NCBI GenBank assembly: GCA_019234945.1 | Contig: JAFAKX010000045.1 | Location: forward strand, 1 to 50,275 | Reading direction: 5' to 3' | DNA from: Silvibacterium sp. | GTDB lineage: Bacteria > Acidobacteriota > Terriglobia > Terriglobales > Acidobacteriaceae | Length of the DNA stretch: 50,275 nucleotides | In this document: in pieces, positions 1-50,275 of the stretch | Layout of the letters: each line of letters starts with the position of its first letter | Position numbering within the stretch: the stretch's first letter is position 1 | Translations under genes and position numbers: made by a program | The notes under the pieces: model-generated | Seen by the model: only the letters and a program-made list of their open reading frames with translations | The model's database searches: none | Told to the model about the DNA's origin: nothing

Positions 1-1
1 G

Positions 2-658
2 GTGGAGTGCAGGGACGCGGCCATACCGTTCAAAATTCAGAGTCGCGCAGACTTGATGAATGCTGAAACGGTAGCGGCTCTGAAGCGAGCCGGATGCGAA
101 GAGGTGTGGATGGGGGCAGAATCAGGCTCTCAAGCGATTCTTGATGCAATGGACAAGGCCCTCACCGTCGCGACCATCCATGGCGCGCGTGCGCGCCTTG
201 GCAAAGCGGGGATTCGGGCCGCATTTTTTCTGCAGTTCGGGTATCCAGGCGAAACGCTTAGCGAGATCGAGGAGACTATAGCTCTCGTTCGGAGTTGCCG
301 CCCTGACGATATCGGGGTTTCCGTGTCCTACCCGCTTCCGGGAACACTGTTTCACGAGCGGGTTCAGCAGCAGCTTGGCGCGAAGCGGAACTGGATCGAC
401 AGCCAGGATCTAAGCGTCATGTTTTGCGCTACGTACAGGGACGACTTCTACCGTTCTCTTCGCAACGCGTTGCATTGCGAGGTGGAGTCGTATCACCGTT
501 CTTCGACACGCGAAGACCGGCGTCGGCTTGCAGCACTATGGGAAGACGTCTACCGGCTCGAGCAGATCTGCCGGAATGCGCAACCCACACAGTTGCCTGT
601 CATTCAGCCGGCGGCGGTTCACGTGCTCGCAATGTGCGGGGCAGAATCGTTTCGTTGA
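2..658 (+). CDS. B12-type radical SAM protein, C-terminal part (5' end outside window)
   Basis: Contains 'FKIQSRADLMNAETVAALKRAGCEEVWMGAESGSQAILDAMDKALT...FFLQFGYPGET', typical of the C-terminal half of cobalamin-binding radical SAM enzymes and similar to the downstream ORF; the CxxxCxxC part would lie upstream of the window. Confidence 0.85.
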   Translation: MECRDAAIPFKIQSRADLMNAETVAALKRAGCEEVWMGAESGSQAILDAMDKALTVATIHGARARLGKAGIRAAFFLQFGYPGETLSEIEETIALVRSCRPDDIGVSVSYPLPGTLFHERVQQQLGAKRNWIDSQDLSVMFCATYRDDFYRSLRNALHCEVESYHRSSTREDRRRLAALWEDVYRLEQICRNAQPTQLPVIQPAAVHVLAMCGAESFR

Positions 659-685
659 AGGAAATGCCCAAATCAGAGGCCTGAT

Positions 686-2089
686 ATGGAACTGCTGCTT
701 ACCCACGGCTACTTTCTCCACGAAGACCCCAAGGAGCTTCAGATCATGAAGCCGTATCCGCCGTTGGGGATTCTCTACATCTGCTCGCATCTTCGCAGTA
801 AGGGCTATGCCGTGGAAGTCTTTGACAGCACTTTCCAGACGCGTGCCGGGCTCCGCGAAAGACTGATGGCTGAGACTCCTTCGGTTCTGGGGATCTACGC
901 CAACCTGATGACCCGGTCGAATGTTGTCTCGATCCTTCGCGAAGCAAAGCAGACCGGATGGAAGACCGTGGTTGGCGGTCCAGAGCCCGGCGCGTATGTT
1001 GACGAATATTTGGATGCGGGCGCTGATGTAGTGGTGCTTGGTGAAGGAGAACTCACTGTCGAAGAACTTCTCGCCTCATGGCGCGCGGGTAGGACGAGCC
1101 TCGATCGGATCGCAGGTATTGCATATCGGGACGATAGCGGCGCTACCTGCCGAACAGTTCCGCGCCTCCAGATCGCCGATCTTGACGGGCAGCCATGGCC
1201 CGCACGCGAGGACATCGACATGGATCGATACGTCGATACCTGGCGGCACCATCATGGAAAGGGTTCCGTATCGCTCATTACCGCGCGCGGATGTCCATAT
1301 CGCTGCGAATGGTGCAGCCATCAGGTGTTTGGACAGACGCATCGGCGGCGTAAGCCCGAGCGTGTTGCAGAAGAGCTTGAGTGGCTGCTCCAGCGCTACA
1401 AGCCCGACATGCTTTGGATCGCCGACGACGTTTTTACGATCAACCACGACTGGCTGCTGCGCTGGGCTGCGGAAATGAAACAGCGCGAGATACACATTCC
1501 TTTCGAGTGCATATCGCGAGCCGACCGCCTGAACGAAAGTGTGATTCGCACACTCGCGGAGCTTGGCTGCCAGCGTCTCTGGGTTGGCTCCGAAAGCGGA
1601 TCGCAGCGCATACTCGACGCAATGCAGCGCGGCGTGAAAGTTGAGGCCGTGCGTCGCGCCGTCGCTCTTTGCCGACAGTACGGAATCGAGACCGGCATGT
1701 TCCTGATGTGGGGGTACGAAGGCGAAGAACTGGAAGACATTGAAGCCACCGTCGACCACGTGCGCTCTTCGAGCCCTGACGTTTTTCTCACGACGGTTTC
1801 TTATCCGATCAAGGGGACACCTTACTACAACAAGGTCGCATCCCGGGTGGTTCAGATTCAACCCTGGGGGCAGAGTTCTGATCGTAAGCTCGATATCTCC
1901 GGGCGACGACCACGCGAGTTCTATCGTGTTGCCGATGATCTACTACGGTTTGAGGTCGAACTCGCCCGCTTGCGCGCTGCCTCGGACGGCTCAGCTGCCA
2001 ACAGTCGAATCCTGGAACTAAGTGCGTTGATCAAAGAACGGCGCAAAACCCTCTACACATATTCAGCCCTTGAGGAGAGGTCCGCGTGA
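686..2089 (+). CDS. B12-binding-domain radical SAM protein
   Basis: 467 aa; N-terminal Rossmann-like region '...LDAGADVVVLGEGELTVEELL', then radical SAM motif 'ARGCPYRCEWCSHQ' (CxxxCxxC) and 'GSESGSQRILDAMQRGV'. Confidence 0.92.
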   Translation: MELLLTHGYFLHEDPKELQIMKPYPPLGILYICSHLRSKGYAVEVFDSTFQTRAGLRERLMAETPSVLGIYANLMTRSNVVSILREAKQTGWKTVVGGPEPGAYVDEYLDAGADVVVLGEGELTVEELLASWRAGRTSLDRIAGIAYRDDSGATCRTVPRLQIADLDGQPWPAREDIDMDRYVDTWRHHHGKGSVSLITARGCPYRCEWCSHQVFGQTHRRRKPERVAEELEWLLQRYKPDMLWIADDVFTINHDWLLRWAAEMKQREIHIPFECISRADRLNESVIRTLAELGCQRLWVGSESGSQRILDAMQRGVKVEAVRRAVALCRQYGIETGMFLMWGYEGEELEDIEATVDHVRSSSPDVFLTTVSYPIKGTPYYNKVASRVVQIQPWGQSSDRKLDISGRRPREFYRVADDLLRFEVELARLRAASDGSAANSRILELSALIKERRKTLYTYSALEERSA

Positions 2090-2916
2090 CAGCAGAAACC
2101 GCAAGCGAGATCCTGCCTTCGCTGCCTCAGACTGCAGCTTTCGATGGGCTCGCGCAGGACTATGACCGGATCTTCACGTATTCGCTGCTGGGAAGAGCGC
2201 ATCGTTCTCTCGTGCATGAAGTTCTGAGCAGACACCTCAGCAAAGGGCAGCGCGTTCTTGATCTGAATTGCGGGACAGGCGAAGACGCAATTTATCTCGC
2301 ATCCCTGGGCATGTCGGTTCTAGCATGCGATATTTCCGTACGCATGGTCGAAGTCGCACATCAAAAAGCTGAGCGCAGTGGTTATGGTTCAGATGTCGAG
2401 TTGATGGTATGTGCGAATGAGCATCTCGACGACCTTGCAGATCGCGGGCCCTTTGACGCGATTCTCTCGAACTTCGGCGGACTCAACTGCACTGCCGATC
2501 TGGCACAAGTGGCAGGTGAGCTTTCCAGGCTGGTGCGTCCTGGGGGCAAGGTCTTCCTGTGCATGATTGGCAGATTTTGCGCCTGGGAGATTCTCTGGTA
2601 CGCGACGCGGGGCAAGTGGAGAAAGGGGTTCCGGCGCCTTAGTCCAGGCGGAACACGCGCGAGCATCGGGGGCACGAGTATAGATGTTCATTATCGCTCG
2701 GTAAGTGACATACGGGCCTTTGCGCCGTCGTTACAGCTTGAATCCTGGCGCGGGATTGGGGTTGTTCTTATGCCCTCCTGGCTGGCATCTGGCTTTCAAA
2801 AACGCGAATGGCTCATCGACCTGCTCAAACGGATCGATCGATGGGTCGGCGCGTTGCCGTTGTTTCGGGGACTCGCGGATCACATCCTTTTTCAGTTCGT
2901 GAGGGAAGAGAAATGA
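2086..2916 (+). CDS. class I SAM-dependent methyltransferase
   Basis: 276 aa; motif I 'VLDLNCGTGEDAIYLASLGMSVLACDIS'; 'LVRPGGKVFLCMIG'. GTG start overlaps the upstream stop by 4 nt (GTGA). Confidence 0.9.
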   Translation: MTAETASEILPSLPQTAAFDGLAQDYDRIFTYSLLGRAHRSLVHEVLSRHLSKGQRVLDLNCGTGEDAIYLASLGMSVLACDISVRMVEVAHQKAERSGYGSDVELMVCANEHLDDLADRGPFDAILSNFGGLNCTADLAQVAGELSRLVRPGGKVFLCMIGRFCAWEILWYATRGKWRKGFRRLSPGGTRASIGGTSIDVHYRSVSDIRAFAPSLQLESWRGIGVVLMPSWLASGFQKREWLIDLLKRIDRWVGALPLFRGLADHILFQFVREEK

Positions 2917-3917
2917 CGACCGCCGTTGCAGACTTCGCCGCCGGTGCTGCTCTGCCTTCCGCCGGCGATTTATGGCTTCGCTGCCCGGAGTGTTCCGCGA
3001 GTATTGGCGCGATCTCCGATCGTGAAGACGGCCTTGTTCCTGCGCGCATCGAGTGTGACAACTGCGACCATGCAATTGTGAGGAGCAACGGTGTCTGGCA
3101 GATGCTCTCGCGTCGTCAGCATCTTCGCCTGGGTACCTTTCTGCGCGACTACGAAGAGATTCGGCGCTCTGAGGGCCGCGGCTCACAACATCCTGCCTTC
3201 TATCTTGCGCTGCCTTTTGCCGATCTCACAGGAAATTTCACGGATCAGTGGCGCATTCGGGGCCGCAGTTATCGCTTTCTCGAGCGCCATCTTCTTTACC
3301 TTCTCGAAGAGCGCCATGGCAACAGATTCCGCGTCCTGGACATTGGCGCGGGCAACTGCTGGTTAAGTTATCGTCTGGCCCTGCGTGGACACCGCCCTGT
3401 CGCTGTCGATATATGCCGCAATGCCTACGACGGATTGCAAGCCGCCGCTCATTACGCAGCCGTGCTTCCGGAATTCTTTGCCCGTATTGAGGCCGAGATG
3501 AATTGCCTGCCCTTCGACAATGCGCAATTCGATGTAGCGATTTACAACGCCTCGTTTCATTATTCGACGGATTACATGCGCACGCTGCAAGAGGCGCTTC
3601 GTTGTCTGCGTCCCGGAGGCACGATTCTTATCATCGATTCGCCGACATATCAGCGGGCTCAAAGCGGCGAGAGGATGCGGTCGGAGCGCCATCAGGCATT
3701 TGCCGCCAGGTTCGGCAGGCGCAGCGATTCGCTTCCGACTGGCGACTATCTCACGCCCGCGATCATGAATGATCTCGCCGAACTCGGCATCCATTGGACC
3801 CGGCACTTAGCCTGGTACGGCGTCCGCTGGTGGCTGCGTCCGGCCACCGCAAAGCTCAAGAGGCGGAGAGAGCCGTCGCAGTTCTACATTTACGAGGGGC
3901 GGATGGTGATTTCGTGA
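2913..3917 (+). CDS. class I SAM-dependent methyltransferase with N-terminal zinc-ribbon-like segment
   Basis: Start trimmed from the ORF-track 2808 to ATG 2913, which overlaps the upstream TGA (ATGA). 'LRCPECSASIG...IECDNCDHAI' gives two CxxC pairs; 'VLDIGAGNCWLSYRLALRGHRPVAVDI' is the methyltransferase motif I. Confidence 0.87.
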   Translation: MTTAVADFAAGAALPSAGDLWLRCPECSASIGAISDREDGLVPARIECDNCDHAIVRSNGVWQMLSRRQHLRLGTFLRDYEEIRRSEGRGSQHPAFYLALPFADLTGNFTDQWRIRGRSYRFLERHLLYLLEERHGNRFRVLDIGAGNCWLSYRLALRGHRPVAVDICRNAYDGLQAAAHYAAVLPEFFARIEAEMNCLPFDNAQFDVAIYNASFHYSTDYMRTLQEALRCLRPGGTILIIDSPTYQRAQSGERMRSERHQAFAARFGRRSDSLPTGDYLTPAIMNDLAELGIHWTRHLAWYGVRWWLRPATAKLKRRREPSQFYIYEGRMVIS

Positions 3918-5377
3918 TTCTGCTCTATTACCCAAAGTTGACCAAACCGAAGAACCGGCGCTTTCCGCTCTCGATCCTCGCTCTTGCAGCCGTGCTGGAG
4001 GGCAGGGAACGCTACGAGATTATCGACGGGAATCTCGATCCCGATCCCGATTCGACCCTGGCGCGACTCATCGAGACACACTCTGTCGAACTGCTTGGAG
4101 TGAGCGTGATGCCGGGCCCGCAGATGATCTCAGCCATACAGTCCTGCAAGGCGATTCGGGCACGTTATCCGCATGTCCCAATCGTGTGGGGAGGCTATTT
4201 CCCGTCGCTCTATTCAGACGCCACACTCAACGCCAGATATGTGGATTACGCCGTGCGCGGCCAGGGAGAGGTCACGCTTCTTGAACTAATTGATGCGCTC
4301 CGCGGCAAGCGCAACGTGCGCGGCATTGCAGGCTTATCGTACAAAGACGCATTCGGTATGCGCGTTCACAATCCCGAGCGGCCAATGCAGGGCCCGAATG
4401 CCTTTCCGTGGATTCCTTTTCACCGAGTGCCGGTCGCGAGCTACCTGCGGCCCTCCTACTTCGGCAAGCGCACTGGCGCGTATCAGGCCAGTATCGGCTG
4501 CCCGTTCCAGTGCACATTCTGCGCTGTGCACGAAGCTTATGGCAGCCAACAGAAGATGGAATCGCCACCGCGGACCGAAGCGATACTTCGTCATCTGGTC
4601 GAGAAATATTCGATGGATGGCGTGCAGTTCTATGATATGAATTTTTTCCTGCGTGAAGATCACACGCGCGAATTGATGGAGCGGATCGCTCCCCTCAACT
4701 TGCAGTGGTGGTGCGAAGCGAGAATCGATACGATCTGCCGGTACTCCGACGAGACGCTTGAGTGGATTCGCAAGGGCGGCTGCACCATGATCTTTTTTGG
4801 TGCTGAGTCGGGTTCCGACCGGATCCTGCGGGAGATGAAGAAGGGGATCACCACTGAGCAGACCCTCGAAGTAGGGAAGCGCTTGCGCCAGTTCAATATC
4901 ATTCCGGAATTTTCTTTCGTCGTCGGTAATCCACGCGATCCCGAAACAGACACGCGCAATACCATTGACTTCATCCGAAAAATCAAACGGCTCAACCCGG
5001 CATCGGAAATCATTGTGCAACATTACACCCCCGTTCCCAACCGCGGACAGATGTATGGCGGGATCGACGGCAAAGTAAGTTTCCCCACAACGCTCGAAGA
5101 ATGGGCTACGCCGCAGTGGTACAACTTCAGCATTCGTGTCAATCCTTCGATGCCCTGGCTCAAGCCCCGGACGAGGCGTCTTATCGACAACTTCGAAATG
5201 GTGGTGGGCAGCCGCTGGCCGACCGTGCAGGACATTCAGGCCAGCCAATGGAGTCGCAGGCTCCTAAAAGCCCTCAGTTCGTGGCGATACCTCACGGGTG
5301 TTTACACAGCGCCCGCTGAACTTCGTCTCGCGCAGGACTGGATTCGCCTGCGCCGCCCGAAAGTCGAGAGCATATGA
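3914..5377 (+). CDS. B12-binding-domain radical SAM protein
   Basis: Start trimmed to GTG 3914 (GTGA overlap with the upstream stop). 'VDYAVRGQGEVTLLELIDALRGK', 'SIGCPFQCTFCAVHEAYG' (CxxxCxxC), 'GAESGSDRILREMKKGI'. Confidence 0.92.
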   Translation: MILLYYPKLTKPKNRRFPLSILALAAVLEGRERYEIIDGNLDPDPDSTLARLIETHSVELLGVSVMPGPQMISAIQSCKAIRARYPHVPIVWGGYFPSLYSDATLNARYVDYAVRGQGEVTLLELIDALRGKRNVRGIAGLSYKDAFGMRVHNPERPMQGPNAFPWIPFHRVPVASYLRPSYFGKRTGAYQASIGCPFQCTFCAVHEAYGSQQKMESPPRTEAILRHLVEKYSMDGVQFYDMNFFLREDHTRELMERIAPLNLQWWCEARIDTICRYSDETLEWIRKGGCTMIFFGAESGSDRILREMKKGITTEQTLEVGKRLRQFNIIPEFSFVVGNPRDPETDTRNTIDFIRKIKRLNPASEIIVQHYTPVPNRGQMYGGIDGKVSFPTTLEEWATPQWYNFSIRVNPSMPWLKPRTRRLIDNFEMVVGSRWPTVQDIQASQWSRRLLKALSSWRYLTGVYTAPAELRLAQDWIRLRRPKVESI

Positions 5378-6078
5378 ACACTTTGGATACGCGATCATCT
5401 GCCATGCTCGACGCGTCTGAGGCCTACTCCCGGTGGGCACCGACCTATGATCAGACTCCCAATCCCCTCACTGCGCTGGAAGAGCGCTGCCTCGCGCCAG
5501 TGCTGCGTGAGTTCGCTGGTCGCGATGTCGTGGACCTGGGATGCGGCACTGGTCGCTGGCTTCGGCGTCTTCAGGTTATTGGTCCGCGATCGCTTGTCGG
5601 AGTAGATTCGTCTCCCGCGATGCTCGCAATGGCAAAGAAGAAGTGCATGCATTCGACGTCCCTGATCGAAGCCGATTGCGTGTTTACGCCCTTGGCAGCC
5701 AGTTCCGCTGATCTGGTGCTTGCCTCGTTTCTTCTCTCCTACGTGCAGGACATTGGCCGATTCGCTGCCGAGGCCGCACGCATCCTGCGCCCGGGCGGCA
5801 CGCTCATCGTCTCTGACCTGCATCCAGACACGCCATCTTACGGGTGGCGGCGCACGTTCAGAGCCGCTGACGGATTGTTTGAAATCGCAACATTTCCGTA
5901 CACGCTGGCCGCTCTCAACTCAGCCATGAAGGTTGCGGGACTGAAGCTCCAGGGACTTGCCGACGCAAGATTCGGCGAAGAAGAAGCGGGGATGTTTCGC
6001 GCCAGCGGGATGGCAGAGCATTTCTATCGGGTTGAATCTCTTCCCGTGATTTGTTGGGCACGGTTCTCGCGGAGCTGA
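5374..6078 (+). CDS. class I SAM-dependent methyltransferase
   Basis: 234 aa; 'VVDLGCGTGRWLRRL...VGVDSSPAMLAMAKKK', 'ARILRPGGTLIVSDLHPD'. ATGA overlap with the upstream CDS. Confidence 0.92.
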   Translation: MNTLDTRSSAMLDASEAYSRWAPTYDQTPNPLTALEERCLAPVLREFAGRDVVDLGCGTGRWLRRLQVIGPRSLVGVDSSPAMLAMAKKKCMHSTSLIEADCVFTPLAASSADLVLASFLLSYVQDIGRFAAEAARILRPGGTLIVSDLHPDTPSYGWRRTFRAADGLFEIATFPYTLAALNSAMKVAGLKLQGLADARFGEEEAGMFRASGMAEHFYRVESLPVICWARFSRS

Positions 6079-6084
6079 ACTAAC

Positions 6085-7443
6085 TTGCCGACCTCGACGC
6101 TGTCCAGACGCGATTGCGGATCCGCCTCCACGGCGGCTATCACCTTCCAAGGCGCTCGCGTTGCGCGGTCGGCTTACAACGCTCGGTATCGGACGATCAC
6201 GGTGCGAGGATCGCGAATCGAAGCCGTCTGCATGACGGGTGCGGCGAGTCCGGGCAGAGAAGCGGCTGATAGCGTCTCCATTGATTTGTCCGGCTGTCTC
6301 GTGCTTCCCGGTCTTATAAACGCTCACGACCATCTCGATTTCTCGATATTTCCAAGGCTTGGCCACGGACCGTGGCCGAACTGGCGTGAATGGGGCGCTG
6401 CAATCCACCGTTCAGAACGGGCAGAGATCGACGAATGCCTTCGCGTTCCGCGCGATATTCGTCTCTGGTGGGGTGGACTCCGCAACCTACTTTGCGGAGT
6501 CACGACTGTGTCTCACCACAATCCCCATGCACCGGAGCTTTTCAACGCTGAGTTTCCCGTGCACGTGCCCGGCGAATGCGGCTGGGCGCATTCGTTGGCC
6601 GACATCCATCGCGTCAAGGAGCACTTCCGCCAGACGCCTCCCCAATGGCCTTTTATTCTTCATTTAGCCGAAGGAACAGACCACGAATCGCGACAGGAGT
6701 TTGACGCGCTTGGAGGTCTTCTGCAGCTGGATGACCGGGTCGTCCTTGTTCACGGCGTCGGCTTAACATCTTCACAATGGGATCGCGCCGCGCGCATCGG
6801 AATTGGTGTCGTTTGGTGTCCATCGTCGAACCTGTACACGCTTGGCCAGACCCTAAATCCGGGACAGGTCAAAGGATTTCCCAAAATCGGGCTGGGGTCC
6901 GATTCCCCGCTAAGCGGTACCGGCGATCTACTCGATGAGGTCAGGCTGGCGCATGACGAGATGGGGATTCCTGCACCTCTCGTGTATGATCTTGTGACGT
7001 CGAGGCCCGCGCATCTCCTTCGTCTAAGCTTTGGCGGGGGATTTCTCCAGCCAGGATCAAAAGCCGACCTTATCGTTACTCGCGAAAGGCAAACCGCTCC
7101 TGCTGAGACGCTCGTACAAATGACGTGGCGAGATGTCGAACTGGTGATGCAAGGCGGAAGAATTGTTCTGCTTTCCCCTGCCCTTGCGGGCCGCATTCCA
7201 TGCGGGCTGAAACGGGACATGGAACCGATATTCATCGATGGTGTGGAGCGGTTTTTGCGCGCCCCCATTTCCGACCTGTGGACCCAGACCGCAATCGCAC
7301 TCGGGAGGATTCCGGTACTGTCCGGCAGGATCCTGTCAATTGGTGCCTGTGCCGACCTTCCACCTTCTGTTTGCAGGCTCTTTACGGCGTGCAACTCTGG
7401 CGTCACCGGCTTGCGACACGATTGTCACCCGTTTGTCATTTGA
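6085..7443 (+). CDS. amidohydrolase family protein
   Basis: 452 aa, TTG start; 'GCLVLPGLINAHDHLDFSIF' metal-binding HxH motif, 'VVWCPSSNLYTLGQT', 'GLGSDSPLSGTGDLLDEVRLA'. Confidence 0.85.
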   Translation: MPTSTLSRRDCGSASTAAITFQGARVARSAYNARYRTITVRGSRIEAVCMTGAASPGREAADSVSIDLSGCLVLPGLINAHDHLDFSIFPRLGHGPWPNWREWGAAIHRSERAEIDECLRVPRDIRLWWGGLRNLLCGVTTVSHHNPHAPELFNAEFPVHVPGECGWAHSLADIHRVKEHFRQTPPQWPFILHLAEGTDHESRQEFDALGGLLQLDDRVVLVHGVGLTSSQWDRAARIGIGVVWCPSSNLYTLGQTLNPGQVKGFPKIGLGSDSPLSGTGDLLDEVRLAHDEMGIPAPLVYDLVTSRPAHLLRLSFGGGFLQPGSKADLIVTRERQTAPAETLVQMTWRDVELVMQGGRIVLLSPALAGRIPCGLKRDMEPIFIDGVERFLRAPISDLWTQTAIALGRIPVLSGRILSIGACADLPPSVCRLFTACNSGVTGLRHDCHPFVI

Positions 7444-7534
7444 GGCAAAATTCTGAATTACAAGGTTTGCGTGGGGAGAAAATGGACGAGGGCACCGCAG
7501 GTTGTCTCTGAATCGTCCCACGGATGGAATTGAA

Positions 7535-8215
7535 ATGGTACTCGTGATTGAAGACGATCCCGGAATCCAGAAAGTACTATACCGTCTCTTCACTACTGAC
7601 GGTCTTCAGGTGAAAGCTGCGCATGATGGCAAGGAAGCACAGGAAGCGATGAAAGGCCCTGCGCCGGAAATCATCATCCTGGATCTCATGCTGCCGGGCG
7701 CCTCCGGAAAAGACCTGTGCAAGAGTCTTAAGCGCATATTTCCCAATGTACCCATCATTGTCCTCAGCGCCATTTCCGAGGTCAGCGATAAAGTGCTGCT
7801 GCTCGAGCTCGGCGCGGATGACTACGTGACGAAGCCTTTCAGCCCGCGCGAACTGTTGGCACGCGTCCAGGCGGCCATCCGCCGCGTTTCCAGCCCACGT
7901 CCCGTTAAGGTGTACTCCTTCGGTAATGTCACCGTGGACTTTCTTAAGATGGAGGCGAAGCGGAGCGGCGAAAATGTGACTCTCACTGCGCATGAATTCA
8001 GATTGCTCAAGTTCATGCTCGAGAATGCCGAGCGGGTGCTTTCTCGAGAGGAACTGCTGAACCATGTCTGGGGTTACAGCTGCTATCCCTCCACCCGCAC
8101 GGTCGATAATCAGATCCTCAAACTGCGCCAGAAGCTGGAGACCGATCCATCGAATCCGAAATACATTCGAACTATGCACGGAATGGGGTACAAGTTCGTA
8201 GGCCAGATCCAATGA
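7535..8215 (+). CDS. OmpR/PhoB-family response regulator
   Basis: 'MVLVIEDDPGIQKVLYRLF...IIILDLMLPGASGKDLC...LLELGADDYVTKPFSPRELLARV' receiver plus winged helix 'TAHEFRLLKFMLENAERVLSREELLNHVWG...VDNQILKLRQKLE'. ATG 7535 preferred over the track start 7502. Confidence 0.95.
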   Translation: MVLVIEDDPGIQKVLYRLFTTDGLQVKAAHDGKEAQEAMKGPAPEIIILDLMLPGASGKDLCKSLKRIFPNVPIIVLSAISEVSDKVLLLELGADDYVTKPFSPRELLARVQAAIRRVSSPRPVKVYSFGNVTVDFLKMEAKRSGENVTLTAHEFRLLKFMLENAERVLSREELLNHVWGYSCYPSTRTVDNQILKLRQKLETDPSNPKYIRTMHGMGYKFVGQIQ

Positions 8216-8250
8216 ACAGCACCACAGCGGCTGCGTGAGAGAGAACCATC

Positions 8251-10050
8251 ATGCGCATGCGAACGATTCTTCTTCTCTCGTTGCTTTCGCTTTCCTGCGG
8301 GCTCACTGTGATGAGCCTGATTGTCATCCATAGCAGCCTGCAGAAGCAGATTCGGCGAAATCTGGCCGCCGATCTCCTGCACTCGACCGTCACCTTTCAG
8401 AACCTGCAGCGGCAAAGGCAGCTGTTACTCGATCGCGAAGTCGCACTGCTCGCCGATCTCCCAAGCCTGAAGGCGCTGATGACGACGCACGACTTGAACA
8501 CTATCCGGGATGGAGGCGCGGAATTCTGGAAGGTGAGCGGCAGCGACCTGTTTGCACTGGTGAACACATCTGGAGCGGTTGCTGCCGTATACGACAGAGC
8601 CGGACTTACCGATCCGCAGGACATCGAGGTTCAACTGAAGCGTTTGCTCGACTCACATTCTGGGCAGTCTTATCTGCTCAGCAACCAGCGCCTCTATCAG
8701 GTTTCTTTCCGTCCGCTATATTTCGGTTCCGAAATAACTGGGAACCCCCTCGGGTTCGTCATAGCAGGGTATTCGATTGATGACCGGGTCAGCCGGCAGG
8801 TCAGCGAAGCTGCCGCGGCAGACGTGATCTTTCTGGCCGCAGACAAGATCGTATCGAGCACGCTGGATGAGCAGCATAACCTCGATCTGCAGCGCCAGAA
8901 TGGAGTCATCGCGCCACAGGCGATCGAACAGGATCTCTGGCTTGGCAAGGAGCACTACCTTGCGGCCTCGGTTCCCATACAGACGCTCTCCGAGGTTCCT
9001 GTCCGACTCCTGGTTCTCAAGTCCTTCGACCAGGCGAGTCTCTTCGCATTGCGGCTGAATCGCCTGTTGCTTGTGCTTGGACTGCTCGTGGTCGTAATTG
9101 CTACCCTGCTTGCTCTCTATATTTCACGCACGATCACACGACCTCTGGATGACTTGCTCGCGGGTGCGCGGGCGCTGGGGTCTGGGGATTTTGACTTTCC
9201 GCTAAGCGGCGGAGGTACCAAGGAGCTAAGGGAACTCAGCGGTGCATTCGATACCATGCGAAACCAACTGCGCCGATCGCAGCAGGAGCTGGTAGAGTCG
9301 GCCCGGCTGGCCGTGATCGGCCGTATGGCAAGTTCCATTTCCCACGACCTTCGCCACTATCTCTCGTCCATCTATGCCAATGCTGAATTCCTCAGCAATC
9401 CCGCTACTCCAACACCCGAGCGTGACGAACTGATGATGGATGTCCAGCTAGCCGTGCAGGGGATGACAGATGTGCTTGAGTCCCTCCTCGTGTTCAGCCG
9501 TACCGGGAAGTCGCTGCATCCAACGTATGAATCTTTCAGTGGTCTGGTGGATCGTGCGGCCGGGCTCATCCGGACACATCCGGAAGCGCATGGAGTAACG
9601 ATCCATGTCGAGCATCTTCCTCACGCTGAGGCCTGGATGGATGCAAGGATGATCGAGCGCGCCGTTTTCAATCTGCTGATTAACGCCGCGCAGGCGGCTC
9701 ACAGCGGACCACCGCCTGCCATTGTTACCGTGAGCCTAACGGAAAATGCACAACTACTGGAGTTGCGAATCACGGACAGCGGACCTGGAGTGCCTACAGC
9801 CATTCGCGACACACTCTTCGAGCCGTTCGTCAGCGATGGCAAGAGGCGAGGCATCGGCCTGGGCCTGACTATCGCAAACCGCATCGCGCAGGAGCACGGC
9901 GGCAGGGTGTATCTTGAGGATTCACGCCCGGGCCGCACGACTTTTGTGCTGGCTCTTCCTCGGACTGTCCTGGGGGCACTTCTTATCACCGAGCCCGAGG
10001 AATCGGCGGCCGCTCCTCGAGCGTCGCTTAGCGGCATGACAAACGCCTGA
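8251..10050 (+). CDS. membrane sensor histidine kinase (HAMP, HisKA, HATPase_c)
   Basis: 599 aa; N-terminal TM, HAMP-like 'SRTITRPLDDLLAGARALGSGDFDFPL', H-box 'MASSISHDLRHYLSSIYANAEFL', N/G boxes 'NLLINAAQAA', 'ITDSGPGVP', 'GIGLGLTIANRIAQEHGG'. Confidence 0.95.
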   Translation: MRMRTILLLSLLSLSCGLTVMSLIVIHSSLQKQIRRNLAADLLHSTVTFQNLQRQRQLLLDREVALLADLPSLKALMTTHDLNTIRDGGAEFWKVSGSDLFALVNTSGAVAAVYDRAGLTDPQDIEVQLKRLLDSHSGQSYLLSNQRLYQVSFRPLYFGSEITGNPLGFVIAGYSIDDRVSRQVSEAAAADVIFLAADKIVSSTLDEQHNLDLQRQNGVIAPQAIEQDLWLGKEHYLAASVPIQTLSEVPVRLLVLKSFDQASLFALRLNRLLLVLGLLVVVIATLLALYISRTITRPLDDLLAGARALGSGDFDFPLSGGGTKELRELSGAFDTMRNQLRRSQQELVESARLAVIGRMASSISHDLRHYLSSIYANAEFLSNPATPTPERDELMMDVQLAVQGMTDVLESLLVFSRTGKSLHPTYESFSGLVDRAAGLIRTHPEAHGVTIHVEHLPHAEAWMDARMIERAVFNLLINAAQAAHSGPPPAIVTVSLTENAQLLELRITDSGPGVPTAIRDTLFEPFVSDGKRRGIGLGLTIANRIAQEHGGRVYLEDSRPGRTTFVLALPRTVLGALLITEPEESAAAPRASLSGMTNA

Positions 10051-10124
10051 CAATCTACCGACCGCAATCGGACAATTACCGCCCGGCAAACCCGCTAAAT
10101 TGCAGCTAAGGAGACCTACTTCAC

Positions 10125-11267
10125 GTGCGGGTTGCCATCGTTCATCATTGGTTTGTCTCTCAGGGAGGCGGGGAGCGTGTTGCCGAAGTGCTCGCTCAGA
10201 TGTTTCCCTCCGCCGACATCTTCGCTCTTGTTGCGGACCGGGAACAGGTTCCGCCGAGCCTTTGTGATCGCACCATTCGGACCTCGTTCATTAATCGCCT
10301 GCCCTTTGCCGGCCACATCTACCGCCATCTGCTGCCGCTCTACCCAACCGCCGTCGAGCGCCTCGATCTTCGAGGATACGATCTCGTCCTTACTTCCGAC
10401 AGCGGACCAATGAAAGGTGTCGTCATTTCTCCCTCAGCCGTTCACATCTGCTACTGTCACTCACCCATGCGATACCTGTGGGACCAGCACAATCACTACC
10501 GCCGTAGCATGGGCCCCCTAACGCGAGCAGCTTTCGGCATTTCGGCACAGTATGTGCGCTCGTGGGATCAGCGGGCTGCACAGCGCGTCACGCAGTTTGT
10601 CGCAAATTCCCGATATGTGGCATCGCGCATTCTCGAATATTACGGACGCGACAGCCTTGTGATTCATCCTCCGGTTGACACCACGGCCGGCTACGTGAGC
10701 AGCACACCGGGGAAAGCTTATCTGACCGTGGGACGTCTCGTGCCCTACAAACGCATCGAGGTTCTCATCCAGGCTTGCAATCTCCTCGGCCGCGAGCTTC
10801 GCATCATTGGTACCGGTCCTGAGGAGTCACGCCTGCGTTCCCAGGCCGGCGGCACGATCAAGTTCCTCGGCAACGTTGATGAAGCCTCGCTATGGCGCGA
10901 ATATGCGAACTGCCGCGCGTTTCTTTTTGCCGCGGAAGAGGATTTCGGCATGGCGATGGTGGAAGCACAGTCCTGCGGGCGCCCCGTGATCGCATTCGGC
11001 AAAGGTGGAGCGCTCGAAACGGTCAGCGCGAACCACATTGGAGATTCGCCCCAGGAGACTTGTGTGTTTTTCGACTGCCAAGACCCCGACGCGGTTGTGA
11101 AAGCAATACTGTGCTTTGAGGCCGTCGAGCATCGCTTCAAGCCGCAGGCCATCCGCCGTCATGCACAGCGTTTCAGTGTCGACGTCTTTCGCAGTAGTTT
11201 TCGCACGTTAGTCGATAGCATTGTCGGAGTCCAATCGCCCCCATACGAACTCGAGGCCTGTTCGTGA
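10125..11267 (+). CDS. GT4-family glycosyltransferase
   Basis: 380 aa, GTG start; 'IVHHWFVSQGGGERVAEVLA', 'CYCHSPMRYLWDQH', 'YLTVGRLVPYKRIEVLIQA', 'EDFGMAMVEAQSCGRPVIAFGKGGALETV'. Confidence 0.92.
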   Translation: MRVAIVHHWFVSQGGGERVAEVLAQMFPSADIFALVADREQVPPSLCDRTIRTSFINRLPFAGHIYRHLLPLYPTAVERLDLRGYDLVLTSDSGPMKGVVISPSAVHICYCHSPMRYLWDQHNHYRRSMGPLTRAAFGISAQYVRSWDQRAAQRVTQFVANSRYVASRILEYYGRDSLVIHPPVDTTAGYVSSTPGKAYLTVGRLVPYKRIEVLIQACNLLGRELRIIGTGPEESRLRSQAGGTIKFLGNVDEASLWREYANCRAFLFAAEEDFGMAMVEAQSCGRPVIAFGKGGALETVSANHIGDSPQETCVFFDCQDPDAVVKAILCFEAVEHRFKPQAIRRHAQRFSVDVFRSSFRTLVDSIVGVQSPPYELEACS

Positions 11268-12412
11268 GCGCTCCTCGTGAGGTCGTGATCGATGCCAGAT
11301 GGCTTCGCACGGGGATAGGCCGTTACATCCTGACCTTGCTCAAGAATCTGAAGCCGAAGCTTCCCGACACATTGCTGACCTGCATCACCATGTCCGCTCA
11401 TGCCGCGACCCTCGCGCCGCTCTGTGACCGCATTATCGAGATGAATTGCGGAATCTATTCACTGGCGGAACAGTTACGCCTGCCGCTGGCTGCGGAGGGC
11501 GCGTCCGTCTTCTGCGCCCCGCATTACAACATTCCGATTCTTCGCCGCGGACCGATGGTGGTGACCATCCACGACCTTACTCATTTACTTTTCCCTGAAT
11601 ATCGAGGCACGATGCGTGCTCGGATTTATGCCAACGCCATGTTCAGGATTGCATCCCTGCGCGCCAACCGCATCATCACTCCATCCCATTACACCCGTAA
11701 CTGCCTCATCGAGCGTCTCGCCGCAGATCCGGCCAAGATCTCCGTCGTTCCCTGCACTGTAAGCGGAGCCTTTCATCAGCAGCCGAAAGAGCAGGCCGCG
11801 GAGGCAGTTCGAATCCTCTGCGGTGTTGATGCGCCCTACATCCTCTTCGTGGGATCAGCAGCCCCGCATAAGAATCTCGTCACGCTTCTGAAAGCGCACC
11901 GGCTTTTGTATGCGAAGCATCGGGATGCGCCCCACCTTGTCCTGGTGCTTCCTCGTAAGGCAGATTCAACGGGGGTTGATCGGGAACTCGGTTCGCTCCT
12001 GGCCAACCAGAGCGTGCACTGCCTGCACTCAATCTCGGATGAATCGCTGGCTGCGCTCTATGCGGCAGCAGTGATGACCGTGATGCCGTCCTTTGAGGAG
12101 GGCTTTGGCCTGCCAGTCATTGAGTCAATGGGCTGTGGGACACCCGTTGCGTGTTCCCGAGCTGCATCACTTCCGGAGATAGCCGGCGATGGTGCGATTT
12201 ACTTTGATCCGCACTCGGCAGAAGAGATGGTCTGGGCTATCGATCAGCTCTTCACCTCACAAGACTTGCGTCGCCGCCTGGCCGAAAGAGGCATTCAGCG
12301 CGCCGCGTCATTTTCTGGAACACGCGCGGCCTCCGCCTATGCGGCCATTCTGGCCTCCGTTGCGACAGACACAACGCCAGCCACAGTTCCCGAGAGGCAA
12401 TATGGCTTGTGA
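11264..12412 (+). CDS. GT4-family glycosyltransferase
   Basis: 382 aa, GTG start in a GTGA overlap; 'ILFVGSAAPHKNLVTLLKAHRLL', 'PSFEEGFGLPVIESMGCGTPVACSRAASLPEIAGDGAIYFDPH'. Confidence 0.93.
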   Translation: MSAPREVVIDARWLRTGIGRYILTLLKNLKPKLPDTLLTCITMSAHAATLAPLCDRIIEMNCGIYSLAEQLRLPLAAEGASVFCAPHYNIPILRRGPMVVTIHDLTHLLFPEYRGTMRARIYANAMFRIASLRANRIITPSHYTRNCLIERLAADPAKISVVPCTVSGAFHQQPKEQAAEAVRILCGVDAPYILFVGSAAPHKNLVTLLKAHRLLYAKHRDAPHLVLVLPRKADSTGVDRELGSLLANQSVHCLHSISDESLAALYAAAVMTVMPSFEEGFGLPVIESMGCGTPVACSRAASLPEIAGDGAIYFDPHSAEEMVWAIDQLFTSQDLRRRLAERGIQRAASFSGTRAASAYAAILASVATDTTPATVPERQYGL

Positions 12413-12549
12413 GCGTCCCAGGTTTTCGGTTTGTATTCCGCCTGCATACATTCTCGGACAAAATAACACCGATGCAGCCACCCAGGTAGTCCATGGATTA
12501 CCGGGCAGGAGTCCTCAGTTCGGCATTCGGCATTCGGGGAGCAGGTGAT

Positions 12550-13734
12550 ATGTATCTCAAGCTACGCGTGGATCGAGTGATGAAGCCGTCGGGTATGGCG
12601 CTTCTGGCGGTGCTCCTTAGCTTTTGCGCGTGGCTCTGCCCGGATTTCGGAGTGTTACGAAAAGGCTTTACAGTTTCCGAGAATCCAGGCCTAATGGCCT
12701 GGTTCATTCTCTTTGCGTGGTACGTGTTGATTTTGGTCAGCTTCACCGTGGGACAGCGATTGGGAGAGCTTTTCCCGGGGCAGCGGGCCAGATATGCTCC
12801 GCCATCGCTCGACTCGGTGGCCGTCTATCGCGTATTCACCCTTCTGGCAGCGTTCGGAATTATTACAACGCTGCTGAGAATCTTTCAGACCCTTTCTTTG
12901 CCGCAGGCAGCTCTCTACTTCTACATTGGGCAAGGGAACCGCATCAAAAATACTCTGTACGACAACTACAGCGCTGGAGTTCTTTCCCTGCGTTACCTCG
13001 TTGTCTATTCTGCATCCCTTGCCATCCTTCGGATGGTCAGGTTTAGAAAGCTGAGCGTTCTGGGCCTTGCAAACATCGTGTTACTCGCTGGAACGGTGCT
13101 TGTTTCGTCACGCCTCATTCTGGTCGCAACGCTGGTGGTGTCATGTTTTCTCGTGACTTGGGGTAAGGGCTATATAAGGGTCAGCTTTCTAAAGTTAGCA
13201 GTATGCATTGCCATTGCCTTCGGGGTACTGTCCCTGCTAAATGCATCGCGTAATCGAAACTTCTACGCTGAGCGCGATCTGTCTTTCACTCAGGCCGGCA
13301 TCTCTGAGATCGTTACCTATCTGGGAGCACCGTTCCATGTCTCCGTAGGCGCCGCGCGAAGGTTGGACGAGATCACCGCTGGTGGGCCGGAGCTTTATCG
13401 TGAGTACATTGACATCGAGCCGGAGCTCACAACCAACTCCGCCTTCGTTCATTTGCATGCGGAAATGGGCTATTTTGCCTGGCCTTACGTCGGCCTGATC
13501 TGCTGCTTTATGGGATTCATCTTCTCCTGGCTAACTTCCTTCGGAAAAACCTGTTTCCTGCTCCCATGCGGAGCCATCCTGTACGGCTGCGCAGAGCTGT
13601 GGCGGTTGGATTTGTTCCACCAGGGCATCTTCATCGTCTGGTTTGTCTTCGGTATCGGCATTCCCGGCGCATTTCTATTCTTCAGCAAACTTCGTATTCC
13701 TGCCCGGGCCAGTCTTCCAGTACCCCAGAGCTGA
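12550..13734 (+). CDS. polytopic membrane protein, probable O-antigen/EPS polymerase (Wzy-like)
   Basis: Many hydrophobic segments; 'NASRNRNFYAERDLSFTQ...NSAFVHLHAEMGYFAWPYVGLI' resembles oligosaccharide repeat-unit polymerases; between glycosyltransferase and flippase genes. ATG 12550 preferred over 12493. Confidence 0.6.
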   Translation: MYLKLRVDRVMKPSGMALLAVLLSFCAWLCPDFGVLRKGFTVSENPGLMAWFILFAWYVLILVSFTVGQRLGELFPGQRARYAPPSLDSVAVYRVFTLLAAFGIITTLLRIFQTLSLPQAALYFYIGQGNRIKNTLYDNYSAGVLSLRYLVVYSASLAILRMVRFRKLSVLGLANIVLLAGTVLVSSRLILVATLVVSCFLVTWGKGYIRVSFLKLAVCIAIAFGVLSLLNASRNRNFYAERDLSFTQAGISEIVTYLGAPFHVSVGAARRLDEITAGGPELYREYIDIEPELTTNSAFVHLHAEMGYFAWPYVGLICCFMGFIFSWLTSFGKTCFLLPCGAILYGCAELWRLDLFHQGIFIVWFVFGIGIPGAFLFFSKLRIPARASLPVPQS

Positions 13735-13743
13735 GGCGCTCAG

Positions 13744-15063
13744 CTACGTAACCAAGGGCGAACTGATCGCTTCGTTCGCATCGCCCGGCATTGCCTCTCG
13801 TCTCGAGACAGTACGTAATTGCCACACAAGGACGAGAAGGAACGGTGCATACGAAAGCGGCGTCGAGTAAGCAGCGCCCATCGCACCAAATCTGGGAATC
13901 AGGAACAGGTTCAAAACGACATTCGTAGCTACCGCAATTCCCGTCGCTGCGATCACTCGACGCGGATGGTCCCAAGCGATCAATATTGTGAGCAACACTG
14001 ACGTGACAAAGTCCAACGGTATCGCTATGAGAAGCGGTGTCGCCAGCGCTGCCGAAGCTACGAAGGCCTGCCCGAACAGTAAACCAATAAGCTGGGTTCG
14101 TACCATCCACATCAGAGACGCAATTGCCATGCCAGAGGCAGCGGCCAGAAGCAGAGGGCGCCGTAACGGATGAACTCGCCGTTGCCCCCTGGGAATAGCA
14201 GCCAGCCGCGGATACACAGCCTGCATGACGAAGTAATACACCGCCAGCACCAGCAGAAGAAGACGGTAGGCTGTGCTGTATAACCCCGTCTGCATGCTGT
14301 CCGTCATCCCGCCCAGCATCATTGTGTCGATCGAATAGAATGCCTGGTACATCAGCAGGGCAGTTCCCAGCACAGCTATCGACTTCCAGTCGGGAAATTC
14401 CGACGATTGCAGATCACTCGCATCAGCGGGGTCGCGCCCCACAACCTTTCTTGCCCAGCAAATCCACAACCAAGATCCCGCGATGAGATAGGCTAGCCCG
14501 ATCGCAAGTGGAACAATCAACAGGCCTGCATGAAGCTTCACCACGCAAGTCACCGTGACCGCCAAACCGATCGCCGACACCAGTGCCCGCCACCCCGACA
14601 TAAGGGCGAACCGCTGCATTCCCCAGGCGAGCCAATCGACAGAGAGTCCATACCCAAATATCGATATGGCATACAGGCTCACAATCGACCGCGCATCCTC
14701 TTGCACAGGTCCTGCTCGCCCATACAAGTAGCCGAGTGCAACCACCGAAACTGCCAAAGCAATGCGTCTACGCTGGACAAAACGAACTACCTGCCCGATC
14801 CTTTGCGGATGCCTGGCTGCGAGCCGCGCGCCGGTTTGCCGCAATCCAAAGTCAATACCGTGCATCTGGTAGACAGAGAGCGCCTGCGCGACTGCGTACG
14901 CTCCCGCTGCGCGAACCCCGAAGGTGCGGCTGATAAAGATAACCAGGAGCAAATTGCACAGCCGCGCGATGCCTTCGCCGGTCGCGATCGCTAATATGTG
15001 ATAGCGTAGCCGCGCCGCAAAGGGCTTGCGACTCTCGCGGGTGTCCTCGTCAGCCTGGCTCAC
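13744..15063 (-). CDS. polysaccharide flippase / oligosaccharide translocase (Wzx/MATE-like)
   Basis: 439 aa polytopic; 'ATGEGIARLCNLLLVIFISRTFGVRAAGAYAVAQAL', 'YSIDTMMLGGMTDSMQTGLYSTAYRL', 'TNVVLNLFLIPRFGAMGAAYST'. Confidence 0.87.
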   Translation of the reverse strand: MSQADEDTRESRKPFAARLRYHILAIATGEGIARLCNLLLVIFISRTFGVRAAGAYAVAQALSVYQMHGIDFGLRQTGARLAARHPQRIGQVVRFVQRRRIALAVSVVALGYLYGRAGPVQEDARSIVSLYAISIFGYGLSVDWLAWGMQRFALMSGWRALVSAIGLAVTVTCVVKLHAGLLIVPLAIGLAYLIAGSWLWICWARKVVGRDPADASDLQSSEFPDWKSIAVLGTALLMYQAFYSIDTMMLGGMTDSMQTGLYSTAYRLLLLVLAVYYFVMQAVYPRLAAIPRGQRRVHPLRRPLLLAAASGMAIASLMWMVRTQLIGLLFGQAFVASAALATPLLIAIPLDFVTSVLLTILIAWDHPRRVIAATGIAVATNVVLNLFLIPRFGAMGAAYSTPLSYAPFLLVLVWQLRTVSRREAMPGDANEAISSPLVT

Positions 15064-16283
15064 GCCACATTCTTCTTCGAGTGAAGTAAATTGCGCAATG
15101 CATCAAGATGCGGGGCGTTTTCCGGTTCCTCGGCCATCCTTGTCCATCTATCCTTGAGCAGCACTCCTGTCGCGAGCAGGATCCCGGAGGTAAGCAGCGC
15201 CAGCAGAACCAGCAGGGTTCGCGGAGGCCACGAGCGCTTGTCCAGGACGATTGCCTTGTCGAGTACCTGAATGATTTGAGGCGCTTTCGCTTCCTCAATG
15301 CGGGCGAGCTCATATTGCTTCGACAGCGTCTCAAATAGCGCCTCGTGGTAACGAAGGTTTCGCAGCTGGCGCAAATATTCAAGTCCTGCCTGTGGAATGC
15401 GCCCGGCCGAAACGAAGTAGTTGTCGCCGCCCCCGCTGTCGCTCTCGGCTTTCCTCAGCTGCTCCCGCAACGCGGACACTCCGGATTCCAGCTGCTGCAG
15501 CTGGCCATTTTGTTCTGTGGCCATGGTCCGGAGTTGTTCCATCTGTACCTCTTTGGCGGAGATTTCCGCCCGAAGCTGCGCGATCGAGCGGAGCGTCATC
15601 TCCTGCTGGCCGACGAGCTGGATGACTCCTGTTTTTTGCTGAAGCTTCTGAAACGCCTCCTCGGTCTTGGCCAACGTCTCACTCTCCGCGCTGACCTGCT
15701 GTTCCAGAAAGAGTCGACGCTGTGATCCTGTGGTAAGCGCAAGGTGCTGGTTCACGTGGTAGAGTTCGTCGACATATGCATTGGCCATTGCTGCAGCGCG
15801 TCGCACATCGTGATCGTCAACCGAGATGCGAATCGATGAGCCCTTGGTCGCTTCAATATGCGTATGCCTGGCCAGGGCCTTGCGGGTATCCACAAGCGTG
15901 CGCTTTCGATACACGCTTTGAAGATGAAAGTCCTGGATGAGGTTATCGGCCACCGTCCGGCTCCTTAGAACTTCGACAAATGTATCCGCCTGGCTTTTTA
16001 ACAGGCTGTCACCGCCAAGCGCCGCCAGCGCTCCCAGCTGACCCAGCAGTGCCGACGCTGACCCAGATGAGTTCTGCGAAGTAAGGATGACGGTGGAAGC
16101 AGTGTAGGTAGCCGGTATAACCAAAACGATGAGAGCGGTCATCGCCGCTGCGATTAGCATACCGCTGACAATGAACCGCCTGTGCCGAGCGAGCACGACC
16201 AGATTTTTCAGGAGCGAAGGTTCTGGTGTGCCTGCCGCCTCGCGGCGGCCTTCAAATGCAATTTCCCGCTCTACGCTTAGCAT
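15060..16283 (-). CDS. chain-length determinant / Wzz-GumC-like protein, no apparent C-terminal BY-kinase
   Basis: 'LLKNLVVLARHRRFIVSGMLIAAAMTALIVLVIPATYTASTVILTS', coiled-coil centre, 'IIQVLDKAIVLDKRSWPPRTLLVLLALLTSGILLATGVLLKDRW'. 4-nt overlap with the flippase; start taken as ATG 16283. Confidence 0.88.
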   Translation of the reverse strand: MLSVEREIAFEGRREAAGTPEPSLLKNLVVLARHRRFIVSGMLIAAAMTALIVLVIPATYTASTVILTSQNSSGSASALLGQLGALAALGGDSLLKSQADTFVEVLRSRTVADNLIQDFHLQSVYRKRTLVDTRKALARHTHIEATKGSSIRISVDDHDVRRAAAMANAYVDELYHVNQHLALTTGSQRRLFLEQQVSAESETLAKTEEAFQKLQQKTGVIQLVGQQEMTLRSIAQLRAEISAKEVQMEQLRTMATEQNGQLQQLESGVSALREQLRKAESDSGGGDNYFVSAGRIPQAGLEYLRQLRNLRYHEALFETLSKQYELARIEEAKAPQIIQVLDKAIVLDKRSWPPRTLLVLLALLTSGILLATGVLLKDRWTRMAEEPENAPHLDALRNLLHSKKNVA

Positions 16284-16532
16284 GGCAAGCCCTCTGGTCA
16301 CGCAGCGCGATGTTTTGCGACAGCGGTCCCTGAATTCTTTATAGGCGTTCCAATTCGCGAAAGCGCAGCATCCTGCCATCTGTGACAAAGGAATGACATC
16401 GCGTGTGCAAGTGTCAGACAGCAGTTTCCTACACTCGCTCTATCACGGTGTGCGCGGCTCTGTGAGCATGCGATGCCGCCATTCTCAACAACAACGTACG
16501 GAACCAATACAGGACGACAAGTCGGTCGCGTT

Positions 16533-17573
16533 ATGAAGATAATTTTGCTCGCAGCCAGTCTCCTTTTTTGCACGGCCCAACTCAGCGCCCAGGATGCCGA
16601 ATCGGAGCCGAGCCATGCCGGCCATGTGCCAGTTCTATCCGGGGGTTTGGGCTACGTCTACAACGTCAATGGCGGCACTTCGACTCTCTCGCCCATCATC
16701 GATCCTGTTCTCCTGCTCGCCTTGGGCAGCCATGTGCTCGTGGAGAGCCGCGCTGATTTTGTGGGCGTATTTCAGCGACGAAACGGCAACGGGGATTACA
16801 CGGGTCAAGTGTTCAGCTACGTCGACTATGCGCAGATCGATTGGCTCGCAAATACCCATGCGATGGTCGTTGCGGGCAAGTACATTACACCATTCGGAAT
16901 CTATGCCGAGAGGCTTGTTCCCATCTGGATATCTACTTTTCAGAGCAACCCGCTTACTTACAGCGTTGGGACGAGAACCAGCGGCGCGGGAGTTGGTGGC
17001 CAATTGCGCGGCGTGGTCGCGCAGACAAACAAGTACAGCGTGCAGTACTCGGCATACTTCTCCGCCTTCAGCAGCGTGTATCAATTAGACGCGGCACGAA
17101 CCACAGGATTCGACGCAAGCGTTTACTTTCCGGTGCACCGCTTCGAAGTTGGAACGTCCTATCAACGATTCCTGCAGCAGCGCCATATCAATAGCGAGGC
17201 AGCCTATGTATCATGGCAGCCTCCCCATATACCGCTCGATGTCAAAGCCGAATATGACCACAGCTACTATGGCCATGGCTATTGGATCCAGGCGGCCTAC
17301 ACGCTTTCTCAAGTGCCAGTCGCTAACAGTTTCTTCAAGAGGATGGAGCTTGGGGGCCGCATGGAGCAGGTGTTTCCGCTTAACGGAGGAGGAAACGGAC
17401 TGCCCAGGATCGACACGCAACGACCTGGAGTCGCCCTCAATTACTACATCAGAGATGATCTCCGCCTTGTCTCGAGTTATCAGCGCCAGTTCAGTTCGGC
17501 GAAGGATGTAAATATCTGGAACATTGGATTCACCTATCGTTGGCAATGGCCGCTATGGCCCGGGAGGGAGTGA
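16533..17573 (+). CDS. outer-membrane beta-barrel / porin-like protein
   Basis: Signal peptide 'MKIILLAASLLFCTAQLSAQ'; alternating hydrophobic/aromatic strands, 'VDYAQIDWLANTHAMVVAGKYITPFGIYAERLVPIW', C-terminal strand 'VNIWNIGFTYRWQW'. Confidence 0.72.
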   Translation: MKIILLAASLLFCTAQLSAQDAESEPSHAGHVPVLSGGLGYVYNVNGGTSTLSPIIDPVLLLALGSHVLVESRADFVGVFQRRNGNGDYTGQVFSYVDYAQIDWLANTHAMVVAGKYITPFGIYAERLVPIWISTFQSNPLTYSVGTRTSGAGVGGQLRGVVAQTNKYSVQYSAYFSAFSSVYQLDAARTTGFDASVYFPVHRFEVGTSYQRFLQQRHINSEAAYVSWQPPHIPLDVKAEYDHSYYGHGYWIQAAYTLSQVPVANSFFKRMELGGRMEQVFPLNGGGNGLPRIDTQRPGVALNYYIRDDLRLVSSYQRQFSSAKDVNIWNIGFTYRWQWPLWPGRE

Positions 17574-17574
17574 A

Positions 17575-17886
17575 ATGGAAAACCCTGGAACGCTCAGTCG
17601 ATTTGTTATCTCTATTGCTCTGGTAGCCGCTGGTTTGTGGTTCCCGGGCCGTCAGTTGTTCGCCCGTGAGAATACAGACAAACAAAATGCCACTTCCGCC
17701 ACATCATCGACTGAGAGGGTAAAGAGAACTGGCGAGCAAATATTTATGGAAAATTGCTCCCGTTGTCACAGGCCCCCCATGGCCATCTCGCCACGAATCA
17801 CAGGTACGATCGTCATGCACATGCGCGTCCGTGCCAAGCTCTCGCGTGAGGACGAACAGGCACTGCTTCGATATCTCGCCCCGTAA
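17575..17886 (+). CDS. small monohaem c-type cytochrome
   Basis: 103 aa; N-terminal signal anchor, 'GEQIFMENCSRCHRPPMAISPRITGTIVMHMRVRAKLSREDEQALLRYLAP': one CxxCH and a plausible distal Met. Confidence 0.82.
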   Translation: MENPGTLSRFVISIALVAAGLWFPGRQLFARENTDKQNATSATSSTERVKRTGEQIFMENCSRCHRPPMAISPRITGTIVMHMRVRAKLSREDEQALLRYLAP

Positions 17887-17950
17887 CCTGGATCTGGCTC
17901 TGGTAGCGTCCGCTGGACGATCGCCCATCGACTCTGTAAGAAAGGTAGAA

Positions 17951-18307
17951 ATGAAACACCGCATTCGAATTAGTTTCGGTTTGCTCATCGCGCTCTTGTT
18001 TGCGATGAGCACATTCGCCCAGTCCTCGCCGCGCCGCATCGAAGTCCATGCGCGCCGATTCTCGTTCATTCCTGCAGGAATCACGGTTGAGAAGGGCGAG
18101 CCCGTCACCCTCGCTCTTACATCCGACGATGTCTCTCATAGTCTTGTGGTCGAAGGGCTCCACATCAACAGCCCGATAACGAAGGGCCGCTTTACTGAGG
18201 TAACCCTAACACCCGAAGCGGCCGGCGACTTCAAGGGCAAATGTGGCAGATTCTGCGGCTCGGGGCACGGCTCCATGATCTTCACCATTCACGTCGTCGA
18301 GAAGTAG
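17951..18307 (+). CDS. periplasmic cupredoxin with CuA-like site (COX subunit II-like fold)
   Basis: 118 aa; signal peptide; 'DDVSHSLVVEGLHIN' and 'GDFKGKCGRFCGSGHGSMIFTIHVVE', i.e. CxxxCxxxHxxM as in CuA centres. Confidence 0.85.
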   Translation: MKHRIRISFGLLIALLFAMSTFAQSSPRRIEVHARRFSFIPAGITVEKGEPVTLALTSDDVSHSLVVEGLHINSPITKGRFTEVTLTPEAAGDFKGKCGRFCGSGHGSMIFTIHVVEK

Positions 18308-18308
18308 C

Positions 18309-18821
18309 ATGTGCTGCCGTCGCCTCACTCTCGTAGCGTTTGCATCATTCTTATGCATCTGTTTCTCCGGCTGCCGCTCGACGCCTCCAGGGAAGTTGGA
18401 GACGAAGTCAGTCCAATGGGTAAAGCATCACGTAACAGTCCGAGGTAAGAAAGACCGGAATCCGCTGGAGGCAACGGAAGAGCGCATCCAAGCCGGCCGC
18501 CGGGTCTTCGGTTATTACTGCGTGGTGTGCCACGGACGCGATGGCCAGAACACGGGGGTGCCCTTTGCAGCGAAGGTGTCGCCTCCAGTTCCTTCCTTGG
18601 CCGACAAGGAAGTACAGAGCTACACCGATGGCCAGCTCAAGTGGATCATTGACAACGGCATCTTTCCATCGGGCATGCCTGCCTCTCATGGCACCTTGAG
18701 CGACGACGAAATGTGGCAAGTGGTCCTGTACATCCGGCATCTGCCGCCGGCAGGCAGCCTGGGTGAGCCGCGCGCCTACAGCGGCGATGAGTATCAGGAC
18801 AGTCCAGACACGAAGAATTAA
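18309..18821 (+). CDS. c-type cytochrome, probable lipoprotein
   Basis: 170 aa; lipobox-like 'ICFSGC'; 'RRVFGYYCVVCHGRDGQNTGVPFAAKVSPPVPSLADKEVQSYTDGQLKWIIDNGIFPSGMPASHGTLSDDEMWQVVLYIRHLP'. Confidence 0.9.
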   Translation: MCCRRLTLVAFASFLCICFSGCRSTPPGKLETKSVQWVKHHVTVRGKKDRNPLEATEERIQAGRRVFGYYCVVCHGRDGQNTGVPFAAKVSPPVPSLADKEVQSYTDGQLKWIIDNGIFPSGMPASHGTLSDDEMWQVVLYIRHLPPAGSLGEPRAYSGDEYQDSPDTKN

Positions 18822-18830
18822 TGCCTCAGT

Positions 18831-19421
18831 TTAGAAGGCGTAATCAGGCTTTAGTTGCTTGAACATTCGCACAAAGTGGCAATGGAGCGAAATTGGCTCG
18901 TTTCCGTTGAGCGATTCAATTCCGAATTCCAGATAGCCGCGGCGTTGGCAGAATCTGATTATTTCCCAGTGCAGGTTCATGACCCGCAGATGCATGAACA
19001 GACATTGCATGCTGCTGCTCATGCGCTCAGCAGCTTCCAGAAGCTGTGAGCCTATTCCCGCACGCTGCTGGCGTGGGGTTACGGCCAGCAATGCGAGCCG
19101 GCTGGCCTCAAAGTGGGGCTCCAGATAGGCGCAACCAATGATCTGCTTCTCATCCTCGGCCAGCAAAAACTTGCCGCGTTTCATCAGCCATTCGACTCCG
19201 GTGGCATTCCCGAAGGTGGCGGGCAGGAAATGATCTCTTCCGGGGGAAATCGCATTTGTGAACTCAGCAATTGCTGAAGCTTCGTTGGCCCTGGCTAGGC
19301 GTATCCTCAGGTGGCTCTTGCTTGGGGCAGGACAGTTCTGATGCCCATTGGTGATTGCCTTCGGCGTTGAGGCCAGAGTCTCCGCCCCATTGTTCCTCGG
19401 GGATTCCAGAACTGCCAGCAT
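18831..19421 (-). CDS. GNAT-family N-acetyltransferase
   Basis: 196 aa; 'LRIRLARANEASAIAEFTN', 'LLALAVTPRQQRAGIGSQLLEAAERM'-type acetyl-CoA motif (sequence reads 'LALLAVTPRQQRAGIGSQLLEAAERM'), 'FCQRRGYLEFGIE'. Confidence 0.82.
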   Translation of the reverse strand: MLAVLESPRNNGAETLASTPKAITNGHQNCPAPSKSHLRIRLARANEASAIAEFTNAISPGRDHFLPATFGNATGVEWLMKRGKFLLAEDEKQIIGCAYLEPHFEASRLALLAVTPRQQRAGIGSQLLEAAERMSSSMQCLFMHLRVMNLHWEIIRFCQRRGYLEFGIESLNGNEPISLHCHFVRMFKQLKPDYAF

Positions 19422-19602
19422 TCTCGTATTGCTCCTAGCTTAAGCCTAGAGCAAGGGTCTGTGTCGCCTGTCAGAGGATTGTCAGGAGGTTTTCACTTTT
19501 CTGGCTTGCAGCCGCTGCCCCCGCTCCAACCACCAGCCGCTTTCGGCGTAGACTGTAGGCGCGTGAGTGAGCGACGATCAAAACTGACACTAAGGAGTCT
19601 GG

Positions 19603-20718
19603 ATGAGCAGAGTTCAGGTACTGGTGGGAACGCGCAAAGGGGCGTTTATTCTCACGTCGGACGGAACACGCGAACAATGGGAGGTCAGCGGCCCGTTCTT
19701 TGGCGGATGGGAGATATACCACGTGAAGGGATCGCCGGCTGATCCTGACCGGCTCTACGCTTCGCAGTCGAGCGGTTGGTCCGGACAGGTTATGCAGCGT
19801 TCGAACGACGGCGGCAAGACCTGGGAGCCGGTTGGCAACAAATTCGCCTATGAGGGCGAGGCTGGCACGCACCAATGGTACGACGGCACGCCGCATCCCT
19901 GGGAGTTCAAACGTGTCTGGCATCTCGAACCTTCGCTCACCGATCCTGACGCGGTCTACGCCGGCGTTGAAGATGCCGCACTGTTCCGATCCAGCGATGG
20001 CGGCCAGACCTGGAATGAGTTGTCCAGCCTGCGCGGTCACGGCACCGGCCCGCACTGGCAGCCCGGTGCTGGCGGCTTGTGCCTGCACACGATCATCCTC
20101 GACGCGAGCAACGCCTCGCGCATATTCATCGCGATTTCCGCTGCGGGCGCCTTTCGCACCGACGACGGCGGCCGGACCTGGAGACCGATCAACCGGGGTC
20201 TCCGTTCCCAATACATCCCGAATCCGACCGCGGAAGTCGGGCACTGTGTACACCGCATTGCCATGCATCCCGGACGTCCGGGCGTGCTGTTCATGCAGAA
20301 GCATTGGGATGTGATGCGGAGCGACGATGCCGGTGACTCCTGGCGGGAAATCAGCGGCAGTTTGCCCTCAGACTTCGGGTTTGTTATTGACGTTCATGCG
20401 CACGAGCCGGAGACCATCTATGTCGTGCCCATCAAGAGCGATTCCGAGCACTATCCGCCCGACGGCAGACTTCGTGTATATCGCAGCCGGACGGGCGGAA
20501 ACGAGTGGGAGCCGCTGACCAAGGGTCTGCCCCAGCGTGACTGCTACGTCAACGTGCTGCGCGATGCCATGGCCGTCGACCGCCTCGACTCCTGTGGCAT
20601 TTACTTCGGAACGACCGGTGGGCAGGTCTACGCATCGGCCGATTCAGGAGATACCTGGGCGCCAATCGTTCGCGATCTGCCGGCCGTGTTGTCTGTCGAG
20701 GTCCAGACGCTGGCATGA
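19603..20718 (+). CDS. BNR/WD40/YVTN-type beta-propeller protein (sialidase-like fold)
   Basis: 371 aa with repeated Asp-box-like motifs '[11 protein letters not shown]', '[11 protein letters not shown]', '[11 protein letters not shown]', '[11 protein letters not shown]', '[11 protein letters not shown]'. Confidence 0.9.
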
Positions 20719-21011
20719 TTCGCGTGATCCTGCCGCAACATCTGCGCGCGCTTGCACAGACCGGCAGCCAGATAGAGCTAGCGATCCAGGGAGCTGTCAC
20801 GCAACGCATCGTGCTCGATGCGATCGAAGCGCGCTATCCCATGCTGCGTGGAACCATCCGCGACCAGCTGACGCAACAGCGCCGGCCATTCCTGCGCTTC
20901 TTTGCCTGCGAGCAGGATCTGTCACACGAGTCACCAGATGCACCTTTGCCAGACGAAGTCGCATCAGGAGCCGAGCCATTGATTATTCTCGGGGCCATCG
21001 CAGGCGGATGA
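20715..21011 (+). CDS. MoaD/ThiS-family ubiquitin-like protein
   Basis: 98 aa; '[23 protein letters not shown]...[12 protein letters not shown]' with C-terminal GG; ATGA overlap with the upstream BNR gene. Confidence 0.78.
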
Positions 21012-21136
21012 GCAATCGCTTGGACCCGAGGCGACGTCAGCCCAGGGGGGAAGTAAGTGCGGGGCCGTAGACTGCAGCCGATTCGGCCATCCCCGCTGAA
21101 CTTTATGAGGGTTGACCAACTGTGGCAACACGGAAG

Positions 21137-22756
21137 TCAGACAGGCATCTCTGTCAGGCGATCCAGCGAAATGGGTTTTATTTGCCAGAGCTTCAGTTCT
21201 GCTGCTCCGCTCATTTCCACATGAATGTCCGGTGCCCCGCTCCCCTGATAGTAGAACCGCTTTGTGCAGGCGAAGTTGCTGTTTACGAAGAGTTCAACGA
21301 CCGATCCATCGATATACGCATTGAGTCCCATGGCCTTTTGCCCCGGACCGACGGCCGGAATTTCCTCGCCATCGAGAAAAAGCTTGCGTGCCTCCGGCTT
21401 CCATTCAAGCCTGATCAGTTCTTTGCTGGAAGCGCTCCCCTCCAGCAGATTGAAAGAGAGCGCGAACGGCTCATTTGAGAGGGAAGTCTTGCACTCTACT
21501 TCTCCGCAGCATTCGCGGATCACTTTGACTGCTCCGCTGCCCTGTTGCTTGCCGCGTAATCGCTCCACCGCAGGTAACACTCGCATCATGAGCTTGCCCT
21601 CCGAGTCCAAATCCAGCACGCGTGGAAGACTCATCATGCCGGCCCAGCCGGCGGCGCGATACTCCTCGAGCGGCCTGGCTTCGGGTATCCATCCCCACAG
21701 GATGCGGTTTCCATCTTTGTCGAGCTGCGTCTTCGGCGCGTAAAAAGATCCGTGATCCAGCGCACCGCTCTGGTCTGCCTGGAAGCGCATCGATGCAGTA
21801 TCGAGTCCGCCACTTTGCCAGAACACCTTTCGCTGCGTCGAGTAGATCAGCACATACTTATTCCGAATAGCAAAAAAGTCGGGACACTCCCACATCTCGC
21901 CTGAATCTACCGGGTCAGTGGCATTCGGCTTCTGTCCTGCCGCCATCTCGCCTTCGACCAGCGGGTGCAGATACTCCCAGTGGTGGAAGTCCCGCGAACG
22001 GTAGAGCAGAATTATCCCACCCTTTCCGCGCACTCCCGAGCCGACGTTGAGATACCACCAGTCGCCGAGGCGCCACGGGCAGGGATCGCGGAATCCTGTA
22101 ATCTGAAGCCCCGGCGGAGGAGCTGCAATTACCGGCACCGAGTCCTTTTTCCACACTGTAAGCTGCGGCTGGTCGCACGTCGCGATGCATTGCGTCTCAC
22201 GGAAATTGTGCTGGCCATCGCTCAGTGTCGCCTGCTGCTTTGGGACCGACGCGACCCCTGTGTAGATAAACGTCGGGACTCCTCTGTTGATGACAGCGCT
22301 GCCGGAAAAGCAGCCGTCCTGGTCCGGGCCTCCAGGAGTCGGGCTCAAGGCCACAGGCCGATGCCGCCAATGCACCATGTCCGGACTTACAGCGTGGGCC
22401 CAGTGCATGTCGCCCCAGTACGCGCCGTTGGGGTTGTACTGGAAGAACATGTGGTATTGCCCTTTCCAGTAGATCGGGCCGTTCGGGTCATTCATCCAGT
22501 TGGCCGCCGGCAGAAGGTGATACTGGGGACGCCTTGGGTCTGACGCCAGCCCTGGGCTGGCGTCTACGAGCGCTCGCATGTTTGGTATACGGGAGGCGGC
22601 GATCAGGGCCGCTCCTCCTGTTATCAATTGGCGTCGAGTCCACTCAGATGACTTGAAGAGGCAAATGTCTGGCACCTCGCTACCCCGTCGATATTGCCGA
22701 AGCACGCCGCGATATGCAAGCTTGCAGCCGCGCAGGTTGCCGCTACAATCTCCCAT
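21137..22756 (-). CDS. GH32-family glycoside hydrolase (levanase/fructosidase-like)
   Basis: 539 aa; 'PAANWMNDPNGPIYWKGQYHMFFQYNPNGAYWGDMHWAHAVSPDMVHW', 'FRDPCPW', 'MWECPDFFAI'; N-terminal Tat-like 'RRQLITGGAALIAAS'. Start codon uncertain. Confidence 0.92.
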   Translation of the reverse strand: MGDCSGNLRGCKLAYRGVLRQYRRGSEVPDICLFKSSEWTRRQLITGGAALIAASRIPNMRALVDASPGLASDPRRPQYHLLPAANWMNDPNGPIYWKGQYHMFFQYNPNGAYWGDMHWAHAVSPDMVHWRHRPVALSPTPGGPDQDGCFSGSAVINRGVPTFIYTGVASVPKQQATLSDGQHNFRETQCIATCDQPQLTVWKKDSVPVIAAPPPGLQITGFRDPCPWRLGDWWYLNVGSGVRGKGGIILLYRSRDFHHWEYLHPLVEGEMAAGQKPNATDPVDSGEMWECPDFFAIRNKYVLIYSTQRKVFWQSGGLDTASMRFQADQSGALDHGSFYAPKTQLDKDGNRILWGWIPEARPLEEYRAAGWAGMMSLPRVLDLDSEGKLMMRVLPAVERLRGKQQGSGAVKVIRECCGEVECKTSLSNEPFALSFNLLEGSASSKELIRLEWKPEARKLFLDGEEIPAVGPGQKAMGLNAYIDGSVVELFVNSNFACTKRFYYQGSGAPDIHVEMSGAAELKLWQIKPISLDRLTEMPV

Positions 22757-22774
22757 AAAGGAAACGCAACGGGC

Positions 22775-23416
22775 ATGTCCGAAGCCTCACTCGTCGCGAA
22801 CTGGGACGACGTCGTCAGCCGACTATGCGAAATCGGTCGCGAATTCTACAGCCGAGGCTGGGTGTATGGCACCAGCGGCAATTTCAGCGCTCGAATCTCG
22901 GTCGATCCTCTTCGGCTCGCGATCACTTCGAGCGGACTGGACAAGGGCGCACTATCTCCTGGCCACATCCTGGAAATCGACTCCGCGGCCTGTGTCCTTC
23001 GCGGCATCGGTCGCCCCTCCGCCGAAACAAGCCTGCATCTCGTTCTCGTGCAGCAGGCCGCCGCCGGGGCTGTCCTGCACACCCATTCCATCTGGAGCAC
23101 TCTGCTCTCCGACCGCTGGGCCGCTCAGGGGGGACTCGTCCTCGAAGGCTACGAGATGCTCAAGGGACTTGCCGGCATCGTGACTCACGAGCATCGCGAG
23201 TGGGTGCCGATCATTGAGAATTCGCAGGACTATGCTGCGCTCTCAGCCGCGCTGTCCTCAGTGCTCGCAGACTATCCGAACTGTCATGGCGTCCTGCTTC
23301 GCAAACACGGCCTCTACACCTGGGGCTGCGATCTCGCCGAGGCGCGCCGTCACGTCGAAATACTGGAGTTTCTCTTTGAAGCCGAGGCGCGCCGCCAGCT
23401 CGCCAATCAGCCTTGA
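22775..23416 (+). CDS. mtnB: class II aldolase/adducin family, probable methylthioribulose-1-phosphate dehydratase
   Basis: 'GREFYSRGWVYGTSGNFSARIS', 'HLVLVQQAAAGAVLHTHSIWSTLLS', 'GYEMLKGLAG', 'PNCHGVLLRKHGLYTWG'; neighbours mtnD and mtnC. Confidence 0.88.
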   Translation: MSEASLVANWDDVVSRLCEIGREFYSRGWVYGTSGNFSARISVDPLRLAITSSGLDKGALSPGHILEIDSAACVLRGIGRPSAETSLHLVLVQQAAAGAVLHTHSIWSTLLSDRWAAQGGLVLEGYEMLKGLAGIVTHEHREWVPIIENSQDYAALSAALSSVLADYPNCHGVLLRKHGLYTWGCDLAEARRHVEILEFLFEAEARRQLANQP

Positions 23417-24273
23417 GTCGGGTAACCCATCCCTGCCAGCACGCCGCGCATATACGAGATGCTCTTGGTTACGCCGGGCATCGGATCGTCGCCGTGCACT
23501 TCGTACTCGAGATCTACGTAACCCGGATAACGGATTGCAATCAGAGCCTCGAATATTCCCCGCACCGGCATGATTCCGTCGCCAACCGCGACTTGGCTCT
23601 CCTTGCTGTGAAAGTCCGTCAAGTCTTTCATATGCACATCGAACAGCCGCGGTCCCGCCGCCCTGATCGCCTCGACTACATCCGTTCCCGCGCGCGCTGT
23701 GTGTCCGACGTCGATGCAGCACCCCATCCGCGGGTCCATGTTGCCAACCGCCTTCAGCACATCCATGGGGGAGGGCCAGAGCTTGTCCTCCGGGCCATGA
23801 TTGTGGATGGCAAACCGGATGTCATACTCTTTCACGAATTTCTCGATGCGCGGTAACGTCTCCCGTGCCGGGTCGCCGGCAATAATGACCTTTACCCCCG
23901 CTCGCTTCGCATAATCGAACTTCGCACTGATATCGTCCTCGTTCTTCGGGAAATACACTGCTCCAACAGCCGTAAGTTTGATGCCGTTGGCCGTGTAATC
24001 CGCAACTGCCTGTTGCGTTGCTTCAGGCGGCGACATCGGCAGATGATCTTTCACGTCCTTCGCATTCAGGTTTGTGAGCTTCAGTTCCTTCATGAACTCG
24101 ATCACTTTTGCGCGGTCGAAGTTTCTGAAGGTATAGCTCGCCATCCCCAATTCGATCGGATGCCGGTGGGTCTCGCTTACCTGTGCATGGGCATGCAACA
24201 GTCCGGCTGGAGTCGAAAGGGAGGCAGCGGTAGCGGCTGTGATGTGGAAGAAGTCTCGGCGGGTGAAAGACAT
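23407..24273 (-). CDS. sugar phosphate isomerase/epimerase (xylose isomerase-like TIM barrel) with Tat-type signal
   Basis: 288 aa; 'MSFTRRDFFHITAATAASLS', 'AIHNHGPEDKLWPSPMDVLKAVGNMDPRMGCCIDVGHTARAGTD', 'YVDLEYEV'. Confidence 0.85.
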   Translation of the reverse strand: MSFTRRDFFHITAATAASLSTPAGLLHAHAQVSETHRHPIELGMASYTFRNFDRAKVIEFMKELKLTNLNAKDVKDHLPMSPPEATQQAVADYTANGIKLTAVGAVYFPKNEDDISAKFDYAKRAGVKVIIAGDPARETLPRIEKFVKEYDIRFAIHNHGPEDKLWPSPMDVLKAVGNMDPRMGCCIDVGHTARAGTDVVEAIRAAGPRLFDVHMKDLTDFHSKESQVAVGDGIMPVRGIFEALIAIRYPGYVDLEYEVHGDDPMPGVTKSISYMRGVLAGMGYPTQG

Positions 24274-24354
24274 AATGGGCGCATGATAAACGATTCTTTC
24301 CTAAGTCCAAAGAGTGTCCCCCATTCAGGTACCGCAGCTAAAATAGAGACATCT

Positions 24355-24921
24355 ATGGCTACCGTGCGAATTCCGGCAAAGAACATCGTTCTGAATGAGC
24401 ATGCCGAGATTACTACGGCTCTGGCCGCCATCGGGATCGACTACGAGCGCTGGTCGCTCGACCGTGTTGGAGTCGACGCCGATGCGGACACCGTTCTGAA
24501 CGCTTATGCCGGCGAGATCGAGGAAATGAAGATCACGGGCGGATACACCACCGCCGACGTTATCGACGTTGACCCCGAAACCCCGAACCTCGACGCGCTT
24601 CTCGCAAAGTTCAGCACGGAGCATACCCACGATGAAGATGAAGTCCGCTTCATTATTTCCGGACGGGGCATCTTCCACATCAACCCACTCCAGGGAGATG
24701 TTGTCTCGATCGAGGTCGAGGCCGGAGACATGATTCGCGTGCCTCGCGGCACACGCCATTGGTTCGACCTCTGCACCGACCGCCGGATCCGTGCCATTCG
24801 GTGGTTTCAGGACAAGTCCGGCTGGACTCCGCGCTACACCCAGAGTGGCATCGATACACAGTTTGAGCCGCTTTGCTTTGGACCCGCCTACTTCGGCCCA
24901 CGCGTCCACACCGGATTTTAG
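24355..24921 (+). CDS. mtnD: acireductone dioxygenase
   Basis: 188 aa; metal site 'STEHTHDEDEVRFIISGRGIFHIN', 'GDMIRVPRGTRHWFDLCTDRRIRAIRWFQDKSGWTPRYT'. Start trimmed to ATG 24355. Confidence 0.94.
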   Translation: MATVRIPAKNIVLNEHAEITTALAAIGIDYERWSLDRVGVDADADTVLNAYAGEIEEMKITGGYTTADVIDVDPETPNLDALLAKFSTEHTHDEDEVRFIISGRGIFHINPLQGDVVSIEVEAGDMIRVPRGTRHWFDLCTDRRIRAIRWFQDKSGWTPRYTQSGIDTQFEPLCFGPAYFGPRVHTGF

Positions 24922-24939
24922 GAGACTCGCCCGTTCCCG

Positions 24940-25668
24940 ATGCCGGATCTCTACCTGCTCGACATTGAAGGCACCACCTCGCCGATCTCCTTCGTCCACG
25001 ATGTGTTGTTTCCTTACGCGCGCGCGCGGATGGCCGACTACATTGCTCGCAGCTCTGATAGACCCGAGCTGCAGGGCAACCTGCGACAGCTCGCCCACGA
25101 AAACGCCATCGACAGGTCGAAGGGCGCGCCCGTCATCTACTACCCTCAGCGGCTCTCACAAGACCCGGCCGAGACCCTGAAGGCCAGCACGGCCTATCTC
25201 GTTTGGCTCATGGACCAGGACCGCAAATCCACCGTGCTCAAATCCATTCAGGGCAGAATCTGGGCCGAAGGTTATGAGCGCGGCGACCTGCGCAGCGAAG
25301 TTTTTCCCGACGTGCCGCCGGCCTTCGATCGGTGGCATCGCACCGCCCGCATCGCCATTTACTCATCCGGAAGCGTTGAAGCGCAGAGATATCTCTTTCG
25401 CTACACGCAAGCGGGGGACTTGTCCCCCTTCGTCGATGCTTATTTCGATACCAATACCGGCCCCAAGTTAGAATCCGCGAGCTACAGCAAAATTGCCGCA
25501 ACTCTCAATGCCAAACCCGCCGATGTCCTCTTCATTTCCGACTCGATCCGCGAGCTGGATGCTGCTCGCGATGCCGGAATGCTCACCCGGCTCTCCCTCC
25601 GCCCTGGGAACGCTTCTGTTGCAGATGACCACGGCCACTCCCCTATCCAGTCGTTCGATAGCATCTAG
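24940..25668 (+). CDS. mtnC: 2,3-diketo-5-methylthiopentyl-1-phosphate enolase-phosphatase (E1)
   Basis: 242 aa HAD protein; 'LYLLDIEGTTSPISFVHDVLFPYARARM', 'IYSSGSVEAQRYLFRYTQAGDLSPFVDAYFDT', 'DVLFISDSIRELDAARDAGM'. Confidence 0.94.
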   Translation: MPDLYLLDIEGTTSPISFVHDVLFPYARARMADYIARSSDRPELQGNLRQLAHENAIDRSKGAPVIYYPQRLSQDPAETLKASTAYLVWLMDQDRKSTVLKSIQGRIWAEGYERGDLRSEVFPDVPPAFDRWHRTARIAIYSSGSVEAQRYLFRYTQAGDLSPFVDAYFDTNTGPKLESASYSKIAATLNAKPADVLFISDSIRELDAARDAGMLTRLSLRPGNASVADDHGHSPIQSFDSI

Positions 25669-27248
25669 AAATCGCTTGCGGTCTCCGGTTCCGGCGTGAG
25701 AAATCTCGCGCCCCCTACGGCCAGAGCAGCAATCGTGTACGCCGCTGCGAGGTGCCAGGGCAGTGGGGAGCCGGCGCGCCATGGCACAAAGAACGTTCCC
25801 TGCGCGAAGGGCGAGTGAATGACACCGAAGAGGCAGAAGAGAGCGCCCACGATCAGATAGATCGCGCTTGCGCGAAAGCGCCTGTCGATCAGCTCCGCGG
25901 TCGCCGCGCCCCACAGGATCGCCGTGATGATGAATCCGTTGCCCAGCAGATTCAGCGTGTGCAGCGTTACTCCGACCTCGCCTGATATCTGCTCCATGCT
26001 GGCGTTCAGCGTGCCCAGTACGGCGTTTGTTTCGAGAGTGATCAGGAATGCCAGCGACGGCAACATCGAAATCGCCACTGCCACCCCATGCCGTCGCGGA
26101 GTCGCCTCGAACGCCTGTGCGACCACTTCCAGGCCGATGTATACCAGTACAGGCGCGATCGCGGAAGCCGGAATCCAGTCCACGAAGAAGGGAAGCACGC
26201 CAATTATTCCGCCGAGCCCGATAAATAACGCGGTCAGAATCGTGTAACCAGCCCGTGCACCCATCGACTTGAACGCCGGATGTCCGATGTAAGGCGTGCT
26301 CTCCACCACACCGCCGCAAAGCCCAGCCGCCAGTGTGCAGAATCCTTCGGTCAACAGGATTCGCCGCGTGTCGTACTCATCGCCGGCGACGGCTGCGCTC
26401 TCCGTATTGTCGATGCCGCCTACAATCGTCGATAGAGCAAACGGAAGCGCAATCGGCAGATATCCCCATGCATGCGAGAGGCCTCTCAGGAAGGCCAACG
26501 ACGGCCAAGGCAGAGAGAGATGCAGCGCCGTCAGGTGCGGCTGGCTGGCCTTGAGCAGCGGGCTGCCGAGGTGTGCCCACCGCAGCAGGTAGAATGCTGC
26601 GATTCCCACCAATGCCGACACGAGAGCACCGGGAATTCTGCCCGGCAAACGCATTCGTGCAACGAGCGTCACCAGTAGCAGGCTCAGCGCAAGCAATCCG
26701 GGCAGGGGATCGGAAAATATCTTCAGCAGCGGCAGCACGCCGATCAGTGCAATTCCCGCTCCACCGATCGAGCCTAGCAGCGCAGCACGTGGGACAATCG
26801 ACCGCACCGCGTTCCCGCAGAACGAGAGGCCGATTTTGAACAGGCCTGCGAGCACCGTCACGGCCATGCCGATCTCCCAGGAGAGCATCGCATCGCGGGT
26901 TGCCAGATACGCCGGTCCGATTACGGCGAATGACATTCCGAAGACGCTCGGCGCGTTCAGTCCCAGCGGCATGGCCGTGACGTCCTCGCGGCCCGTTCGC
27001 CGCGCCAATCGCACCGCCATCCACGCATAGATCAGGTCGCCGATCAGCACTCCCATGGCCGTGCCTGGCACCATGTGGTGAAGCACTATTTCTTTGGGGA
27101 AATGAAAAGCGCCAATCAGAATGCTCGACAAAATCACCATATTGGCGACGTTGTCGAACATCAGCGCGAAAAAGGCGTTCAGGTCCCCCGCGCGAAACCA
27201 GTGATAGAGATGCTTCGATCGGGTTGTTGCTTCAGTGGTTTCCGGCAT
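25665..27248 (-). CDS. NCS2/xanthine-uracil-type permease
   Basis: Polytopic; 'FRAGDLNAFFALMFDNVANMVILSSIL', 'GREDVTAMPLGLNAPSVFGMSFAVIGPAYL', 'STIVGGIDNTESAAVAGDEYDTRRILLTEG'. Start may be 27287 or 27248. Confidence 0.82.
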   Translation of the reverse strand: MPETTEATTRSKHLYHWFRAGDLNAFFALMFDNVANMVILSSILIGAFHFPKEIVLHHMVPGTAMGVLIGDLIYAWMAVRLARRTGREDVTAMPLGLNAPSVFGMSFAVIGPAYLATRDAMLSWEIGMAVTVLAGLFKIGLSFCGNAVRSIVPRAALLGSIGGAGIALIGVLPLLKIFSDPLPGLLALSLLLVTLVARMRLPGRIPGALVSALVGIAAFYLLRWAHLGSPLLKASQPHLTALHLSLPWPSLAFLRGLSHAWGYLPIALPFALSTIVGGIDNTESAAVAGDEYDTRRILLTEGFCTLAAGLCGGVVESTPYIGHPAFKSMGARAGYTILTALFIGLGGIIGVLPFFVDWIPASAIAPVLVYIGLEVVAQAFEATPRRHGVAVAISMLPSLAFLITLETNAVLGTLNASMEQISGEVGVTLHTLNLLGNGFIITAILWGAATAELIDRRFRASAIYLIVGALFCLFGVIHSPFAQGTFFVPWRAGSPLPWHLAAAYTIAALAVGGARFLTPEPETASDF

Positions 27249-27305
27249 CCTGCCCTGAAGCATAATGCCGAAACATCGCTTCGCCAAACGTTCTTTTAGT
27301 GACGC

Positions 27306-30300
27306 TCAGAACGAATACCGCAGCGAGAACTGCTGTACCCTCGGCAAAGTCAGCGTCGAAGAGTACGCCCCTAGCGTGTTGCTGGTCGCCGTGTTGTTCA
27401 GGGCCGCGGCGTTACTCGCTGCGACGGTCGTATCGAATCGAACCGAGTTCGTGACGTTGAATATCTCCCAGGCAAACTTCAGGCTCTGCCGCTCGGTGAT
27501 GTTCCAGGATTTCGTCAACCCGGTGTCGATGTCAAAGAATCCATCGCCGCGGTAATTGTTTCTTTCTCCCGCTTCACCCGGATAAGGAAGGCGCACGGGT
27601 GAGCCGCTTGCCAGGCCATTGTTGATGGCAGCCGGATCGGCAAAGGCATTCGGCGCGCCGTTAATCAGATGCTTTTGCAGTTTGACTACACCAGTTTGCA
27701 CGACATAGCTCTGCACCTGCCAGTTCGTCGACCAAGTTGGGTCAATCACTCCAAAGGGAAGTCCGCTGCTCCACCGGTTCAGCCCGGAGAACTGCCATCC
27801 TCCGATGAGCGCATTCAAGCCACGGCTCGCACCGCCCGCAAAACGTTGCCCCGTCCCGAATGGAAGCTGGTAGACCCAATCCGCTGTAATCAGGTGCCGT
27901 GTGTCAAAGTCCGATACCGCACGGTTCAGCTGCGGCTTGTAACTGTTGATGATTTCACTGAAGCTCGACCCGTGTTGGAAGACTCCAATCTGGCCATACA
28001 GTTCATTGGTCCTCTCTGAATCGGAGCCATAATCCATTGCTTGGGAAAACGTATAGCTGAAGTCCAGTTGCAGCCCGTGGCTCATTGCGTGGCGCAGGAT
28101 CAGTTGCCCCGCGTTGTAGCTGCTCACCCCGATCGACGACCATGTATAAAGCGAAGTAAACTGATCCTGGAAGTAGCGGTTAAGCTTTCCACCACAGCCC
28201 GGGAAGCAGTAGATATCCATGTTGTAGAGGGCGTTCGTCTCGTTTCCGCGATTGACTACCCAGTTCTGCGAATAGATATTCTGCGTGGCGCTGTTGCCGT
28301 TCCCTGCCGCGTCTGGAAATAGATCCTCGAAGTAAGAAATCGCCCGTACACGCGCATTCGGATTACCCTGATTGATGTCCACGAGCCTTGAAAGTATTGT
28401 GCCTGCGGTGAAGTAATCCATTCCCGATTGTGGATCCGCCAGGTCCAGAGGTTCGGCCAGATCCAGTTGCTGTAACAAACGCCGCCCGAACCTGCCTACA
28501 TAATCGGCCTCCAGCAGAAACCCTCCCGGAAGTTGGCGCTGCACAGAAAAGTCCACGACCTCGGAGTACGGCGTTTTCAGCCGGTCATCTATTCCCCAGG
28601 TAATCGCCAGGCCGCAAGCCAGGGTATTCGGCGCGAGGTAGGGATATGTGATCTTCTGGGGCTGCGCGCACGCATTCGGCGGCAGATCGTGAATTCCAGT
28701 GAATCTCGGCGAATTGTCCACTGCGTACGTGCTTGCCGGATTTGAAACCGTAGTCGTAAGCCCGAACGACCCAAGCTGATCGAACGAGTTCACTACACCC
28801 TGGCCGAAGTGGTCGTAGTAAATGCCGAAGCCGCCGCGGATCGACGTCTTCGAGTCCGCCGCAAACGCGAAGGCGAAGCGCGGCGCAAAATTCGTGTGCT
28901 GTGCCGGCCAGTATGGCTTAAGACCGCGCGCCTGCCCATTTGGAGCAAAATACAGGTCCGGTTGATCCGTCACTCCCTGCGCTGCCCTTGCCGCGCGCGT
29001 GGCAAACCAATCGTGCACATCGACAGTAGGCGCAAGCTGCTGCCCACTAGTCTCATAGGGGGTCTGCAGCAGCGTATAACGCAGACCGGCCGTGAGAGTC
29101 AGCTTCGGCAAAGGACGCCACGCATCCTGCACATAGAATTCAAGCTCGTTCGATTTGAAGTGGCGGTCAAGGAAAGTGCCCTGAGGCAGCAGGGTTCCCG
29201 TCGTGCCATCCTTCGAAACCTGGTAGTTGTAATATCCGGTGATCTGCGGTACTAGTCCCGTAATCATCCCAACGGCGATGTTGTACGAATTTGCGAACCC
29301 ACGATCCACGCTCGGAAACCCAAACCCGCCCGGATCAAGGCTCTGCGGGTTTCCCGTCACGCTCTGCCCCGCAATTGCGCCTGCATTCACAAGCCAGTAT
29401 TCATTGGTATTTCCCTGGCTGTAAGAAAGGGCGTCGGAGTTGCGATTGTTATGAATAATCCGCCAGTTTCCACCCGCGGCAAATGTGTGTTTGCCTTTCG
29501 TCATGGTGAAGTTATCGATGAAGTTATCCACCGGTACGTTAATCAGCGAGCTGCGCGACTCAGGCGTTGGCTGATCCATGAATCGCAGGATCGTGTAATT
29601 TCCCTGTCCTATCCCGCGATTCGAATATCCCTGCCGGACATACCCATATCGGAAATCATTTACTAGCGCCTGCGAAATCGACCAGGTATCCCCGGCTGCC
29701 AGCCCCTTGCTGTTGTCCTCATACGTATAGCTTGGAGCCTGCCCCGGAAATTGCACCACATTGTCCTGCGTATCCTTTTGCAGATTTCCCCGAATGAACA
29801 GATGGTGTTTGTCATTCGGCGTGTAATCAAACTTCGCAATCGAAGTATTCAGCGAACCGGGAAACGGCGAAGAGAAAGTGTAAGATCCAAGATTGATTCC
29901 GTCCCCCAGGGCCGAACCGTTAGCCGCAGGATACTGATTCAGGACAGTGAGCATATACGGATCAACTCCGGCTCCCCAGGGACACGTCCCGCTCGCTCCG
30001 CAGTTCGGGTCCATCGAGGCAATCTGCGCCTGGTTGAGCGTGACAACACTGCCGTTGTTTAAGTACTTGATTAATCCTTGCTGAAACGACGCCGTCGGCA
30101 CAGTGCGCGTCACCTGTTTGTTCTCCGCCGTCCTCTGCCCTTCGTAATTTCCGAAGAAGAACAGCTTATTCTTTTTGATTGGACCACCCAGCGACCCACC
30201 AAATGTATTTCGGATCAGCTTCCCCGGCACATTCGGCAAACCCTGCGATTCCTGCGCCTGCTTGTTGAACCAGTCGTTCGCCACCGTGAACGTATTGCGG

Positions 30301-31079
30301 TTGTACTCGTAGACCGATCCATGAAACTGGTTTGTCCCGGACTTCGTCACCATGCTCACCTGGCCACCCGACGAGCGGCCTTCATCCGCATTCGCGTTGG
30401 TCATTGTCACGCGAAACTCCTCAACCGAATCAAGAGTCGACCGAAGCACCCCCGTGAACGCGTAGCCCTGCGTCTGGTCATTGTCGTCAAGCCCGTCGAG
30501 TGTCACATTGGTTTGATCAGAACGCGCTCCGGCTACTGATCCTGTCCGGCTGTCGCTTTGCTTATCGGCGCCCTGTCCCAAATACAGCACGCCCGGCTGA
30601 ATACTCAACAGATCGGGTACATTTCGACCTTCGCTGGGCAGCGCGGCGATCGTTGCATTGTTCAATGCGTTGCCGATCGTTGCATCGGAATCGTTGAGTG
30701 TTGCCGTCTGTGCGCTCACATCCACTGTCTCTGTCGATGCCTGAACTGTGAGGATGAAGTTCACTGTTGCGGGCTGGTTGACCAGCAGCTCCGCCTTCTT
30801 TGTCTCCGTGCTGAAGCCGCTGCTCGACACGGAAATCAGATACGTGCCTGGCGTAACCTGCGAAAAGCGATACTCGCCCGCCTCGTTCGCCACCTGCGAT
30901 GATGCTTGGCCATTCGCGACATTTTTCAGATCGATTTTCGCGCCGGGAAGGACCGCTCCCGAAGGATCTGTTACTGTTCCGCGCACAGATGTGATCGAGG
31001 ATTGGCCCGCCGCGCTCAGAGCACTCGCCACAAAGATGACGAGCGCTGCCCACAACGATCGACGCTCCTGAGTAAACAT
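27306..31079 (-). CDS. TonB-dependent-receptor-like outer membrane protein with N-terminal carboxypeptidase-regulatory-like domain
   Basis: 1257 aa; 'ITSVRGTVTDPSGAVLPGAKIDLKNVANGQASSQVANEAGEYRFSQVTPGTYLISVSSSGF', plug 'NVTLDGLDDNDQTQ', 'NTFGGSLGGPIKKNKLFFFGNYEGQR', C-terminal 'PRVQQFSLRYSF'. Confidence 0.93.
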   Translation of the reverse strand: MFTQERRSLWAALVIFVASALSAAGQSSITSVRGTVTDPSGAVLPGAKIDLKNVANGQASSQVANEAGEYRFSQVTPGTYLISVSSSGFSTETKKAELLVNQPATVNFILTVQASTETVDVSAQTATLNDSDATIGNALNNATIAALPSEGRNVPDLLSIQPGVLYLGQGADKQSDSRTGSVAGARSDQTNVTLDGLDDNDQTQGYAFTGVLRSTLDSVEEFRVTMTNANADEGRSSGGQVSMVTKSGTNQFHGSVYEYNRNTFTVANDWFNKQAQESQGLPNVPGKLIRNTFGGSLGGPIKKNKLFFFGNYEGQRTAENKQVTRTVPTASFQQGLIKYLNNGSVVTLNQAQIASMDPNCGASGTCPWGAGVDPYMLTVLNQYPAANGSALGDGINLGSYTFSSPFPGSLNTSIAKFDYTPNDKHHLFIRGNLQKDTQDNVVQFPGQAPSYTYEDNSKGLAAGDTWSISQALVNDFRYGYVRQGYSNRGIGQGNYTILRFMDQPTPESRSSLINVPVDNFIDNFTMTKGKHTFAAGGNWRIIHNNRNSDALSYSQGNTNEYWLVNAGAIAGQSVTGNPQSLDPGGFGFPSVDRGFANSYNIAVGMITGLVPQITGYYNYQVSKDGTTGTLLPQGTFLDRHFKSNELEFYVQDAWRPLPKLTLTAGLRYTLLQTPYETSGQQLAPTVDVHDWFATRAARAAQGVTDQPDLYFAPNGQARGLKPYWPAQHTNFAPRFAFAFAADSKTSIRGGFGIYYDHFGQGVVNSFDQLGSFGLTTTVSNPASTYAVDNSPRFTGIHDLPPNACAQPQKITYPYLAPNTLACGLAITWGIDDRLKTPYSEVVDFSVQRQLPGGFLLEADYVGRFGRRLLQQLDLAEPLDLADPQSGMDYFTAGTILSRLVDINQGNPNARVRAISYFEDLFPDAAGNGNSATQNIYSQNWVVNRGNETNALYNMDIYCFPGCGGKLNRYFQDQFTSLYTWSSIGVSSYNAGQLILRHAMSHGLQLDFSYTFSQAMDYGSDSERTNELYGQIGVFQHGSSFSEIINSYKPQLNRAVSDFDTRHLITADWVYQLPFGTGQRFAGGASRGLNALIGGWQFSGLNRWSSGLPFGVIDPTWSTNWQVQSYVVQTGVVKLQKHLINGAPNAFADPAAINNGLASGSPVRLPYPGEAGERNNYRGDGFFDIDTGLTKSWNITERQSLKFAWEIFNVTNSVRFDTTVAASNAAALNNTATSNTLGAYSSTLTLPRVQQFSLRYSF

Positions 31080-31338
31080 AGACTGCCTCCAGAAAGACTT
31101 TCCAGAGAGCAGCTTTTATGAACCTCTCCTAAGCAGAAATCCGTGTGTGGTCTTGGCCGGATCTGTCGATGCGCTCTCCGTTGCACAAGTCTCCCTCCAG
31201 TTGTGAAAGATTGCGGACCCAAAGTTGCGGACCGCGTGATCGACGTGACCAATCAGCGTCATTCAGTGACCGGTACACAACCCGCCGAGCCGAGTTTTCC
31301 GCAAAAGTGACGCGAAGGTGACGTTGAGAGCCCCTAGA

Positions 31339-31728
31339 TCACGCAGACTCGATGATGATATTGGCGTACTGGGTCGTGTCTCCGGTGCGAATCAGGCCTA
31401 TCGCGCGAGGTACGCGCTTCTTGAACTCGATGTGCGGCTCATAGGTGATCTCAATGCCTGAAAGTGAGCGGGTGAAAGCCGCTTGGGTTTCGTGAGTATT
31501 CACCGAGCGGAACTCCTCGGCCATGAATGCGACGCCGATCACAAAATTCGGGCGGATGGACGCGAGGACATCCAGTACGCGCGGTATATCGTCGACCAGG
31601 GATATGTCGATGGTCTCGATCTCCGGCCAGTAGGGAAATCCTCGATCGGCGATCACAAGCGTGTTGGTGTGGCGGATGCGGCTGAGCAGGGAATTGATTG
31701 CGGGATTCAGAATGCCGCTCTTCAACAT
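31339..31728 (-). CDS. fucU: RbsD/FucU-family sugar mutarotase
   Basis: 'MLKSGILNPAINSLLSRIRHTNTLVIADRGFPYWPEIETIDISLVDDIPRVLDVLASI...YANIIIESA'; adjacent to FucP. Start trimmed to 31728. Confidence 0.82.
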   Translation of the reverse strand: MLKSGILNPAINSLLSRIRHTNTLVIADRGFPYWPEIETIDISLVDDIPRVLDVLASIRPNFVIGVAFMAEEFRSVNTHETQAAFTRSLSGIEITYEPHIEFKKRVPRAIGLIRTGDTTQYANIIIESA

Positions 31729-31771
31729 GATTGCTCCGTCTCCCCGGTCGCGTGTTGATGTCACGTGCGAA

Positions 31772-33088
31772 TTATGATTCGGATCGCTGCAGGAGCCTCG
31801 ATCCCACAAACGAATACACCATGATGACGGCGTAGCAGCCCAGCGGTACTAGATATGCGGAGGCAAGACTGCGCGCGGACAGCAGGCCCATTAAGGGAGT
31901 GAGCACGGCTCCTCCGACGATGGCCATGACCAGCAGGGAGCCGCCGAGCTTTGTGTCTTCGCCCAGACCGCGCAGGCCCATAGCAAAAATGGTGGGAAAC
32001 ATCAGCGACATAAAGAAACTGGTGAGGAAAAGCGCCCACATGCCGAGCCATCCGGGATGTGTAACTCCGATCGTTACAAGTACGACGTTGGCGGCGGCGT
32101 AGATGCCCATCAGGAGTCCCGGGGGGACGAACTTCATCAGCCAGGCAGACCCGAAGCGGCCGACGGCGAAGGCAACAAGCGATCCTGTGAGGAAATAGCC
32201 TGCGGTCTTTTCGGGCTGATGAGCATATTCCTGCACATATTGAATGAAGTAGCTCCACGTTCCTACCTGTGCGCCAACGTACAGAAACTGGGCCACGACA
32301 GAGAAGACGAAGAATGGTCGGCGTAATAGATGGATCAGCCTGTTATCGCCGCTGTGGGGTCCTGCAGCGGCCGTACTACTGCGAGTGACGGGAAACTTCA
32401 CCCGCGAAATGATGAAAGCGAGAAGAAATGCTAAGGCTCCGATGGCGAGATAGGGCTTGACTACGCGCAGCGTCTCACCTTGCAGGTACGAGGCATACTT
32501 GCCGGATGCCTTGAGGGCGGCGATCTGCGAATCGCTGAGTTCGACGCCGGAAAAAATGAAGGCTGTACCAATGGCAACACCGCTGATCGATCCCAGTGGA
32601 TTGAAGGCTTGCGAGAAGTTGAGACGGCGTTCGGAACTGTCGGGATCGCCGAGTTCGGCAATAAAGGGGTTCGCGGCGGTCTCAAGAAAAGAGAGTCCGC
32701 TGGCGATGACAAAGAGCGCGAAGAGAAAGAATCCGTATCGATCTAGAATGGCTGCGGGCCAGAAGAGGAACGCGCCGGTTCCGAAGAGCGAGAGGCCGGT
32801 GATAATTCCGGCTTTATATCCGGCGCGGCGCATGAGCATAGCGGCGGGTATGGCAACAAGGAAATAGCCGAAATAGAACGCCGATTGCACGAGTCCCGCC
32901 TGAAAGCGGGTAATGGCGAAGGATTTCATAAAGTGGCGAATGAGGACGTCGTTCAGGTTGTTTGGAACGGCCCACATGAAGAAAAGAAGGGTGACCAGCG
33001 TGAAGGGGAGCATCTGGCCGGCGGGAAAGATCGGGTGTCCGTGCGCGGAAAGTTCGGATTTTCTGGATGAAGTAGCCGGAGTCAACAT
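31772..33088 (-). CDS. fucP: L-fucose:H+ symporter-like MFS permease
   Basis: 438 aa; 'LVTLLFFMWAVPNNLNDVLIRHFMKSFAITRFQAGLVQSAFYFGYFLVAIPAAMLMRRAGYKAGIITGL', 'ETAANPFIAELG' typical of FucP-type transporters. Confidence 0.88.
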   Translation of the reverse strand: MLTPATSSRKSELSAHGHPIFPAGQMLPFTLVTLLFFMWAVPNNLNDVLIRHFMKSFAITRFQAGLVQSAFYFGYFLVAIPAAMLMRRAGYKAGIITGLSLFGTGAFLFWPAAILDRYGFFLFALFVIASGLSFLETAANPFIAELGDPDSSERRLNFSQAFNPLGSISGVAIGTAFIFSGVELSDSQIAALKASGKYASYLQGETLRVVKPYLAIGALAFLLAFIISRVKFPVTRSSTAAAGPHSGDNRLIHLLRRPFFVFSVVAQFLYVGAQVGTWSYFIQYVQEYAHQPEKTAGYFLTGSLVAFAVGRFGSAWLMKFVPPGLLMGIYAAANVVLVTIGVTHPGWLGMWALFLTSFFMSLMFPTIFAMGLRGLGEDTKLGGSLLVMAIVGGAVLTPLMGLLSARSLASAYLVPLGCYAVIMVYSFVGSRLLQRSES

Positions 33089-33112
33089 TGCGGAGAGTTC
33101 TCCATTTCGGCC

Positions 33113-34126
33113 TCAGGCGAGCCGGACCATGATCTTGTTGAACCTGGCCGGCTGGTCGCTCCACTTGCGCAGCATTTCGGGGACATGGTCGATAGTGATA
33201 GTAGTGGTTACGTATTCTGCTACCGGAAAGCGTTTCTGCTCGAGCATCCGGATCACTTCTCGGAAATTGTCCGGCAGGGCGTTGCGCGACCCAAGAATGT
33301 CGAGTTCTTTCTGGACAAAGAGGCGGGTTTCATAGGCGACCGGCTCCTTCGCGTAGCCGATGTAGACGACTCGTCCAGCGAACGCGACGTGCTCCACTGC
33401 TGCCTGAAAGGTCTCGGCACGGCCCACGGCTTCGATAATGACGTCCGGTCCGCTGCCGTTTGTCAGATCGCTGAGGCGCTCTCCGAGCTGCTCTGTCGAG
33501 ATGTTGATGATTGCTGCCGCTCCGGCTTTCTTGGCGATGTCAAGCTTCCCGGAGTCTACGTCGACGGCTATAACGCGCGCTCCCCGAAATACCGCTCCAG
33601 CGATCGCTCCCAGACCGACGCCTCCCGCTCCGATAACCGCGACGGTGTCTTCGGCCATTACTCTGCCGCGTTGCACAGCATGGAATCCGACACTGAGGGG
33701 CTCGACGAGGCTGAGCTCCGGTATCGCGAGGTCGGCGGCGAAGAGCTTTTCAGGTGGAACCTGGAGGATTTCTGTGAGAGCCCCGTCCCGCTGCACGCCC
33801 ATCGTTTGGTTGAACTGGCAGGTGTTCGGGCGGTTTTGCCGGCAGGCCGGACACTTTCCGCAGCTTTTGTAGGGCATGACGGCTACAGAGGAATGGTCTG
33901 CCAGATCTGGCCGCAAGCCGCCGCCTTCGATGATGGTGGCTGCTATCTCGTGTCCCAAAATGCGAGGGAACGTAATCAAGGGATTTTTGCCGCGGAAGGA
34001 ATTCAGGTCGGTCCCGCATAGCCCTACGCTCCGTACCTGGAGCAGTACCTGGTTGGGATTCCGGACCGGATCGGGTACAGTCTCGACGGCTGCTTCGCCC
34101 GGCGCCTTCAGGATCAGTGCTCTCAT
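33113..34126 (-). CDS. zinc-binding medium-chain alcohol dehydrogenase
   Basis: 337 aa; 'VGLCGTDLNSFRG', 'ILGHEIAATI', 'CGKCPACRQNRPNTC', 'VIGAGGVGLGAIAGAVFRGARVIAVDVDSGKLDIAKKAGA'. Confidence 0.92.
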   Translation of the reverse strand: MRALILKAPGEAAVETVPDPVRNPNQVLLQVRSVGLCGTDLNSFRGKNPLITFPRILGHEIAATIIEGGGLRPDLADHSSVAVMPYKSCGKCPACRQNRPNTCQFNQTMGVQRDGALTEILQVPPEKLFAADLAIPELSLVEPLSVGFHAVQRGRVMAEDTVAVIGAGGVGLGAIAGAVFRGARVIAVDVDSGKLDIAKKAGAAAIINISTEQLGERLSDLTNGSGPDVIIEAVGRAETFQAAVEHVAFAGRVVYIGYAKEPVAYETRLFVQKELDILGSRNALPDNFREVIRMLEQKRFPVAEYVTTTITIDHVPEMLRKWSDQPARFNKIMVRLA

Positions 34127-34989
34127 GCGGTGCCTCCAGTTCGTGGACTCTGATTGTTCAAGCGATACACGCGGGTTGCCGTTCCGCCGCCGAACTGCTC
34201 GCGCTCGTTCTTGGTCAGTTTGCCCGCATAGCGGTCAAGGATTTCGAACCACTGGCCGTAATCCGTGGCCATGAGGCACACCGGCCAATCGGACCCCATC
34301 ATGAGGCGGGCGGGTCCAAATGCATCGAAGACAGTATCAAGGTAGGGAAGAAGGTCGGCTTCGGTCCAGGATTGCCAGTTCGCTTCGGTGGTCAATCCCG
34401 ATACCTTGCAGAAGACGTTTTCTCTCAGGGCAAGCTCATAGATATGCTCGCGCCAAGGAGACAACAAGCTCTCGCGAATTCTTGGTTTGGCGATGTGGTC
34501 CAGCACAAAGATCTGGTTGGGATGAGCGTCAACAAACTTTGTCGCCTGCCGAAGGTGCCGCTCGTAGATCAAAACCTCATAGACGAGTCCAGATGATTGC
34601 AGCAGGTCGATCCCACGGTTGAATTCACGACCGAGGATGAAATCATCGTTCGGCTCAGACTGGACAATGTGACGCAGGCCTTTCAACTTACGATGGCTCG
34701 CGAGTGTTTCCAGGCATTGAGGGAAATCCGTGGAGGCAATCGGCGCCCATCCAACGACAGCCTCGATGAACGGATGCGATTCCGCGAGTGAGAGCAGGAA
34801 CGTGCTTTCTTCCAGAGTTTGCCGGGTTTGAACGGCGACGGTTCCATCAATCCTCGCCGCTGCCATAGCCCTGGATAGGTCGGTGGGATCGAAATCACGC
34901 TGCAGACGGGCCATGGTGCCGTCGATCCAGCCGTATTCTTCGGCTGTATAACGCCATAGATGATGATGCGCGTCAATGCGGCGAGCCAT
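34123..34989 (-). CDS. amidohydrolase, L-fuconolactonase-like (COG3618 type)
   Basis: 288 aa; 'RIDAHHHLWRYTAEEYGWIDGTMARLQRDFDPTDL', 'FVLDHIAKPRI', 'LMMGSDWPVCLMATDYGQW'. 4-nt overlap with the ADH gene. Confidence 0.87.
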   Translation of the reverse strand: MARRIDAHHHLWRYTAEEYGWIDGTMARLQRDFDPTDLSRAMAAARIDGTVAVQTRQTLEESTFLLSLAESHPFIEAVVGWAPIASTDFPQCLETLASHRKLKGLRHIVQSEPNDDFILGREFNRGIDLLQSSGLVYEVLIYERHLRQATKFVDAHPNQIFVLDHIAKPRIRESLLSPWREHIYELALRENVFCKVSGLTTEANWQSWTEADLLPYLDTVFDAFGPARLMMGSDWPVCLMATDYGQWFEILDRYAGKLTKNEREQFGGGTATRVYRLNNQSPRTGGTA

Positions 34990-35046
34990 AATTGTCGGGT
35001 GGTAAACACCTTAAACGGCAGCGGCAGGGTTCGGCAAATAGTAGCC

Positions 35047-35820
35047 CTATGCTGCTGTCCAGCCGCCGTCCATGGTGACAATGGAGCCAGTCATGAAGTC
35101 GGCTTCAGACGAGCAGATATAGCGAACCAGCGATGCGACCTCCTCGGGTGTGCCGAGCCTGCCGACAGGTTGGCGAGCGCGGAGCTCTGCTCGGATTTTG
35201 TCCTTTTCGTGTGCATGATATTTTTCGAGATAACCTTCCACGAACGGTGTTTCGACCGTGCCCGGGCAGATGCAGTTCACGCGGAGCTCTTTGGGATATT
35301 CCACGGCTAGCTGGCGGGTCATGGCAACGACTGCTCCCTTGCTCATGCAGTATGCGAACCGCTGCTTGATGCCAACCAGGCCGGCTACCGAGCCGATATT
35401 CACGATGCTGCCGCGTGAGGCCAGCAATGGCGGCAGGAAAGCCCGCGTAACGAGGTAGACGGCCTTCACATTGACGTCGAGCAGTCGGTCGAAGTCTTCC
35501 GGCTCGGTGCTCGCGATCGTGCCGACGTGGCCAATCCCTGCATTATTCACAAGAATGTCAAGAGCGCCGATGTTCTTCGCAGCAGTGCGAATCGAATCCT
35601 GACTGGTCACATCCAGATTGAGCGGCTCGGCGTTCGTGAGTTCTGCTGCAAGCGTCCGGGCTGTCTCCAGATTTATATCCGCGACTAGTACGCGGGCCCC
35701 GGCACGGGAGAGTTCACGGCACGTTGCTTCGCCGATGCCGCTGGCGCCTCCGGTAATCAAAGCGTGTTTTCCATCGAGACGAAATGCCCTTTCGGCAGAC
35801 AGGTCGGGGCTGATGCTCAT
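35047..35820 (-). CDS. short-chain dehydrogenase/reductase (L-fucose or 2-keto-3-deoxy-L-fuconate dehydrogenase candidate)
   Basis: 257 aa; 'GKHALITGGASGIGEATCRELSRAG', 'NNAGIGHVGT', 'YCMSKGAVVAMTRQLAVEY', 'MTGSIVTMDGGWTAA'. Confidence 0.9.
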   Translation of the reverse strand: MSISPDLSAERAFRLDGKHALITGGASGIGEATCRELSRAGARVLVADINLETARTLAAELTNAEPLNLDVTSQDSIRTAAKNIGALDILVNNAGIGHVGTIASTEPEDFDRLLDVNVKAVYLVTRAFLPPLLASRGSIVNIGSVAGLVGIKQRFAYCMSKGAVVAMTRQLAVEYPKELRVNCICPGTVETPFVEGYLEKYHAHEKDKIRAELRARQPVGRLGTPEEVASLVRYICSSEADFMTGSIVTMDGGWTAA

Positions 35821-35833
35821 TCGGTAGGTTCCT

Positions 35834-36928
35834 CTAAGGCTTCAGGTCTTCGAGCGCAACTCCATCCCGCTCGCTTGAGATGTATGCGGCTTCCACCACA
35901 CGCATCGTATCGATCGCATCTTCAACGCGGGTTGGAAGATTATCGCTGGCTCCGGTTACAAAGGATTGCAGCGACCCCATGGAGCCGGCGAAGGCCTCGG
36001 GGAACCAGTTGCCATGGGTCGGCAGCGTCCGCCAACCGCCTCCACGCTTTGCATAGCGCAGCGTGTCAGGTTTTCCGGTGGGGTAATCGAGATTGACGCC
36101 CATAACGGCGTGCAGTGATCCCTCAGCGCCTTCCCACTGGACAAAGCTGTGCTGCGATTCCTGAAAGGTGTGACCGTGATTGGTGACGATAAAGACGCGT
36201 TTCCAGTCGCCGTAGTCCATGATGATGGAGCTCTTTGTTGCTGCCAGATTCGGCGTCTGGGGGTTGCGTACCGTTTTTGCGAGAACTCTCTGAGGATTGC
36301 CAAACCAGGATCGCACAAGGTCGATGTAGTGAATGCTGTGGTAAAGAATCTCAAGGCGCGGGCTGGTAGCGAGGAAGCTCCAGAGTTCCCAGGGCATGAA
36401 GACGCGGACCTGCACTTCCATGTCGTGCAGCTCGCCGAGCAGTCCCGCGGTCGTTATGCATCGGGCGGCATGCATGACCGGAGCCCAGCGAAGTTGAAAA
36501 TTGATTGCTGCCACCAGGCCTTTAGAACGGCAAAGCGTGAGAATCTGTTTTGCTTCGGCCAGGTTGTTCCCCATCGGCTTCTGAATAAGCACTGCTGCGC
36601 CGTCGGGCAGTTCGGGCAAAATCTTCAGTATGGAGCCGGCGGGGACCGCGATGTCGAAGACGCTGTCCTGTGGGGCATTACGCCGAGCTTCTTCCAGTGA
36701 GCTTCCCACAATTGGCACGCCAAATTGCCTCGCGAGGTGCGCTGCTTTTTCCCCATCGAGATCGACGATTGCCGCGACCGGAAAATTAGCGAGGCGATAC
36801 GCGGGCAGGTGCGCATCGTGAACGATGCCGCCCGCACCAACCACAATAATTGGACGGGGATTCTTTGGAGCCACGGCAATACAGCTGTGAAGCACCTGGT
36901 CGAGACGCGAGTCTGAGGGCATGTCCAT
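35834..36928 (-). CDS. Gfo/Idh/MocA-family oxidoreductase
   Basis: 'PIIVVGAGGIVHDAHLPAYRLANFPVAAIVDLDGEKAAHLARQFGVPIVG', 'AVLIQKPMGNNLAEAKQILTLC', 'YHSIHYIDLVRSWFGNP'. Start between 36922 and 37012. Confidence 0.88.
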   Translation of the reverse strand: MDMPSDSRLDQVLHSCIAVAPKNPRPIIVVGAGGIVHDAHLPAYRLANFPVAAIVDLDGEKAAHLARQFGVPIVGSSLEEARRNAPQDSVFDIAVPAGSILKILPELPDGAAVLIQKPMGNNLAEAKQILTLCRSKGLVAAINFQLRWAPVMHAARCITTAGLLGELHDMEVQVRVFMPWELWSFLATSPRLEILYHSIHYIDLVRSWFGNPQRVLAKTVRNPQTPNLAATKSSIIMDYGDWKRVFIVTNHGHTFQESQHSFVQWEGAEGSLHAVMGVNLDYPTGKPDTLRYAKRGGGWRTLPTHGNWFPEAFAGSMGSLQSFVTGASDNLPTRVEDAIDTMRVVEAAYISSERDGVALEDLKP

Positions 36929-37035
36929 GCGGTCCAAACTGTATTTATAACAGCGCAGCGAATGAGGCCATCGGTTGCGCAGGATTTTCAGGACGCATCT
37001 GGACCGGTTCACGCTTCAATCGTCTGGGCTGATGA

Positions 37036-38034
37036 TTACTGCGGAGCCGTTGGAGTGGTGGGCTGAGATGTCGGTGGAGTCATCTGTACGCCCGTTGGGC
37101 CTTGAGCGGGGTTGGTCGGCGTGCCCGGACCATTCAGGCCTAATTGGCCATTAATATTGCCCTGGGGGATCCCGCCGCCCCCGAGAGTCTCCGCATTCGG
37201 GTCGTAAACGAACTCCCACTGGTTGTAATGCTTTTGCTTCTTGTAGACGCGAATCGATTCTTTCGGGCTGGTGCTGGATACACCGACGATTGGACCAACG
37301 GCCGTTGTGCCGAAACCCGTGCCGGTGCCCGAACCGGAACTCGAGCCGAACCCTGTGCTAGAACCCGTACCAGGGCTTGAGCCGAAACCCGTGCTAGTGC
37401 CCGAACTGGGGCTTGAGCCGAAGCCAGGGCTCGAGCCGAAGCCTGTGCTCGAGCCGAAGCCTGTGCTCGTGCCCGAACCCGTAAGGCCACCGGAAGGTCC
37501 GGTAGCTGTACTTGTCCCCGAGCTGGTTGAGCCATCGCCGCTTGCGAAGAGGCTGGTTCCGGTTGTGGTGCCATTTTGTGACCCGGCAATGGGGGTTCCG
37601 ACCGGATTGCCAACGGGATTGGTGCCGATAGGCTGAACGGCCAGGGGCTGGCCGAAGAGCCCGAGCAACGGCGCCTTCGCTTCACCCTGATGAATAATGC
37701 GGAACGGCTGGCCAGTGATCGGGTCGACGTAACGCTTGCGAATAAAGCGAATATTATTCGTGTTCTCGAGCTGCGATAAATCGGTAGGATAGTTGCCCAT
37801 TTTGCGGTAGTAGAGGCGGATGGCGCGTGCGTACTGCAGTCCGCGGTGATAGAGCTCAGCCTCTTTGTCGCGCTGGATATCTTGAGCCATTTTGGGCGCA
37901 GCTACAGCCAGGCCGATGAGAATGAGGGCGACCATAAACAGCACCGCGAGGAGCACGAACCCCCCATCTCCCGTGCTTTTTCCTCGCGTCCGGTCAGGCC
38001 GAGATGCGGTTCGTGTCTTGTCGCTTTCAAACAT
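37036..38034 (-). CDS. pseudopilin/prepilin-like protein with Gly/Ser/Thr-rich repetitive C-terminal half
   Basis: 'GGFVLLAVLFMVALILIGLAVAAPKMAQDIQRDKEAELYHRGLQYARAIRLYYRKMGNYPTDLSQLENT', then repeated GFGSS-type units. Start trimmed to ATG 38034. Confidence 0.75.
   Translation of the reverse strand: MFESDKTRTASRPDRTRGKSTGDGGFVLLAVLFMVALILIGLAVAAPKMAQDIQRDKEAELYHRGLQYARAIRLYYRKMGNYPTDLSQLENTNNIRFIRKRYVDPITGQPFRIIHQGEAKAPLLGLFGQPLAVQPIGTNPVGNPVGTPIAGSQNGTTTGTSLFASGDGSTSSGTSTATGPSGGLTGSGTSTGFGSSTGFGSSPGFGSSPSSGTSTGFGSSPGTGSSTGFGSSSGSGTGTGFGTTAVGPIVGVSSTSPKESIRVYKKQKHYNQWEFVYDPNAETLGGGGIPQGNINGQLGLNGPGTPTNPAQGPTGVQMTPPTSQPTTPTAPQ
37325..37486 (-). repeat. in-frame tandem repeat, nine imperfect 18-nt units (6-aa Gly/Ser/Thr/Phe units)
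   Basis: + strand units such as gagccgaagcctgtgctc (twice, identical), gagccgaagccagggctc, gagccgaaacccgtgcta, gtgcccgaactggggctt; encode (S/T)xGFGS-like repeats on the minus strand. Confidence 0.88.
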
Positions 38035-38213
38035 CAAGGTCTTGTCCTTCGAAATGGCAACGCCGGGCCATATTCGATTATATGAATTTCCATCAATCAG
38101 CGCGGACTTGCACTCCGATCGCAAACGCGTCTGCAGCAGTTGCAGATGGCTGACATACGAACCGGACGAGTCAAATCAGTCTGGCGCTCATGAAAATCGG
38201 GCGATATTGCGTA

Positions 38214-38290
38214 TGGTAGGCGAGACAGGGATCGAACCTGTAACCCCCGGCTTAGAAGGCCGGTGCTCTATCCAATTGAGCTACTCGCCC
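38214..38290 (-). tRNA. tRNA-Arg (anticodon UCU), CCA encoded
   Basis: RC: GGGCGAGTAGCTCAATTGGATAGAGCACCGGCCTTCTAAGCCGGGGGTTACAGGTTCGATCCCTGTCTCGCCTACCA; anticodon stem CCGGC/GCCGG, loop CTTCTAA, T-loop GGTTCGATCC. Confidence 0.95.
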
Positions 38291-38852
38291 GCGCAGGGGC
38301 AAAACGAGTCACCTTCATTGTAGCGTCGACGGCAGCTTGGAGCACAGTCTCCCATGCCGCGTAGGCGGCGGGCGCATCTCCTCCGCAACCGGCAGCATAA
38401 ATAGTGATGCCAGATCCGGAAAGTGAGTGAATGGTCGCTGGCCGCACAACCAGGTCCGCCCGGCAGTTCGCGAGCACACGAGCCCGCAGGTCTTCCGTAA
38501 TTCGTCGAACCCAGAGCTCATGAAATTCAAGCGATTGGAATTTCTCCCGGTCGACCAATATAACGTCTATATAGGAGGCGAAGCCGCGACTCGCACTCTC
38601 ACGTCGAGCCGCAAACTCATAGATGTCAATCTCCTCTTGTTTGATCTCCCAGACATCGCACTTACTTGTGAAAACCGGTGAATCCGGAGAGTTGAGGGTG
38701 ATGAGCGCGTCGAATAAGGCAGGGTGACCGGCGGCTTCGGAGATTTCTTTCGTGGCTGCGTCCGCGCGGTTGCGAAGATCAATGAAGCCGTCCCAGGGAA
38801 CCGTGATGGACGGAAGGTCGGGCCCGATTTCAAAGTCCCAGTCGGCTTCCAT
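38268..38852 (-). CDS. hypothetical protein; 3' end overlaps tRNA-Arg
   Basis: 194 aa ORF without in-frame interruption, between tRNA-Arg and the YheT-like hydrolase on the same strand; no family recognised. Confidence 0.55.
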   Translation of the reverse strand: MEADWDFEIGPDLPSITVPWDGFIDLRNRADAATKEISEAAGHPALFDALITLNSPDSPVFTSKCDVWEIKQEEIDIYEFAARRESASRGFASYIDVILVDREKFQSLEFHELWVRRITEDLRARVLANCRADLVVRPATIHSLSGSGITIYAAGCGGDAPAAYAAWETVLQAAVDATMKVTRFAPARASSSIG

Positions 38853-39891
38853 TGGTGCGCCCGATCAGGAATCGCAGAAGCGTGACTTCCGCCCAGCGGT
38901 CATCACCGTTCGCTGTTGCGGCAAGAAATGCACAGTGACCGCCATGGCTGGTCTCAATATAGGTGACATTTGGGTTGCCGATGAGAGCTCCGCGGGTGGC
39001 GGCAAGCATGCGGATGAATGGATCGTCCGCTGATTGCACGATGAGAGTCGGTATGCTGAAATGCTCGGCATATTGCGAACTCGCTACCTTGTGATAGTAG
39101 TCATCCGCCCCAGCGAACTCTCCGTAACGGGCGACAACGTGTTCGTCGAACAGGCGCATGCTGCGAATTCTGTTTAGGTCATCCGTTGAATATATCTTGG
39201 GGAACAAGACCGCCTTGCGCCGCACTCGCGCCAGCATCGAGCGTAAGAAGTGCCGCTCATACATGCGGTTCAGTACTTCGTGAAGCGCCGAAGAGGAAAC
39301 GGCAAGATCCATCAATGGCGAGATGCCTACGACCGCCTTGATTTGGACTGGGGGATTCGCCGCAACCTCGCCCGCATATTTGAGCACCAGGTTGCCACCC
39401 ATTGAATAACCGAGCAGTGCAATGGACTGAACTCCGTGAGATTCCAGAAGCGCCTTCACGACTGCACCCACGTCTCCCGAGCGGCCCGAATGATAAATCG
39501 TTGGCGATAACTCGTCTGTTCCGCCGCAGCTGCGCATGTTCATGCGAACGACATTGAATCCGGCGGTCAGCGCACGTGCCGCATTTCCGCGAACATAGTG
39601 GGAGCTTGATGATCCTTCAAGACCGTGAACGATGACAACGGTGAGCCTCTCGCTTCGGACTTCCTCGGGCTGCCAGTGGCAGTGGCACAGGACATAGCTC
39701 GGCCCGTATCCGCCTGCTGGGCCTTCAACTTCAACTAGAAGAGGTTCGGGCTCGGGCAGAGACAATTTTCGGGGGAGAAAATTTCCGGCCAGCGTTTGCA
39801 GGTGTCCATTGCGGAGCAGCCGTCGCGGAGTAAAGCTGGTAAGCCATGCTGTGGTGTCCCCATCGAGTACTGAGGAGAGTTCAGGCTTCAT
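38830..39891 (-). CDS. alpha/beta hydrolase, YheT family
   Basis: 'FTPRRLLRNGHLQTLAGNFLPRKLSLP', 'VVIVHGLEGSSSSHYVRGNAARALTAGFNVVRMNMRSCGGTDELSPTIYHSGRSGDVGAVVKAL', 'LLGYSMGGNLVLKYAGE', 'SHGGHCAFL'. Start trimmed to ATG 39891. Confidence 0.88.
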   Translation of the reverse strand: MKPELSSVLDGDTTAWLTSFTPRRLLRNGHLQTLAGNFLPRKLSLPEPEPLLVEVEGPAGGYGPSYVLCHCHWQPEEVRSERLTVVIVHGLEGSSSSHYVRGNAARALTAGFNVVRMNMRSCGGTDELSPTIYHSGRSGDVGAVVKALLESHGVQSIALLGYSMGGNLVLKYAGEVAANPPVQIKAVVGISPLMDLAVSSSALHEVLNRMYERHFLRSMLARVRRKAVLFPKIYSTDDLNRIRSMRLFDEHVVARYGEFAGADDYYHKVASSQYAEHFSIPTLIVQSADDPFIRMLAATRGALIGNPNVTYIETSHGGHCAFLAATANGDDRWAEVTLLRFLIGRTNGSRLGL

Positions 39892-40609
39892 TCCTGCGTA
39901 GCTCCTCGAGGATGCTGGCGGCCTGAAGGGCTCCTGTTGGGTCCTCTTCATGCTTGAAATAAGCGAACACGTCTCCCCGCAACGCCTGAGCTTTCAGATT
40001 CTCGCGAATATTCACCAGATCAGACGCGGAATAGTTCGCTTTACGCAGGCGATAGCAGCTGAAAGGGGCGGTGAATTCGGCAGGTGTGGTCAGATCGTCA
40101 CTCTCTGCAATACAGAGCGCGGCGCTGTGATTCCGCAGGATCGCGTAGATGGGCTCTGTGAACCAGGTGGTGTTTCGGAACTCGAAGCTGACGCGGAAAG
40201 GGAATCGTCGCGCCTCGACCAGGAAACCATCGAGTAGCTCGGCATTCGCTTTCATATTTGGCGGCAGCTGAAACAGGATCACACCGAGACGGCCCATTTC
40301 CACTGCGGGCGCGATCGCCCGGGCGAAGCGATCCAGGGGCTCAGCACAATTGTTCAGGCGAAGAATGTGCGTGATGCGCTGGGGAGACTTGAAGGTGAAC
40401 CGAAATCCTTCGCCAGTTGCGCCAAGCCACGAGCGCACCGTCGTCTCCGATGGCAAGCTGCGAAAGGTGTAATTCACTTCAACCGAGTTAAGGCGGGTTG
40501 CGTAAAACTCAAGCAGCTTTTTTGCGGATACTGTAGGCGGGTAGAAATCCGGCTTCCAGCTCGGATATGCCCATCCCGAGCAGCCAAGATAGATATTGCC
40601 GTGGTCCAA
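39881..40609 (-). CDS. DUF72 domain protein
   Basis: 242 aa; 'IYLGCSGWAYPSWKPDFYPPTVSAKKLLEFYATRLNSVEVNYTFRSLPSETTVRSWLGATGEGFRFTFKSPQRITHI'. Confidence 0.9.
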   Translation of the reverse strand: MDHGNIYLGCSGWAYPSWKPDFYPPTVSAKKLLEFYATRLNSVEVNYTFRSLPSETTVRSWLGATGEGFRFTFKSPQRITHILRLNNCAEPLDRFARAIAPAVEMGRLGVILFQLPPNMKANAELLDGFLVEARRFPFRVSFEFRNTTWFTEPIYAILRNHSAALCIAESDDLTTPAEFTAPFSCYRLRKANYSASDLVNIRENLKAQALRGDVFAYFKHEEDPTGALQAASILEELRRNEA

Positions 40610-40667
40610 AGCGTCCTTCGTGATTTGTCTCCGGAGCCTCGATCTGCGGACGCGAATCTCTGCTTTC

Positions 40668-40743
40668 TGGGGCGGCTAGTGGGGATCGAACCCACGACAT
40701 CCTGAGCCACAGTCAGGCGTTCTGCCGCTGAACTATAGCCGCC
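40668..40743 (-). tRNA. tRNA-His (anticodon GUG), CCA encoded
   Basis: RC: GGCGGCTATAGTTCAGCGGCAGAACGCCTGACTGTGGCTCAGGATGTCGTGGGTTCGATCCCCACTAGCCGCC+CCA; loop CTGTGGC; extra G-1:C73 pair typical of tRNA-His. Confidence 0.95.
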
Positions 40744-40811
40744 ATTCCCTTTGCCATTGTAGCATTTGCGCGGATGCGGCGCAGCGGCATCCTATAGAGT
40801 TGAGTCAGCGC

Positions 40812-41339
40812 ATGTCATTGAGCTCTGAGCCCGAAGTATTGTTGCCTGGACGGGTATTTCTGCGTGGCCGAGCCAGGGTCGGGCGTACCTGGTTCACCGA
40901 TGAGAATCTCGACCTGTTGGCGCATCTTCTTGATGACTGGTTTCGCTTGCCGGGGACATCGATTCGCTTTGGGCTGGTTGGGATCGTTGGCCTCATCCCA
41001 GGACTGGGCGACGTTCTAGCCGGGCTCGCATCCTGCATCATCGTCATTGCGGCATGGGTTCGGGGCGTGCCCTATGTGGGCCTCGTCCGAATGGTTGTGA
41101 ATCTCGCAATTGATGTGTTGATCGGCGCGATTCCATTCATTGGCGATGCGTTCGATATCGCGTGGAAGGCGAACCGGCGCAACTATGCGCTGATGGTCCG
41201 GCATCTGCGTCAGCCACGCGTTCACACATGGAAGGACTATGCGTTTCTTGTCTGCATCGCTGCTGTCCTGATTGCAATTTTTGCGATCCCGGTGATCGTG
41301 ATTGCGTGGCTTGTGAACCGCCTCCTGCAGCCTGTGTGA
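40812..41339 (+). CDS. DUF4112 domain membrane protein
   Basis: 'LAHLLDDWFRLPGTSIRFGLVGIVGLIPGLGDVLAGLASCIIVIAAW...IDVLIGAIPFIGDAFDIAWKANRRNYALM'. Confidence 0.87.
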   Translation: MSLSSEPEVLLPGRVFLRGRARVGRTWFTDENLDLLAHLLDDWFRLPGTSIRFGLVGIVGLIPGLGDVLAGLASCIIVIAAWVRGVPYVGLVRMVVNLAIDVLIGAIPFIGDAFDIAWKANRRNYALMVRHLRQPRVHTWKDYAFLVCIAAVLIAIFAIPVIVIAWLVNRLLQPV

Positions 41340-41390
41340 GGCCCCAACCACGCATACGGCATCGGGTGTGTGCGATACAATTTCAGTAGT

Positions 41391-41467
41391 CGGGGCGTAG
41401 CGCAGTCTGGTAGCGCATCTGCTTTGGGAGCAGAGGGTCGGGGGTTCGAATCCCTCCGCCCCGACCA
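41391..41467 (+). tRNA. tRNA-Pro (anticodon UGG), CCA encoded
   Basis: CGGGGCGTAGCGCAGTCTGGTAGCGCATCTGCTTTGGGAGCAGAGGGTCGGGGGTTCGAATCCCTCCGCCCCGACCA; anticodon stem TCTGC/GCAGA, loop TTTGGGA. Confidence 0.96.
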
Positions 41468-41524
41468 TCAAAGTCACGTATTTTAAGTCCATCCGCTGCT
41501 GACCGACGACTCCACAACATCTGA

Positions 41525-41540
41525 TATGATGATCATCATA
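41525..41540. promoter_or_regulatory. perfect 16-bp palindrome TATGATGATCATCATA, candidate TetR operator
   Basis: Sequence is identical to its own reverse complement and lies 9 nt upstream of ATG 41549, the apparent ancestral start of the TetR gene. Confidence 0.6.
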
Positions 41541-41599
41541 GTTGGAGGATGCGGTAGAACTACCCCACCGAAGAAACAGCCGCAAAGCATGATCGGATT

Positions 41600-42082
41600 G
41601 TGAAGGAGGCTTCTCGCCTCTTCTATGAACGGGGATTTGAGAACGTAACCGTTGGAGAGGTGATGAAGGCAGCCGGCCTGACGCATGGAGCCTTCTATGC
41701 ACACTTCGCATCGAAGCAAGAGTTTCAGGAGGCAGCAGTTGCCTACGGACAGGCTGTTTCGGCAAGCCGCGCGCAGCGCAGTATAACGAAGGGGCGCAAA
41801 GGATCTTACGCCGACAGATATCTGAGCCGGCGGCACCGGGATAATCCAGGCGACGGCTGTACCATGGCTTCGTTGGCGACGGAGGTGGCTCGCTCGACCC
41901 CTGAACTTAAAGCAGTGTTCGAGCGCGGTCTTGAGGAAATTCTCTCCGCGAAGGGTGGGGACCGGAAACAAGCCATCTTTCAGTCAGCCGCGATGGTTGG
42001 TGGCGTTGTGCTGGCTCGCGCCGTTCGGGACGCACGGCTTTCGGACGAGATTCTTGAGAGCGTTCGACAGAAGCTTAGCTGA
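41600..42082 (+). CDS. TetR/AcrR-family regulator; N-terminus possibly disrupted
   Basis: 'IVKEASRLFYERGFENVTVGEVMKAAGLTHGAFYAHFASKQEFQEAAV' HTH and 'DGCTMASLATEVARS'. Homology-like sequence continues in frame upstream of GTG 41600 to a TAG at 41555-41557. Confidence 0.78.
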   Translation: MKEASRLFYERGFENVTVGEVMKAAGLTHGAFYAHFASKQEFQEAAVAYGQAVSASRAQRSITKGRKGSYADRYLSRRHRDNPGDGCTMASLATEVARSTPELKAVFERGLEEILSAKGGDRKQAIFQSAAMVGGVVLARAVRDARLSDEILESVRQKLS

Positions 42083-42428
42083 TTGCGCGCTGGCGAATCC
42101 GAGGTCATCAACCAGCCTTCTTCGGGTTCTCGGCGAGAGACAAATCGCCGAGTCGCTCGTTGACTGAACGGAACTCCCAACGGTCAGGCCGAGAGACTGG
42201 TCGCGACGAATTACACCCCAAGCGTGTTTCTCCGCGTGTTGCCTTCATCGCAAGCGCGCATCCAGCGCGTACATCTGCCCAATTGATGACATGGCATTGA
42301 TCTCCGAACCCCCAGACGCGGTGGGCAGACAACCTTTGCGTTGACGTTTCGGTCGACAAACCCTTAGAGTTACTCAGTCTTCCCAAAGATCCCCTGAGAA
42401 GTGCTTTGAATTGAAAGGAGTCTGCGTT

Positions 42429-45400
42429 ATGAGTCGCCCAATGAGTGGGACAATATCCCCGGAATCTTCGGCGGGACTGGGTTCGAAGTTGACGTGCAAA
42501 GTGGTCTTGCTCATCGCCGTCTGCGTCAGTGCCTTGGCTGCGCGCCCGGTTATGTACGGTCAGGCCACGGGAAGCTTCTCAGGGACTGTTGTCGATAAAT
42601 CCGGAGCGAACATCTCCGGGGCCGGCGTCACTGCTACGTCCCAGACCACCGGTGTTGCGCGCGAAACGAAGACGGACGATGCAGGCCACTATCTCCTGCC
42701 GCTGCTCCCCGTTGGTATATATACAGTGCGCGTTGACTCTATCGGTTTCCAAAGCACCGAATCCAAAGATCTCAACCTTCAGGTTGATCAAGCCCGGGAG
42801 CTGAATTTCACTCTTTCTCCCGCGAGCGTATCCACAACGGTGACCGTTGCGGGTCAGGCTGTTGCTGTAGAGACGGCCAATCCCTCCCTGGGTCAGGTCA
42901 TCACCTCGCAGGAAGTCTCGCAACTGCCCTTAAATGGCCGCGACTTCGTCCAGCTCGCGACACTTACGGCAGGCGCCACTTCAGAGACGAATCCCAACAG
43001 CTTCTTTACCTCTGCGGCCAGCAGTGAAGTGGCTGCGCGCGGTCCCTTCTCTTTGTCCGTTGGTGGCTCCCGTCCAAACAGTACGGATTGGTTGCTGGAC
43101 GGGGTCGACAACAACGAATTGACTGCAGGCGGTATCGCCATCCTCTCCTCGATCGACGACATCCAGGAGTTCAAGGTTTTGACCTATACCTACTCTGCCG
43201 AGTACGGAACTCGCGCCGGCCCCACCGTGCTTCTGACTACGAAGTCCGGATCCAACGACTTCCACGGATCGTTATTCGAGTTTTTCCGCAACACATCGCT
43301 TGATGCCAAAAGTTATTTTGCAACTAAGGCTGAAAAGTTCAACCTGAACCAGTTCGGAGGGACGATCGGCGGGCCGATTAAGAAGGATAAGCTGTTCTTC
43401 TTTGTCGACGGCGAACAAAAGTATCAGCGGCATGGCATTACCTTCACGGGCCTGCTTCCCTCTCTTGCCATGCGCTCAGGTGACTTCTCGGCCGATCCCT
43501 ACGGCAATCCGGTCAGCGGTCTGGCCATCGTAAACCCGAATATGATCGGGGCTTCAACCAATCCTGCTACCTATCCAAACGTCTACTTCCAGTGCGATGG
43601 TGCCGGACACCCTTTGCCTGCCAATGCTGACGGAAGCCAGCCACAGGGAACTCCCTGTAACAAGATTCCATCGAACCTGTTCAACAACATCGGGCAGGCA
43701 ATGATGAACCTGTACCCCGTGCCGAACGCCAACAACTCGGCTGCGGGATACAACTTCGTCAACATTCCAGTCCGCGAGCTCGACGAGACGAAGTTCGATA
43801 CCCGCGTGGACTATACCCCCCGTGCCGCCGATTCCCTCTTCGGCCGCTTCAGCTACGATCAGGCCTTCTCCTTCGTGCCGGGGGGATCGTCTGGATTCGC
43901 CGAGGCGAACGCGTTCGGAAGCAACCAGCGCATCATTAATCACGCTCGCAACGCAGCTATCGGCGAAACCCATGTCTTCTCGGCCTCGATGGTTAACCAG
44001 GCCACCTTCGGTTACAACCGCATCTTTGACTACATCAGTTCGCAAGGCACGGGCACCTGCGCCTCTGCGACCATCGTGCCCGGCGGTATTCCCAACGCCA
44101 ACCTCGGATGCCCCAACGGCACCTCAAAGTGCATCCCGGGTTCGTATAGCTGCGGCTTGGTCTCTACGATCGTCGCAGGCGGCTACTGGGCCATTGGAGA
44201 TCGCGGGTACTCTCCCTTCCAGGGCGGGACGAATATCTACTCGTTCCGAGACTCACTCGATCTCATCCGTGGCAAACATAACCTTCACGTCGGATTTGAC
44301 TTCCGAGCCAATCAGATGAACGTCGGCGCAGAGGCCTTTCAGGATGGCTTCTGGATCATCGGCAACGGCGGCAACTTTACCGGTCTCAGCAGCGCGAGCA
44401 TCAGCGGCAACCCACAGGCCGATTACCTTCTCGGAATCACCGGACTGGCCATTCATGACCAGACTTTCAATGGGCCTGTGACCGGCCGGCGCTGGAAGAT
44501 CTATCGTCCCTTTGGCGAGGACGATTGGAGAATCACTCCTTCCCTCACCCTCAATCTCGGTCTTGCCTGGGACATGACCACTCCAATCTCTGAGGCTCAC
44601 GGCCGCCTGGCAAACTATATTCCCAACACCGGGCAGCTTCTGGTTGCGAATCAAAACGGGGTCAGTTCGTCGGCCGGCGTAAATATGGACTGGACAGCTC
44701 TCGAACCGCGCATCGGCGCTGCCTGGAAGTTTTTCGGCAGCGATACGACCGTGTTTCGCGCGGGCTTCGCCATATTTCACGACTCAGCGTGGAGCCAGGG
44801 GGCACAGGGTCTGTGGCAAAATCCGCCGTTTCTCGGCGAATCCGACGCGTTTGCCTCCGCAGGCTGCGCCTTCTCGACCTCATACTGCGCCACGGTGCTC
44901 GGACACACGCCCTCCGCCATCAGTCTCTCCAGCGGATTTCAAGCCATTCCGGCGCCACCCACCGTTGGAACATTTACCGGCTCGTTTTATACGCAGCCCA
45001 CAAACTTCAAGCTAGGCACGGTGCGCCAGTATAACTTCAACGTCGAACAGGCATTGCCCGGCAACGTTGTGCTTACCATGGGCTATGCTGGATCGCGCGG
45101 CAACCATATCCTGGTTGCGGGCAATGACCTTAATACGGCCAGCCCGAGCGCCTGTGGCGTTGTTGCCGGCTACACGCTTGGTTGCCTAGCCGGAGGGCAG
45201 CCCTATATTCCTCCCTATAATACGTTCGATACCATCTTGCTTTTCGGCGATGTCGGTGACACAAACTACGACTCGCTGCAGATCAAAGCAGAAACCAAGA
45301 CGGCGAAGCACGGCCTTTACGCGTTGCTCGCCTACTCCTATTCCCATACCTCTGATAACGGTCTGTCCGACGGCCTGGGTTCGCTGTTGAGCGCGCCTTA

Positions 45401-46052
45401 TTTTCCGCTCCCTAACTGGCGAAAACTGGATTACGCATTATCACAGATCAATCTCTATCACAGCTTCACCGGGAGCGTGATCTACGATCTTCCTTTCGGC
45501 CAGGGCAAGCGGTGGGGTGGCAATTGGAATAATCTGACCAACACCCTTCTCGGCGGCTACCAGGCGACCGTCATCCAGAGGATAGCCTCGGGCTTTCCGG
45601 ATCCCTTGATCTACAGCAATAACCAGTCCGGCTCCTTCTTCCAGAACGGTGGCAATGGGAACAACTGGAATCGACCCAGTCGGGCCGTCGGATGCGACGT
45701 GTATGCCGCGAATCACGGCCAGCATCAATACATCAATCCTTCATGTTTTGTTGCGCCTCCCATCGGACAACTCGGGAACGCATCTCGCGTTCCGGTTACA
45801 GGTCCCGGCTTCGTCAACACTGATTTCTCCGTCATCAAACAATTTCCTTTACCGAGAGAAATGAGTCTGAATTTCCGGGCTGAATTCTTCAACCTGTTCA
45901 ACCACGCGCAGTTCGGTCTGCCGGCCAACGACTTAGCCCTCGCCACCCTGAATGCTGACGGCTCGATAAAGTCGAGCAATGGCTTCGGCGCGGTCAACTC
46001 AACCGTGAACAATCCGCGTCTGGTGCAATTCGCACTCAAGCTCACGTTTTGA
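42429..46052 (+). CDS. TonB-dependent-receptor-like outer membrane protein with carboxypeptidase-regulatory-like domain
   Basis: '[60 protein letters not shown]', '[20 protein letters not shown]', '[23 protein letters not shown]', C-terminal '[12 protein letters not shown]'. Start trimmed to 42429. Confidence 0.94.
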   Translation: [1207 protein letters not shown]

Positions 46053-46453
46053 GTCGCAAACCAGCAATCGAAAGGGTCAGCACATATTGCGGTGCCTGGC
46101 CTTACCTGGGTCTGGCACCAGGTTGTCTCCTTCAAAGGGGGCAATTTGGTGCCATGGAGCAGACAGCACATCCTCGCGCGCCATCTTGGCGTCGACGGAC
46201 GCTTTGCATAGGCGGTCGACATTGTTTCGAGGGGAGCCCTGCTCAACGGCGATCGTCACATGGTGAAAGCCATTGTAATTAAAAGGCATCCTGCGGAGCC
46301 GCTGGCATCTGAAGAGAATGATTTGGAACGCATGGTCCTTCGATTACGAATGGTCTTAGTATCATGGTGCCAGCGAACTGCTTGTATTTAATACCGAGCG
46401 CGAGGCCCAATATTCTGGTTTATTGAGCTTTCTACTGATTGTCCGGAGTGCCT

Positions 46454-47020
46454 ATGAACGGATTCTGGGAACGACTAGTATTTGCCTTTCGGTGTTTTTT
46501 TTCGATCCTGTTCCACGCTGAAATTCCCAACGACATCGCGGAGAAAGCGCTCAAGGGTCCTGGTACGGCTCCGCAGGCGCCTGCCGCTCAGACTGCTTCC
46601 AACGCTCGTCTGAAGGAAGCTGAACGGCCTGCACCGGAAGCGTTCGATCGCGCCATACAGATGCTCGCGCTGCTACAACGCGATGGGCGGCTCATCGATT
46701 TCCTGACAGAGAACATCTCCGCCTATCCCGACACTCAGCTCGGAGCCGCTGTTCGCACAATTCACGACACTTGCCGACAGGTGCTCGACCAATATGTAAA
46801 GCTGGAGCCGATTCTGGACTCAGAGGAGGATCAACCGGTGACGGTGCAAGCGGGTTTTGATCCGGCAGCCATCAAATTGATCGGTAATGTGGCGGGAGAG
46901 CCCCCAGTGCGCGGTATGTTGCGACACAAAGGCTGGCGCGTGAGGGAAGCGAATCTGCCCCCATTGCCGCAGGCCGCCGGGCGGATGGTGGTTGCGCCGG
47001 CTGAGGTCGAGCTCTCGTGA
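46454..47020 (+). CDS. DUF2760 domain protein
   Basis: 'FDRAIQMLALLQRDGRLIDFLTENISAYPDTQLGAAVRTIHDTCRQVLDQYVKLEPILDSEEDQPVTVQAGFDPAAIKLIGNVAGEPPVRGMLRHKGWRV'; directly upstream of Hsp70 genes. Confidence 0.85.
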   Translation: MNGFWERLVFAFRCFFSILFHAEIPNDIAEKALKGPGTAPQAPAAQTASNARLKEAERPAPEAFDRAIQMLALLQRDGRLIDFLTENISAYPDTQLGAAVRTIHDTCRQVLDQYVKLEPILDSEEDQPVTVQAGFDPAAIKLIGNVAGEPPVRGMLRHKGWRVREANLPPLPQAAGRMVVAPAEVELS

Positions 47021-47072
47021 CGCTGGATCCAAATCTGCTCAACGGATGTTGGGTTTGAAAAGGAGATGTTCG

Positions 47073-48920
47073 TTGGCGGCCAAATACATCGTTGGCATCG
47101 ACCTCGGGACGACAAATTCCGCACTGGCACGCTCCGACGCAACTGCCGCAGAGGAGCACAGCCGCATCGAGATCTGCGCCATTCCGCAGCTGGTGAATCC
47201 GGGCGAAGTGGCGGAACGCACGCTGCTGCCGTCGTTTCTTTACATCCCGGGCGAATTTGATTTTCCCGGGGGCAGCATCGCGTTGCCATGGGACCCCGAG
47301 CCGAAGCTAGTGATCGGCGAACTTGCACGCAAACGTGGTGCGGAGAGCCCAAGCCGGCTGGTTGCCTCAGCCAAATCCTGGCTTTCTTATGCGGGCGTGA
47401 ACCGCACGGCGCCGATCCTGCCCTGGCAGGCTCCGGAGGAAGTGCCGAAACTATCGCCAGTGGAAGTATCCTCGCAGTTCCTGCAGCACTTGCGCACCGT
47501 CTGGGACAGTGGGCAGGTAGCGGACCAACCGGAACTCGCGTTGGCGGAGCAGGACGTTCTGCTCACTGTGCCTGCTTCGTTCGATGAAGAAGCACGCGAG
47601 CTCACCAGGCGCGCCGCCGAACAGGCTGGCTTTCAGCACGTAACGTTGCTCGAAGAACCACAGGCAGCGTTTTACGCGTGGCTTGAAAGCCAGGGCGATG
47701 CATGGCGCAGCCGAATCAAAGTCGGCGATCTCGTCCTCGTCTGCGACGTCGGCGGCGGCACAACGGATTTCAGTCTCATCACCGTCTCCGAAGAGAATGG
47801 CGAACTGACGCTGAAGCGCGTTGCCGTAGGTGATCACATCCTCCTGGGCGGCGACAACATGGACCTTGCCCTGGCGCGTGTCTTGCAGCACCGACTTGAA
47901 GCTTCTGGCCACCGCGTCGATACCTGGCAGTTGCACGGGCTGTGGCATCAGTGCCGCATGGCGAAGGAAAAGCTCTTCGCATCGCCCAGAACGCAGAGTG
48001 CCCCAATCACCTTGCTGGGCAAGGGGACAAAGCTCATCGGCGGCACCATCAAGACGGAGTTGACACGCGAAGACCTCGACCAGGTTCTGGTCAAAGGATT
48101 CTTCCCGGAGGTCGCGAGCAGCGAGTTACCCGCGCGGCAGCGCCGTATTGGCTTTCAGGAACTTGGCCTGCCGTACGCAGCTGATGCGGCTATCACCAAA
48201 CATCTCGCGCGGTTTCTGTCGGAGCAAATTCGCAACAGCCTCGAGGCGGCGGCCATCCGGCGCGGCCGCAGCGGGCTGGCGTGTCCCACGCACATCTTGT
48301 TCAACGGCGGAGTGATGAAAGCAGCTGTGCTGCGCGACCAGGTGGTTCAGGTCCTGAACAGCTGGCTAAAAGAAGAAGATTTCGACGGGCTCGGGGCACA
48401 GCAAATCCTCGACGCTCCTGATCTGGAACACGCCGTTGCGCGCGGCGCTGCCTACTACGGTAAGGCGCGGCGCGGACGCGGCGTGCGCATTCGCAGTGGC
48501 GCTTCGCGCACCTATTACATCGGAATTGAAAGCGCCATGCCTGCGGTGCCCGGAATGGAAGCGCCGCTCAAAGCGCTCTGCGTCGTTCCCTTCGGCATGG
48601 AGGAAGGCACCGAGGCCACTATCCCTAACAGAGAGTTTGGCCTCGTCGTCGGCGAGCCAGCCGAGTTTCGTTTCCTCACTTCCAGCGTTCGCAAGCAGGA
48701 CCATGTCGGCAGCCTGCTCGAAGACTGGGGTGACGATCTGGAGGAACTCGGACCGCTGGAAGTCACGCTTATATTGGATGGGCAGCAGGGAACAGTTGTG
48801 CCAGTGAGGCTCGAGACGCGCGTTACCGAAATCGGCACGCTCGAGGTCTGGTGCGTATCCCGTGACGGCAAGCAGCGCTGGAAGCTTGAGCTGAACATCC
48901 GCGAAAAGACCGGAAGGTGA
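47073..48920 (+). CDS. Hsp70-family (DnaK-like) protein
   Basis: 'YIVGIDLGTTNSALA', 'VLLTVPASFDEEARELTRRAAEQAGFQHVTLLEEPQAAFYAWL', 'LVCDVGGGTTDFSLITV', 'HILFNGGVMKAAVLRDQV'. TTG 47073 with AGGAG upstream preferred over the track start 46992. Confidence 0.9.
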   Translation: MAAKYIVGIDLGTTNSALARSDATAAEEHSRIEICAIPQLVNPGEVAERTLLPSFLYIPGEFDFPGGSIALPWDPEPKLVIGELARKRGAESPSRLVASAKSWLSYAGVNRTAPILPWQAPEEVPKLSPVEVSSQFLQHLRTVWDSGQVADQPELALAEQDVLLTVPASFDEEARELTRRAAEQAGFQHVTLLEEPQAAFYAWLESQGDAWRSRIKVGDLVLVCDVGGGTTDFSLITVSEENGELTLKRVAVGDHILLGGDNMDLALARVLQHRLEASGHRVDTWQLHGLWHQCRMAKEKLFASPRTQSAPITLLGKGTKLIGGTIKTELTREDLDQVLVKGFFPEVASSELPARQRRIGFQELGLPYAADAAITKHLARFLSEQIRNSLEAAAIRRGRSGLACPTHILFNGGVMKAAVLRDQVVQVLNSWLKEEDFDGLGAQQILDAPDLEHAVARGAAYYGKARRGRGVRIRSGASRTYYIGIESAMPAVPGMEAPLKALCVVPFGMEEGTEATIPNREFGLVVGEPAEFRFLTSSVRKQDHVGSLLEDWGDDLEELGPLEVTLILDGQQGTVVPVRLETRVTEIGTLEVWCVSRDGKQRWKLELNIREKTGR

Positions 48921-48928
48921 GATCATCG

Positions 48929-50275
48929 GTGCCTTCCCGTTATCTGATCGGCATCGATCTGGGCACGACAAACTCTGTTGTGGCGTACTTCGACACTGAG
49001 GAAGCGCCCGATTTGGACTCTCCGATTCATGTGTTTCCCATACCGCAGTTGGTAGCACGGGGTGAAGTCCGCACATTACCCACGCTCCCTTCCTTTCTTT
49101 ACTTCCCAACCGAACATGAGCTGTCTGCCGGAGCCGTCAGCGCCACGTGGGATGAAGATCCGCCCATGGTCACCGGTCTGCTCGCGCGCGAGATGGGAGG
49201 GCTTGTCCCCACACGCCAGGTGTCCTCGGCGAAGTCATGGCTTTCCTATCCTGGCGTGAATCGCCACGCCAGCATCCTTCCGGCGCAGGCTGAACCGCCG
49301 CAGCCGATGATCTCCCCTGTAGAAGCATCCGCGCGCTACCTCATGCATCTGCGCGACGCCTGGAATGGCGCAATGGGGACCGACGCAGAAACGCGTTTTG
49401 AGCATCAGGAAACTGTCCTCACTGTGCCTGCCTCGTTCGATGAGGATGCGCGTGAGCTGACGGTTGAAGCTGCTCGCCGCGCCGGCCTCGAAAAACTCAC
49501 CCTGCTCGAAGAACCGCTGGCAGCTTTTTATGCGTGGATTGCGGTGAATCGAAATGTCCAAGCGGGAAACGGCGAGGACCTCCGCGATGGCGATCTGATC
49601 CTGATCTGCGACATCGGCGGCGGCACGACCGACTTCAGCCTGGTCAGTGTCCGTCTGGTCGATGGTGAGCATCGTTTTGAGCGCACCGCCATAGGCGAGC
49701 ACCTTCTGCTCGGTGGTGACAATCTCGATTTCGCCCTTGCCCGCCGCGTGGAAGAGAAGCTTAACGATATCAAGCTCACGCTGCGACAACGTTTGGCATT
49801 GCGTCGGTCCTGCTGTTCCGCGAAAGAGCGGCTGCTCAGCGATTCATCTCTGGAGCGCGTGACGGTCACGATCCTGGGCAGCGGCCGGGCGGTGGTCGGG
49901 CAGACGCTCAGCGTTGATCTGACGCGCGAGGAAGTTCTCCAGATTCTGACCACCGGGTTCCTGCCGATCACTGCGCCTGATGAGATGCCATCGTGTAGCC
50001 GGCCAACGGCGCTTCGCGAACTTGGTCTGCCCTACGCCAGCGATCCTGCTATCACCAGGCACCTCGCCGCGTTTCTAACGCAGGCGGCTGCTGCCATGAA
50101 CGGCTCGCCTGCAACCCACCGAATGGCTCGACCCGATGCCGTGCTTTTCAATGGCGGCTTCTGCTCACCGGCAGTTACTCGCGAAACGATTGTCGATGCG
50201 ATTTCTGCCTGGTTCGATGCAGCTGAAAGCGGCTGGCGGCCCAGGCTCCTAAGCAACGAGGGTTTTGATAGTGCG
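48929..50275 (+). CDS. second Hsp70-family (DnaK-like) protein, truncated by window end (not in ORF track)
   Basis: Open from GTG 48929 to the last base (449 codons): 'VPSRYLIGIDLGTTNSVVAYFDTEE', 'VLTVPASFDEDARELTVEAARRAGLEKLTLLEEPLAAFYAWI', 'LILICDIGGGTTDFSLVSV', 'AVLFNGGFCSPAVTRETIVDAI'. Confidence 0.92.
   Translation, partial: MPSRYLIGIDLGTTNSVVAYFDTEEAPDLDSPIHVFPIPQLVARGEVRTLPTLPSFLYFPTEHELSAGAVSATWDEDPPMVTGLLAREMGGLVPTRQVSSAKSWLSYPGVNRHASILPAQAEPPQPMISPVEASARYLMHLRDAWNGAMGTDAETRFEHQETVLTVPASFDEDARELTVEAARRAGLEKLTLLEEPLAAFYAWIAVNRNVQAGNGEDLRDGDLILICDIGGGTTDFSLVSVRLVDGEHRFERTAIGEHLLLGGDNLDFALARRVEEKLNDIKLTLRQRLALRRSCCSAKERLLSDSSLERVTVTILGSGRAVVGQTLSVDLTREEVLQILTTGFLPITAPDEMPSCSRPTALRELGLPYASDPAITRHLAAFLTQAAAAMNGSPATHRMARPDAVLFNGGFCSPAVTRETIVDAISAWFDAAESGWRPRLLSNEGFDSA

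Follow-up and report, generated by a model that had tools for sequence, protein, structure and literature searches.

Which metabolite is made by an operon that combines several B12-type radical SAM enzymes with methyltransferases and an amidohydrolase? Such an operon opens the window analysed here, a stretch of 50,275 nucleotides of DNA from Silvibacterium sp. (Acidobacteriaceae). The initial annotation had read it as a pathway of its own, leading to a metabolite, lipid or glycan building block with several modifications, and this is still supported as the best general reading. On balance, we favour the view that the operon encodes the larger part of a so far undescribed acidobacterial pathway dedicated to one product, a multiply modified small molecule or an envelope-glycan building block. 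The enzyme classes are known and their combination is new; nothing describing this gene set in Acidobacteria was found in the literature.

Gene layout of the operon

Positions 2-7443 form a coupled operon that consists, in order, of rSAM1 (C-terminal part), rSAM2, MT1, MT2, rSAM3, MT3 and AH (amidohydrolase), all on the plus strand, and open frames were confirmed for the window genes at the coordinates given here. rSAM1 (2..658) comprises only the C-terminal part, roughly 40%, of a radical SAM protein with a B12 domain, and its Pfam match is the C-terminal portion of Radical_SAM (PF04055) alone, at positions 76-165. The frame had been described as cut at the window edge, and base 1 of the window is indeed base 1 of contig C235, so rSAM1 was truncated by the assembly and its N-terminal part was lost. 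rSAM2 (686..2089, 467 aa) and rSAM3 (3914..5377, 487 aa) are B12-binding and radical SAM proteins. According to Pfam, MT1 (2086..2916, 276 aa; Methyltransf_25/11), MT2 (2913..3917; Methyltransf_11) and MT3 (5374..6078, 234 aa) are class I SAM methyltransferases, and AH (6085..7443; Amidohydro_1) is a metal-dependent amidohydrolase of the ATZ/TRZ (aminohydrolase) kind which starts with TTG at 6085. Four-base overlaps join adjacent genes at 2086-2089, 2913-2916, 3914-3917 and 5374-5377. The start of MT2 is most likely the ATG at 2913, preceded by the ribosome-site-like stretch GAGGGAAGAG, and not the longest-frame start at 2808. Since the gene order is kept in many genomes, the operon arrangement is more than chance.

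The operon is completed by its relatives, as the window holds only part of the full gene set. Relatives carry two further B12-domain radical SAM proteins upstream (rSAM0a/b, both domains above the Pfam cut-offs), and a radical SAM protein of the SPASM type often lies downstream, which brings the radical SAM enzymes of the block to as many as six. Orthologues of rSAM0b and of the GT87 glycosyltransferase of the closest relative were not found in the 72%-complete assembly of the window organism, which shows little given this incompleteness.

Radical SAM proteins

Three radical SAM frames of B12-like architecture, two of them with CxxxCxxC, had been recognised from the sequence alone, in agreement with the Pfam domains and motif positions. 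Both the B12-binding (PF02310) and the Radical_SAM (PF04055) domain exceed the Pfam gathering score in rSAM2 and rSAM3. Full-length relatives of rSAM1, which are about 465-515 aa long, combine Radical_SAM with a B12-binding domain that passes its Pfam threshold in two of the three proteins; in the third, from the closest relative, it scores 29.8 bits where 32.1 are required. The CxxxCxxC motif is located at residue 203 in rSAM2 and 196 in rSAM3 and falls outside the truncated rSAM1 of the window. Its three cysteines are invariant in 26 rSAM2 homologues and in 35 rSAM3 homologues, the latter spanning several Acidobacteriota families.

The AlphaFold2 model of rSAM2 (pLDDT 92) is nearest to the structures of TsrM, MgmA, AprD4, CysS and OxsB, and this predicted fold places rSAM2 among the cobalamin-dependent radical SAM enzymes. 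The fold neighbours include methylases and one diol dehydratase (AprD4). The operon enzymes, though perhaps not all of them, may use cobalamin, and C-methylation may be among their reactions. The best NCBIfam match of rSAM2 was BchE (153 bits against a cut-off of 481). Named isofunctional radical SAM families (BchE, HpnJ, HpnR, PhpK, ApyD, AprD4, MgmA, BzaD and others) were rejected, all scores being far below the NCBIfam cut-offs.

Methyltransferases and amidohydrolase

The three methyltransferases and the metal-dependent amidohydrolase named in the initial annotation were confirmed by Pfam: three proteins have methyltransferase domains and one has Amidohydro_1. An MT1 homologue is present in all 17 loci that have rSAM2. 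The N-terminal stretch of MT2 is rich in cysteine (CPEC...CDNC). In nine relatives, MT3 and AH form a single fused protein (629-654 aa; L040, L041, L042, L044, L045, L046, L047, L048 and L051).

Residues H81, H83, H193, E196, H223 and D273 of AH are invariant across 19 homologues, so that the HxH, HxxE, H and D metal and catalytic residues of the ATZ/TRZ type are all kept. In its structural model (pLDDT 88), AH groups with aminohydrolases, the nearest being AtzA/TrzN and nucleoside or base deaminases. Several aminohydrolase families score alike and no substrate-specific signature was found in AH, whose best NCBIfam match was 8-oxoguanine deaminase (51 bits against 532). The curated model of the 5'-deoxyadenosine/MTA/SAH deaminases, PRK07228 (cut-off 522 bits), gave only 33 bits with the AH of the window and 50 with a fused AH. 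No NCBIfam cut-off was reached by any radical SAM protein, methyltransferase or AH of the window. This is in line with the earlier statement that no characterised cluster of this composition was recognised.

Distribution and a reduced cassette

The operon is inherited together across Acidobacteriota. The initial annotation had asked whether the combination of radical SAM, methyltransferase and amidohydrolase genes is conserved over the phylum, and it is strongly so: the gene set is nearly constant in order across 17 loci, and it also occurs, partly rearranged, in other families. Neither of the two outcomes named as speaking against the initial annotation, assignment to well-characterised isofunctional families and lack of a conserved neighbourhood, was obtained. 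Among 300 Acidobacteriaceae genomes the rSAM2/rSAM3 set was found in about 14%; rSAM3 accompanied rSAM2 in 43 of 43 cases and AH accompanied rSAM1 in 49 of 49. No AH match was obtained in ten genomes having rSAM2/rSAM3, some of which are incomplete. A plasmid search returned no rSAM3 relative at E 1e-60.

Sixteen genomes have only a reduced 'type II' cassette, in which rSAM1 is the only operon radical SAM protein. This cassette contains NTP_transf_5, MT1, GTP cyclohydrolase II (GCHII), rSAM1, MT2, AH, a UDP-glycosyltransferase (GT1) and an HprK-like protein; rSAM1 and AH were retained in 16/16 genomes and homologues of MT1 and MT2 in 15/16 each. In the rSAM1 and AH trees, type II loci cluster together and are nested inside type I. 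A standalone GCHII adjoins rSAM1 in 14 of the 16 type II loci and is found in a few other loci. Two GCHII genes were present in each of 16 control genomes without rSAM1, against three or four in the four type II genomes tested, where the extra copy is the one in the cassette. Because GCHII adjoins rSAM1 so regularly, a GTP-derived 2-amino-4-oxopyrimidine is our tentative guess for the scaffold, for type II only and still on the doubtful side. Most type I genomes, including the incomplete one of the window, have no GCHII in the locus and no extra copy elsewhere, and therefore a GTP-derived scaffold may not hold for type I.

Neighbouring genes

Three genes recur next to the operon; they encode a glycosyltransferase of family GT87, a nucleotidyltransferase (NTP_transf_5) and a protein resembling HPr kinase (HprK-like). 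GT87 and NTP_transf_5 are absent beside some operon copies, and the scores of the HprK-like proteins do not reach the Pfam cut-off. A 152-aa frame adjoining the HprK-like gene was considered as PqqD-like, and this name was dropped as neither Pfam nor NCBIfam gave a match.

Downstream in the window, Pfam identified a response regulator (7502-8215) and a histidine kinase (8251-10050), both on the plus strand, which are common only to the closest relatives (gene order in L035, L036/L037 and L038/L039); this pair may be unconnected with the operon. They are followed by two GT4 glycosyltransferases (10125-11267 and 11264-12412), a predicted membrane protein of 413 aa without Pfam match (12493-13734), and a flippase (13744-15063) and a Wzz chain-length protein (15060-16388) on the minus strand. 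The glycan genes 10125..16388 are kept next to the operon in the three closest relatives, which suggests an association, but they could be independent neighbours.

Comparison with known systems

Bottromycin-type clusters contain several radical SAM C-methyltransferases, one O-methyltransferase and one amidohydrolase. The operon likewise clusters several candidate radical SAM C-methylases with methyltransferases and an amidohydrolase, but a small-ORF search of the loci tested gave no conserved precursor peptide gene, no YcaO gene was noticed beside the operon, and AH is closest to ATZ/TRZ-type aminohydrolases. TsrM, MgmA, CysS, TokK and OxsB share the two-domain fold of the rSAM2 model, at only 16-22% identity in structural alignments, and their substrates differ from one another. 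AprD4, the radical SAM diol dehydratase of apramycin synthesis, ranks first among the PDB sequences matched by both rSAM2 and rSAM3 and is a near structural match of the rSAM2 model; however, its identity to rSAM2 is ~18% in the structural alignment and the NCBIfam AprD4 model gave 75 bits against 500. The HprK-like and SPASM radical SAM partners are shared with the SynChlorMet (Scm) cassette, to which the operon adds B12-domain radical SAM proteins, methyltransferases and AH; membership was rejected on scores (ScmE and ScmF 62 against 400, ScmC 19 against 125). Type II resembles the toxoflavin/pseudoiodinine type in having GCHII alongside methyltransferases, a candidate deaminase and a dioxygenase (PMC9911603). 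However, the pseudoiodinine cluster psdA-G encodes a deaminase of the RibD type together with sulphatase-modifying-factor and WD-40 proteins, with no radical SAM listed (PMC9911603), and we do not claim toxoflavin-like membership because type I mostly lacks an extra GCHII.

Proposed pathway and alternative explanations

The catalytic motifs of rSAM2, rSAM3 and AH are intact. In the pathway that we favour, the B12-domain radical SAM enzymes would work in succession on one scaffold and install C-methyl groups and/or ring or deoxy changes, and the three methyltransferases would attach N- or O-methyl groups. AH, a zinc-type amidohydrolase, would cleave a C-N bond, most likely by deaminating a nitrogen-heterocyclic intermediate, and may be physically coupled to MT3, its frequent fusion partner. 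The kinase-like protein, the nucleotidyltransferase and the glycosyltransferases (GT87, and GT1 or GT4) would activate, glycosylate and export the product. We infer that the product carries several methyl groups and probably a sugar, and is a metabolite or a building block of the envelope.

It is possible, though doubtful, that the product is a sugar of an exopolysaccharide or glycolipid, which the radical SAM enzymes C-methylate or deoxygenate and the methyltransferases O-methylate before GT4, GT87, flippase and Wzz proteins assemble and export the polymer. Such a role fits the glycosyltransferase, flippase and Wzz genes downstream, the repeated proximity of GT87, the aminoglycoside substrate of AprD4, and PIG-L-like deacetylase, GNAT-like and GDP-sugar genes seen by eye in two other families. 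However, many operon copies have no adjoining glycan genes, enzymes of the AH kind target C-N bonds in heterocycles and related amidines, and type II has GCHII and a natural-product-type UDPGT instead. We consider it unlikely that AH is a housekeeping partner with no role in product assembly, which would deaminate the 5'-deoxyadenosine and S-adenosylhomocysteine formed by radical SAM enzymes and methyltransferases and thereby lift their product inhibition. The solved structures nearest to the AH profile do include MTA/SAH-type deaminases, AH is fused to the SAM-using MT3, and 5'-deoxyadenosine inhibits radical SAM enzymes, a 5'-deoxyadenosine deaminase being cited in M. jannaschii (PMC6079011). 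Against this, the deaminase models were not reached, 16 genomes retain AH with rSAM1 as sole operon radical SAM, and the ten rSAM2/rSAM3 genomes, some incomplete, gave no AH match; an AH that always accompanies rSAM1, independent of radical SAM number, speaks for a step of the pathway rather than for the disposal of by-products.

Modification of a ribosomal peptide is highly improbable. The SPASM enzyme of many loci and the HprK-like and NTP_transf_5 partners recall some lasso peptide and SynChlorMet loci, and several RiPP radical SAM models matched weakly, but Scm and RiPP scores stayed far below cut-off and no conserved small ORF adjoins the operon in the loci tested: when 3535 small ORFs were clustered, the conserved ones were only shadow frames of longer genes. 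Very little probability is likewise given to a role in modifying membrane lipids in an unusual way, as in ladderanes, hopanoids or tetraethers. The HpnJ, HpnR and ladderane radical SAM models matched weakly but all equivalog cut-offs were unreached, so known lipid systems were rejected; moreover, rSAM2/rSAM3 are confined to a small part of the family, and AH and GCHII would have no obvious role.

A bolder form of the favoured pathway, which we regard as quite unlikely in its full extent, would be a new metabolite family whose GTP-derived nitrogen heterocycle is rebuilt step by step, by as many as five B12-domain radical SAM enzymes and one SPASM enzyme. Methylation, deamination by AH in the role of RibD, phosphorylation or nucleotidylation, and glycosylation by a dedicated GT87 would then yield a surface-linked or cofactor-like compound. 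Cobalamin-type radical SAM enzymes act at unactivated carbons, a chemistry that is otherwise difficult, and few natural pathways are known to use more than two or three of them per product. The group has been reviewed as a largely untapped reservoir (PMC8992657), and an operon that is found across the phylum, has as many as five B12-domain members and is carried by cultured soil bacteria, with type I in Silvibacterium bohemicum S15 and Paracidobacterium acidisoli, is a concrete starting point in the search for a new compound and for new reactions of enzymes. Types I and II provide a natural experiment, in which a common core (rSAM1, MT1, MT2 and AH) is set against parts gained or lost; since this comparison isolates the core, the early steps can be tested with few enzymes.

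Organization and conservation of the radical SAM operon

The seven plus-strand frames at 2-7443, which the initial annotation had described as an operon of three B12-type radical SAM enzymes, three methyltransferases and an amidohydrolase, were confirmed as real and closely coupled by their open frames, Pfam matches and junction overlaps. These are the radical SAM genes rSAM1 (2-658, cut by the contig start), rSAM2 (686-2089) and rSAM3 (3914-5377), the methyltransferase genes MT1 (2086-2916), MT2 (2913-3917) and MT3 (5374-6078), and the amidohydrolase gene AH (6085-7443), with 4-base overlaps at four junctions. Since the window starts at base 1 of the contig in an assembly of 72% completeness, the 5' end of the operon cannot be read in this genome. 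In Pfam, rSAM2 and rSAM3 each combine a radical SAM domain with a B12-binding one, and their Cys motif was invariant across all aligned homologues; the truncated rSAM1 grouped with full-length relatives in which both domains are also present. The AlphaFold2 model of rSAM2 (pLDDT 92) was nearest to TsrM, MgmA, AprD4, CysS, OxsB and TokK, and because such neighbours include methylases, a dehydratase and a ring-contracting enzyme, its reaction cannot be deduced from the fold alone. In the homologue alignment AH kept all metal and catalytic residues of ATZ/TRZ-type aminohydrolases, and its model and profile were nearest to atrazine chlorohydrolases, MTA/SAH-type deaminases and isocytosine deaminase, none of which was favoured.

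Elsewhere, the gene order in 17 loci was rSAM0a, rSAM0b (two additional upstream B12-domain radical SAM genes), rSAM1, rSAM2, MT1, MT2, rSAM3, MT3, AH and a further radical SAM gene, SPASM-rSAM; single members were absent here and there, and loci such as L040 and L051 were complete with all ten genes. Nine of these loci encode MT3 and AH as a single fusion protein of 629-654 aa. The SPASM gene is absent from the window and from the three relatives closest to it, namely a MAG, Paracidobacterium acidisoli and Silvibacterium bohemicum; in all four, glycan genes follow. Relatives of rSAM3 with 39-47% identity occur in other Acidobacteriota families within similar, partly rearranged gene sets, where an NPPY-type methyltransferase is sometimes found near MT2 or rSAM3; its fusion in L065 was confirmed. 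With the gene set conserved and the rSAMs, MTs and AH all below every NCBIfam cut-off, the earlier proposal of a dedicated, undescribed pathway stands. The most we can commit to is that its product is a multiply methylated metabolite or envelope building block, probably glycosylated, with AH predicted to act on a nitrogen-containing intermediate. The B12 domains of the rSAMs may bind cobalamin.

Co-inheritance and the type II cassette

Among 300 sampled Acidobacteriaceae genomes, 58 carried rSAM1 (57 and, in addition, the window's own with its truncated copy), 49 carried AH, 44 rSAM2 and 43 rSAM3; all AH-bearing genomes had rSAM1, and all rSAM3-bearing genomes had rSAM2. Because common descent and physical linkage are not corrected for in the Fisher values for co-occurrence (1e-22 or lower), we say only that the genes are co-inherited.

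In 16 genomes rSAM1 and AH were present without rSAM2 and rSAM3, in a compact cassette (type II; loci with rSAM2/rSAM3, including the window, are type I). Its gene families, assigned by Pfam on one representative, were NTP_transf_5, rSAM1, AH, a UDPGT-like glycosyltransferase and an HprK-like protein (16/16 each), an MT1 homologue and MT2 (15/16 each), GTP cyclohydrolase II (GCHII, 14/16), a PhyH-like dioxygenase recognised from its N-terminal sequence (12/16), GT87 (7/16) and an MT3 homologue (5/16). NTP_transf_5 and HprK-like genes also occur in several type I loci. The GT87 protein is about 700 aa long, and in one copy Pfam detects a C-terminal propeller repeat. Ten type I genomes encode GT87 in the same 20-kb stretch, and in G158 and G174 it adjoins the rSAM1 locus; it was not found beside that locus in G119, G128 and G040. 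In G072, G158, G201 and G235 a type II-lineage rSAM1 locus is separate from the rSAM0/2/3 locus, and in G158 and G235 it includes AH. The type II copies and split loci formed one group within type I diversity in the rSAM1 and AH trees, which makes type II look like a derived, reduced form.

AH could be a disposal enzyme for the 5'-deoxyadenosine left by radical SAM enzymes, which inhibits those enzymes (PMC6079011), and its fusion to a SAM-using enzyme is in line with such a role. However, AH was retained in the 16 genomes with a single remaining operon rSAM and was not found in ten genomes with rSAM2 and rSAM3. An AH step tied to rSAM1 fits this pattern better than a service to all rSAMs, an argument that is not final because the ten include fragmented assemblies.

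Exactly two GCHII copies were present in all 16 control genomes without rSAM1. Each of the four type II genomes examined, as well as G150, G209, G072 and G201, has an extra copy, which lies inside the locus. The standard pair is all that most type I genomes contain; in G175 and G040 there is an additional copy outside the locus. This distribution makes a GTP-derived pyrimidine scaffold a reasonable guess for type II that may not apply to type I, including the window. Pseudoiodinine and toxoflavin are derived from GTP via a GCHII-type enzyme, a deaminase and methyltransferases (PMC9911603); the likeness of these pathways to the type II cassette is one of analogy, not of membership.

A RibB-like or GCHII-containing RibBA-like riboflavin gene was seen near the type II or split cassette in L087, L088, L098 (G064, G088, G292), L052 and L094 (G072, G194). 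In G072, the region next to the rSAM1/GCHII locus (L052:3910-8249) encodes a putative O-methyltransferase together with three flavin-reductase-like proteins, and relatives of these adjoin the operon in L044 and L048.

Other genes in the window

Methionine-salvage genes were located at 22694-25668, 15 kb from the SAM-consuming operon, where mtnB (22694-23416) and mtnC (24940-25668), both over NCBIfam cut-offs, would recycle methylthioadenosine; the frame between them (24013-24921) is acireductone dioxygenase-like by eye and had no NCBIfam match at 1e-20. A minus-strand cluster for L-fucose use (31772-37012) comprises a fucose permease over its cut-off, a fuconolactonase-like amidohydrolase under its cut-off and dehydrogenase-like frames. 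Two tandem Hsp70/HscA-like proteins, far under the HscA cut-off and preceded by a 193-aa frame, lie at 46992-50275; the PADLOC candidate model that is matched weakly here probably picks up just the common ATPase fold. Two very large outer-membrane proteins of 1257 and 1213 aa (27306-31079 and 42411-46052) have carboxypeptidase-regulatory-like N-termini and resemble TonB-dependent transporters by eye.
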